Shown piece by piece: positions 1 through 64,000 of a stretch of DNA of 64,000 nucleotides. Numbering within the stretch: the first letter of the stretch is position 1; each line of letters begins with the position of its first letter. Source of the stretch: Plumapathes pennacea. Taxonomy: Eukaryota > Cnidaria > Anthozoa > Antipatharia > Myriopathidae. The stretch lies in the NCBI GenBank assembly GCA_964036295.1, contig OZ038465.1:2303115-2367114 (forward strand). The letters run 5' to 3'. The translations under genes were made by a program, and so were the position numbers. The notes beneath the pieces are model-generated. The model saw only the letters and a list, made by a program, of their open reading frames with translations, searched no databases and had not been told where the DNA came from.

Positions 1-3000
1 TCTTGGCTTTAATTCACCTCATAGACATCAAATGATGATGGCTCGCCAGTCGTAAAGAGGCCCCGAGGACGGCCCAAAGGATCCAAAAATAAACATCCGA
101 GGGTAAGTTGTTTACGAAATTGACAACTGCGCAACTCACTATCAGCGAGTGCGAAGAGAGCCAGCATTACAGGCACATAAACACGGCTCACAGCAATATG
201 TTCTCGACAAGAATTGCGTATCAATGCAGACGGTGTGATCCTTTCTGACACGAGACATCATATTCAGAACACGGTCAGGGCTGCAGAGGCTTCTTGAGTG
301 TATGCCAGGAGTTTAATTCTTTCCCCCGTTTGGATTAAAAATACTTCACACTTGACCGCCTCCTTTTGTTTCTCTGAATTATGTAAAAAGAAAAAAGTTG
401 AAGTACTTGACTCTTTGTGCTGGCGTGTTTACAGCTTAGCGCACGCATAATCAACACGCCAGTTGTTTTTGAGACCCCAAACACTGGCGTATTAATCATA
501 TCAGTTATCTATCTTTCCTCGCCATGACTTCCGGAATTTAAAAGCCGCTTGTAAGGAAAACTTCATAGTTTTCGTTTAGTCTCACTTTCTCGTACATTCT
601 TCGCATATCTCGGCCACTCATCAAGTCACGTGGAACTTGCTGTATGCACACACAGTCAGTGGGAAGAGCCTCCACGTGGTGTTTTCGCGGGAAAAATTAA
701 CGGCCGAATGCATTCACAAAAGAAGCACACGTGTTTTTTGTTCGAATTCGCATCTGGATGGAGATGTGTAAAGCGTTTTACAGATCGCTCAAGGTGCAAA
801 TTGAGTTCCTGAAATGCGTTGAGAAGAAAATGTTGCGATGTAAATATTCCTAAGACACTCGGTGGAAGAGTTTTCCCGCACACCTAATCCACTCACAGCT
901 GTATCAACTTTATATCACAAGAAACCCACGACACAATACGCCACAACAAAAGAGGACTTTGCGTTCCTTCTAATTAAAATATTTCAAGATTTTTTTGATC
1001 CGTGGAGCCTGTATCCGTGACGTGAAGGCAATATAAGGAACGAGAAAAATAAACACTTCAACACGTGCTCTCAAACAAGCACGCATTTTCGCGAGCGCTC
1101 CATGAAATGCCAGAGATATTAGTTCGTTTATACGAAACCACAACCGGAAACCGCAATTTCATTTTTAACAACCATTCCTTTTGTGTTCCTAATAGAAACG
1201 TTAGCAAAATAAGAGACATTTTGGTCCCTTTTATAATAGTCAGCACAGGAATCTTTTCTGTCAAAATAGCAATTTGTTGTGTCCTTTCTTTCGTTGCCTG
1301 AATCTTTCTGTTTGAGATTTCACTGGATGATTATTTTGCTAATCAGTTCATTCGCTCAGAAAGCCAAGATAAAGCACAAAAATATTTCAATATGTAACAG
1401 CTCAATAATATAAAGCAACAAAATATGGAAACATTATCTTTGGCCCACTGCCAAATTACAAGCCCTGGGAGAGTGGACATGACATATTTGCAGCTGAGTA
1501 AAAGGTTGATTTTCTTTACAAACCATCTGGACCTTTTCAGAGAAATCTATAAACCTTTCAGTTTTCCTTTTCAGTGAGCTGATTTTACCGGGACTCACTT
1601 AAGACCTGCCAGGTGTTTGACCACACAATTACTATCAATGAAGCATGGCAGATATTTCAACAAAGTGATTCACATTAGGACTGCAGCCCTTAATTCCCAA
1701 CAGTCTGAGAATATTGTCAGTACTTTGATGTTTGGGAGAGCGAACTGTGTCAAACTTTTAAAACCCATGAGAAATGCAACTTTATTGCAGAGTGCTGTGT
1801 CCTACACAGTCTAATAGTCCATTCGTGCCCCCAAAATGCTGGGATTCATTGATTCACATATAGCCATTGTTTCAACTGATTTTGGCATTTGGCTAGCCTT
1901 TGAAAGCCCCTGTAGACAAACCAAAGCTACTTCTAAAACACATGGCAATAAATTATCATTTGTTTTGGCGTGTATATCTTTTGCACTATAGCTCATCAAG
2001 TGTGGGGGCAGGGCTAGCTTTTAAGACTAACCATACATTATTACAAAGAACAAGACATAATCATTTGTTAATGAAATGTGAATTGGTGGCCAAGAATGAA
2101 CTGGAAGAATGGAGCCACATGTGCTGGCAATTTGCCCACAGACTTAAATCAATTGGTTCAAGAGGAGCTAGTGATATATGTAAAGAATAATGCAGTAAGT
2201 GATATCTGCCTATTGTCTACACAGCAAATATCATGCAGGACAACTGTATTATGAAAGTGAAAACAGCTCCCTGGCAGCAATTTTTGTAGCAAAAGAGGTT
2301 ATTACACAGGAAGGAGTGCAATACGGCGGAGTATTTTTACGAGTCGGTTTTATTTTTTCGAGCCTGCTTCAGGCGAGAAAAAATAAAACTGACAAGTAAA
2401 AATACAGCCATATTGCACGGCTTTTCGTGTAATAAATTGTTTATTACACGACAAACGAAGCAGGGCAAACATTCTCGCCGCGCGCAAAATGGAACAAAAA
2501 ATGACGCGTTCGTAAACTTTGCTTGCGAAAAACTGATCACGTAAGCTAATAAACCAGTTGATCTGGTTCCTGACAAGTGCAATACGCTCCCATCTTTGCA
2601 CTCGTTTTGGCCCGTATTTGCACTCGAAAATGTGAAGTCGTGTAATAAAGTCCCTTATTATTGTTAAAGGTGAAATGCAACTCAAGATGAATTTCACTTA
2701 TCTGATAGCACCCTCTATAATAATAGTAAAAAAAATAATTATAATAATGATATTATAATAGATGAAACACCTGAGCAAGGTACATGTACCTTGTCAGAAT
2801 CAGTGTCTTGTTTAACACAGTTCAGGTAATTTTTTTGTGTGCTATATGTGGGGTTGAACCCACATACAGGATGGCTCAAAGAGTATAGATTGACAAAATA
2901 ACCTCTGATACTGTTGTTTGTAACTCAGCAATGCCTGGTTACCCAAAGAAAGTACAAACACAAGATAAACTTTAGTTTGTACATATAGCATCGTTGGGTT

Positions 3001-3080
3001 GATAGGTAATTTTGTATTATTTTACCATTAGCTAGTCATTTAAACCATGCTTTTGAGTTACATAATCCTGGGGCTGACTA
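1..3080. other. No recognisable gene; repeats and one degraded open frame
   Basis: I see no protein family here. A plus-strand frame from about 1479 to 1989 is open except for a TGA at 1575 and a TAA-TAG pair at 1812-1817. It could be a decayed coding remnant, but nothing in it is recognisable. Foldback repeats occupy 2299-2648. The rest is AT-rich non-coding sequence. Confidence 0.4.
2299..2648. repeat. Double-hairpin foldback repeat
   Basis: Two adjacent inverted repeats share the word TTATTACAC/GTGTAATAA. The first pair is 2299 against 2434 and encloses GGTTTTATTTTTTCG and its complement. The second pair is about 2440 against 2648. The layout of two hairpins side by side resembles the elements at 6286-6618 and 44591-44887. 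No transposase is present. Confidence 0.5.
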
Positions 3081-3242
3081 TTCACCAAACTTGCACATGA
3101 ACAAAAATGTTCACAAGTACAACTTATGCATTAGAACAATGACTTACGCATACTATCTTGAGCAAGATAGTATGCACAAGTCAAACTTACAATGCATAAG
3201 TCATACTTGTGAACATTTTTGTTCGTACGCAAGTTTGGTGAA
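3081..3242. repeat. MITE-like near-perfect hairpin
   Basis: The left arm starts TTCACCAAACTTGC and the right arm ends GCAAGTTTGGTGAA. The arms pair nearly throughout, and the centre is CTATCTTGAGCAAGATAG. The right end lies one base upstream of the candidate start codon of the AT-hook gene at 3244. Confidence 0.75.
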
Positions 3243-3243
3243 A

Positions 3244-3858
3244 ATGGCCCCTGAACTCTTTCAATTTAATGTCAGCTACTCAAACATCAATGATTCTGCA
3301 CTCATCTGTTCAAATAATATTGCTTGGCAGCCAAAACCAATACCAACAGGCCCGAAGAGACCTCGAGGGCGGCCACGAAAATGGGTATGTTGAACATTGA
3401 GTCATTTAAATTATTTTAGGCCCGATTTAAAGGGCATGTACCACAAAATTTTTATTAACTTTTTTAACTTCATAGCCTCTACGAGATGCCTCTACACCAA
3501 AAAGAGGAAGAGGGAGACCACGAAAACATGTGAGTGTAGCACGTCAGAAATATGTCAAAATATTTTGTTTGTAAAAGTTCCCACGTCTCTGTGAGGTGAA
3601 TAAGTTCAGGTCAATGTGCTAAGGGTAACTTGTGATTTCTAGACAGATGAAAGCGGAAATCTGCCGACTATGGTCCAAGAGCCAAGAACGACAGTACCAC
3701 AGAGTTCTCCTTCAGCGACAGTTAGTTCTCCTGTAATAGCAGGTCCTGTTCCACCAGATGATTTGTTTGCGAGTGATGAAACAGATTCTTTATCCAGTTC
3801 CTTGGGAGATTTTATGAATTTGACAAACCAATTTCAAGGTACAAGTCATCCAATATGA
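3244..3858 (+). CDS. HMGA-like AT-hook protein (three exons)
   Basis: Predicted small nuclear DNA-binding protein of 136 residues. Exons are 3244-3384, 3476-3529 and 3643-3858, joined by gtatgt and gtgagt donors and tag acceptors, all in phase 0. Exon 1 ends in one AT-hook (PKRPRGRPRKW) and exon 2 is almost entirely a second (PKRGRGRPRKH). The GRP core binds the minor groove of AT-rich DNA. Exon 3 encodes a Ser/Pro/Thr-rich tail with acidic residues (FASDETDSLSSS), an arrangement like HMGA chromatin proteins. The start is uncertain: I took the first ATG after the flanking hairpin MITE, but the frame stays open upstream through the MITE, so a missed 5' exon is possible. An AATAAA at 5205-5210 could end a long 3' UTR. 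A fragment of a larger AT-hook protein is the main alternative. Confidence 0.6.
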
Positions 3859-6079
3859 GCTGAGCAGACAACTTGCAGTGCTTGGAAGTCATTGGCAAAA
3901 GCAGTGCATTTTCAATGCAACATTAATTTATTGGTTAGGTCGGCGTCTTGCATTCCAACAGAGGACAGCAAATGGTGAAGTTTCAGTTTACTAACTAGAA
4001 AATAATCAATTCTTAATTGACTATGAAATGTTAGGCTGCCCTGCGCTGACATTGTGTTGATGTAGAAAAGAGGTTCTTTTGTCAATAATCTCAGACCACT
4101 GAGTGCTGAAATTGTGAACAAGTGCATGGGACAAAGAAAAATCTGGGAGAAAATGGTTTAAATTTCACTTCTATACCTCAGATGTCAGATACAAAATCTG
4201 TTATCTTGTCATCGAGTGGTTCTCTATTTTAGAGGATAATATTAACACTAGCGGGACCCTGGTAAAATATGGGTGACATATTGGATTTCTGTTTCTTTTT
4301 TTTTTTTTTTTTTTTCTCCTTCAAGTCCAACTGAACATCTTTGATACAGTCTACATTATGCATTAAGTACAAACTACTCTAGCTGTTAGTCATGTAATGG
4401 CAGAAGTATTTGGTCAAATCATGTCACCAGTTTCACCAGCAATGCATGGGAAGCCAAATGTGGAAGTGAGAATCGAACCATTTGCTCAGAAGCATTATTT
4501 TTATGTCTTACTTGCAATGGTCCAAAGTAAAATAGTTGACAAAAGAACCTAGCTTTGGTACTCACGGTAACAAGAAAGTGCAGTTGGTGATAAAAGTCAG
4601 TCATAAAATTGAAGGACATTAATAAATTCAGTGTGAAAGCTAAAGGACAGGATAATTACAAAACATGATCAATGGATATAGCTGTGTACTGTAGTTTTCC
4701 TTTAGGGGATAACAGAAAGCCAGCAGTTAGCAGCCCAACTTGACGTACACTACATGTACATTACATTTTAGCCCTCATATGAACCAAAACCTTGAAATAC
4801 TGCAGTCAGTGGAAAATCATAACCATAAACTGTAAAATAAAGTTCGTACTGTACTTCTGAAAGCTGACCGCATTAGCTTTTGCAGACTCATCAGGTAAAT
4901 CACTTTTTGTTGTTATACTGTAAGCCACAGTAAGTAATGACTGACCTGGATTTGTGGTATATACACATTCCTGGGTTCATTTGATGGTGGTTTTTTTGTA
5001 AGTCTACAGGCCACATGCACTGTACTTTATATAAAACTTGCTACGTTTTGTTCAGTATAGAAGACCTAATTGAAAAAAAAAAGTGCAGTGTGGCAGTTTT
5101 ATATATATTTTTAATAAAAGGACTACTATAATATATGTATATATAGAATTAATAGCCAACATTTGTTGACTGTAAGTTGTAATGTGTGGTTACTTTGAAT
5201 GTTCAATAAATAAGATGCCGACAGATTAATATTGACAGTAGATTGCATGCATTTCATTTATTCCTCAAGAGGTCTGTAAAGTGGTCATCAGGAGATCTGA
5301 TTGGCTGAGAGCATATTAGAAACCAATAACTGAACTTCCAACAATTTGAGCTAATAATAGCACCAGTTTGTTGGCATGGTTTTACTGTCCAGATCAGATT
5401 TGTTCAAACAAGAATATGTTTTGCTTCCATAAATCTGCAATTTATTGATGGCCTGATGGCCACATGACAGAACTGAACATTTCTTAGTTTCCAAATGATT
5501 TTTAGTGGTTGCTCGATCAACATAAGCGGCCCCTTTAGTCTCTCCTGCTTGTGCATGACCCTGGCAGAGATGGGGTAGGGTGTGGGGTTGACAAGTGAAC
5601 TAAGCTCACTTCAGAGCTGAGGAGGAACTTTAACCATAACGTTGAGCCGAAATTGTGCATTTTAGTGCTTCTTACAAGACTTTTCGTTGCATTCAACTTT
5701 TAAAGATTCGCCGAAATATGTTCTTGACCATGGGAAGCAGGATATTTCAGATTCATGAAGGAGATTGATATGGGTAATTACGTAGGAGATGAGGCGCTCG
5801 TGCAGGAGCCCAGGACTCCCGCATAAAGCAGGAAAGTTGGCATGTCTGCTCTGGCAATTGATAGTGCACACCTCGTACCTTGATGATTAACTTAGAATCT
5901 ACAACTCCTTATAGCCTTAATTTCAAAATTCAAGATCGGTTAGTTTTTTTGTACTGTTATCCACAAATGTTAAATTGTTCCCAAACTACAGTAAAATATA
6001 TATGTTTAGTACTAACATTATTTTAATAGTTGTATCACAATCTTTACATGTAAAAGCAGGGCCTACCAGGACAAAATAG
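3859..6079. other. Intergenic: possible 3' UTR and AT-rich sequence
   Basis: No coding exon recognised. It holds a poly-T tract near 4295-4315, short AT microsatellites near 5100-5150 and an AATAAA signal at 5205-5210. All open frames here are short and lack convincing splice context. Confidence 0.4.
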
Positions 6080-8845
6080 CTACAATTCACTTTTGGCTTC
6101 CTTGGATTTCTCTGGAAGTAGCAAACAAGATAAAAAGATTAGCTGAGATAATAATAATTCATTATTATTAATTTATTATCAACATATTGTGAAAATTTCA
6201 TAAATACGTTCAAATGCAAGAACGAACATTGCGTACCATTCAGTTTCTGATGAACCAATCGAGCTGAAATATAGAGTATGTGCTCCTTTTTATTATATAG
6301 ACACGAGTGCTTTACTGGAAAATATACCCTGTGTAAAATCCATATGAAACTACATCCGGGACCCGAGTGGCGTAATTTCCATATCCTCACTAGTGAGGAT
6401 ATCGTTGGCATCATTTCCCGCTTTTGCATGGTCGTTTGTGCAATTTCTCGTAAAACACTCGTGTCTAATATAATAAAAAGAAAATTACACGGCGGCTTGA
6501 AGATATGGATTTTATTTTCTCGAGGTAAAAACAATATTTTACTCACTCGCAAAGCGCTCATTCATAAAATATTGTTTTTACCACTCGAAAATAAAATTCA
6601 TATCTTCGCACCACCGTGCAATATCCTCTATGTATGTTCTTTCTTGTGACACAGATATTTTTTTCAATTTGATTAATTTTGCACAATTACTAATGGCTAA
6701 TAAAAAGTTCTACTTTTAAGGCAGACAGGAAAGCAGATTTCTGAGACTAGTTTGGGTGTCACATAAGATCCCCAAGATGAAAAAGCAAAACCTACCTTCA
6801 GCTTGGAATTTGAGTGATGCAGAGTTGATACAGTAGCGTAAGCCAGTTGGTTTAGGCCCATCATCAAACAAATGTCCCAAATGTGCCCCACACTAAAGAA
6901 ATTTGGAGAATTTTATGCATTAACTTAAGCCCTAGGATCCACATATATAATAATATTATACACCCCTGCAGCTAGTTCCAAACACTCCCCAACTATAATG
7001 AACAAAAATGTATGGGTTAAAGTCTGCGTTAGGAGAATTGACGGTTTACCTCCAATCACTCTTCCTGCATAACAATTTTGACCATTTTCAAACTCAGTAG
7101 TACTCAGAGGAAAACCACTCCTTTTCACAATAAACAATTGGAGACAGGGAGCTTGTTTTTAAAAAGACACAAAAGCCTGGGGCATTTACTGGAAGCAGCT
7201 AGGGCACTTTAATTATTGGAATCATTATGGTAATCGACTGCAGGTGTATTAGTTGAGTGCAGAGAAAATGGAAGGTGAGTTCTTGCTTGATTGCTGGTTT
7301 AGTCTCGAATCTCCTTATGCTGTACTACCAAATATTACAATCATTTTGTTCACACACAAAAACACAGCATGGTGTGAAGGGGATTTGTATGTCAGCCTTG
7401 CAGTAACTTGTAAGTCAGCCATGCAGTAACTTACATGTGAGCAGGTAACCTCCGTTCTGCTCATTCCATGGCTGGTGTCTTGTCTCCTGTCCACAATGCC
7501 TGGTGCCGCTTCAGCATAAAATGAAGGCCAACCTGATCCCGATTCAAACTTGGTATCTGAGAGAAAAAGTTCCTTTCCACAAACAACACAAAGGTATTTT
7601 CCATCCTTGTGATTATTCCACAGGTCACCAGTAAATGCCCTATAAAATTTGGCAAGGAAAGTAATTCTGCTATTACGGGTTCATCATAACATGATTTGAT
7701 CATGCCACATAGCAGTGACAGGTATTCCCAGGGATGTCACTAAGCACCAGCTGAGAAATACCACCTCACCGGGGGAAAATCTGGCTGGCGATAATGCCTG
7801 GCACCCTCTACTGATAGCCAAATATAAGTCTAATATTCTAAACTGGCATGCTGTTTTCTTAGCTACATCCCTGAGTTCCCTACCACTTGCTCACATCTAA
7901 TTTGGTGCTTGATGGTCTGAGAGATTAAAGATAAAGATATTCCCTCTTTGTTATTATTTTTGTTCCCTTAAGTCTTTCAGTATTTAGTCCATGGTTGCTA
8001 AGTGGGCAGGGGAGTCATCCTCGTTTCCAGGCTGTTTCCCATATTCCCCTCTCCTCCCCAGGTCTTGGGGGAAGGGGCATGTAGGGAAAACAGCCTGGGA
8101 ACGAGCAATAAAAATCCAAGATGGCTGACAGTTGCTGGGGCAAAACAGGCTTAATTTAATATACCTTAAATTAATTTAATATAACATATCACTATTCAGC
8201 TGTACCTCTCTGTGCCTTGCTCCTGTGTCACATGATATTGCTCAGGTGTCAGTCTTTCTTTTAAGTCTTCTTTACTAAAATGCACTTGATATGAAGCAGT
8301 TTCTTTTGTTGCTGCATTTTTTTAATTAATACAAATTATGTTGTTATAACTAAACATCAGATAACATGAGTAACAGTTGGATGTATAAATTAGGTTATTA
8401 TTTTACAGAGAATTTGTGCAGTACATATGTAACATAATAAATACAAGTGTGAAAACATACACAGTGACAATTACTGACTTACTGTACTGTGTACACATCA
8501 GACATGCACATATCTAATAATTGAAGTCGAAAAGTGCACTGTGCAACCTGGCGTTAACACTAGAAAAGGCTACAGAAACTACTGCAAACCAAAGAACCTA
8601 AAGGCTACCTAAAACCAGGTCACGACTCAACTAAACATTCAAAATCTGTGTTCTTCGATATCAGTATTTCTATGTAAAATTTGCTGAGTCATATGTAATC
8701 AGTGAGACATTTGAAGCTGATGATAAGCTGCTCGAAAAAAGTATTAAAGTTAAGACAGCTGTACACTGCGACACACTATAGTTCACTGAAGAACGCACAG
8801 GCATGTACAGAGTTTATACCAGACTCTCATACCTTCGCTTCCCAT
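6080..8845 (-). CDS. msrb: Peptide-methionine (R)-S-oxide reductase MsrB, complete
   Basis: Reduces methionine-R-sulfoxide in proteins, normally with thioredoxin as electron donor. Minus-strand exons: 8833-8845, 8206-8311, 7435-7639, 6796-6892 and 6080-6111. All phases match (1, 2, 0, 1) and give 150 residues ending in TAG. Landmarks are [16 protein letters not shown] (about 25-40), GSGWPSF (74-80) and [12 protein letters not shown] (126-137) with the catalytic Cys at 129. Two CxxC pairs (C57/C60 and C106/C109) form the structural zinc site. The active-site codon is TGT, so this is a cysteine rather than a selenocysteine enzyme. There is no SGCGWP-type resolving cysteine. No signal or mitochondrial presequence is evident, which suggests a cytosolic or nuclear form. 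The tiny first exon (ATG plus 10 nt) was chosen because it supplies the missing phase-1 base. Introns carry a double hairpin and a MITE. Confidence 0.9.
6286..6618. repeat. Double-hairpin foldback in msrb intron 4
   Basis: The first hairpin (6286-6480) pairs TTTTTATTATATAGACACGAG with its complement and contains the palindrome TCCTCACTAGTGAGGA. The second (6484-6618) pairs CACGG...GATATGGATTTTATTTTC with its complement around CAAAGCGCTC. It has the same two-hairpin layout as 2299-2648 and 44591-44887. Confidence 0.65.
8020..8105. repeat. Short TIR element in msrb intron 2
   Basis: Inverted termini CTCGTTTCCAGGCTGTTT and AAAACAGCCTGGGAACGAG flank a CT/GA-rich core. A related CTCGTTCCCAGGCTCTTT sequence occurs near 43340, so this is a dispersed family. 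Confidence 0.6.
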
Positions 8846-9838
8846 GACTGCAATCGCATCAAGACCGGAAACGAACAAAACGACAGACAACAAGTTCATT
8901 ATGCAACCGATTTTTTTCTACAATAGCCGCTGACCACGGAAGGACGCCAAGACTGGGAACGAATGAGCCCCGGATGTGCCCATCATTCTTTTCCAAATTT
9001 TCTCCGTGTTGTCAGCTCAGCCCTATTCCTATAAAATTAACAAATTGACGTCAGTTTTTTATCCGCAACTTTTTGACAATGTTATGACGCGTTTCATGAT
9101 CAATAAGAGGACAGACACATAAAAAACTGGCGTCAATTTGTTTTTTACAATAACAAAACTCAAGCGACGACGCGGGGAAAACACGCAAGAAAACTGGATT
9201 TTGTTCAATTTGACCGAAATGTTGTCAACAACTTTTCCCGCTTTCTAATTGGTCGAGGTTGAAATTCAAGACATTTCATTGGCCAAAAAGTGACAGTTTG
9301 ACGTGAGCATTTCGCGCGTGCAAAATAAAATTTTGTCAAAGAAGTTGGAAAGAAATGAAACTAGACGCTTTTCTGCTGCGGTTTTCTCGACAATTTCAAG
9401 ACAAAGCTCAAGGAAATTCGCCTCTGAACACTTCTGGTTCTCTACTTCAAATGCCGAATGTCGCTTTTGCAAGAACTGAGGTAAAATTGAAGCTGAATTC
9501 ACCTTCTTCGTCCAAATCACTGTCGTCAGCACTCGATTTTATGTGTCTGTCCTCTTATTGATAATGAAAATTAGCCAATCACAAAGCGAGAAACTGACGT
9601 GTTATTGTAAAATACCTGATTGCTCTCCACGAAGTCGGCGACACCCGATTGGCTTTTGCATTTGCCGGGGTTGCACCACACACTCGTATGACGTCACGGT
9701 CGCTCGCCAAGAACCTGGGTCGAGTCCACCTAGCACATCCCCCCCTCCCGGTACCTACATCTTTGATTTCTTTTACGTTAGGAGATAAAGCGTTCACCTG
9801 GAGAAATACCCTGCACCAAAAGGCGCCTGGTCTTCAAA
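8846..9838. other. Intergenic upstream of msrb with a TIR element
   Basis: Contains the presumed msrb promoter and the inverted-repeat element at 9101-9560. No other gene is seen. Confidence 0.4.
9101..9560. mobile_element. 460-bp TIR element (non-autonomous)
   Basis: Perfect terminal inverted repeats CAATAAGAGGACAGACACAT at 9101 and its complement ending at 9560. The flanking sequence shows weaker extended inverted similarity around TGACGTCAGTTT. On the minus strand just inside the right terminus there is a short acidic open stretch (SSADDSDLDEEGEFSF). It might be a remnant of an element-encoded or captured protein. No target-site duplication longer than 2 bp was found. Confidence 0.6.
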
Positions 9839-9866
9839 ATGGCGGAGGAAGAAGACGTTGCAGGAG
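9839..9866 (+). CDS. Possible orphan first exon (MAEEEDVAG)
   Basis: ATG in a good context is followed by nine acidic codons and a gtaaag donor in phase 1. No downstream continuation could be identified. A nine-base candidate microexon at 10409-10417 (cag before, gtaccg after) fits the phase but is unconvincing. The ATG lies inside AAAATGGCGGA, which resembles a YY1 site, so this may be a promoter element rather than a coding exon. Confidence 0.25.
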
Positions 9867-10187
9867 GTAAAGTGAAACACTAGTCTCCCTATATTTTCTA
9901 TGTAGGGACGTTCCTCAGTGAATAGGGTATGACTTTCAGGGTTTTCTGTCTCCCGCTGAACAAGAAGGCGATACCGTTGTTGCGGCTATCTGGACATCAG
10001 CCCGTCACTCGCTAGCCTGCGTAGCAAGGAGAAGGCTAAATGGTATGACTCAAAAGGACCAAACGTTTTGGACATCTCCGAGGGGTCAGAGTTAGGTTGA
10101 GGGTTGGAACTTTAAAGATACATGTTAAAAGGGATGACTCAAAAGGATCTCAGGTTCTTTTAAGTCATCTCTTTTAGCTTCCTTTGT

Positions 10188-10320
10188 GTAGCAAGCGTTT
10201 CCGCGCGAAATGAAGAGCACACGAAGACTTTTCCGATTTTCGACCGCGGGAGAATTGGGGCGAGTGGCGGTCGAAAATTGAAAAAGTGCTCTTTGTTTCG
10301 CGCGGAAACGCTTGCTACGC
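10188..10320. repeat. Foldback MITE with GTAGCAAGCGTTTCCGCGCG arms
   Basis: The left arm reads GTAGCAAGCGTTTCCGCGCG and the right arm CGCGCGGAAACGCTTGCTAC. Inner sequence also pairs (ATTTTCGACCGC and GCGGTCGAAAAT). A partial third copy of the outer word (CTGCGTAGCAAGGAG) occurs near 10018. Confidence 0.7.
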
Positions 10321-10483
10321 AGGCTAGTCACTCGCTAATGATGATTGACTTTTGAAGCAAATTGAAGATGTTCTTGCTAAGACTATGTACAGTTTGTTCA
10401 TATTGCAGCTGGATCAGGTACCGTATAGTCTTATGTATTCACTTGTTGCATTTGTCAAGGCTATCGGTTTCTTTATAATAAAT

Positions 10484-11000
10484 AATAATACATAATAACC
10501 TTTATTTAAGTGTCTGGAGTATTTAGTTTTAACAAACTAATTGGGTACACTATACTATCTACCTAACCTAGTCTTCTAAAGTGAAATTTTTAAAACTCTA
10601 AAATACTAAAATGCTAGATTAAATATATGAGACGCAGTGTTAATGGAATAATATTGAAATAGATAGGTGTTCATTTATGCTCTGCATAAATCGCAGCAGT
10701 TACAGTTGTTTTCCAACAAGCTATGTTGTAAATCATTGATTTGGCCGAGCATGGGATCATGTTGCGCAGGCGCATAAGCACTCCCACTTTCCTACTGGCC
10801 TTCTTGCATACATATGAGTACTAAAGTTGATATTCTCATCGATGTACACGCTGAGCAGTTTAATGTGGTCAGTGTTTATAATAACTTGGCCGTCTATGTG
10901 TATGTCGAGACTCTGTCTGTTCGTTCCCACGTTCCTGGGGTTGATGATCAGTGCCTGAAACTTGTCCCTGTTCACTAACAGGTAGTTGTCCCTATACATG
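10484..11000 (-). mobile_element. Degraded LINE (CR1/L2-like) reverse-transcriptase remnant
   Basis: Minus-strand frame at about 10757-11000 contains LLVNRDKFQALIINPR and IKLLSVYIDENINF, the region after the YADD box in CR1/L2/Jockey-type reverse transcriptases. The 3' end near 10484 reads AATAACCTTTATTTAAG on the plus strand. It closely resembles the 3' end of the longer LINE at 22136-23566 (AATAACCTTTATTTATA), so both are probably the same clade. The upstream part of the frame is unrelated sequence. Confidence 0.7.
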
Positions 11001-12232
11001 ACGCACCTTTTTGGCCCTCCTTCTTTAGACTGTTTTTCACAGCGCTGTATACCCTCCCCCCTCCCCTCCTTGACCTCCACGGGTTCAGTGCAAAGAAATT
11101 CACTCACTAGTAATTAAATATTGTACTGTACGAGTGTTACTTGTTTATTTTTTTGCCTAAAACACTGGAAAAGTAGATAACATTTAGTGAAGGACGACAG
11201 CAATTGATAGAAGATAAAATAAAAATATTAAAAATTCTTGGGGATTCGAAGCCGTGATCGGGAGATTCCGATGAAAACTTGATAGATCCCGATATGAACT
11301 CGATAAATCCCGATAAAACACTTTTGGCCGTCGGTGACAGTTAATGGCATTTCCATCGTTGACACGTGTCATTTTGAACACGTGGAGTGGCGCGCAGCTG
11401 TTTTGTCTTTACCGAGCGCGCCAAAGAAAGGGGAACTGACCAATGAAGGTTTAATAAGCGGACGTATTTTGGATTCGCGGACGTTTTTTATGGACACCAT
11501 TTTTTCCTGTTTTACTAGCACGGATGGCGGATCTTTTAATGGCCTATAATCACTTTTGCGGGATAATGACCGGCGTGGATCGGCGGGTAATTTTATGACC
11601 CTATTCACACCCCTCTCCTCCCCCCTAATGCTTACACAAAAATAACTTGATGTCCAATCAATGATTACTTGAAGTCTTTGAAGTTTGCATATTGTGAAAA
11701 AAAGTGTCACAATAGATCAGAAAGGTTGAACTGTGAAAAAAATAAGTTGTACTAAAACTGCTAACAAAATTACCTTTACCGAAAACCATTGGTTAATTAT
11801 TAATGAAATAATCATATATGGGCATGCAGGTGGACTTTTGACACAGGCCGCTCAGTGGATGAAAATACTGGGAGCAAACTGGCTTTGTTCAAGGAAAACT
11901 TGATTTTCTAGTGAAGCAGGATATTCGAACATCAAAACACGCGGCTAGCGAACACTTGAAAGAGTTGCCGCCATGCGTTAGGGATGCGATTGGTTTTTCT
12001 GGTCGAGCAAATTTCGCTTTCGAGCCAAAACAACCTTAAAACAAGTTTGCTACGTATCTCAACACACAGTTTTTCAGGAACACTAAAGTGCTGCTCGGCG
12101 GATCTGCCAACTGTGGGTCTGTGTGAATATCTTACATCTTGAAAATCGCCGAAAGGTTGAATTTGCGACGCCTGCTGAAGTCCGAGATTTGACTGAAACG
12201 GTTGTTTCGGACCAGTCAAAATTCAGGCAACA

Positions 12233-15200
12233 ATGGCACCCATACATCATCTGAAGACGATATCTCGCTCTTCGATTAACATCGAGCATTTGACGGCTAT
12301 TCCAGTTGGTGGCAGCGTTTCACGTATTTGTGTGGACGACAGGCCGTCAAGAAGGCGCCGGCAAGATGGCTTCCTTGCTTGGGGAATATGTTGCAGTTCG
12401 TTCATGATCATGTTTCTCGTGTATGGTATTCATACATCGTTTGGAATTATTCTGGCTGCACTACTTGATAACTTCGACGCCAGCAAAGCGAACACAGGTA
12501 AAGAATGACTGATGTGAAGACTTAGCTTCTGAAACATGCAAACGCGAAGTATAAATTATTTTAGAATATAATTGCATGCGAAAAATAGTTCCGCTGGCGG
12601 ACTATAAACAAGATCAGAACAACACGTACCGGCTTGAAACTGTCGAATAGGCGATCGTGGCGGCTTAGAGAGGCTTATTATTTATTCATTTGATGATCGC
12701 TTTCAGAAAATAGCTATTAAGAGAGTTTTGCGTTAAGCCCGCGGTCTACTTTTCTTATTTATTTTGAATATTTTATATCTGGATGTTTTCGATAATATTT
12801 CGACTGAATATTTTTACCTCAGTTCTTAATGCTCGAATAGATTCGACGTATTATTAATATTTGAGAAGAAAGCAAGTGTACTTTGTATTATAGCAGTTTA
12901 TTTTTTAGTCTAATACAGAGATTTTAGAGTTTCGTTCTCGTATTCCAGGTTTGCCTGGATCAAAATGATGAAAATTTGCATTTTTCAGGATCCTTTTATA
13001 TGAGCACAGGGTTACACGGGGAGAACTTTAACTTGTGTTTGGATCTTAAAATACACAAAAGCACTCAGCTTCGGGGTAGCGTTGCGAGCATGGAAATTAA
13101 TGAGAAGTAGCAGGTGATTGGATGAGACCGGAGTGTGAACTCAGACCGCTCTCCATACAAGTCCTTGTTTTCTGTTTACATGATACCGGTTCGAAAACTC
13201 ACTGTAGACCGGTTTGACTCTTTCCGGGGGCGATTACATAGGAAAAACTGCCCGAACCGGTCGGTTCAACTCCCAGAATAAGTCAAACCGGTTTAGTTAG
13301 CTTTCGAACCGGTCTCGTGTAAACCGTTTACAGAAACACTAAATTATTCGTATGTAGACCGATCTGAAGGCGTACTGGTCTGATATCGTACCGGTCTTAT
13401 GTAATCATCCTTTTAGTTGAGTCACAGGCGTTTAAACTGCGTAGGGGAGGGTCAATTCAATCTGCTTGTGCAAAGAAAATTTCAAAATATTTAAAACTAT
13501 CATTCTAGGGATTTTTTGGTCGGATATTGAAACATAAACATCTCTATCCGTTTCATTTGAAAGTGAAAAATTAACTTTTGAGAGTGAGTTTTGATAATAT
13601 ATCGAATTATAGGTGACTTTGCCCGTGCCTTCTCTTCTTCTAGCCAAAGCAGATTTAAGGCCCGACCAAACGAATCTTTTGTACAATGACTTTTACGGCC
13701 GGGTGGCCAAGCAAGTCCAACATCGTCCAACATGTTTTGATATCGTAAACGATGAGGATTCTGGGACCAAAAATGAGCCCATGGTGAAAAGGTGGGAGAA
13801 TTACTGTAGGCCTTAGTGCGCCTGCGCGAATCAAGCAATGCCGCTGCGGTACATCATGCTGTTGTCCAAACGAATCAAACATCGTTCATCAAACCCCAGA
13901 ACAAAAGATGATGTTGGACGATGTTGATGTAACGATGTTCGTCCAACATCATAAAACATGTGGCTAAACGAGTCCAACTTGTTTATCCAACACTGTTTAG
14001 TGGACGGTGATGTTGGATTTGTCCCATTTTGAATTAAGCTGACCCTCCCCGAATGAATGCGCATCACCAGGTAACCACAACTGCATATAAAAGCACGTTT
14101 GTAACTGCGCTGCGCGTTGCTGCGACTCAAACGTCTACTTCCGCTTGGGTTGAGTGTTTTCTTTATTTCTTGGTGGCCCTCGCTGTTCATGTAAAAGATC
14201 CTGTAGTTTGGTTGTGTTTGTGTCTTTTTTGTTTTCCTTTTGAGGTGCATTTCGCTTTTTCAGTGCAAAATGGTACAAGTTGTGCCGCACTCTCAAAAGA
14301 ACCACGTGACCACTTGGCGGAGTTGGTGACTCTGGGCCAGTGCGCGAATATTTTGTGTGAAGAAGTTGCGATAAGTTTACACGATAAGTAATAAGGATAT
14401 ATAATGTCGAATCAACACTTAGCACGACAGCAATGGGCGATAGTTTCCGCAGAGTTTACTTTTCAAACATTCTGTCTACTTTTTGGTTTGTTCTGTGATG
14501 TTTAAGTGGAGCGTTTTTCTTTGTTCCCTTGTGAAGTGATTTTTTTTCAACTGTTTTTTTTTTTTTTTTACCCGCTAATTGCTAGGGAGAAGGGGGGCAG
14601 TTAGGGGAGGACGGGGGAGGGGGGTGGCGGGGATATTTACCAAGACCCCAACCGAGACAGGGAGTCTAATCCATTTGAAATACCTGAAAGTTTTTTGTCC
14701 TCAAAGCAGCCATTCACCCCTTAATACACCAAAACAAAACATCATTTTCCACACCCTTTCAAAGCACATCACATCCAATAAGTGCTTTTTGCGGGTTGTC
14801 TAGCCCTCGTGTAGTTGAAAGTGTCCTGCTTCCCTATCACCTTTCTATAAAAGTTGACTGCAGTCAATCCCATCTATAGCTTTTTGTCTTCATTGCCCAG
14901 TCTCCCTTTGAATCTTGTATGGTTTGTGTAAGTAACGCCATCCGTGTTGATAGAATAGTTGTCCTTTCTTGTCTTTCTAGCGCGTAGTGTGCGTGTATGT
15001 GTTTAACTACTGAGGTTCATCCTCACAAACAGTTCAAACTCAGTTGCTAAAACCATATTTCCTATACATTTCCCTTGCAGCCTGGATTGGTTCCATAGCT
15101 ATAAATCTTTTGTTCCTTTTTAGCCCAGTCACTAGCTGGATGGCCGAATCTTACGGCGTCCGCGTAGTTACAATTTTAGGCGGGCTTCTTATGTTTGTTG

Positions 15201-17180
15201 GGCTATTTCTTTCGTCATACGCACCGCGCCTCGGTTTCATGTACCTGACGTACGGCGTTCTCTTCGGGACTGGAACGAGTCTTTGTTGCACCATGGCTTT
15301 AATAGTTTGCGGAGATTATTTCAACCAAAACGTGGCCTTGGCAATTGGTTTTGTTGGTTCTGGCGGTAGTCTCGGCACTGTAGCCCTCCCGCCAACTATT
15401 GAGATTTTAGTCGACACATTCGGGTGGAGGGTAGCGTTAAGAATCGTGGGGGTAGCCGGTATTGTTCTGGCACTTCTAGGGTTCGTATATCCTTCTAAGC
15501 CGCGGTCACAACTTCATGAAGGTCAGGGGAACAGGATGTTCAACTTTAAGGTGCTCAAGAACAAGGCTTTCCTGCTGTGGACCTGTGCAACAGCTATCAG
15601 TGGTTTTGGATATTTCATTCCTCACTTCTTCCTGGTAAGTATACTTGAAAAAAATTACGACCTGATAAGTATACTCGTAGAGCTGCCGGTGATGTATTTC
15701 AAAGTGCTTGATGTATTTCGTATTGGACCCAAACTCGAGAAATCGAGTCATGAAAATACATGAAACTTATTTGGTTTAATGACAAGCCATGTTTTGTAAC
15801 GATCTTGAGTTTAGGTTTAGGTTTCGAAATGAAAGAACTAAAATCTCACTTAAACATTCTGCAACGACAACGTGAACGTTGCTAATGGATGGCGTTGGAT
15901 GGCATTTGAGAGAAGTTGGGGTTTTCTAGCCATTTAGTCAAATTTATGGTGAAAAGTTTAACATATTACTCGTCCAAATGGACGGCGGGAGGAATGCTGC
16001 TGAAAAACTTATTTCAGTTATTTCGTTTCTTGTGTCTTCCCCATTTTTGCCTTACTTGTTTCTTTCATCGTCGAAACCTGCTCTAGGCCCTTGTAGCCGT
16101 GGCGTTATCACTCTTTTCATCCCTGGTTATACGTACTTTTTCTACTTCAACTAATTTCTTCCACACTCCTACCTTTGTAAGCAGCAGCGGCCGCTAGACA
16201 TGCCGACATGCGCAGACATGGATTCTAACTCGTTGCCTCCATTTCAGGTTCGGTACGCAGAAGACATAGGCATACCGCTGTCCCAAGGTAGCTGGCTCAT
16301 CTCCTACCTGGGCATTGCATCCGCGGTTGGTCGACTACTTTTCGGAAAATTGTCAGATTTATGTTGTCAGAAAAATATTCAAATCTACCGCGCGTGCATG
16401 CTGCTTTCGGGAACAGCCTCATTGCTATGTCCTTTGGCTAGTTCCTATGGCACTCTGATCCTTTATGTGGTGGTACTGGGGCTGTTGGATGGCTCATATA
16501 TCGGACTTATGTCTATAGTGACTATGGACATAGTGGGACTAGACAACATTTGCCCCGCTTGGGGCATCCTCTTTTTTTGTCAATCATTTTTTTATTTGCT
16601 TGGACCTCCAGCTGCAGGTAAGAAAACAAAAAACATTTTTTATACCAATGTTTTTGGTCCGTAGTTAATTTTTCTATTTTTGTTCCTTGTTTATTAATGC
16701 ATTAATTTATCTGCAGGGCTTTGGGGGGGGGGGGGGGAGGGGGGGGGGGAGAAACTGCAGCAAAAGGAAAAGGATTTAGTAAGCACCTCAAGCGGCGGAA
16801 CGGAATGTAGATGATGATAGTGTGTGTGGCCTTGATGCTGAAACTGTTTTAGTGATGGTGCAAGTGATTTCTGAACGCTGTTTTGTATTGAACTGCTTTA
16901 ACAGTTTCGTTCCTTCGTCTTTGCAGGTATGATGTATGATAACTTGAATACATTCAAGCATGTGTTCTACCTGGCTGCAGGTACCATGTTTCTCGGAGCC
17001 TTGTCTCTTTTCTTTATCCCCTGTATCAAGCGGGATGACCAGTCATCGATTGCAGAGGAGCCTTCAGACACTGTGAACATCGGCAAACCATCGGCGACCC
17101 TTCTTGTTCCGACTATTGTCATTAGCACTGAAATGCTGAGCCATCCGAATGAGGTGGAGGAACGTTTAACGTGTTTGTAG
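12233..17180 (+). CDS. SLC16 family transporter (monocarboxylate-transporter-like), complete
   Basis: Major-facilitator membrane protein of 480 residues, in the normal size range for SLC16. Exons are 12233-12497, 15081-15634, 16248-16617 and 16927-17180, with phases 1, 0 and 1 that all match. After a cytosolic N-terminus with a basic RPSRRRRQDG stretch, the first membrane segment starts DGFLAWG, the counterpart of the SLC16 DGGWGW signature. Hydrophobic segments then alternate as expected for 12 helices. The helix 8 loop contains GRLLFGKLSD, an MFS motif. The C-terminus is hydrophilic and acidic. Family members move lactate, pyruvate, aromatic amino acids or thyroid hormone with or without protons; the substrate cannot be read from sequence, so no symbol is given. 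AATAAA signals occur at 17614 and 17721. Intron 1 carries two palindrome-rich repeats. Confidence 0.88.
13110..13415. repeat. Inverted repeat built from ACCGGT palindromes
   Basis: Inner arms GTTTTCTGTTTACATGATACC and the complement of AAACCGTTTACAGAAAC pair at about 13167 and 13337. More diverged outer arms extend to about 13110 and 13415. ACCGGTT/AACCGGT recurs roughly every 30-50 bases on both sides of the centre. No open frame of interest. Confidence 0.6.
13655..14010. repeat. Repeat element with iterated CCAACATCG words
   Basis: Begins with GGCCCGACCAAACGAAT and contains repeated forms of CCAACATCGTCCAACAT and its complement, plus further CCAAACGA/CTAAACGA words. It resembles the 30321-30753 element in having a CCAAACGA end sequence and iterated short internal words. 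The right boundary is not clear. Confidence 0.5.
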
Positions 17181-19452
17181 ATACACATGTTCTGTAACGA
17201 CCTTCCGTTCGTCGGGGCTCATCGTTACCATTACAACTTCGTTCAGTTTATGGCTAGAGTTAAGGGCTTTGGACTTTACATCTAGTACTCAAATAACTTA
17301 AGGGATGGATTCAAAATAGGGAGTATTTTCATAACTTTTGAGTTTGTACATTTTTAACGTGATATAGTATTGCTGTCGCCATGGAAACAATTCACCCACA
17401 TGGAATTATTTTGTGCAGCTTACGTGAATAGTCGTGGTAGTTGTATGGTGTAAGACAATGCTATATGTAAAAAAAATGAACCTGATAAACTGCAGTTTAC
17501 TGCAGTCCAAAGCTAACATTATAGTTTTAACTAGGATATGGGTAAACTATGGGACATGCTCGTTCCTGTAACAACTAGTCCCTGTATACGTAAAACAAAT
17601 ATTAAAAGACATAAATAAAGTATTTATTATACCGTTTGGCCAACTGGGATATATAAATTGTACTTTCTGAGTGACCTGTTGTATAGAATGTAAAATAATG
17701 ATGTACATGATGGATAATGCAATAAAAATGAAGTTTAGAACACAGAGTCTACCGCAGTGTCACAACATTGTATTGCATTGATTGCATTATTGGCCATTTT
17801 ACCGCTCGTTTGTCTTCATTGGGTTGTAAGTGGTTTTCCAGGGTTCGGTGTCCGGTACTGTTTAAGGGCTGAGACTGCTTAATTTCAGTGCGACTCTGGG
17901 GTTTCTCTCTTCATGCGTTCTCAAGTTGTTTTGGGTAACCGGGCCTTTGTATGAGCCAGTACGGCATTTGCAATGTGTGCACCGAGGGCGATAAGTGAAG
18001 AAATGCACAAGGTCGCTTGATGACTGCTGTCTAAAGTTTCTCTATGCACAAAGTGAATACGTTAAGAACCAATGAAACACCCACGGATACTCGAGCAACC
18101 TTGTTTACCAACTTTCAGGTAAAAAGCCATGTATTATTTGTTAAACAACAAACAACGACGCCTTTATTATAAATTAATAAATATTAAATACAACTGTAGT
18201 ACGGGCCAAAGCCAGAGGCTTAAACGGCTATACAGTAAGTATGAATGAAATTGTTGAAGAAAAAAAAACATTTGGGGCGGTTGCAAATCACACATTAGTT
18301 AAGTTAATTCTCTCTAAGGCCCAGATCAACTGTCGAACTTCGCATGAGTCGAACTCAGTGCAAATTAGTTAAAAAGGCTTTTGCTCATTTGCATTGATTT
18401 CGAGACTCGTGGGCCTCGTGTGACGTGTGACCCGGGTCTGAGGGACTCGTCATGTGACCATGTTTACTGCGGCGCGACTCGATGAGACTGAACTGGCATA
18501 CAAACCTGCAGATGCATGGAACAGACACGGGGAAGGAACTGAATTTAAAGCTTATGGTGCTAGGTGCGGCCATATGATGTAGGGCTTCGGACACTGGGAC
18601 CGTGCATTGCTGGATAGAGAAGTCATTGTTCCAGCGAGATGCCGAGGTTCCACTTGAAGAGACTACTGGATACCCGATCCTCTACAAAGCAATCGAAAAT
18701 GTCCACATACTCTGTGACATAGGAAGGGTGAGCACTGATCGATCTCAAAGACGACAAAATTTGTGGGTCTGAGGGTTTCTTGGGTGGAGGTATAGCCTCA
18801 TATCCCTTCATGTACGACCGAACAAGGACGTTACTTTGGCCAGGAACACAAAGTGACATGCAAGGCGAAAGTGCTTCCATGACCATACACTATCGACGTC
18901 TCGCCATTATCACACCGTTGGATTAATGGTGGACATTTACCTACCGTCATTGGTTCGATCGGGCGTAAATCACAAACACCCGCATAGCTGCTGCCCCAAT
19001 AACAGAAATGAAGGAAGAAAGCTTGTAACAGTACAAAACTTGACCTTATCCGTAGCATAAATGCTCTAAATTGCTAGAAATTTCGATAATCCGTTTTATT
19101 TTCCGGTATTTTTGCCTGTGCGTCTTTTACGAATACTTCATTGGTGGTTTTCACATGACGTCTGCAACTCATTTCAATGTTGTTTTTCTTGCAGAGAAAA
19201 ATATTTATTTTTCGTGGCTGGAGTTATCTTCCACTGAATTTCGTCAGTCTTGTGCTAAAGTATTTCGATACACCTATCTTGTGCTTAGGGCTTAGTAATT
19301 TGCTATGTCCTGAACGAGACTGCACAAGACCGAAAGTTACAAAATGGTAAAGTCACATCATTAATTCCATGTAAAATATTTATGAAAGATTAAGGTAGAT
19401 AAAGAATTAAGGTAGATAAAGAGGTGTGAGGGATGTTATCACGAAAATGCAG
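17181..19452. other. Intergenic: SLC16 3' UTR and unrecognised sequence
   Basis: The SLC16 3' UTR probably ends after the AATAAA at 17721. A G/C-rich block at about 18316-18560 looks like dispersed repeat sequence (GTCGAACTTCGCATGAGTCG). Minus-strand frames at 18623-19058 have no recognisable domain. Confidence 0.4.
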
Positions 19453-21804
19453 TCAACTACTGACTGGACCAAATTTCTCTGGGAAGATAGCTGACTCAGA
19501 AACGTGGTCTTTGTCAACAGCTAGTGTCTCGGTTGTGTTTTCCGGCTCAACTATCACATACTCATCATCTTCTAGTTCTTCTAACTCGTGGTGAAAGTCC
19601 ACAGGTTTTCTGTCCGTTGGAAGGTAGTTTTCTATTCTGCTCCATCGTCTTGGTGGCCATACAATGTACGTTGCCTTGGATTGTACCAGACCAACTGCTA
19701 CCTGTGGATAAATTTATATTTGTCTCATTCAGTTTACATTTAAAAATAAAAATAAAAAGAACACAACGCAAATAAAATCAGCTGAAATCATACAGGATTA
19801 CTGAAGTAAACTCGTGTACATACAAAAATGAATTCGAGAGAAGCAGGATGAGGTATCTTGGTGGTGATGAAAATAAGAAAAGGGTGAAGGGTGCTTAAAG
19901 GAGAAGTATGAAAAGAAGATGAGGGGAGATTGAACAAAATAAAGGAGGACCACAACAATATTATGATCAGAACAAACATAAAAGCTCACAGGTCCAAAAG
20001 TGTTGCTGTCCAGGCTGTGGGCATGGTTATCACCCTCCACCCAGCAATGACCCCTGGGAACTGTCACCAACTTGCTGTTATACTTCAGTGTCCTTGTGAA
20101 AGAAAGAAATGGCTATCTGTAAATTATATTATTTTATAACAAATAGAACAGGACAAGAGTAGACCAATGGCTGTTTACTTTGTTTAGATTATCACTCAAT
20201 CCAAGAACTTACTTGTCCCTAATGCCGGATATGCGCAACTCACTCATTCTGTGCTGTATTCCAGTGGAAATAGCTCAACAAAAAATGTGACTCTTACAAA
20301 GCACATAAACAGACCTCTACACTTTTTGGATCAGTACTCAAGGCAGAGGAATTCAGTTCAGGTCATCACTACTATGCATCATACCTACAATCCTAGACAA
20401 AACTGTTGGGACAACAGACATGATTTGTGCCTCCCATTTCAATGCTGGAAAGCAGAGAACTAAGACATGATGTGTGTGCACTGTCAAGTTTAGGTCTTCA
20501 ACATTGTAGAGGGGGTGGGGTGGGGTGGGGGGGGGGGGCGGGGGGGTACATAACCATTGAATCTGTGAGCTAAGAGCTATTCAGGATACTGTGTCCCACA
20601 AAATTTTACATACATCATGAGTGTCATGCATACATATCCAGCATATGTATATGCATATGTATATACAGCATATGTATTCAAGACACAAAAATGGAAATTT
20701 TGCTACCCTGTCTAAGACAAAGTGCTCTAATTTGATACCCTGTTCAAGACTAAGTTTAGATGAGTTAGCCTGCGTTGCACGCGTTTCCACTGGAACATAT
20801 GAAGAAATCCCGCGAAAAATGACAAGAGCAAAACTGTGGTTGAGGGGGGAGGGGAAGGGGAGAAAATCTTCAGAAAATAACCCTGTTTAAGACACAAAAA
20901 TGTAAAATTTGATACCCTGTTTAAGACAGAAGACCCTGAAAATGATACCCTATCGGGCAGAACATACCTATATAGGAAATATATGGGAGTACCCCCCCGG
21001 GCATCATGGACACATACCTAACACACTCTCCCTCCAGTGCAACCACTCTTTTAATTAGGACAATACTGGGATCCGTTGGATCACTGAAGAAAAACAGACA
21101 CAGTGAACACATTGCAGTACTTTGAACTCACCTGAAGACTACTTAATGTACCACAGATTAAACTTCTGGACTTTTGTTAGCACATGAGTTGTTTCTAGAA
21201 GGTACCTAACTGTAGGTCAGCAGAACATATTCTCGGATAACTCCTCAGACACAAGAGCTGATATGACTATCAACTCTCACCATGACACTAGTTAGGAGAA
21301 TTTGTGTTGTGATCTCAGAAGACAAAGCGTTAACACTTACATAATCGAAACAATGTCTCCCTTGTTAATCCCTCTGAAGTGCCTGGTGGCCCATCTGCTC
21401 AGCATTACAACGTCTCCAGGGGATTGAGGGTCAGGGTTTAATGTGGGCTGCGGAAAAGAGAGAAGAGTGGAGACACCTAAATAACTTTGTACGTGCATTT
21501 CAAAGCAGGTGGGATATTCAGTTAGGGGGTGGTCAATCTTTTGAGTATGATAAAGGGGAATTCTGCGGGTACAAGCGGAACCCTCCTTGAGTTGCGTTGT
21601 GAGCAAGCGCTGTGAAAGCACAAGGATGATACAAAGCGAGCTGTAGACAGGCTGCGGTATTTAATGACCCCTCACCTGCATCGAGCTTCCGTGCACGCGA
21701 GCGATACTGCACACGTTATCCACGAAAGTTATGCACACGGGCATGCCGATGATAAAACCCTGGGCGAATGCCTTGGCGTACAGAGAAAACCATCTATAGA
21801 CCAT
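19453..21804 (-). CDS. immp2l: Mitochondrial inner membrane protease subunit 2, complete
   Basis: S26-type serine protease that removes presequences from proteins sorted to the mitochondrial intermembrane space. Minus-strand exons: 21676-21804, 21341-21447, 21018-21083, 19990-20092 and 19453-19701. Phases are 0, 2, 2, 0 and the product is 217 residues. After a single membrane segment (about 14-28) the catalytic serine lies in HGSSMQPTLNP (Ser41) and the general-base lysine in IKRVVALEG (Lys94), the Ser/Lys dyad of the family. [21 protein letters not shown] and IVWPPRRW match the conserved C-terminal half. The C-terminus carries about 45 extra acidic residues ([15 protein letters not shown]...) compared with what I recall of vertebrate proteins. 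Intron 3 contains a G/C-capped MITE ending within 20 bases of a splice donor. Divergent to NUBP1 across 235 bp. Confidence 0.92.
20505..21001. repeat. MITE with GGGGTACTCCC-type ends in immp2l intron 3
   Basis: The left side is a G-rich tract (20505-20550). The right end reads ATATATGGGAGTACCCCCCC after ACATACCTATATAGG. The interior repeats GATACCCTGTTCAAGAC-like words several times. It is the same family as 41127-41362. The right end lies about 17 bases from the exon 3 donor of immp2l at 21018. A (CATATGTATA) microsatellite is inside. Confidence 0.6.
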
Positions 21805-22039
21805 CACCGTGAAAACTCATATACCTTCCTGTCACCAGTCAGACTTAAAACATGAGTATGTTCCGTTGCACTGTTTCGTCCGCCATCTTGCCTGAGCTGC
21901 GCGTGACATTTCATAAGGCTGCCGCTGTCTTCCTGTTCGCAGGCGTTTAATAAAAATCAAGATGGCGGTTAGTGTTTCGAATCAGCGCCACTAAATCATT
22001 TTCATGTAGCAGTGATTTGGTTTGGTTCTCAAAGCGAGA
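21805..22039. promoter_or_regulatory. Bidirectional promoter between immp2l and nubp1
   Basis: A 235-bp interval separates two divergent start codons. It contains CGCCATCTTG (21881-21890) and CAAGATGGCGG (21958-21968), inverted copies of a YY1-type consensus common at start sites of housekeeping genes. There is no obvious TATA box. Its regulatory role is inferred from position and motifs. Confidence 0.6.
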
Positions 22040-25000
22040 ATGGAGGCAGAAGGTGAAACTGCAACTGCTGTGGGCTGCTCGTCTGAGACAGTGAGTTTAT
22101 TGTATGTGTTCTTCTAGAAATATTCTAAAATGCAATCAATCAATCAATAACCTTTATTTATACACGATTACAAACTTTCAGCAAAACGCTGGTGGGGTCG
22201 TGTCTTCTATCTAAAATCTACATATTAAATTATCTATCGAGTGTCGTTATCCTACAGACTCGCTCCCGTCATTCACCTAACTCTTTACTTTACTTTTGCA
22301 CTTTAGTCACTCACTTTACTACCTAACTTACATCATTACTTACACCTTACGTACATTTGACTACCTCGACCCCCCCCCTCCCCCCACCATCCCCACGCGC
22401 ATCCGCTCACATACACACACACGCACGCACACGCATACACACTATTATAATTAAAAGTAAGTAAATTTCTTATCTTTAAAAGTTATCATGCATGCTTCTT
22501 TTTTAAAACTAAAATCATTCAGGGGTAATGCTCTAACGCGTCTCTTAAAGTTAGACCTGTCACTCATGCTCTTGTATTCATTTGGGAGTGAGTTCCAGAT
22601 GATGGTTGCCCTGTATCGTATGGTGTTTCTGTCGAATTCCGTTTTCGGCGTCGGTATTTCGAGCGCCTGTGCGCTTCGGAGTGAATGGTTCATGGTTCTT
22701 TTGGCAAACATGTCTTTGATGCTCGCTGGTGTGTTCTTGTCATGTACCGCTCTATGTGCTAATAAGAGCAGTTTCCTCTTGTACACGGCGTTTAATGTTT
22801 GCCATCCCGCGGTGTTTAAGGCCTTAGACGTTTCTGTGTCCCAGGGTTGACGGTAAATGACCCTTGCGGCTCTTGCGTGCAGCCTCTCTATTTTGTCTAA
22901 GTGCTTTTTATCACAGGAGCTCCAGAGGATTTGACCATATAGCACAGATGGTAGTATGACTTTTGTGTAGAATTCCACTAGGGCATCCCGTGGAAGGAAA
23001 TTCATTCTGTTGAGTAGGGCTAATTTGCCTGCGTAAGCCTTCTGTAGGTCGGTGAGATGTTTGACCCAGCTTAGTTTGCTATCAAGTGTAACGCCTACTA
23101 GTCTTGTAAATGTGACCCACTTGACAGTTTCTTTGCCGATTCGGAGTTGCTGAAGTGGGCCAATGAAATTCTGCTTGTGTATCAACATAGCTTCGCACTT
23201 CTTTGGGTGGATAGTCAGTTTTGCTTTGTTGCTCCATTTGTGTAGTTCATCCAGCGCTCGGTTCAGCTGAGTGACAGCTAAATCAGCTGTCTTTGCTACA
23301 CAGTACAAGGTTGTATCGTCAGCGTATAGGTATATGGTGCCGGAAGCAACATCGTTAGGTAGATCTGAGGTAAAGAGCGAAAACAGCAGCGGGCCGAGAA
23401 CTGATCCCTGAGGAACTCCGTATGTTACGTCAGCGTATTCTGAGACCTCTCCGTTTATCTGGGTGTATTGTTTTCTGTTTGTTAGATAGTTCTCGATCCA
23501 GTAGTAGAGGTCTCCTGTAATCCCGAATGATTGCAGCTTTTTCAGGAGAATGTTGTGTGATATCGTAATGCAAGTGCACATGCTTGCCGCTAGCTATAAG
23601 TTTTGTTTCTATATTAAATTTTTGTATGCATTTAAGTACGCCCCAGGGTGTAAACCGAGTTTATTCACACGTGAAATTGTTATCAGTTATGACATCGATT
23701 GCACGATTCACTAAAAATTCGAAGAGTGTTGGGAGAGAGAGAGAGAGAGGCTAGGGGGTGGGGGGAGGGGGTGGTTGGAGGGAGTGGATTATTTGTGAGC
23801 CAATCCTGACTCTATTGCTTCATTTGTAATATTAAAGTATTTTATCCTCAGGCAATGGCAGGCAAGGCCAGTGTCTGTGAAGGTTGCCCTGGTCAAGCCC
23901 TTTGTAGTCAACAAGGTAACCAAACCTTTTGAGAGGGAAAGGGTTGGGGGCAAGGGGCAGACAGGTGAAAATATAGAAGTGATTAAGTATGGAAATAAAA
24001 TATGGCAGGAGTATTTCAGGTTTCATCCATAAAAATTCAGTTATCTGCACTTCCATGTAATATCCTATCTATAATATTTATCATCATATACCTGCCAACT
24101 CTCACGCCTACAGGTCGAAAACTTTGATCTCACACCATCTCATGCCTGTGGACCAATTTCTCAAGCCTGGCTGGCTATACAGCCTCAACTGACACACTTA
24201 TGAAAAATATGCAATTTCCAACCAGTGCGAGAAAAGAAAAGTCCATGTATCCCCAAATTCTCTGATTTTGTTTAAAGGAAAGGCACTGGGGACCAGGTTG
24301 GGACTGGGACAGGGTAATGCTTAGGGCTGTTTCCGTTTCCGGTACTGTATGCAAATTTGGTCATAAGATATTCCAAAGAATCACGCGCGTCTGGCGGGAA
24401 ACTGTGTGCTGAAACCGCAATTCTGAAAAAACCTCACGCCTTGCGATCAAAAAATGTTGGCAGGTATATCATCAGTGTTTTGTGTATTTTAGGAGGTCCA
24501 GATCCTGACCAAGAAATGATAGATCTAAGGATGAATGCCATTAAACACAAGATTTTGGTTGTGTCAGGTAAAGGAGGTAAGCACTGACACTCATTTGACA
24601 ATCACAATACAATAAACAAGACATGCTGATATCTCTGACTAGAGATTATTCATGCAGTAATAGACTGGTGATCTTTCAAACCTGGATGAATGTGCTGACT
24701 ACAGACATTTTTCTTCTGCTTTTTCAGGGGTTGGTAAATCCACTGTTGCTGCAGCTCTTAGTTTAGCATTGTCACAGATGAGTAAGAAGGTGGGTTGAGC
24801 ACTTCATTTATTCTAACAAACCAGCTGGCTCATGCTTCTGAACATAACAATGCAGAGATTTGTACATAATTATTATGAAATCTAACTGGTAAGTTTTCTG
24901 AGTAAAGATTGTAAATCATGTTGTCTGTAGGTTGGTCTTGTGGATGTTGACATCTGTGGTCCAAGTGTTCCTAAACTGATGAAAGTTGAGGGCAAGGAAG

Positions 25001-26971
25001 TTGTCAATTCACACTATGGATGGATGCCCCTGAAGTTAGTGATTGTGGTAACACATAAGAAATACAGCATGGTGGATGTCAGCGCACTATCCTGAGTTAT
25101 AGATTGAAGCTCATTTGAATTCAAAAGAACGTGAGAGAATTGTGTAGAGAAGCATGACACCAAGAGTGCTTCAATCTATAACTCAATAAATAATATGGCA
25201 TATTGACAAGACTGTGCTTTATTATTTAATAAGATAAGGCAAGTGATAACTTTGTGATTCAAAAGAAAAAGGAAAATAATGAAGTTTATTCCAGACTGGC
25301 ATTAGACTCTTGCCTATGTTGAGTTATAATGCATGCAGCACTTACTAATCAGACCACATGTATTATCTGCTTTATCTTATAAATATTGCTACTACAGGTG
25401 ATTCATCTGAACTTAATAGTGCAGGTACTCTAAGTGTGCTTTGTGTGTTTCCAGGTCTCCTCATGGTGACATTAAGGTGATGTCTGTTGGGTCTTTGCTA
25501 CAAAATGCTGACAATGCGTAAGTTAACAAATGAAAAGAAACGAATGAAAATCCAGTATTTGAAATCAATTGTGTAAATCTGGGGGATTAGATAGGTTGCT
25601 ATCCATGTTGCTTTCTTGTTTTCTTTGCTTTGTCCTGAGTTTTGTTTAACTTCCTTTTAGAGTTGTGTGGAGAGGTCCTCGGAAAACAGGTGATTTTCAG
25701 AATCTCATGCGATTATTCACAGTGTTCTCATTTTTCTGCCAGTGGATATCGTAGTTATTTTATTCTCAATTTCTTCCTCTAACGTTTTTAGCACTGATCA
25801 AGCGGTTTCTGAAGGATACATTTTGGGGGCGACTTGACTTTCTTGTGTTTGGTGAGTCAGTTGCGGATGTTGTACATCACAACTTATACCAGAGGTCGCA
25901 CTTACGCAAAAATCTTGTGTATTGACACGCAGTGGGTTTTGAGGTACAATTTGCGTATTCCACAGTCCTGATCACCAAATTAGAAACCGGAGCGTTTGAA
26001 AAAGATCCTTTTTTTTTTGGCGGTGTTTTCAAATCAATGCCTTTCATTGACGAATTTCATCATTTTCGCGTAGGCGGGAGATGGAAATATAGCTTAAATT
26101 CACAGGGATATATGCATGTACTGTGTATTCAATCGTCTTTTACTTTTTCTCTCTCTTTCTCTAGACACACCCCCTGGAACCTCAGACGAGCACCTAACAA
26201 TTGTAAAGGTGCTAAGAAAAGCCAGACCAGATGGTGCCGTCATAGTGACCACACCACAAGAGGTTTCCTTGGCAACAATACGGAAAGAGATTAACTTTTG
26301 CCAGAAGATGGGAGTGCATGTTTTAGGCATGGTGGAAAATATGAGCGGCTATGTGTGTCCCCATTGTCAGGTATGTAGTTCTTATTTGGTAACTTGATTG
26401 CTAGCGAAGCTCATCTGTCTTATGATGGACATTTTTTTATGTTTTGCCTCAGGAGTGCTCGGAGTTGTTTTCATCTGGAGGTGCGGAGAGACTGGCTGAG
26501 GAATATGGACTAAAGTTTCTTGGTAAAATTCCCGTAGATCAGGTCAGTAAGTATGGAAATCAAGTTTCTTGAATATACTGTCCACTGTAGGTAAGGTTGC
26601 AGCCTCAATGAGGACGCCAGGATTTGTACAGTCACGCAATTGCTGTAAAATGCAGTCATCAAACTTTACAGATTGTCAGACTGAATTTGTAACTCTCCAA
26701 AAGACTGAAACAAATTTGCTTTTGGCCATTAAACAGTGGACTAAATTTGTCTGTATGGTTTGACTTGCTTTATTCGCCAATTCATGTATGTCAAACCTCA
26801 AAATCTAATCATCCTGTTGAGAAGTTTCTTTTTATTTATTTATTTATTTTTTAGTTGCTGTGTAATTGCTGTGAAGAGGGACAGAATATTTTTCAAGCAT
26901 ACCCAGACTCACCTGCGGCCTCAGCTCTTGTGAGCCTTGCGGAGAACATTCTGGAGACCTGCAGCAGATGA
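22040..26971 (+). CDS. nubp1: Cytosolic Fe-S cluster assembly factor NUBP1, complete
   Basis: P-loop scaffold ATPase of the cytosolic iron-sulfur assembly pathway. Eleven exons: 22040-22090, 23852-23915, 24493-24576, 24728-24789, 24931-25034, 25455-25517, 25661-25689, 25792-25851, 26165-26370, 26453-26542 and 26855-26971. Every phase agrees and gives 309 residues. An N-terminal cluster-binding set C13, C26, C29, C35 distinguishes NUBP1 from NUBP2. The deviant Walker A SGKGGVGKST is at 63-72, [11 protein letters not shown] at 92-102, [10 protein letters not shown] at 173-182, and the bridging-cluster pair VCPHC at C237/C240. Known partners in the family are NUBP2 and the IOP1/CIA complex. The first cysteine gap is 12 residues here, against 13 in the human protein as I recall it. 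Intron 1 contains an antisense LINE; intron 5 contains a hairpin. Confidence 0.93.
22136..23566 (-). mobile_element. 5'-truncated LINE (CR1/L2-like) with intact RT C-terminal frame
   Basis: Minus-strand ORF (to 22451) encodes the C-terminal half of a non-LTR reverse transcriptase: [16 protein letters not shown], then [11 protein letters not shown] (the YADD catalytic box), then a thumb region ending in RRVRALP. The 5' end is cut just before [12 protein letters not shown], typical of incomplete reverse transcription. The 3' tail is a short (ATTG)n repeat next to AATAAAGGTTATTG on the element strand. The heptamer AATGCAA flanks both sides (22129-22135 and 23567-23573), a possible target-site duplication. 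It sits antisense in intron 1 of nubp1. The endonuclease domain and first half of the RT are missing, so the copy cannot move by itself. Confidence 0.9.
25093..25185. repeat. Small hairpin repeat in nubp1 intron 5
   Basis: TGAGTTATAGATTGAAGC is paired with GCTTCAATCTATAACTCA. A half copy (GAGTTATAATGC) lies near 25320. Likely a MITE remnant. Confidence 0.65.
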
Positions 26972-28096
26972 CCAGTAGATCCCGTGCAAGATGGCCGAGA
27001 CTCATGAAAAATAATCAATAATTCGCACTTAATTCCAATGACTTCGTTTCTAATCAAATTGCATTCAGTTTGTCGGTTTCCCCAGTCAGTGTTGGGTATG
27101 GGATATTGTGGGACAGATCCTTTTGGTTGAAACGACATCGAAGTAAGGGAAGGGGAGAAAAGAAACAGATATAAAAGCGCTTGAATAAGCCGAGTGTTTT
27201 TGCAATGCATTGTCTATTTGGTGTGATCATAGTGCTGTGTGTAGGCGATAAGTGAAAGGACTGGACTGCTTTAGGTGGTGTGGACTTGACCTCTCGCGAT
27301 GCGACGTAACTGAAACCTGGCACCCGCGGACACCAGCGGCCACAAGCTGAGGTCTTAAACACCGGCACATTACTAATGCAACGTTTTGTCATGCCGCGTT
27401 TAGACTTGGTGCCCGCTCCGGCGACGTTTTGTCAGTCCACCGCGGGGTTCGAGTACCGGCACAATACTTGGGTAGTGTCATACAATAAGTGCTCGACACA
27501 GTTTCCCGATGCTGAAAAGTTAGTCAGAGCAGGCATAAATTGTGTGCAGACTGGTCAGTTTGGTGCAGATCCAGTGTCGCACGTGGTCAGGCCCGAATTT
27601 TGGCAAAGGCGTGCTCGCACAGGTGCTTGTCGGGAACTGAGTACAATGCCCGAACCGGCCTGGGCCTGGTAAGGGCTGGGAACTGAGCAATACCTTAATT
27701 GCCATTTTTCCGGGTGTTTGCGTTTTATGCAACCGGGGCCTGGCCTGAAGGCGCAGCCTTAGTTTTCGCGCCAAAAACCCTGTACATTTCGGGCTCCCGT
27801 GCCAAGATTTTGGCGCGGGCACGAAGCTGTCCGTGCCTTGCAGTGCTGAACCAGTGCGGTAGTATCTTACACGGGCCATTTGTGCAGCACAGTTGGGTAA
27901 AAACACTTAAGTAGCCCATTAAACTAATAATATTTTACTGTCTTGTTGAATTCATAGAAATTACCAAGAAAAAATCAGGTTTTCGTTCTCTCACAGCCGC
28001 CTAATGCATGTTGTACCTCCCGTTTTATGATTCTCGTAACCTTTGTATTTCTCCCCGGCCATGTGGATGTGACACATTAACATTAATTTATCTTAA
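26972..28096. other. Intergenic region, no gene recognised
   Basis: Contains the nubp1 3' UTR and a G/C-richer block (27480-27920) with overlapping open frames on both strands. None has a recognisable domain or splice-supported continuation. Confidence 0.4.
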
Positions 28097-30993
28097 ATGA
28101 AGCCGCTTGTGTTTGCCAAGCCGATGACAAGGGCGCTGGATGTTCTTGTGCAAACAAGCCCGTTGCTATTTTGGTCGCTGTGTGTACTGCAACGAACCCA
28201 TCTGACGCAGCAAGGTAAACGTCGTAAAAATGTGTCGTTGGGGATGCACTGAGAACACATTGGTAAGCTCACACAAGTACTATACACGGGCAACATTAAA
28301 AGCGGCTCAGTCAACAGAGCGTTCGGGTTCTGTGTTACGACCGTGGCGTGATCGGTCATGGGTTGAAATACCGGCCGTCGCTGCCCCACGGTTAGCAGTT
28401 CATAGGTACGGTCCAGACTAAGATACCAGTAGAAAACACGCCAAATAACTCAGTCTTATGATGACCTAAATGCTTGATGGTTGCCGGTGTCTAGTCTAAA
28501 ACTCCTCCAAGAACAAGTCGTTCAAAGTATGATTCGGCTAATCCGGCCTGCCTAAAATGAAAAGGCTTTGCCCCGGAACACGATGTCTTCGATAGGTTTT
28601 CACCTGGACAAGTTTACAGTTGGTTTTTAATGACTGAACTCTGCAGTTTGTTGATGAAAGAGGAAAGTTCAACTGTCGAGCTTTGGCAACCGGACTCGGA
28701 GTTAGAGTACACTTTTGTCAATAAGTAGATACTAACTAAATAAACGACCGCCATTACTTTGATTGTAATAACTCGGTGTCAACCACTTTCTTTCTGCAGA
28801 GTTTCAAATGCAAATACTGCGGAACAAATTACTGCAAAGCCTGTAGACGGGGAGACTTCCACGGCGAGATGTTTACACCTGACACATGCCGAACTTGTAA
28901 CCAGGTAGGAGCTATTAACTTTGCAGAGCAAATAGTTGAAATGTTCAGCGGAGTTCAAGGACGTCAAATTATAAATCCGTCCCGACTCTCGCCAAATTTA
29001 TGGTCGCTTGGTCGTATTCTGTTCGGGTGGTTTTCGGAAGTTTTCGGATGGGAAGAGAAAGGCGAAATATATCAGTCTTGGTCCGAACCTCGCTGTGAAT
29101 AAGCAGTGTATCTAACTTGCTGAACAAACACAAGCATAGTTTCATCCATAAAGATTTTGATTGACAGAATCATCAAACTTCTGAATGACCGGCGGGGGAA
29201 AAGTACATACTGCATGGGCCTTGGGAATTCAAGTCGATTAGTCAAGACTCGATCTCCTCACTATACACACTGAGGTTACGTCTCGATAATCTCATAACGA
29301 GCCCAGTGACGACGTGAACCTAGTCAAAGTCTGTTTTTATGTTGGACTTAAGGGCCCAGCATATTGTTTTCACCCGAAAACCACAGCGTAGGTATCATGA
29401 CAATTGGTCAAAGAAGTCCCCCCTCTAGGATTTTGAATTTTGATTGACGTGTAAGCAAATATACTATATTTTGATTGGATAATGTTCACGTGCGAGCGAC
29501 GTGGAAGCCTTTCTTTTCTTGGCTGAGTTTCAAAGTATGTAACGTGAGATTTTTGTTGACGTATACTTGCGCGTTTGCGGTTTTTGTTCATTATATTCAC
29601 TTTCGCATTTTTCTTCGTCCAGCTGGTTAAAACTAAGCGAAGGAAAGCAAACATAATCACACGATACCATTTCGACAAGCTGAAGTAGCTCCCGGCTGGG
29701 TTTTTCAGCTTTAACATAAGCTTATCAAACAACCGTGAATTCATCAAAACCGCGGTGATAATAGCTCAGAATGAAACAGGCCGACTGGAAATTTTGAAAG
29801 CTTGGTAGAAGAAACGCAATTTAGAAGACGAAAAACAGGTAAGTAATGAAGCGCAGGCTAGATTAATCGTGGCCTGCGATTAGAAACAAATGTTCGAAGT
29901 CAAACTGTCAAAACAATTATGCATGAAAATGAGATATGTCACGCAATTACTCCCAAATTCAAAATGTAGATTCTCTCATCCTTTTGAAGCAAATGTACGA
30001 GTGTTGTAATTATAACTTTTTAATCAGGTTCATTTGAGTAAATCAAAAGCCAAGTTCCCCATACTGTATAATATTTTTTCGGGTGAGAAATTGAAAGAGA
30101 AAATTGAAGTTGATCACTCTTGGGAGTCTCGCTCTAGTCCAGAGATTGCTTATTCAACAATTCATATGGTGCGTGCGGACACTTGCCACACCAAACTTGA
30201 ATCCCAGCAACTGTCGCGTTTTCACGCGACAAAACTTGTTAGATTTGCCGCTGAGGTTCGTTACGAGCATTGCACGGCCCAGGAACGTACGGGGGTATGC
30301 TGTAGGAGAAATATTCTTAAGCCCTGGCCAAACGAGATGCACGTCGATTCAAGTTTGACATGACAAAAAATTTGCATCGACTTGCAAAAGGTGGCCAAAC
30401 GAGACGCAAGTTCATGCAAGTTCATGCAAGTTTTGTAAAAACTTTTTCTTTTTTAGACGGTTCTGAGTCAGAAACCGAGCAAAAAGTTTCTCTTGAGCTG
30501 GAACTTAATGAGGAGGCTTTTACTTTTGATTTTTTTTATTTAGATCGACTTGCCTTTGCTAACGCGCTCTTCGCTGTTTTAGGTGAAAAACATGCGTCGA
30601 CTTGCATGAAAATTTGAACATGTTCAAATTCCATGCAAGTCACTGCAAGTCGATGCAAGTCCGTGCAAGTTGGTGGCCAAACGAAACGCAAGTCCGCGCA
30701 AGTTTGAAAACTTGCATCGACTTGCGTTGACTTGCACCTCGTTTGGCCAGGGCTTTATTCCTTTCATCTAGTGATCTTTCCGTTGTAAATTGCAGCGTCC
30801 ATGTCAAGGAGAACGGATTCCTCCACCTACAAATCCTTCGGTTAGCAGTAACCGAAAAGAAGCGCCAACTTGTAAGCCAGGAATCAATAAGAAACCTTGT
30901 GGCGCTAAGTGCAACAAAAAAATTAGCACCACCGCGAGAAGGGGCTCTGTACAGACGGAAAACACGAGGCTGAAACCTGCGTCAAATTCTTGA
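28097..30993 (+). CDS. Small zinc-binding protein, first exon apparently disrupted
   Basis: Protein of unknown function, probably zinc-binding. Two intact exons, 28800-28904 and 30796-30993, join in phase 0. They encode SFKCKYCGTNYCKACRRGDF, then TCRTCNQ followed by RPCQGERIPPP and a basic tail ending NS. Cysteines are spaced C-x2-C-x4-C-x2-C then C-x2-C, like a small zinc ribbon or part of a FYVE-like fold. A likely first exon is 28097-28214: it starts MKPLVFAKPMTRALDVLVQ and ends at a gtaaac donor. In a second frame after a T4 run (28169-28172) it reads LFGRCVYCNEPI, adding another C-x2-C. To join, one T must be excess, and an in-frame TGA lies at 28203-28205. With one base fewer the exon is 117 nt and exactly phase 0. 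Either this copy is a pseudogene, or the assembly has errors, or the real first exon lies elsewhere. Confidence 0.5.
28295..28395 (+). repeat. tRNA-derived SINE head
   Basis: A-box-like GGCTCAGTCAACAGAGC (28303-28320) is followed about 40 bases later by a B-box-like GGTTGAAATACC (28361-28372). The spacing and sequence are those of a pol III tRNA-type promoter. The sequence does not fold as a full tRNA. It lies in intron 1 of the zinc-protein gene. Confidence 0.6.
30321..30753. mobile_element. TIR element with iterated TGCAAGTCGA words
   Basis: Perfect termini GCCCTGGCCAAACGAG (30321) and CTCGTTTGGCCAGGGC (ending 30753). Both arms are made of repeated GCAAGTCGATGCAAGT-type words or complements. 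The centre holds an acceptor-like tttttag followed by an open acidic stretch (DGSESETEQKVSLELELNEE). The element is in intron 2 of the zinc-protein gene and ends about 42 bases before exon 3. Flanks TTAA and TTTA are not a perfect duplication. Confidence 0.75.
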
Positions 30994-32152
30994 AGGAATG
31001 TCGGGATGGTGCGTGTAAAGCTTGCTCGACCAAAAACCGACCGACCGATTGATCGGCATTCTATCGACCGTCGACTGGTAGTACCCTGCTAGCAGAGCCT
31101 CCGAGTAAACGTCGGAGACTCTGCCAACGTCCTCGACTTTCTTTGTTGAGCATGCGTGAGCCGTTTATCCAAACTTTTGGATGAGTCAAACCAGTTTCTT
31201 TGTCTCAATAAACCGGTCATACGAGTCGGGGCTACCCCGCATGTGCAGTTCGGTAAACTGCTGACTGTTTTTGTGCCCACGGTGTTGTTTGAAACGAGGC
31301 TTCGGCAGGCTTGGTCGCATAGGGCTCGCGCATGCTCAACGGAGAAAATGGAGCTCATTGGCAGAGCCTTCTTCTTCCTTCGTTTCCAACGTAGAGAGAG
31401 TGAAGATGGTTCTGCTCGCAGGGTAACTGGTAGTAGATTGATTGCTGCACTGACTTGCGATGGTCGGCCGACTGTTGACCATCGATTTTTGTGTCTACTG
31501 CCTCGAAGAAGCCACGTAGACACTATGTCATCGTATGCGTGAGGTAAGAATCAATAAATGGTCGCACGTTGATATTTGGAACCAATGAAAGGAAGGACTG
31601 GATTACCGATTGTACACGAACTTCGCTGTTGGTCGAGGAAACAATGACTGCGATCACGAACTCATGGGGTCACAGGGTTTTCAGCAAGGCGACCAGGTTT
31701 CGGAATATTTCACGATGAATTACTTTAAACTTTCAGGGATAACTTGCAACAGCTTTCGAAATGTGTCAAACCGGTCAAACGAAAGGTTACTTCAGTGTTG
31801 CGAATCGACGAACTTGGCGCGGCGAAATGAACAGATACGGAGCCGTTTGAGCGACGAGATTCCTTGCCGAGGGAAAGCTGCGAACGCTTGTTGAGATTGC
31901 CTTAAATCGCAGTTTTTGAAAATGTGTATGCCGAAAACGCTCGAATGAAAGGTTCTGGCTAGTAATATGCATCGGCCGATTTTCCTGACGAACTGTGTAC
32001 AGTAATGACAACACGTTGCAACGGACGTAAATCGACCAGTCATTATTTTGTGTCGATGTTTCAGTCGACAGAGACAGTACAGTAAAATGTGAAGCTTCTA
32101 TGAATCTTCATTTGTCATTCGCGTATGAGTTGAAATAAATATTTACACGAGC
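30994..32152. other. Intergenic region, no gene recognised
   Basis: Open frames at 31089-31542 on both strands have no recognisable domain or splice support. A block near 31030-31080 is rich in CGACC words. Otherwise nothing is seen. Confidence 0.35.
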
Positions 32153-32433
32153 CTAGTTGTGCTTGTCTTTACTGGATTTGATTTGGTTATGACGGCTGTG
32201 AAGTGAACTGTTTACAGAAACCGTCAATGGCAACTGTGAATAGGCATATTTCCTAGTAATGGTTACTGCATCCTCAAGCACCTTCATCTCAGGGAACCTA
32301 TACTTCTCCAGTAATTCAGTTTTGCCTCGCGACGCTCTTGGAGTCAAGGTAACGCAAGTGCTTCTTTGTGCTGATCCGAGGTTTGATCTGTGAAGTGCCT
32401 TCAATATCTGGATATCCTTAATTCTCTCTGTTC
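32153..32433 (-). CDS. Probable terminal coding exon of an unknown protein
   Basis: Minus-strand open exon of 281 nt ending in TAG, preceded by the acceptor ttaatgcag. It would enter with two bases left over from a codon. The 92-residue product is basic and Ser/Thr-rich, with RIKDIQILKALHRSNLGSAQ near its start and ELLEKYRFPEMKVLEDAVTI in the middle. No family was recognised. A candidate start (MSRRMLC) lies in the same orientation near 32540, but no donor connects it. It could equally be a non-coding RNA exon that is open by chance. Confidence 0.3.
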
Positions 32434-32789
32434 CTGCATTAAGTGTGTGCGTTTTCCCAATCTTTAAATTTTCCCAGTTTCCCAGAAAAGAATCGTTTCT
32501 TATAAAACAGTTTTAGCGTAAACACAACATGCGACGCGACATTTTGGCAGCGGGTCAGCTGATTAAGCTAACGGAAGTACGTCACAAATCATCTTGTGGT
32601 GCAAGAGAGATGCCTGTGGCAAATGCCATTTCTTCAAACAAAAAAAAAAAAATAGGAGAACAAATGCACTAGACACATGCACCTCACAGGTGCCTATTTT
32701 TTACTCATCTACACGTACAAGAGGGCCTAGATGAAAGCGTCTGCATAACACTTAACAGTAAAAAAATGGATCATTACGGGTATCGGGCC

Positions 32790-33068
32790 ACAGGCAAAGT
32801 AGAGGTCGCATTCTTAACATGAGTGATTTGATCATGTAAAGTATACGACCGGGGGTCGTATTCTTAAAGTGATTGAATCGATCATTTCCAGTATACGACC
32901 TCAACCATAATTTCCAGGGGGGGAAATAGAATTTTAATCATTTTAGGAACACGACCGGTCGTTTTCTTAAAATGAGCACGTTTTTCAATTTAGGTTTACG
33001 ACCGGTCGCATTCTTGACATGAAAACGTTCTCATTTCAGGAACACGACGGGCTGTTTCTTTAAAGTTA
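32790..33068. repeat. Array of CGACCGGTCG palindrome units
   Basis: Units of about 40-50 bases recur at about 32803, 32855, 32900, 32955, 32998 and 33040. Each has a CGACCGGTCG-like palindrome followed by (G/T)TTCTTAAAATGA and then TTTC/TTTAGG. Copies are diverged. No coding potential is seen. Confidence 0.6.
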
Positions 33069-33073
33069 AAATC

Positions 33074-33313
33074 ATGGCCAAAAGTGTTGGGACGATACAA
33101 ATCCCCCCCCCCCCCCCCCTCCTCCCCTCCTTCAAATAAATGTTGGAATATCAGTTGCACCAAGTCACGCCAACATTGATTCAGAGGGGTGGGGCATCAT
33201 AGCTACCTCTAGTGTTGATGATTTTGTTTCAGTACAAATTACATAGCCTTGGGGTAAAGCAGTAGGTCGTAAATTCATATTCAGTCAGCATCGTCCCAAC
33301 TAATTTTGGCCAT
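33074..33313. repeat. MITE with ATGGCCAAAA...GGGACGAT termini
   Basis: ATGGCCAAAAGTGTTGGGACGA at the left pairs with ATCGTCCCAACTAATTTTGGCC at the right. The interior has a poly-C tract (33103-33120). It is inserted next to the CGACCGGTCG array. Confidence 0.65.
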
Positions 33314-33799
33314 TATTGTAGGTTTTTCATAGGTTTACGACAGGTTGCATTTTCTCCAAAAAAAGAAAAAAACATATCGGGTAATGGTAGCGCTCTATAG
33401 TTCATACTTTTGTTCTTTACGCATGAAAGCATAAGCACAAGCGTAAGCACAACAGTCATTATTTCACAGTGAAAACAGGCTCGACGCAAGCAAAAGCACA
33501 AGGAACAAAATATGTTTATATGTAAGATAAATTCTATGGCCGATCTTCCACAGTACAAGCCGCTTTGTTGATTTTATAGGAAGTATTTATCATCGTAGTA
33601 TGTTGTAGGAAACGTGGGTAATGCGTATCTCCCACCCGGTGGTTATTATTTGCATATAGTCTTCGTTCCTAGCTTCCTTATAATCAAAGGCTTGAAACTA
33701 AAGAAAGTGACGCAAATGAATGAAGTGTGTTGGGTGCAGGCAAGGCGTTATAAACTGATACTGAAGGTCATACTCAACGGCTTAGTTTAACCAGAAAAA

Positions 33800-34940
33800 A
33801 TGAATTTGAGAGAACTGATGGCAATAATAATGAGCCCTCCACTGGTTTTGATCCAAATAGCTTCAAAATCAGGGACTATTAGCAGGGCACATGGAGTGCA
33901 ATAATCATCCCCATATATGCTTCTGAAGAGGCGGGCGGAGCGCACCGACGGATACACATGGTAAGTATTTGTGTGAACAGTTCCTAGATATGGAAGATGG
34001 ATTACATCTCTTTGTCGACGTTGTAGGACGTGGTGATATTTAAAGTCACCGGGTGAAAATTTCTAAGTATGCCCTAAAATTACACACTTTGACCAGTAGT
34101 TCTTTGTAGGAGATGCCCTGATTGCCACACGAGGAGATCGGTGCGCGAGGGTTCGCTCCTTGCAGAGTTCCCCAGGCTACAAATGGGAACCTTGGTGGGA
34201 CTTATTTTTATGTGGACTGCAGAGGAAAAGCAGACTAGAATGTCAGAATATTGGAATATTGGGAAAGGAGCTGTTTCCAATGTCTTCAGAAAGTGCCGAG
34301 ATATTTGTAGTCAAGAGCTCAGAAGGATGCCTGTTATTCCCTTTGGAGGACCAGCAGACCTTGTGCAGATCGACGAAAGCAAATTTAACAGAAAGCCAAA
34401 GGTGAGGCTGCAATGAGAACGTAGCACATAGCACTGTGAGAAGAAAGATATTGCAGTTTATTGCTGTCCGTCCATTTCCTTTCTGATGTGTGCTTTTTGA
34501 ATCATTATATGTTTAAAAGGCCAGGTACTGCTCCGTGTGCCCACTGGGTTCGAAAACCCTTGCAATATTTTAATCGATAAAAAATTTCGACCAAAAATAC
34601 TCCAACTCGACTAAAATCCTGAAAACAATACACATGTCTATATGGTGTATATATGGGCGTCCCCCAACCCCTGTATGAATTCCCTCTCCTCCCCACCCCC
34701 TCCCCACCAATATTCTTGGCTGTTCGCTTTCCAGCATTGAAAGGAAGAGGGGGTGAGAGGGTGTTTGCCGTATTGCAAGCATGAGGCCCGATGCTATCCC
34801 GACATTATTTTTCCTGGACCAGCAGCTGTCTCTTTTTCTTTCTGGATTCGATTAAACATTTCAATTTGTGATTTTAGTACAATAGAGGAAGGCCTCATCG
34901 TCGTCGCAACTGGGTGTTTGGGTTAGTGTCAACAGCTTAC
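33800..34940 (+). mobile_element. Decayed Merlin (ISXO2/IS1595-like) transposase gene
   Basis: Three exons join in phase: 33800-33960, 34110-34401 and 34878 onward. Exon 1 starts MNLRELMAIIM and ends ERTDGYTW. Exon 2 continues RCPDCHTRRSVREGSLLAEF and ends LVQIDESKFNRKPK, containing the first catalytic Asp of the DDE domain. Exon 3 starts YNRGRPHRRRNWVFGLV. This is the layout of eukaryotic Merlin transposases: zinc-binding N-terminal region, helix-turn-helix, DDE core. It is dead: exon 1 has a TAA at 33902-33904, and exon 3 runs into unrelated repeat sequence (GGGGTGGATCCAGGA) near 34942, losing the rest of the catalytic domain. No TIRs were located. Confidence 0.75.
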
Positions 34941-36000
34941 AGGGGTGGATCCAGGAAATTGACAAAGGGGAGGCCGAGCGCCGGTAGGCGCGAGCCGCTA
35001 GGGGGGCCCGGGAGCATGCCCTCCCGGCCGGAAAATTTTGAAATCTTAACCTTCTAAAACAGCAATTTTTTTAGACCATTAAGCTTTTGAAAGCTTATTA
35101 AGCTTTTGGAAGGAAATTTATCTTTCAGGTACTGCCGGTAAATTCGGCGCCGCATCGAACGCGTAATACTAACACTTTGCTGCCTAACGCACACCCCCAA
35201 TTGGCCAAACGACAGATAAATCTGTTGCAGCGCATCCCATGCAGATGATATAAGTAAGAGTCACATCATAGGATTGATGAATGTCATCCTTCTCTGGTTA
35301 CACGTGGCATAGTCGTCAACACTGTAATCCAAAGGTATATCCTTGTGAACAAGGAGAACAAGGAGAGAATGTTCGTTCTCAACCATTTTCTCTCATTGGC
35401 TCTAGGGCTGTTTTCAGACGGATTAATTTTGCAACACAATTACACAAGTACGCCTGGGCAGGATGAGTGTCAGAGTGTTGTTCGCACACAGCACGTCATT
35501 CCACATTCCTGCTTGTTCTCAATTTTATTTATAATAATTACTGGTAACGAAACTGAACAAAAGTTCTGAATTGATTGATATAAACAACAACAAAAGACGA
35601 AAAACAAAGCCCGTGTACGATTGTAGAGGTCTACGTTGTCTGAAAAATCCGAGACCCAGACAAAAGGGGGGGGCCGCGGCAGTCTCCTTTAATAAGTTGA
35701 CTTAGTGATCTAGTTTTGGACGTTTATTATATCTGACGGTTTTGGTCAACTTACCGGAGAGACATTCAGTAAATCAAACAAAACAAAATATAGCGGCTGG
35801 AATACATCTACTATAGGGCTGAACACCATTGGAGTGGCACATCACTAGATCAACAATAAAAATGGCACACGCCTCGAAATCCTACCCTAACTACAATCTT
35901 GACTGAATTTTTCTAAATTCAAGTAAGTGGTCTAGGTGGAAATCTGATGCCACACAGCACGAGTCAGGATATTGCATGTTTTTAGCCTGAGTCCGAGGGT
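34941..36000. other. Repeat-rich gap, no gene recognised
   Basis: Begins with a dispersed GGTGGATCCAGGA-type repeat, then low-complexity and unrecognised sequence. Short open frames at 35281-35569 do not match the missing Merlin C-terminus. Confidence 0.4.
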
Positions 36001-37526
36001 CCGGTGGAAAACGCGGAGTGCGGAGTGCGGAGTATTGCGCAATATAGTGAAATTTAAAATATAAACAAAGCTAAAACAAACACATTCATTTACATTATGA
36101 ATACAATGGAAGCTGGCCACAGATAAAAGCAAGCATGCATGGAATTTATCACCTTTTCACGCACCGGAAACAGCTAAGTGACCGAAAAATGCGATCGAGT
36201 GCAGTCTTTCAAGCGGATTGGACTTTGATAGAACTCCGCTCACTCTATTACTCGTCGATAAAACGCCATAACACGGTCTCCTTGGAAAGCGGAGAACTGA
36301 TCCACGGCATTTGTGGCGTCTAGATGACTTAGAAAATCCTCCAGGCAGTTCACACGTGGTGCATCAGGGCAAAAAGGCGAAAAATCAAACTAAACATAGT
36401 CCAGCATTATCGCCGGAGGTGTAATGCACACCTTTTTAAACAGTACTACGTTCTTGTGATTAAGTTCATTCAGTAACCTTGCTTTCTTGAAGAACTTTTG
36501 CTTCTCGTCGTTGCGTGAAGAAGCGATCAACTTTTTAACGACTACTTTCTCTGATGCTGTTCCGCTCCCATGAGTTGCGACAAAGACAGAGCCGAACGTT
36601 CCTCTGCCGATTTCATCTTTGTCCGATTGTTCTGACCATTGAAATGTCGGTAAATTAGCCGTATATCTTCTCAAGGCCTCGTTGAGGCTGCACATTACGG
36701 GAAGCTTAAATGTCATTTTCCCAAGTAATGATTTCTAGTTGATTTAAATCGACATGAGTCTCGGGAAAGCTCCACGTGCTTTGCTAGTCACATCGCACAC
36801 TGACTATATATGACAATCAAGTTATGACATTTCACACGTTAGACGGCTACAATCCTGGACAAAATGTGTTGACACATGCTTTAAATGTCGTACTTTTGTC
36901 AAAACTACCATGCTGTGAGTCACCCCTTCCCGTATCAATGCTGTAGTTTGAATTTGGAAGAGTTCAGGTAAGACTTTGAGGGAAGATTGTAGTCTGCTCG
37001 CAGCTGTGTGAACCTCACTGAAGGGTGGTTCACACGGTTGAAGCAAGCGCAAGAAGCGCATTCTCAGTTGCGTTTGCGACTTCTTTACTTTTGTAAACTA
37101 GCTCAATTGAGGAATATTCTAGTCTATTCTAACTAGCTCAATTGAGAAATAACAACAATTAGTTTTAAGAGGCAATGTAAAGCAACGTTTATTTGCTGTA
37201 AAGACGGCCAAGGAGACCGTGTTATGGCGTTTCTTTATCATAATAGTTAAGACCCTTGTTTTATCGACGAGTATTAATAGAGTGAGCGGAGTTCTATCAA
37301 AGTCCAATCAGCTTGAAAGACTGCACTCGATCGCATTTTTCACTTAGCTGTTTCCGGTGCGTGAAAAGGTGATAAATTCCATGCATGCTTGCTTTTATCT
37401 GTGGCCAGCTTTCATTGTATTCATAATGTAAATGAATGTGTTTGTTTTAGCTTTGTTTTTATTTTAAATTTCACTATATTGTGCAATACTCCGCACTCCG
37501 CACTCCGCACTCCGCGTTTTCCACCG
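36001..37526. mobile_element. Long-TIR transposon carrying a captured kinase fragment
   Basis: Arms of about 285-320 bp (36001-36285 and 37208-37526) are inverted copies of each other. The outer ends are CGGTGGAAAACGCGGAG followed by GTGCGGA iterations, and the inner ends are at ACGGTCTCCTTGG. The right arm has about 30 bases the left arm lacks. The 920-bp interior contains no transposase but does contain a protein-kinase N-lobe fragment on the minus strand. The layout is like Pack-type elements that carry host gene pieces. No clear target-site duplication was found. Confidence 0.8.
36286..36716 (-). pseudogene. Captured protein-kinase N-lobe fragment
   Basis: Minus-strand frame from 36716 encodes a kinase N-lobe. 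It has the glycine loop IGRGTFGSVF, the ATP-binding lysine in VVVKKLI, the helix C region FFKKARLLNELNHKNVV and the hinge PPAIMLDYV. A TAG at 36390-36392 then interrupts the frame, but kinase-like sequence continues in the same frame (FDFSPF, CLEDFLSHLD) until it meets the inner end of the left TIR at 36285. The catalytic loop, DFG and C-lobe are absent. Helix C reads KKARLL where a Glu is expected. The fragment therefore cannot be an active kinase and is read as a decayed passenger. Confidence 0.8.
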
Positions 37527-37530
37527 TACC

Positions 37531-38759
37531 GCGAGGCACAGCTGGCTATGGATGTTACCTTCCATAATTGATAGATGTTCACAAGCTGTGAGGTCAAGTC
37601 ACTGCTTGAAGATTAGCCGCCGACTACTAGGTCACTGATGTCAGTTGGTTGGTTTCTTCGCATGGATCAGTTTTGAAGCTGAAGAATATGACATTTTGGG
37701 GCCAGCCTGCTTGTAATGGAATTTATGTTGCCTGTTGAAGCCTGGTAACGAACACAGTAAGAGATTCTGGCTTGGCCAATCAAGTGAAGGATGGCACGAT
37801 ATATCAGACTATGCAAACATCACAGCAGCCTCTTTGCTCTAGCCAATCAAGCACTGAGTACTTCAGGGAACGCGCTCGACAGGCAAGTGGATTGACATGT
37901 ACTTCTTAATCGATGTTTTTGAAAGTTTATGCAAGTTTTGGTTACTCGTGAAACTTTCTTTTCCTCCTTGGGCATTCCGTTTACACCATTGCTATTTACC
38001 GTTTCATTCAAGTGACTAAATGCTCTAGTTCGCGGCACGTGCTTGAGGGGACGAATTGGTTGCATAGGTCAAGACATGTAGTTTGACTGCATGCTGTTAA
38101 AATATTTTCCTTTATCATTGCACTATCGCCATTATTAGTGCATTATCAACGCACGTTTTATCATTGACCTAGGCCTGTCCGCTAGAAGTCGGAATTCGTG
38201 CCGCTAGTGTACTTTTCACAAGGGACATTGTGAGAGCATATGCCGTCTCAGAGTCCTTTTCACGTCTCAAATGCGGTATTATTTATGGCGCCTTTATAGA
38301 TCCGTCCTTTTATTGAAGATACCTAATCGTTTCCGCACGCATAATCTTTAAGTAGGTATTTCCACACGTCACGAACTTTATTTCCGCGAGTGTGCTCAAT
38401 ATCTATTTTCTCAGGCACATATGACTAATGGTAGCTTGCGTAGATCCAGAGATGCCATTGAAATGTAGCCGATTCTCTTTTCATCACAAAATAATACATT
38501 TCTTAATTCTGAACAGTTAAAAGAATTTATATCGTGATTCTAAAAGATGAAGAGTTACTTATAAAATCAATATTATTAAGCCACAGTTATAACAATAAAC
38601 AAGTCACTTCTCATCACGCTAGTATATATTGAAAGATTGTATAGTACTGAAATGTTTGTGGATATATATGTATAAGTCTCAAATGTATTTAGTACTGCCG
38701 TGCTAATTGGGGAGACTTGAAATGCAGAAACCAAATATCGTAAACTGAACGTAAATTTG
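37531..38759. other. Intergenic region, nothing recognised
   Basis: AT-rich with short open frames only. No exon, RNA gene or clear repeat structure was seen. Confidence 0.35.
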
Positions 38760-38931
38760 TTAAGAATCCCAACTGGTCGGGGGCTAACCAGTTGACTATT
38801 TACATAGTGTGGCCGAGGATTTGAATCCGGGGCTACCGTGTTGCAAATTCACTAAGTGGTCAGAGCGGGACTTGAACCTGGGACCTCCGAATTTCAAGTC
38901 CGGCGCCCTAACCACTCGGCCACACTGCCTC
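38760..38931 (-). repeat. tRNA-Ser-like SINE, full length
   Basis: On the minus strand it starts GAGGCAGTGTGGCCGAGTGG and has A-box GTGGCCGAGTGG, an anticodon-stem-like ACTTGAAATTC and B-box GGTTCAAGTCC. A non-tRNA tail follows and ends CAGTTGGGATTCTTAA. The head resembles tRNA-Ser. The sequence is too long, and its 3' acceptor arm is not paired, so it is not a functional tRNA. Confidence 0.85.
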
Positions 38932-40624
38932 TATATGGTCATATTGAGTCTCACATATTTTCCTTCGGCGAGACAGGAGATGCGTTTTTTGTCACCGACT
39001 TCCTGTTGTACCACTGTGTGCCGCTTCTGTTGCTATTCAGTGCGGCTTTGGTCACGTTTTGAGTATAGTATGACGCTTGTGATTACATATTTATATTAAT
39101 GTACTGTGTTGCTCGTCATTACGGGTTACTAATCACAAAACACACAAAAAAGGGATTACCAACAAAGTAGCGACGCATGGTGCAGTTTGGCCTTGCTTGA
39201 GTCCTAAACGAACGATGCTTAAGCTGAGAATAAGGAGCTAACGCTCTCAAACCGAGGGCTGTATCTCGTGCTTCGGAAGGCGCGAAAGACGCCTTTACTT
39301 CGCGCCTTTCTCCAGTATTTGAGAGCCTAGTGCATCGGTAATCAAGACGTTGGAACGCACGTTACTCCAGGTGATTAGCGGTGTTGTTTGCGCAGTGCAC
39401 TTCAAGTTGTTTCCCGGCGAAATTCTATTGCAGGAGCTGAATGCATTCGTGAATCATGAGCAAGTACGTGAACTGATTACTTGACTCAGTCCCGGCGTGT
39501 TTTTGGACCACGTACCACAAAAAGGACGTGACAAAAACAAAAGTATCATTTTCATCCCATATCAATAGAGCAATAGGCCACTTCCGAGAGACCCAGTGCG
39601 CAACCTATCTTATGCAGATGTTTGATTTGCATGACAACGAACATGCTAGCCAAACTCATTTTCAGAAAAAGAGGAACCCTACTAGGCCTCCCTTTCAACA
39701 GAGGCAACAAACATCTTGGAAATGACCTGTTGATCAGTTGTCGTTCGAGGAAAAGCGAAACAAGCAATCAGTGCATCAGGAGACCAGCAGGCAGACTCCG
39801 GCCTCACGTGCAACTCCGACGCATGCCGACTTCACGCCGACGCACGCCGATACACTTCGTTTATCACTCGTATCCGGCACCGGATAAAAAAAATCTAACA
39901 AGTGCTGGGCTGTTAAGGACTCCGTGGAAACCAAACTCAGAGGGAAATGAATAGATCAAGTGCTAAGAAGTGGCTGTGTATACAAACATGGTGTGAGTAG
40001 CTAAATGCGGTCTTCAAGAGGAACCGTTTAAAATAAATTAAAATAAGTAACCTCGCGTGCATTGTGATGGTTAATTGCCTGCCCATTTTTGGTTTTCTTG
40101 AAATAGTATTTCTGGACTTTGGTCGTCGGGACAGTTGAATAAGATTAGTTTCCTTCCGTTGTTGATCGGAATAATCACCAGTAGTCAAAATACTCAATGA
40201 TTAAATGCTGGAGTGCAGTAATTAATAACAGATAATTATGAATAGACAGTAGCAGTAATTTACAGACGGTACTAACCTTGGGCTGTATGCTTTGTTGTCG
40301 AGCATAGTTCATAAGCGATAGTGTCGATCAGTAGAAACAGGAATTCAATCATGCAAAAGATGTACAATCCATTATAAAACACTTTCCCCTCGTTCTAAAA
40401 AGCACTCGGAAATCTGCGACAATAGATGCGGGGTATTCCGCTTCGGTAGTTTCTCCTAATAAGGAATAAGGACTAAAAAGTGGCAATCAACTTTATACCA
40501 ATATTACTCACAATGCCTAATTCATTGGCCATCATAAAATCAATGAGCTTTTATTACTGTCGCCTGCAGGCCATGCAAATACTTTTGTGGCGGAACAGCC
40601 CTGTGTAAGGTAGTCATAATAAAC
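38932..40624. other. Intergenic region, nothing recognised
   Basis: Short open frames near 38940-39100 and 39528-39954 have no domain. The end adjoins a TATG microsatellite that precedes the cystine-knot pseudogene. Confidence 0.35.
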
Positions 40625-40690
40625 TGTATGTATGTATGTATGTATGTATGTATGTATGTATGTATGTATGTATGTATGTATGTATGTATG
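40625..40690. repeat. (TATG)n microsatellite
   Basis: About 16 uninterrupted tetranucleotide copies, 70 bases upstream of the first cystine-knot family exon 1. Confidence 0.95.
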
Positions 40691-41126
40691 CTGATTATAA
40701 ATATGTACATTAAAGCGCCTACTTATGGCACAGATTCACATTCAAGCCAGTTGGATGCCATGGCGTTAGCACGACGTGCATTTGTATTTTACAGCGCCGT
40801 CTTTGTCATGTGTTCTGTTGGAGTCTGTTCAACTGAAATAACCAACCAACACCAAACAAAGAGAGAGTTCAAGCGAGACATAACTACAGTAAGTTTAATG
40901 GACCAACAGCTGAGATAGCGAAAACACACTCATGGAGTAAATTAGACCCTTCATAAATCATGCAGCGAAACAAGACTCATTACCAACTTCGACCAGCAGG
41001 AAACTAGAAAACTAGGATCAATAGGAATTTAGCAAGCCTCCAAGAAACTCAGTGAGAATATAGTTTACTCATGTCCTCTGGTGTTTTAGTATAAATCCCG
41101 CAAACCCATCGCCAACCTTACAAGCC

Positions 41127-41362
41127 GGGGGGGGGGGGGGGGGGGGGGGGTACTCCTCAAAATTTTGGGTGGGAGTGTGCCGCCCAGGACTGAAAACCCT
41201 TACCCTATTTCAGACCAAAAATTTGCGGTTTTCGACCCTATTTCAGACTAAAATGCTAAAATCGATACCCTATTTCAGACTAAAATGCTGAAAAGATACC
41301 CTTTGGGGCGGCACATACCTATATGGCTCATATATGGGAGTACCCCCCTCCCCCCCCCCGGG
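41127..41362. mobile_element. MITE with GGGTACTCC ends and 10-bp direct repeat flanks
   Basis: A poly-G left end followed by TACTCC pairs with GGGAGTACCCCCC at the right. CTTACAAGCC occurs immediately on both sides (41117-41126 and 41363-41372), a convincing target-site duplication. The interior repeats ATACCCTATTTCAGACTAAAA-like words. It is the same family as 20505-21001; diverged copies appear near 34510-34690 and 46895-47190. Confidence 0.8.
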
Positions 41363-42358
41363 CTTACAAGCCATCACTGACCGTCCTGGAGTTCGAAAAC
41401 ACAAGTACCGTCGAAGCTCTCGTAGGCGACCACCTCGGGAACTCGAATAAGTGGAGTCATAACTAGAGCTGGTCGCTTGGTCGTTCGCAAGGAGAGCTTC
41501 GACTGTAATTCTAAACTGCTTGTAAACTATTCCTGGCATGCTTTTATATCTTGCACTTATTGTCAACTGCTTCAAGAAAACCTAGTGCTTCTATTTGATT
41601 GAAGGTACGCAAATCGTACGAAACTAAAAGCTCAGGTGACTTACATGCACCGAGCACAGTGGGAATAACCTAAAAGCAATTTTGTTCTTTCCTGTTCCTC
41701 GGACTGATTTATCACAAATACATGGCATGTGGAATCCACGTTGTGGCGCTTGTGAAGGCTTGTTGCAAAGTCTTCTGAGATTAACGAATAACAAGTCAAG
41801 CCGGCTCATTTTGCTCAATTTTCCCACATGGTAATACATGGTTAAACTCTTATATCTTTCGTTTTGGATCGCTGGTTTTCCTTACGGTAAACTGCTTATT
41901 ACATAAAAGTTCTATACAAAAACTATGCACGTTTTCTAAAACGGTTTAATTGGTCTATTCCAAGTTATTCCCGATCCCCACGAGGGTACTAATTCAGATC
42001 TCTATTTCGTTTTTGAATGTAAATCTTGAATTTGTCAAAATTCCTGCGCGAAATCGGATACGGCTTGGCGAAATCAACTGCGATAATCAACAGTCTCGTA
42101 GTGATTTGAACATGATAGTATCTGGCTCTACTAAATCACGGGCGCTTTTGAAACGCAACTACATTTTAACACTTCCAAACTCGTGTGCAGCACTGGGACA
42201 ATCAAGCGTGTCCCCCTGTAGTCTTATACCCCTAACAAGGAAAGCACACGTGTTCATCACGTGTCACTCTATCACTACAAATTTGAACATGTAATCTGTG
42301 AATAAAAATGAATTTGAAAATAGAAAAACTAGAAACACAACAGTCATCATGAACAGTC

Positions 42359-42490
42359 ATGAGCGACAGCAGTTCAGTAGACTCTGATCCGCGAACTAAA
42401 CAGCGCGTGAAAGAGAATCGAGAGCTTCGACAGCAGAAACAGCAAGCCCAAAAAGACAACTCCACAATGGGGAAACTAGTTTCCTTATAA
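42359..42490 (+). CDS. Short charged ORF of unknown status
   Basis: 43-codon ORF beginning MSDSSSVDSDPRTKQ, rich in Lys, Arg, Gln and Glu (ENRELRQQKQQAQK), inside intron 1 of the pseudogene. The composition looks protein-like and coiled-coil-prone rather than random. No family or splice context was identified, so it may be a captured fragment or chance. Confidence 0.2.
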   Translation: MSDSSSVDSDPRTKQRVKENRELRQQKQQAQKDNSTMGKLVSL

Positions 42491-43340
42491 GTTTGATTTC
42501 AAATTAGAATTAACCAAACGAAGACGACTCAGACCGGCCGGTTTACCAACGCGAATCTTTCAATGTAAATTACTTATATTTATTTTAATTTCGGTTCCAG
42601 GCATACCGACAGATCAGTGATAATATAAAAATGGCTGCAAACAATTATATTACTATTTAATGGAGATCTTAATTAAAAATGGACTTTGAAAAATAGTCAC
42701 TTTGGAGGAGAGGTGTATATATAGAGGAGCGGCTCTCTTAGAACGTGGATTGCACTTCGGCGCATTTATTAAACGAGGTTACACACGTCTTTTACTTCTC
42801 AGTTAAGGAAAGATGCCGAACCCGTACAAAACTGTGTATCAGCCAATCACCGAGGATCAAGCGACGAAAAAGAAAGTCAAATAAATAATGATATAAATTA
42901 TTTGGAGATTTATTAAAAATCAATGAATTTGGCAAATAAATATACCTGACAAATTTAGAATTTTGTTAAGAGATCCTTTCATCCTCAATTCTTACCTTTT
43001 ACACATTTGAAGCATTGAATTAAAGCATTGAATTGACTGAGAGCGTCCCTTTAGGCTCGCTCACTCGTTTTTCTCATTTCTTAGTAACCAAAGGTATAGA
43101 GATTCGCTGTGATCCTCACAAAGCAGTGGTTTATCTTCGTCATCCAAGTCGATTTCACCACTTCTGGCCGTACGCTGTGCAGGAGTCTGCTGGCGTCGCA
43201 AGTCTCCGAGATGTCGAAGTTGTTCAGACACACGAAATGAAACTGTTACCTTCTTAGTGCAGGATCTCTCCGTCGGTGGCGTAACGAGGTGCCTTGTCCG
43301 TGTTTCAAACCACACCGAGTGTGCGTGTGTATCCGCAACC

Positions 43341-45628
43341 TCGTTCCCAGGCTCTTTCATCTCCCGGCCCCCGCCCCCGAAGAAAGACCCTGGTTCAGGC
43401 TGGTCACGTGCCTTGCTCACAAAGATAATCCGTTGGGAGGGGTCCCCCTGTCAAAGAAATTTGTCGTGCTGTGCGTTTGTCAAATCAAAACGAGGCTGGC
43501 ACAAACGACACAAATCAGCCACGCTTTTTGGCAAGCTTCCTATAAAAGGGCGCTTCCCAGGGAAGCGCAGAGCCACTTGTCAATCAACAGCGACCGAGAC
43601 AACAGCTCCTAATTAGTAAAAAGCCAAAAATGTCCAAATTTTGTTTTCCTTGTACTTGAATACCACGCAAAACAAGATAATGTTGCCTCACCAATTTTCC
43701 ATCACATAAACTTTCATTTTGAGTGCAATTTGAGTAAAATCCAAGAATAATCTTCAAAGTAAAAAATTAAATATGCTTGGTGGTCGTATTGCACCGCGAA
43801 ATTCAAAATGTATTTTGGCAGCCAAGAGAAAAATTCGTGTTTAAATGCATCTTTTCACCCTTCCGAAGGAGCCTTGACTCTCGAAATTACCTTTTTGAAA
43901 GCTCTGAAGTTGTCGAGGCGTCTTTCACATGGTCTGCTGATTAAATGCGGCAAACCTTCGCTCTGTGGCAACGAGCTGCTGTAAAACTCTGACGGCTACT
44001 TTAAATTTGCGCAATAGTTTAGTGTATCAGTGTCGAAGAAAAAATGACAAACTTTGAAGAGACTCAAAAAATACAGTAAAACAACCCCAAAGCTCAGTGA
44101 ATTCTTGATATCCGGCTTTCACAAAGCAGCTCAGCAGGCTGGCGTTTGCCCCACGGGAAACATTCTCACCCCAAGGATCGAGGCGCTTGCGTGCTGTTTT
44201 GCTTACACCTTTGTTCGCCGCAGTTAATTGGGATTAAAACAGCTTGGTTAGCAACGGGTACTTACGACTCAACCCGGCTGCGGCTCCTCATGATTAGCAG
44301 GCCGTCATTTGGATTTGATTCCGAAACTCACAAGTTATTCCGATTTGTGTAGTAAGCTATTATAATTACACCACTTTAAACAGTATCATTCACGGATGTA
44401 AATTATTGCAGGATCATGCAATGCTTTAGTGTTTTGCGTTTGTCATACGCTTTTTGCAAGATTAGCAGCATTTTGGCCAATTCGGAACAATTTTTTCACA
44501 CTATAGGCCGTTTTCTGTCGGATTAGTCCCTATTTCAAACCAAACGCAAACTACTCTGCATAATGGTTGGGTAAATAGAGTATATTACATGGCCGTGCGG
44601 AGATACGAATTTTATCTACAAGTGTGAGCGCAGCGAACGAGTGAGAGATATTATCAACACGAGAAGATAGAATTCGTATCTTCAAGCGGTTCTGTTTATT
44701 ATATAGATATCGATGAAATTTCTAGAGCAAAGGCATATTTCGCGGCCTTTATTTCCTGTCAGAACTTCATTATTGCTGTCTTCAAGTCGTGTACAATGAA
44801 AATATTATTTTTATCTTTCAAGATATCACGCGCTATGAAAATATCAGTTTTTAGAACTGGAGAAATCCGGATATTTCATCGATATCTACATAATAAAAGG
44901 TGTTCTCACAGTCAGTGTGATTGGTGTATACTTTGGTGTAGGGAATGTCTTCCGCACGAGAGTATCAGGTAATTGTCTGCACTGCCCACGCAGGCCAATC
45001 GAGGGGTTATGCATGCATCATATTTTTCTTTTCACCTCAGTACGTTTTGTTATATATTGCTCTTTTTGTAGCAAAGTTTTTAGTCAAAAAATGCTGGATG
45101 CCTTGTCATAAACTACTCTGAACTAAATTATCGATTCCAGCGTGGAAGATGAAAAAAGAAAGGGCTGGAATTTAATATTCCACTTCATACTGAATGACCA
45201 GCTCAGGATTGTTACTGTAATCGGTTCTGATTATCGGGCAAACGCATAACTGATCAGTTGTTTCCACAAAGACAAATACGATAGTTTTTACCTCCAGACC
45301 ATTAAAATCAGTTGCTGGGCTAGACATAGTTCAAACAGATACTGGTATTTAAGACATGCAGGCGATCTTCCAGAGTGTTCGCTTTAACTAAATAGTACAT
45401 TGACGTGACAAGAACTGACCAGAACTTATGAAAACCCAGCAAACACATGTTTACACGTGACTCGCGTGTAGTAGATACCGTGGTCACATTTAATTTTTCT
45501 TTTTTACTGAAGCAGACCAGGAATGGGCAAAATAACTAAATATGGTAAAGGGTCACGCAAGCACAAGTGTGACCACAGAACCAATAAACCTGAAGACTGA
45601 ATTCACATTCAAATAAACCGCAGACGCC
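43341..45628. other. Spacer between cystine-knot copies with repeats
   Basis: Starts with a CTCGTTCCCAGG-type repeat (43337-43430) and includes the double hairpin at 44591-44887. No exon recognised. Confidence 0.4.
44591..44887. repeat. Double-hairpin foldback repeat
   Basis: The first hairpin (44591-44697) pairs GAGATACGAATTTTATCT with AGATAGAATTCGTATCTTC around a GAGCGCAGCGAACGAG loop. The second (44706-44887) pairs AGATATCGATGAAAT with ATTTCATCGATATCT. Layout as at 6286-6618. Confidence 0.65.
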
Positions 45629-45745
45629 ATGGGAAAAGCACGTGCAATGGTCTACTTTGTCCTCCTTCTCTGGTTTGTCGGAGTCTTCTCATCTGAAAGT
45701 TCCAATGAAGAAAAAACAAAAAGAGACTACAAGCGGGACTTGACA
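45629..45745 (+). CDS. Orphan signal-peptide exon of the cystine-knot family (copy 2)
   Basis: Intact exon 1 of 39 codons ending at a gtaagt donor in phase 0. MGKARAMVYFVLLLWFVGVF forms a signal peptide, followed by EEKTKRDYKRDLT with dibasic processing sites. It matches exon 1 of copies 1 and 3 in length, phase and layout. No exon 2 or 3 was found before copy 3. Sequence near 47790-47990 resembles intron 1 sequence of copy 1 (42010-42240), so a larger unit was once duplicated. The expected exon 2 position is near where the element at 48264-48810 inserted. It may be a truncated copy, or an alternative first exon that splices to copy 3. Confidence 0.5.
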
Positions 45746-48263
45746 GTAAGTTTTACTTCCAAATTTTATTCTCCACTTTACTTTGTCATGATCGACTGAC
45801 TGCTGACGGGTTCATACTGTGAACAGCTACTCGAAGGCCAAAAACATGCTGAGTATCCCTAAAACTGCTGTAAAAAAACACTGGCGTTAAACGTGTGCTT
45901 GATCGCAGGATGTCCCTATAAGTAGCGGGATTTTGTCAGAGTTCGCCGTATGCAGAAAATAACGTACGTCTGCGGCACATCCCCAAAAGTGCCAATATTA
46001 GCTGACGCATTTGATTAGTTTACGAGTAACTGCTGGATTCATGATCAACAGAAAGAAATCACACGTTCTATTAGGCCTAATCCGGAATAGGAATAACGAT
46101 ACTGATTGATAAAATATTTTGCTTTGGAGCTGAATTATGTGGAGATGTATCGGGAGCTGTTCGAAATATCAGCGTGAAGGTCATGAAAACAATCCCGAAA
46201 AACAGACACAAGCAAAACTTTGGATCATTTTAGCTATTCCTATTCCGGACTGCATACGGTCAATCGGAACGCACCCTAACAGTACTAGTGCATACAATCA
46301 GTACGGATTGTGAGTATTGCACAATTAAATTCTGTGCCAAGCCAAGTGTGGGTATATGCCACAAATATTCCTTTCCGGTTCTTATTCTTATTTTAGAAGC
46401 GGGTACTAGACAAGGATGCAAGAGAGGGTTTGTAGTTTCGTGTAACCGACACTCATTTATTCCACGACGAAATCTGAAATGAGCCTGCCTATAAAACATG
46501 AAAAGGATGCATTTTTGTCGGCCGTTCAGCGAAATCAATTATCTCTGTCATTAAATCTGTCATCATCGCTACCTGACTTTCACCATATTTACAACAAAAA
46601 ATGAACTAACAGCAAGCTGGATTTTAAGCTCCGTTTTCGAATAAACACAAGAAGACATTAAAAAGATTAACTTCGAAGTGTACCCCTTGTAATCACTACA
46701 GTTATGTGATCCCTGTAATCACTAATGCAATCGCTGTAATCTCCACTCCAGACGGGTTCAATTTTTCTGAAACTCTAATTACAGGCCCTAAACTCGTGAA
46801 ATGCACATATCGAATAAAGAATGCTGACAATCTACCGCCAAGAAGGACATCATGTACGTCAGTACCGCACAAAGTTCGTCCCGGACTACTATAATCGCCT
46901 GGGGGAGGGGGTTCTCCTTGTAATTTTAAGTCTGCCACCCTTTTCTCAAAACTCTTTACCTTATAGCCATTTCAGAGCAACATGTACAATTTTCCATGCC
47001 CTATTTCAGATCTGTACCCCAATTTTAATATCTCTTTTCAAGAAGAGCTTTTTCAAAAATTGTTACTATCTGCAACTGCATATTTTGTCAAGCACAATGC
47101 CAAAACAAACTAAATATATACCCTAGTCTAGACCAAACAGACAAACTCTATATCCTATTTCAGACTGAACCTTCCGATACCCGCTGGGGCAATCTTCATA
47201 GTGAAGAAAACCAGGTTTGACATCTGCGGACAGTGTGACACCGAATATTTTTCGGCACGACTGCCGCCACTGTAAAGACTGCAAATATGATTTCGCCATG
47301 TACCAAGGCTATTTTAATTTTGAACAGCAATCTGATGGGTTCCTTGCCCGTTCCACTCCCAAGTTAATGCAGATTCGCCCAACTTAAACTAAAGACGAAA
47401 ATTTAAGTTGATCACTCTTGAGAGTGAAAGGGTTAAACGTCCTTGGACAAGAAAAGAAATTGGTGAGTTACTGAACATAATACAATCATATCAACAATAA
47501 GTTTAGCCTGCATCGCATCCGAAGTAAAAGGCTACAGACTGTCGACTGTAGGAGTCTGATGTTCAAAGTTCATGTTATGCTCCCAAGAATAGCAAATAGT
47601 GATAATTCTTTGAGCCTGTTTTACTCCCTTCGTTCGGGTTTGCCAGGTCAATATGACAACGGTCTACACTTGTCCCCGAGACCTCCCATGGGGACGCTAT
47701 CTCGCCTCCGCGGTCAGCCGCACTGAGGAGAATAATTGTTTTAACATATACAATCGTCAGGCGGCCTCAGAAAACAGCAATATATACAAATTTGGAAATG
47801 TGTCAAATTCCTCTGCGAAATTGGACACTTACTCGGACACGAAATAGACATATTCGGCAGTCCTCGGAGTGACTGAACTTGTCCCATGTGAATCCACTAT
47901 TACAAGTCACTCACTATTGAACAGCCGCAACTCGCGTAAAGAACTGAAACCAATCAAGCGTGTCCCTTAGTACTTCTATACTTCCACTCCTAATGCTGAC
48001 CAGCGACTTCAGTTCACCTTGATAGTTAGCCTTAAAAGACGATAAATCCCATAGCTTCACTTACTCTCAAATCACTCTGCAGTGAAACGAGAACAAATCA
48101 TTTTGACACGAATTGCCATCAAGCATACAAGAATCAGGAATGGGCATCTCGTTTATTGATAGCCAGGCTTAAAATATAATGGGCTGTGGAACAGTAGCCA
48201 TTTAACAATGAGCCGGGTGGCACACATCCGTAATATAATGGTAATTCTTAACAGGGGCAATAA
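45746..48263. other. Spacer, duplicated intron remnants and a diverged MITE
   Basis: 46895-47190 resembles the GGGTACTCC MITE family (CCTATTTCAGA, GATACCCGC words). 47790-47990 resembles 42010-42240 (shared AAATTCCT(C/G)(T/C)GCGAAAT and CAATCAAGCGTGTCCC). No exon recognised. Confidence 0.4.
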
Positions 48264-48810
48264 TACGGAGCCCATTAAGGGCCATGAGGGTACGTTTTTT
48301 TTTTCGAAGTCGCGATCGCGACTTTGAACTTGCGATCGCGACTTTGAACTCGCGATCGCTACTTGAAACTTGAAACTCGCGATCGTATTACGTGTCCCCT
48401 CGTGGTGACTTGCTTCGATGGCATCTACGGAGAAGGTGCGTACGAATTTTCACGAAGGCTTAAACGTATTCCGTGACTCAAAATCAAGAATGCCAGTATT
48501 TCAGCGTAATTCAAACCCAAATGAAAATATCTTCTGATAAGGTCATCCCTTTGAACATTATTTAGCTGAATCGATGGAATGTATGCAGGAAGAACCGCCG
48601 CACAAGACGATAGACAGCTCAATAACACTATACAACAAATGGCTGGCGCCATTTTGAGATAGGAGTTTCTATGTCGCGATCGCAAGTTCAAAGTCGCGAT
48701 CGCGAGTTCTAAGTCGCGATCGCGAGTTCTAAGTAGCGATCGCGAGTTTGAAAGTCGCGATCGCGACTTCGAAAAAAAATGTACCCTCATGGCCCTTAAT
48801 GAGCTCCGTA
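48264..48810. mobile_element. IS3EU-like non-autonomous transposon with GCGATCGC arrays
   Basis: Termini TACGGAGCCCATTAAGGGCC and the complement GGCCCTTAATGAGCTCCGTA are inverted repeats. CAATAA flanks both sides exactly (48258-48263 and 48811-48816), a 6-bp target duplication. TA-Y ends and 6-bp duplications fit my recollection of the IS3EU superfamily. Eight perfect GCGATCGC octamers lie in the two arms (three left, five right) within roughly 20-base units (TCGCGATCGCGACTTTGAAC). On the minus strand a frame encodes MAPAICCIVLLSCLSSCAAV, then DDLIRRYFHLGLNYAEILAF and HGIRLSLR. The latter resembles the N-terminal helix-turn-helix of integrase-like transposases. No catalytic core is present. 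Confidence 0.75.
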
Positions 48811-50079
48811 CAATAATGATTAACCTGTACACAGTAACAAATTAAAGAAATTTGACGGAAGGTAAACGAGAGATGCCGTCGAGTGACACTTGCATGTGAA
48901 GCAGGCCTTATACCTTCTCGCGAATAGTCATGCACGCTTCACAACTATGAACAGAGTGAATACCACACACGTCCGAGCTACCGCAACAAGCGTGCATTCT
49001 AAACGTGACAAAATACATTTCTGCGGTCGTTCAGTAACTGTCCGACCCCAACTATCGTTATCCGGAGAAGCTTTAAAAAGTGCCTATTTGGCGCTAAAAT
49101 TAGCCACTGAGACGAAAATGACGAACTGCCCAATTAACTGTAAACATGTAGCTCAGTAAAAGATCCGTGATTCTCCTTTTTTACGTCTTTGAAACTGATC
49201 ACGCAAAAACCGATATTTTCACTGCAATGCGTGTGACGTCACATTATGTGAACAGCGACAGTGCGCGCAGGAGATTTGTGCTTCTCATCTCCAAGATCTC
49301 ACATGGCAGAAGTGTAGAAATTTGAAGAGATTAATAGTCTTAGCAAGAAGCCACCGTGTTGCGACCAGACGCATGACGTCACAATGGGTTAAACCGCTTA
49401 TCATTCTGCTATCAGATTTTCGACTTTTGTCACAACCAGTGGTCCGACTTCAATCGCGAAAAAAAAAAAAGTACTTCTCGGCATTTCATAAGCATGTTTT
49501 CCCCCCAAAGAAAGAGTGAAACAGCAATATACAATGTAAAATACTGCTCCCTGTTTTCGTTTCAGTAGCACTTTAAGCACAAGTCAATGCCATGTGCAGT
49601 CCAAAGTTCACTGTACTCATCATTCATACACAAACAATTTTGAAATATATACGTCTCTTCCCGCTTTCTGGTACGCCCTAAGCATTTGGATTTTGTTTTT
49701 CAACTTTTAGTTGTCTAATTTCCCTTATGTGCAGTGACGTTGTCAAACCGTTTTTTTCGCACGTGATGGGCAGTATCCCTTGAGACCGGATGTAATAAAC
49801 CAAGTATATATGAAATAACAGCTGTACTTTTGTCTTAGTTGTTGTTCCAAACGAGACCAGCAGAGCGTGATAGAAAACTTTCAAGAACAATGACTGAATA
49901 ATTTACTGACAGTAAGTTCAAACATAACTAACGAAGGGAGGTCCCTGTCTAGTCAGGAGGCCAGCAAAGAATCAATTGAACTACTTCAGCGCCACCTGCT
50001 CGGATATCATTAAAAGTGCATTCTCACACGACATCACTGAGCCACTGCCTGACTGAAGAACTCACAAACAAACAGAAAT
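48811..50079. other. Spacer upstream of the intact cystine-knot gene
   Basis: No exon recognised. It includes the presumed promoter of the gene starting at 50080. Short open frames at 48890-49159 and 49322-49519 carry no domain. Confidence 0.35.
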
Positions 50080-52374
50080 ATGGCGTTAGCACGTGCAATG
50101 GTCTTTTGCGCTGCCTTAGTGTTCTATGCTGGAGCTTGCTCAGCTGAAAAAGCCAATGAAGACCAAGAAAAGAGAGAATTTAAGCGAAGCGTGCGAGTAA
50201 GTATTTAAACAGACATCACTTGGGAAGAGGTCTAACTAGTGCTCCTCTGTCGGTTACTCTACGAACAGTCAACAAAAGTAAAGTGCGCATTTCTATATGA
50301 TATTTCAAAAATACTTTGGACAACTTTAATTTGGCAGCTAAAAATAGCTTCTTCAGAAACACACCACATTTTGAGCGACTGGAGTCCCTGTACGTGAGGT
50401 GAACTTGTTTTGGCACGGTTTTATAGTTTTCACACAAGTGTAAATATTTATCGAGCACGCTATGCCAGCAACCACTTTCCTTCGCGGAACTCCTTAATTG
50501 CATAAGTTTGACCCTGGGCCAGTACTTTCCTCGCCAAAACAAAACCATGCAGTTAGGGATTGGGTGTGAGAAGGAAACGGATCGAGCGCGAAAACTCCGG
50601 ATGCAACGTTTCATGTAGTGAGCCGTCGCCTGACTTACAATTTGAGTCAAGCTCAGGCTTAGTTGGTTTGAAAAAACATTTATTTCAGCTTGCACGCAAC
50701 TTCAAGATTCACTCATTATCCTGCAGTGCAGCGAAACGGAAAATAATGCAAATTACATGCAAATTCCAAAGCTATAAACCGACACGTGTCTCGCTGAGTT
50801 GTTTTCCAGGGGCCGGAACAGCTGTTTTTCTGAGGAAAATAATCAGGGCTTTGACGGGATTTGCATTTATCCGTTACTGGCCGGCCGGTGACGCTCTATC
50901 ACTGATCTCACGAATCCGGACAAACAACGACCAGAAGAACAATTGCGACAAAGACTTTTTATAGACACTGAACAACATGTAAGCACGCGTCTCATTAAGG
51001 TGATGTTACACGAGACAATTTTTAACGACGATTTTTCGCCCAACACCTACAATTTTGTAGCTAGCGCTTTGGCTTTTACTCTAAAAACATGGCGAACCTT
51101 CGCCAAAGCAGAATTTTGTGCAAAGATTGCTATTCATTGATAGTTCGACGATTACTAGGCAAGAAGTATAGAAAAAAAAAAATGTTGCGCAAAAAATCGT
51201 CGTTAAAAATCGTCTCGTGTAACATCACCTTCATGAAAATTGGCTGTATACGCGGGTTATACCGAGCTGCGTGCACTGTGAAACAGCACTGCACGTGCAC
51301 TGTGCTCGGATATGATCGAACAAGCGTCATACTAACGCGCGCCGGTCTGGTCACAGTGAGTGTCACATGTTAGAATGGGTCCGAGGCGTGCCCAATTTTC
51401 GCACGATGCTTCCTCTCCCCAGACCGCGCGCGCTCACTTGGCACTTGCTCGTAATATTATCGACTGTTTTGCAGTCTAGCGCGTGCATACTTAAAATTAC
51501 CACTTTGTGATATGAAGCTTTCCCACTAACAAGACGTTGTGTAAGTGACCTTAATATATCGTAAATCTGTCCTTTCGTATTCCGTAGTTAAGAAGAAATG
51601 CTGGACGCTTTCCGAACTGCGTGTATCAGCCCATAGAGGATCCATGGCCTCACACGAAGTCCAAGCGATCACTGAAAGAACAAAGTAAATAAGCTTATCC
51701 AATATACTGCTTGACGGTATGGAACAAACACAAACAAATTTATAAAGTATCTGCATAACGTTTTCTAGATGCTCCGTGTCGTTTTGACGGCTGCTGAGTC
51801 TTGTAATTTTCAGCGCATTTTGATATTTTCTCCAAAATTCAAAAATTGCTGTAATTTTTGTGCCTACTGCGCATGTCTAGGTAGAAACTATGTTATAATC
51901 TAAAACCGTTAACTTATCGGATAAGAGATCGATCAAATCGATAGCTGTTTGTCGCAACGGTTCGTAGCCAATCACAAAAAACCCTCCTGCAGAGTTTGAT
52001 TTTTTACTTAATTACCTCACAGTAGACACATGTACGCATTGCGGACCTATTTGTTCTCTGAGTTACTGTACTTTTCTTTTTGGTTTTATTTCTTAGTAAC
52101 CAAAGGTATAGAGGTGCGCTGTGCTCCTCACAAAACAGTGATTTATCTTCGTCATCCAAGTCGACATCACCACTTCTGGCCATACGCTGTGCAGCTAAAC
52201 CGCTGTGCAGGAGTTTGCCGTCGCCACAAGTCCCCAAGACTTCAAAGTTGTTCAGACACACGAAATGAAACTGTTTCCTTCTTAGTGCAGGATCTCTCTA
52301 TCGGTGGTGTAAAGAGATGCCTTGTCCGCCTTTCAAGTCACACCGGATGTACGTGTACGACCAAAGGGTGTTAA
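50080..52374 (+). CDS. Secreted PDGF/VEGF-like cystine-knot protein, intact (copy 3)
   Basis: Predicted secreted growth-factor-like protein of 163 residues. Exons are 50080-50196, 51588-51684 and 52097-52374, with phases 0 and 1. Exon 1 encodes a signal peptide (cleavage near GACSA, about residue 22) and a propeptide with dibasic sites (QEKREFKRSVR). Exon 2 adds NCVYQPIEDPWPHTKSKRS, with another dibasic site. Exon 3 holds the knot domain: C80 in RCAPHKTV, C108 and C112 in the ring motif RCAGVC (C-x-G-x-C), C123, and C156/C158 in HTGCTC (C-x-C). These are the six knot cysteines of the PDGF/VEGF fold. The two interchain cysteines are replaced (Tyr101 in WPYAV, Val111 in CAGVC). Extra cysteines are C50, C146 and C163. 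A role as receptor ligand is inferred; a divergent knot family is possible. Intron 1 contains a MITE at 50997-51231. Confidence 0.75.
50997..51231. mobile_element. MITE in intron 1 of the intact cystine-knot gene
   Basis: Near-perfect termini: AAGGTGATGTTACACGAGAC at the left, GTCTCGTGTAACATCACCTT at the right. Pairing extends through TTTTTAACGACGATTTTT. It is 235 bp with no coding content. Target duplication unclear. Confidence 0.85.
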
Positions 52375-53892
52375 TTCGTGCGCATGCGTCTCTTGGTCCG
52401 ATCATCGTGTATTACGAAATACTGATGTAAAGCTATAACTGCATATTGTGGTCCCTTGGCCATTATTAGTGCTCAGAGTTTTTTGGCAGTATCTGCCCTT
52501 CTCCTTTTGGACGTTAAAGGCCCTGGTCGAGTTTTGGCCTGTGTTTCCCTTACTTTCGTAAGTGAAAACTAGTGTACTCGGTTTTATAGCCAAACTGAAC
52601 TACTATTTATTTATTCATTCATATCTATTCAATCCGGCTTGCCAAACCGAATGACTATAAGTCAAATAATTTATGAATTACTCTGGGCATCCGCAGGTAA
52701 CATATGAGGGTTGCCCTATTCATTTTTTAACACGTTCAATCCGGCCTTGTGGCAACTTGACATTCGTTTCATGCTGAAAAACTTGAAAGTACAGAATATC
52801 ACCATCGACCAAATCCTGATTCAATCCCTTTACATACAAGAAATTTGGAAAGGAATTATCGGAAAACGATAATTTACGCTATACATGACAGCTGAAGGGT
52901 TTTCCTTTTTAGCTAATTTATACTCAAACAGCCATTTTATCTGTCCCTTAATATATTCATGCCAACGTCCAACCTTTACCAATATTATCTCTGGTGAAAA
53001 GCTGAAAAGAGAAAATGGTTTATCACTCTGGGAAGTAAAAGGCTGGTTAATAACGCTCCATCTTCGTTTGCGGTCGCCACAGTGAAAGAGACTTTAAAGG
53101 ACTACTCACACTGAACGCGACGTTGCTCAGTTGTCATAGAGCACTGTATGTGCGGCACGCATGTGGAGCCGCGTTCAGTCTATAGTTACAGTGCATCAAA
53201 TCTGAGTTTGCGCGCTGCGCCTGGCCGTGCCCCAGATTGTACTGATAACTTCATTTTATCGAAACTCCTGTCGTGGAGTTAGTTTTAGCAGTTGCTTCTT
53301 TGACCGAAGGCATATTTTATCGCGATACTTCGTGCAGGTAAAGCATGAAGCGTCGGATCCAGTGTGAATAGACTCGAACTCTCAAGGTTTATCGGCCGCG
53401 CGGGGGGTGAAAGAAGACGGGAAGGGATACGGAATATTTACGGGCTTTACTTAAAACAAAGCAAACGACGATAAGGCCTACTGGAGGGAGTCGTGCATAA
53501 GCACAGTTGTTAGCGATGCCGACCATAAGGCTTATCTGACCACTGTGGACATTGTATCTTAATATATCTTAATTCGTAGTCATAAGCTAATCGGTTTATA
53601 AATAGCACGGTACAATGCCGCTAGGGGTTTGTTCCAGGGGTGGACTTTTTTTTCGCATGCAGAGTTCAGTCCGGCCTCAAAAGGACACGCGACAGTTTTT
53701 AGAGTTCCAAATTAGTTTCTGATTGTTCTACCCGCTATACAGTTTACTCAACTACAACGACACTGCCTTTGTCATTATTCACAAATCGCCTGACGGCGAT
53801 TATCGTAATGGCTCAGGTAACTGGATTAAATAAAAGACGATACCTCTACGCGCTCTTGGTGGATTACTGATACACATGTCTTGCCACTGGGC
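52375..53892. other. Intergenic region, nothing recognised
   Basis: A stretch at 52970-53040 (ATTATCTCTGGTGAAAAGCTGAAAAGAG) resembles 30075-30120, so a dispersed repeat is present. No exon recognised. Confidence 0.35.
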
Positions 53893-53901
53893 CAGAAATT
53901 T

Positions 53902-54774
53902 GGGTGTAACGAAAACGAAGACCCCAAACTAAATTAACATAAATTTGCGGGGTCTTCGTTTTCGGTTTTCGGTGGTGGGTGTATCAAAAACGAAGACCCC
54001 AAAGGGAATCGTCCACTTTCCTGTATTTTGCGTGTGGTTTCTCTTGAAGTGATCTGTCTACAGTGTTTTGTCCAGCAAAATTGTGCAAAAGAGTTCTATT
54101 GTTACAACTAATTATGGAAGTAACTTTCCTGTCATTTTAGTCTTCTTGTTACTGTTGTTCGATATGTGCATCATTCGTTCCTACTAAGATTCTAAGCAAT
54201 CATTAAATTTTCACTGTGTCCCTAAAAGGAGCTCTATTGTTACAATATTTCATAGAAGTAACTTTCCTGGCATCTCTGTATTCTTGTTACTGTTGTTCGA
54301 TATGTCTATCGTTCCTTCCTGCTGAGGATCTCCTGAAGAGATTCTTTGCAGTCTGTTTAATATCAAACTTGAAATAAACCGACTCAACGTTTTTAATTTA
54401 CGTTGATTTTCATGTGAACTTGGTTAAATTTGCATTGTCTGGCGCGTGTTGCTTGTGCGCGCGAAAGGTGAGCCGGTCAGCGGTGCTACGCCACAAGTAA
54501 ACAACACGGTAGACAAGCTGACAGCACGATAAGCGCTACAAAACACCGTAGACAGATCACTTCAAGAGAAACCACGCGCAAAATACAGGAAAGTGGACGA
54601 TTCCCTTTGGGGTCTTCGTTTTCGGGGTCTTCGTTTTCGATACACCCACCATCGAAAACCGAAAACGAAGACCCAGAAAACGAAGACCCCGCAAATTTAT
54701 GTTAATTTATTTTGGGGTCTTCGTTTTCTGGGTCTTAGGTCTTCGTTTTCGGGGTCTTCGTTTTCGTTACACCC
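53902..54774. mobile_element. Mutator-like TIR element (873 bp, 9-bp target duplication)
   Basis: Termini GGGTGTAACGAAAACGAAGA and the complement TCTTCGTTTTCGTTACACCC. CAGAAATTT is duplicated exactly on both sides (53893-53901 and 54775-54783), and 9 bp is the usual duplication length of Mutator-like elements. Arms of about 170-250 bp are built from repeated GGGGTCTTCGTTTTC units and pair through GTCCACTTTCCTGTATTTTG. The interior has a diverged tandem duplication of about 140 bases (around 54090 and 54230, sharing GAAGTAACTTTCCTG and TTACTGTTGTTCGATATGT). No transposase. Confidence 0.85.
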
Positions 54775-54783
54775 CAGAAATTT

Positions 54784-56368
54784 CACATAGGTGTGACAAA
54801 ACGCCCAACTTCAGGAGTGGGCCTACGCCCACGTCCGGGACTATGACTCAGGCCGTTGTTTACGTCGGTGCCGGCCCGGTATGGGGGGCTCTCGCGTCAT
54901 TCGCGGTCTGCCTGGTACCCGTTGCAGCTGGGAGAGGAAAGAGGCTGTCTACTGTGATACACAGAATAATAGGGGACCTGCCCTTGTTTCTGTTCTTTCC
55001 CACTTTCTACACCCCTCGTGTCTCGTTCAGTTTGTTAACTGCGCCTTGTCATCCTCCTTCCCAGTCAGGCTTTGTCTGTCTGTCTGTTTATTATGTCTAC
55101 ATTCAGAACAATAGTACTGTAAATTGCTACTTCAGAATAACGTCTGTCATATTTCGCCAAATTTCAATTATTACTTTATCACGTACCAAAGTGAGGTATC
55201 CCAAAAAAGGAAAAGAAAACTGAGATTCGCACGAGGAAGTGACGGCTTGGAATCACAAAACTGCCAGTCTTCGAAACCCCGCTGAAAGAAAATCTTCTCT
55301 GGCACGCGAATTATGACACAGGAGTGTTTTGCGGACACTTCCATTTCCGACACCAGTCATCGCCTTTCAAGACTTTAGTTTTTTTCTTTCAAAAGGAAAC
55401 TTGGTCGTCTGCAATTTATGTTGGCCTGGTTTCAATACGTCTTTAAGTGAAACACGCCATGCAAATGATCCGCTTTCCGTTGTTGTTATTGTTGATAAAG
55501 GTTCGATTTCTGTGTCAACACAAAACATTATGCCGGCCATAATTATTGCTTTCCTCCCATTTCCAGAGTGTATTGCCGATGTCTTGTGGCCTCGCGGCTG
55601 TGTGTTGACCCGTTACTACAAAAACTTCGAAGGCTTTATTGTTCGACTGTCAGCGTTTAATAATAGCCGACGCGTGATGGAGGCCCCCGTGAAGGCCTTG
55701 GATCAGCGAGTTGTTTTGAAAGTAAAACGAAACTACCGATTGACCCGAAGACAAAACCCCCATCTTTTTTACCAGAAGTTCTAGAAATTTGCATTTGAAG
55801 ACGGAAATGAAGGCATCTGTTAATTGTCACAACTTATTTCTCAACATTCCGTGCCGCGATCCGCTTACTAGTCAGCACTAAACTCTTTTTACGTGCGCGT
55901 TTTAGTTATATAACAACATAAATCACAATTTGGGAGAAGAGAAGGGATGAGATGTGGTTTTCAAAATTTGGATGGATAACTTTTTTCAGTGTTGGCCCGT
56001 GTTTGAAAGAAATTAAAACAAGAATGCTCTTAAGTCTGCTCTGAAGTATTTTGATGCAAATTGAGCGGCTTGTCTTTGTTGATGCTCATGTGGTTTGTAT
56101 CGACCAATCACGCGAAACCTTGAGTTAAGTGGACAATGAATCCGTTCCTGCAGAAAAGCAAACAACTGAAGCGTAGAAAGATCAGTATAATTCTTGTGGT
56201 TTTTCGTCCCTGATGCCTGGCCAAAGCGGCCATCAGCAAATCCTTCCGAAAATAATGAGAAGATAATAATGCCTGACTTGCAAGACACCAGTGGTGCGGA
56301 GAGTCACGACAGCAAACGGAGACCGCAACAGTGATTTGAATTTGTAACACGTCCCGCACGAAATCGGA
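54784..56368. other. Upstream region of the celsr gene
   Basis: Contains the presumed promoter and 5' UTR of celsr. A 151-codon open frame at 55329-55784 lacks an early ATG and any domain, and was not called as a gene. Confidence 0.4.
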
Positions 56369-59300
56369 ATGCCATCTCGTAACACCGCTTGGTCTTACGC
56401 CGTCTTCCTTCTCCACATTTTGAGTTTGTTGGAGTGTTCAGTGGACTGCAAGACTCTTCATATCTATCCATTTACACGTCGAGGTGTTGCGGTTCGTGTG
56501 GCAGCCCATGGCCAGACAAATTTCACTTTTGACTTGGCACAGAGTGATGAGCAAGTAACTCAAGTGGTGTCTATTGAACCTCAAAGTGGTGATGTATTCT
56601 TGATAAGCAAACCCACATGCATCGCTCTCCAGAGCAATCCGTTGATTGCGGTCATAAGATCCACCGCTGTTTCTAGACCATCAGAGAGAATTGCGAGACA
56701 ATTGAAGGTTCATTTCGATTATTGCCAGCGACGCCGAAAGCGCGGACTCTTTACGATAATTCCCCGGGATGCCGCTGTTGGGACTCGAGTTTTTCAGCTG
56801 AGAGATGTTATCGCTGTGCCACAAGGCTCTTTAGATGCCGCAGATTTTCGGCTGGTAAATGTTGGCGCAAGGAAGCGTTTTGCGATTGACCGTTCAAGTG
56901 GTTACCTCATTTTGCGCAAGTCTCTGTTGGGATCGAAGGAACATGTTCTGAAAGTCGACTTGGCATATCCGGCGCCTGGGGCCTATCAACAAACTGTCTT
57001 GGCGCGGTTGCGAGTATTTGTGGACCATCGACCTAACTTTGTTGAGAGCAGACGTCGTTTTCGGCGAAAAGCAGCCAGCTTCAGGCCCCCAGTTTTTTCG
57101 GACAGAAGGATGACAGCTAGCGTGCTTGAAGACGCTATCGTTGGCACCACGGTGTTGACAATTTCTGCAAGTGACCCAAACAGTGGCAGAGCTGGAAGCC
57201 TAAAGTATAGCATGTCGCCATCTCAAAACCTGGACAGCAAAAATTACTTCGAAATCAACGCTCTTACAGGAGTCATTAAAACTCTGATGTCTTTAGATCG
57301 CGAAAAAATGGCAACACACCATTTTCGAGTCAGAGCAGAATTTAAAGACTATTCTAATTTGTATGCTCAGTCTGAGTTGTTGATTAATGTTGGTGATGTG
57401 AATGACAACTCTCCAAAATTTGAGCAGCAGTCATACAGCAAGACAGTTCCTGAGGAACTTAGAATTGGTGATCCAGTGCTACAAGTAAGAGCAGTCGATA
57501 AGGATATTGGCATTAATGCAGAGATCCATTACAGTTTTGAACCCCAAAATGTTGCCTTTCGTATTGATGAGACAAGTGGCCTTGTGACCGTTGAAAAAGA
57601 TCTGGACAGAGAGACGGTACCTGAGTACAGACTGAAAGTCAAGGCCGAAGATCGTGGGAACCAACGTAGGAGTGCCACAGTTGATCTTAGGATTGTTCTT
57701 AGTGATGTAAATGATAATCCTCCTGAGTTTAAGGAGCAAAATTATCAGATTACGATACCAGAAGACAAAAGACCTGGTCAGCCTGTATTGACAGTCAGTG
57801 CTACAGATAAAGATCAAGGAAGTAATAGTGACATTTTGTATGATATTGTTGGTGGCAACGACCAGGGCTTGTTCTCTATCAACCGTATCAGTGGAGAGAT
57901 AAAAGTGGCCCAAAACTTGGACTATGAGCACATGCCCCACTACAGTTTGTTGATCAATGCACAAGATAAAGGAAAACCACCTCAATTCAACCAAGCGACA
58001 GTTGAGATTTATCTCACTGATGTTAACGACAATGCCCCACGGTTCATTAGTTCACACTTTCGGACTTCAGTGCAGGAGAGTGTCACTGTGGACACTGTAA
58101 TTTTTAGGGTCATGGCTGGGGATAATGATGGAAATGGTGGAGATGTCAACAGCCAAATTGTCTACAGTATCACAACTTCTGGTGTGCCATTCTCTATTGA
58201 TTCCCAAACGGGTGACATCAAAACAACTCAGAAACTGGACAGAGAGAAAATCTCTTCATTCACCTTTCGTTTGAAGGCAAGGGACAAGGGAACGCCAGCT
58301 AAGGAAGGGTTTAGCCAGATGACAGTCACTTTGATTGATATTAATGACAATCCACCAACCTTTAAAAAATCTGTGTACTATTTGTCAGTTGCTGAAGACT
58401 CTAGCTGGGGCACCACAGTCGTAAAAGTGTCTGCTGAGGATCCAGATGATGGTCCTGACTATGTCTTATATACCATAGAAGGAGATAAGAAACATTGTTT
58501 TCGCATTAATAGCCTGGGTACAGTTACACTAGCCTGCAGACTCAATTACAATCTTGTTAAGCACTATTCCTTTCTAATCAAGGCAAGCGATGGTGTATTG
58601 GACAGTACGGTGGTTGTGTATGTGAATGTCACAGACTCTAACACATACTCACCTGTCTTTAAGATGAGGTCATACAGAGCATTTGTAAAGGAAGATGTTA
58701 AACCTAGATCATTAGTTGTGGAAGTGATTGCAACTGACCAAGACCATGGAACTAATGCAAAGATTTCATATTCATTTGAAAAGGATGTAGCTGACTTCAC
58801 CATCGATTCAGATTCGGGTCAGATAAAAACCAGAGCTTCCCTTGACCGAGAGACTCAGCCAACTTACTCCATTGAAGTTTCGGCAGCTGACCATGGTTCA
58901 CCTGTCAGAAAAGCTAAAGCATTTGTTTACATCACTGTGCAAGATGTAAATGACAATGCTCCATTATTCACAAAGAGAGAGTACACAGCAACTTTAAAAG
59001 AGAACATACCACCTCCCTCAACAGTCATAACTGTTTCAGCCACAGATAAGGACAAGGGGAACAACAAAGCAGTGGAGTATTCACTTTCAAGTAAAGGTGA
59101 GACCTTGCCTACACTTTATGGACCTGAATGTGGGGTTCCTAAGAATCATATTATTTTGTTACTACACAATACAGTGTAACTAATAGGAAATACAGCAATT
59201 GGCCCAAAGAGGACTGTCCATCATGGTCTGTCTCAAAACATGAGATCAGTAGTATAGTAAAATTAGTTCACATGGCAAGAATGTCTCACTATCCTCCACA

Positions 59301-62300
59301 CATTCTATGGAAGCCTATATACTGCTGTATACTGTACAGTTATGTAGTTCCCCTGCAAATAGAACTTTTCATTTCATACCTTGAAGTGTTATTGCAGTTA
59401 CAGGACTTATGATATAAGGCAATGGTCCACTGTACATGTAGTCACAGTTGTGTCCTTTTCATTTCCAGGAAATGTTGATGATGCATTTGAAATTGATAGC
59501 ATCTCTGGAGCAATAAGAACCAGACAAAAACTGGACAGAGAGAAAGTTGCAGAGTACCAACTGACAGTTATAGCAAAAGACAAAGGCACTCCGACACAGC
59601 AATCCTCAACCAAGGTGAAAGTTACAGTCCAAGATGTGTTTGACAGCTCACCAGTGTTTGAAGAGAAAGTTTATATTGCCTTTGTAAAAGAGGATGTGAA
59701 GCTGCACACTCAGATATTGAAAGTCAGTGCAACATCACCTGACCTCAGTCCTCCCACCTTAGTTTATGACTTGGAATTTGATGGTTTACCAGTTTTCTCC
59801 ATTGACCCCAGAAATGGAAAAATTCAAACAAACAGGCCCTTGGACTATGAAATCCAGTCTGAGTACATCTTCAAAGTGCGAGCAACATCTTCACCATACT
59901 TTGGTGAGGCCACTGTGAATGTTACTTTGGTTGACATAAACGACAATTCACCAGTTCTGGAAGATTTCTCCATGCTGATAAATGTTCAAGAGAAAGAGAA
60001 AGACGTCCATTCTGGGAGACGTTACCTAATCCCTGCATATGATCCTGACGTTGCTGATAAACTGACATTCAAGCTGTTGTTTGGGAATGACAGGAACTGG
60101 GTTAATTTAAATTCCACCAGTGGGGAGCTGTACATAAGCCCTACCCTAATAAATACCATGAAACCCCTGACCATTGGTGTGCAAGTGTCAGATGGCACAA
60201 ATTACGACAGTGCAAATGGTTCCATTGTGTTCACGTCCATCACAGAGGAGATGTTGAACAACAGTGTTGTTGTTAGCATGGCTGACATATCTGTTGAGGA
60301 GTTCTTGAACTCTGGGTTCAATAGACTTGTAAAGAGCATTGCCAACGTTGTTCAGTGTGACTCCAGCCAGGTGCTGGTATTTCACATGAAGACTGATGCA
60401 CCACAAGAAGAAGGGTTTGGCAGTAGTACCCTTAAAATCTGGATGGTGATTCGTTTAAAGAACTCAAAAGGTTTGTTCTATGGGTACTTTGATGCGCACT
60501 ATGTGCGTGATGCAATCTATGTGCATTTGAACCACATCTCTCAAGAAACTGGCTTAAAATTGCTGCCTCTGAAAGATGATGTCTGTGTCAAGGAAGTGTG
60601 CAGCTATGGAAATTCCAGGAAAGACTGTGTGTCATACAGAAAGTTTGAAGGAAAGACATATGTTTACAACTCAAGGAAGGTGGTCATTCAGACTGTTGCT
60701 GTAAAGTGGCTCACCAGTTTTCAATGCAGCTGCCCTGTGGATTACCGCAGTGATTCCAGTGAAACATGCAATATCCCAATAAACCTTTGTTACTCGAGTC
60801 CTTGTGGTAATAATGGCAAGTGCATTAGTACAGAGAAGAGTTATGCTTGTCTCTGCAACCGTGGACAAACAGGGGTCAACTGTGAGATAGAGTTAGCAAA
60901 GGATAAGTGTCCCCTGGCACAAAGCAAACCCAGCCACATGGCCGTCAATCCTTGCAGGAATGGTGGCACCTGTGTTGATTCTAAAGGAGGAGGATTTACC
61001 TGCACATGCAAGGAAGACCAACTAACATATACTAAGTTCTGTGAACTGACGACAAGGAGCTTCAATGGAAGCTCTTTTGTAGCATTTTCAGGTATAGTAC
61101 TTGTAGATTATTAAATTGCTCTCCCTTGAATACAACTGTAATTATATACAGTTATGTAATAGTATGTAGCAAAAAATGATATGGCTGCAGGTAGTAGCTA
61201 TAAATTACACTTACCTGACAATACATACAGTACATACTGCAAAAAGAATAATGTAATATGATATGATATTATAATAATAAATACAAAAATATTCCTGAGA
61301 CCAATAAATATTAATAGAACTTTGAGAAAGAAAATCAAGAAATAGTTTGCATCTAGGTTTACTGTGATCAAAAGAACTTGCAACATAAATTAATTAAAAT
61401 ATTGTGAGTTCACAAACTTATAAGTTTTATGAAAATTTTACATTTCTGAATACCAGCTTACCTTAGATAATTGAGATAGCACATACCAGCACATCATAAT
61501 GTAATGAACTTTCTTATTCTTATCAGGGTTATGCAGTGAATACTTCATAATAATACCATGTATCATGCTTTTTCTTGTAGCACTCAAGCAAAGGTGGCGG
61601 CTTCACATCAGGCTAGAGTTTACTACTGTACAACAAAGTGGTCTGCTGTTGTTTAATGGGCGCTATGATCCCAAGCAAGATTTCATTTCCCTGGAGATTG
61701 TTGATGGTCAGGTGCAGTTTACTTTCTCTGCTGGCAATGAAAATAAGGAACATCCTCGGTTGGTGAAAACTAATGTTGAAGGTGGAGTTAGTGATGGAAA
61801 ATGGCACACAGTTTCTGTAGCATTTTTAAATGAGGTAGGTGGAATTTACTTTTATCTCAACAGTAACCAAAGCTTATGTTAACTACAGGGTCAAATAGAA
61901 CTTAGGTCTTTCATTTACATGATTTACATTATACATACAGTTACATGTACTGTGCAATTATGTTAGTTCGCATTGTAGGATGGTACCAGTACATGTATGG
62001 TGGGAGAGATGGGGACTACTTGCTTTATACATACAAATATGCCACATACATTCTCAAATAAGCAGATATTAGATCTACAATATATTACAATAAAATTGTG
62101 AGTGCTCTTTCCTTCCCTCCAAAGGCTGGCATACTGATTGTTGACGACTGTGAAGTTGCTCTTGCTGTTCAATTTAGTACCAGGGAAGGATCTTTTGGCT
62201 GTGCTGCTGCAACTAAACTTCCCACTGGAAGAAGCGGGCTGCAGAGGTAAAATATTCCAATTACTAGTACTACCCAAGATAATATTGAAGATGATGTTCC

Positions 62301-63583
62301 ACCTTCTTTTTAGTTTGATAGTTAAAGTCCTAAATCATGGTCCAATCTTGTTATCTTTCTGCCAGCCTCTCAGGCAACTACACGATATATTTTTTTGTGG
62401 TAAAAATCTTTTTGACGAAATTAATATACGACTGAGTTAATTTTTGCAAAAATCATAATCCAAGACAGATAATTGAAGCTGACCTTAACATTTCGAGCTC
62501 CAGAACATTTTGTTTTCACAACCGACCAGCTAGCGGCAGAAAACGTACTTCCACACAACACAGTTCCGATATCATAACGAGGACACGTACGGCGAAAGGT
62601 GCCGATGATTTTGTTTAGACGTCTTCGTTCGTCCAATTTGATGCATATTTCAGCCGACGGGATTGGATATTAACCTAAGGTGGTGTATAGGTTTTAGAAA
62701 AGTTATCCTTCACAAAGACGGATTTCCCATAAAAAAAGAACTGTTCGGTTCCTGTTGCATTGTGGGTAACCAAGATCAGCAAGCCCACGATCCCACGTGT
62801 CCCTTGTAGCGCCATGTTTTCTTAGAAAATTTCCGAGGCGAAGATATATCCATAAGTCCATTTCTTAAAGCCTGTTTTGCATTTAATGCTAAAGATAATG
62901 ACGTCCGCTCCAATCTAACACGCCAACACGTCTATCAAGTTTGGGGCACCCGAAGAATCATGGGCTTTTTATTTTTTATCGTACGCTTTGAGTGCTGATT
63001 GGCTGAGGTACCCGATGACATAAAAATAACTTAAATTTTCAAAATTTTCCAGTTTTTTTATTTCGGTCATGCAGGAAAGTTTGAGCTCTAGAGTTTTACG
63101 GTGCAGGTCACGTGACCAGTCGTTGCATTAAAAGAGGGTATTTATTCTCTACAGCAGTATTTAAAGCTTTTTAATGTATAATTCCCAGCACTTGCAGGGG
63201 AAAAGAATGCAAGAGAATAATCGAACATAGTTTTTCAGGTTGGACTGAAAACTGCTCGGTCGTGACTCAAAATCTGGTTTTCTGTCTCTCCCATAGATCT
63301 CTTGACCTTAACGGGCCCTTGATGTTCGGCAGCCTGCCACCGTTCTCGTTTGCCTTCCCTGTCAGTCGCCCAGGCTTTGTTGGTTGCATTCGGAACGTCT
63401 TTATTGACCACAGGTTCTACGACCTGGCCTCTCCTATCAGGGACGTCGGGACGGTGGCTGGGTGTCCAGAGATGAGCAACGCCTGTAAGGTTGGACCTTG
63501 CGAACGGGGCAACTGCTCTAACATTTTTAACACTTTCAAGTGCGATTGTCCCCAGGGGTACGGAGGAAGGAAGTGCGAAATCG
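56369..63583 (+). CDS. celsr: CELSR/Flamingo seven-pass cadherin, N-terminal part (continues beyond window)
   Basis: Adhesion GPCR of planar cell polarity at cell contacts. Exons in the window: 56369-59096, 59469-61091, 61581-61834, 62125-62246 and 63297-63583, with phases 1, 1, 0, 2, 1. They encode about 1671 residues. Order: signal peptide (1-27), N-terminal region with RRRKR (121-125), nine cadherin repeats (about 239-1170) with LDRE and DVNDN motifs, a CELSR-type linker, EGF-like modules (about 1281-1343, 1349-1381, 1390-1434), a laminin G domain (about 1436-1625, ending PGFVGCIRNVFID) and another EGF (KVGPCERGNCSN...GRKCEI). This cadherin-EGF-LamG-EGF series is specific to CELSR; Fat proteins have far more cadherin repeats. 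Two inter-repeat linkers lack DxNDN. The remaining EGF/LamG, hormone-receptor, GAIN/GPS and seven-helix parts must lie beyond 64000. The third intron-flanked LamG exon boundary (FLNE/AGILIVDDC) is the least certain join. Confidence 0.9.
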
Positions 63584-64000
63584 GTAAGTAAGGGTCGCAT
63601 TTTGCTTTGCGCGCTTAAATATGTTTTTTCTTGGAATTAACTTTCCATGAACAAAATTGAGCAGAACCCAAGCTTAAAATGTTTAACTTGCGTAGGATTT
63701 TGTCGGCGCTGTAGTGCCTAAGACCCATGACATTCAGGAATTTAAAAAACATAGAGCGCAAAAAATTATGGTTGAGAGATCAAACAGAGTCGACGAAAGT
63801 TTGTTTGGTGGTCACCACCATTAAGTCCAGTTGCGTTGTTTTACATTCACACTGATGGAGTTATCGCGGTTCTCCTCCCAACGCGAGACTTATGTTACAA
63901 TGTAGTCGATTCAGCGGAGAGCGAGTAGAACTGTTCAATTGTCCATTTTCCCTCTTGATTAGTCATGCAGCACACTCTTCAATTAACTGGCAAGACGGTG

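Follow-up and report, generated by a model that had tools for sequence, protein, structure and literature searches.

A predicted short PDGF/VEGF-family gene without the classical interchain cysteines, in a genome with at least 15 loci of this type

Positions 50080-52374 of the window (the whole stretch of DNA analysed, 64,000 nucleotides) hold a gene that, judged from its sequence, is a member of the PDGF/VEGF family. The same evidence yields a predicted gene model and reveals that both cysteines classically joining the two chains are missing, as is a tail after the knot. The gene does not represent a new family; within a known one, it is a slightly unusual member. The reading that we favour, and hold to be probable though not secure, is that it is a lineage-specific short paralogue whose product would be secreted, cut at RLRR42 and/or KSKR66, and act as a six-cysteine-knot ligand of VEGFR/PDGFR type in a dimer without the C2-C4' bridge.

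The predicted gene has three exons (Table 1), with gtaagt and gtaaat as donors and ccgtag and tcttag as acceptors, and in-frame splicing of these exons would give a product of 163 amino acids. This three-exon join had been put forward in a preliminary description made from the letters alone, and as predicted splicing it proved to be in frame, with usable splice sites. Re-translation also agreed with the cysteine list given there, including the three cysteines that had been called extra (Cys50, Cys146 and Cys163); the full product has cysteines at residues 10 and 20 (signal region), 50, 80, 108, 112, 123, 146, 156, 158 and 163. The several dibasic sites are likewise present, one of them being RLRR (residues 39-42), a predicted cleavage site, while KSKR occupies residues 63-66 in exon 2. 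The hydrophobic stretch in exon 1 was judged signal-like by eye, and the intron in front of the knot exon is in phase 1. Independent support for the predicted gene model comes from DNA similarity to two further copies in the window, copies A and B, which tracks the exons. In blastn comparisons, the match to copy A starts precisely at the exon 1 ATG (50080-50187) and, at the knot exon, spans 52088-52356, setting in 9 bases upstream of the exon and stopping 18 bases before the exon does; copy B matches over 50088-50205. Intron 1 also contains a 245-base element (50992-51236) with 54-nt inverted ends (93%).

Table 1. Predicted exons of the intact gene (copy C) and its tandem copies in the window
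Feature	Position	Strand	Description
Gene, exon 1	50080..50196	+	Start codon, signal-like hydrophobic stretch, acidic/dibasic pro-region; ends in phase 0, donor gtaagt
Gene, exon 2	51588..51684	+	RLRR across the exon 1/2 junction, Cys50, KSKR; ends in phase 1
Gene, exon 3	52097..52374	+	Whole PDGF/VEGF cystine-knot domain and stop codon (stop included)
Copy A pseudogene, exon 1	40760..40888	+	Open, donor GTAAGT; 51% amino acid identity to exon 1 of the gene
Copy A pseudogene, exon 2 remnant	42803..42879 (end approximate)	+	Frame lost past the Cys50 equivalent; weak donor GTCAAA
Copy A pseudogene, knot exon	43085..43334	+	16-base deletion breaks the frame; second half runs past the place of the copy C stop
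Copy B, orphan first exon	45629..45745	+	Phase and donor as in exon 1; 42% amino acid identity; signal-like start

The knot exon alone matches the whole PF00341 (PDGF/VEGF) profile (positions 1-82) at 27.8 bits against a cut-off of 27 (E 3.2e-6), and the full-length protein scores 24.9 bits, below this gathering cut-off. The proposal of a PDGF/VEGF-type knot without the two interchain cysteines is supported. When aligned to VEGF-C, the six knot cysteines (Cys80, Cys108, Cys112, Cys123, Cys156 and Cys158) stand in the PDGF/VEGF order C-(n)-C-x-G-x-C-(n)-C-(n)-C-x-C. A phmmer search of the PDB returned VEGF-C and PDGF-A as top matches, both weak (E 0.025-0.03). With a profile of 11 knot exons from the same genome, the window gene among them, 44 distinct PDB sequences were obtained at E<=1. 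The best 42 of these all belong to the VEGF/PDGF/PlGF family (E 2.5e-9 to 8.7e-6) and comprise structures of VEGF-A, -B, -C and -D, VEGF-E, snake VEGF, PlGF and PDGF-A/B; the final two are unrelated and weak. NCBIfam gave no match for the gene and, as expected, none of the 89 stretches that fit a pattern in prokaryote genome contigs was a relative. The six-cysteine PDGF-like spacing occurs once in the six frames of the window. It did not arise in any of 60 first-order Markov copies of the window, and 7 of 20000 shuffled versions of the knot peptide showed it; the test is generous, since the pattern was written with the gene already in view.

The eight-cysteine hallmark of the family is incomplete in this gene, with Ala102 and Val111 at the interchain positions. 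At the second cysteine, the query FWPYAVQLNRC aligns over VEGF-C FKPPCVSVYRC, which places Ala102 opposite the cysteine. The preliminary description had named Val111 for the fourth position, which stands, and Tyr101 for the second, which has to be corrected to Ala102. A published survey of the family presents the eight-cysteine pattern as a hallmark yet counts among the members cnidarian and protostome proteins that do not show it (PMC10328876), and we therefore treat the pattern as variable and not as a reason for exclusion.

Searches of the 290 Mb assembly (24 contigs), with the PF00341 profile, the window knot exon and two paralogue exons as queries, brought the count of PDGF/VEGF-type loci to at least 15, of which two lie in the window, six on contig C5 (9924-9947 kb), five on C6 (5980-6098 kb) and two on C1. 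The window exon found C5 paralogues at E 5.9e-9 and 4.8e-8, and the window gene is not among the six places listed by the PF00341 search at E<=0.001. For this count, C1:29489111 and C1:40038809 were taken as later exons of the two C1 genes, and C5 9924, whose match contains a stop, and C6 6021, with changes of frame, were included as loci although both are probably broken. Left uncounted were C5:8586527 (stop inside, E 0.14) and C4:22553691 (E 0.4) from the 14 matches of the window exon, and C1:15445101 and C1:32411856 (stop inside, E 0.13) from the five matches of another search. Only C1:29488110 keeps both interchain cysteines. The fourth position is without cysteine in 14 of the 15 loci and the second in 13 of the 14 readable ones (the same 13 also being without the fourth), copy A being unreadable there. 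Repeats resembling CX10CXCXC (BR3P) follow the knot in several C5 and C6 genes and in both C1 genes. Three C5 paralogues (L017, C5:9932047-9932283; L012, C5:9935487-9935732; L018, C5:9947615-9947857) have valine in place of the fifth (knot) cysteine and end in C-x-x-x-C, not C-x-C, as if the third knot disulfide had been lost as a pair; this cysteine loss recalls IL-17. Against a paired loss, the fifth cysteine is still present in three other loci with a C-x-x-x-C end, namely C5 9945, C6 6001 and C6 5993.

The intron phase of the paralogues was read with a script that considered pyrimidine-preceded AGs in the 150 bases before ten paralogue knot-exon matches. A phase-1 acceptor was readable in seven of them (C5 9926, 9935 and 9932; C6 6098, 5993 and 5980; C1 29488), 20-35 bases before the start of the match and a few residues before the first knot cysteine, being in most of these exons a choice among candidate AGs. 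At C5 9945 the script returned no acceptor in this range, but a TTGCAG of matching phase is visible in the printed sequence, 20 bases ahead of the match. C5 9947 has a phase-0 site and a stop in frame, and C6 6001 has a phase-1 AG whose place is not comparable, since the first cysteine was not found. Permissive tblastn gave no convincing counterpart of exons 1 and 2 in the fetched C5, C6, C1 and C4 stretches. Exon 2 searched against the genome at E<=10 returned only itself, a weak test that also missed exon 2 of copy A.

A tree of 12 knot sequences from the 15 loci (C5 9924, C6 6021 and C1 40038 being left out) supported two of its nine inner branches, namely the window gene with copy A (95/92) and three C5 genes (99/99), with warnings from the program about long branches and an unsettled bootstrap. 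By BLAST from the window exon, C5 9926 and 9945 rank nearest, and in the reverse search from C5 9926 the genes C6 5993, 6098 and 6001 stand above the window gene. A link to C5 9926/9945 is thus suggested by BLAST rank and a shared cysteine, not by the tree, and the reverse ranking argues against it. These two paralogues (C5 9926460-9926699, minus strand, and 9945353-9945586, plus strand) resemble the gene in that both interchain cysteines are missing, a cysteine stands ten residues before C7, a phase-1 acceptor precedes the knot (visible for 9945 only in the printed sequence) and no full BR3P repeat follows the knot within the knot exon. They differ in that identity is only 34% and 38%, other signal-like exons lie upstream and no counterpart of exon 2 was found there; moreover, C5 9945 ends in C-x-x-x-C, whereas the window gene ends in C-x-C.

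Other families seen in this assembly bear on its host, for which a cnidarian is plausible. C4:5724463-5765292 contains 11 GFP-like matches (L058 holds one copy) in two opposite-facing groups of five and six; these are single open frames, nine of 242-243 codons and two of 183, with 34-35% identity to DsRed over ~100 residues. Their best PDB match is the red fluorescent protein eqFP611 (E 1.9e-15), which we take to be an anemone protein; for a coral with ordinary fluorescent proteins a better match is expected. A homeodomain search gave 65 matches at E<=1e-8, of which the top four are 72-74% identical to Antp, and no bilaterian-like central Hox gene was seen among the 65; an identity to Antp of 90% or more is expected for bilaterian central Hox genes. 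A rough minicollagen query gave one weak match in the genome (E 0.006).

A cysteine exactly ten residues before C7 (Cys156), which is Cys146 in the window gene, is present in 4 of the 11 loci readable by script: the gene itself, its pseudogene, C5 9926 and C5 9945. The other four loci, read by eye, have Ala (C5 9924), Gly (C6 6021), Leu (C1 40038) and Ser (C1 29488) at this position. Because 4 of 11 readable loci have it, Cys146 looks inherited, while Cys163 has no clear counterpart in C5 9926 and C5 9945. The predicted secreted chain contains nine cysteines (50, 80, 108, 112, 123, 146, 156, 158 and 163), an odd number, so that one or more would have no partner in the same chain if Cys50 stays attached; cleavage at KSKR66 would leave eight. 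A new interchain bond is possible in such a protein, and the alternative that survives best is that the lost bridge has been replaced, with Cys146 (partnered by Cys50 or Cys163) linking the chains into a covalent dimer by a new route. The recurrence of the Cys146-type cysteine and the surplus of at least one cysteine would fit this arrangement, but among the eight that remain after a KSKR66 cut, Cys146 and Cys163 could pair within the chain, and the latter is the one without clear counterpart in both C5 genes. We regard a replaced bridge as unlikely, though by no means negligible. In the VEGF geometry that we assume, the Cys146 positions of the two chains would lie far apart, making a Cys146-Cys146' bond unlikely. 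It is also conceivable, if rather doubtful, that the ancestral C2-C4' bridge was lost in one branch, which acquired Cys146 afterwards, in the region of the last strand, to bond between chains with Cys50 or Cys163. If true, a PDGF/VEGF ligand of an expanded, probably cnidarian VEGF family would have exchanged one dimer-locking disulfide for another in the course of evolution.

The window holds a small tandem cluster, consisting of the intact gene (copy C), copy A and the copy B exon. Judged by its reading frames, and barring an assembly error there, copy A (40760-43334) is a pseudogene. At the site of its 16-base deletion, copy C has two 10-base direct repeats, 6 bases apart, from 52185, so that slippage is the likely cause of the deletion. 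The 3' half of copy A alone scores 11.2 bits with PF00341, below the cut-off, and the 5' half gives nothing. For copy B, no clear match to exons 2 and 3 was seen between 45754 and 50079 (background judged by eye); its exon, which is in phase with exon 2 at 51588, may serve the intact gene as an alternative first exon or may be a remnant. The knot exons of copies C and A give a dN/dS of 0.50 overall (Fisher p 0.054), with 1.2 in the first 29 codons (about the first third) and 0.40 in the last 54, each part having few changes; for exon 1 of the gene it is 0.63 against copy A and 0.59 against copy B. These ratios are weak evidence for constraint on the gene. It is improbable, in our judgement, that the locus is decaying and that 50080-52374 is a barely constrained remnant like its neighbours. 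The broken frames in exons 2 and 3 of copy A, the finding of exon 1 only for copy B and the weak signal of an overall dN/dS of 0.50 are all in line with decay, but in the intact copy the start and stop codons, both donors, both acceptors and the six cysteines of the knot are all still in place.

Further features were observed in the window. A ~550-base MITE-like element (48264-48810) is bounded by 39-nt inverted ends that are 95% complementary, and inside it lie arrays of a 20-mer that includes GCGATCGC. In a ~870-base element (53901-54774) the inverted ends are long and GGGGTCTTCGTTTTC repeats are plentiful in them. On the plus strand, 56348-63588 has open stretches encoding cadherin repeats together with EGF and laminin-G domains, perhaps all belonging to one FAT-like cadherin gene. 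MFS transporter exons lie at 15014-16661 (plus strand), a SelR (methionine sulfoxide reductase) exon at 7321-7680 (minus strand) and a retroelement reverse-transcriptase reading frame at 22457-23590 (minus strand).

In the favoured reading of the gene as a short secreted ligand, the signal-like stretch would direct secretion, and a proprotein convertase would cut before the knot at RLRR42 and/or KSKR66, freeing the knot domain (about residues 67-163). By homology, the knot would pair Cys80-Cys123, Cys108-Cys156 and Cys112-Cys158, which we presume to be the VEGF arrangement. Two such domains may form a non-covalent dimer, held without the classical C2-C4' bridge, and serve as ligand of a VEGFR/PDGFR-type receptor tyrosine kinase. 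An AlphaFold model of the knot exon, with three window rows, was unusable (pLDDT 40.6, pTM 0.27). A monomeric or non-signalling PDGF/VEGF domain, for instance a decoy that occupies the receptor without joining two, would be in keeping with the absence of both classical interchain cysteines and of a BR3P motif after the knot. We consider it distinctly improbable, as interchain-cysteine loss is common in invertebrate VEGFs and VEGF-C forms non-covalent dimers too, according to the survey (PMC10328876). Because such VEGF-C dimers exist, the missing cysteines do not imply a monomer, and the "monomeric" of the preliminary description does not follow. Membership of another cystine-knot family (IL-17, glycoprotein hormone, neurotrophin or Spatzle) would accord with the knot-like cysteine order and the missing interchain cysteines typical of vertebrate PDGF/VEGF, but is strongly disfavoured, to the point of being very improbable: Pfam at E<=10, where HMMER filters discard most weak matches, gave only PF00341 and a sub-threshold hit of the full protein to DUF4245 (E 0.038), all PDB profile matches but the two weak unrelated ones fall in the VEGF/PDGF family, and neither Pfam for the window gene nor the PDB profile search at E<=1 returned IL-17 or any other knot family.

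The interest of the genome lies in the range it covers: among at least 15 PDGF/VEGF-type loci, not all of them intact, a single one retains both interchain cysteines and 14 do not, and a knot cysteine, too, is absent from a few; the host, if a cnidarian, has no blood vessels. Such a natural series lends itself to the questions of how complete the disulfide framework of a growth-factor dimer has to be, and of whether a bridge, once lost, can be made good at another place.

Missing interchain cysteines are already known for cnidarians. The survey reports that one or both are frequently lost in cnidarian VEGFs and treats such loss as the normal state in protostomes, with the reservation that artefacts of alignment may account for some of the apparent losses (PMC10328876, Rauniyar et al. 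2023). The same source describes four VEGF-like genes in Hydra vulgaris, BR3P repeats in all but one of 72 surveyed cnidarian VEGF-like proteins, a Hydra protein in which almost nothing extends past the domain, and one or more cnidarian forms that have no C-terminal repeats (PMC10328876). The architecture, which the preliminary description did not recognise as a described family, is therefore not without precedent. With the cnidarian VEGF-C-type proteins, as the survey portrays them, the window gene shares the PDGF/VEGF domain, the frequent loss of interchain cysteines and the presence of several genes per genome, but it stops right after the knot where all but one of them carry BR3P, and Cys146 and Cys163 also set it apart from the surveyed proteins (PMC10328876). 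No C-x(9-12)-C-x-C-x-C was found in an open stretch in any frame of the window. The less usual features of the gene are this lack of a BR3P tail and Cys146, ten residues before Cys156. No description of the gene or of a Cys146-type cysteine was found in the open-access literature searched and, as far as that search reaches, the short form with a shared Cys146 is a modest variant.

Human PDGF-A and PDGF-B share the knot pattern and the WP-x-x-V-x-x-x-RC motif with the window gene, and PDGF-A has a dibasic K-R-S site at a comparable place before the domain, the phmmer alignment passing through KRS. Unlike the gene, both retain the interchain cysteines, and the similarity is weak (E 0.03 and 0.12). 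The gene also resembles the mammalian PDGFs, as the survey presents them, in having no BR3P (PMC10328876). Likened by their description in the survey, Drosophila PVF-2 and C. elegans PVF-1 resemble the window gene in that one or both of their interchain cysteines are missing (PMC10328876).
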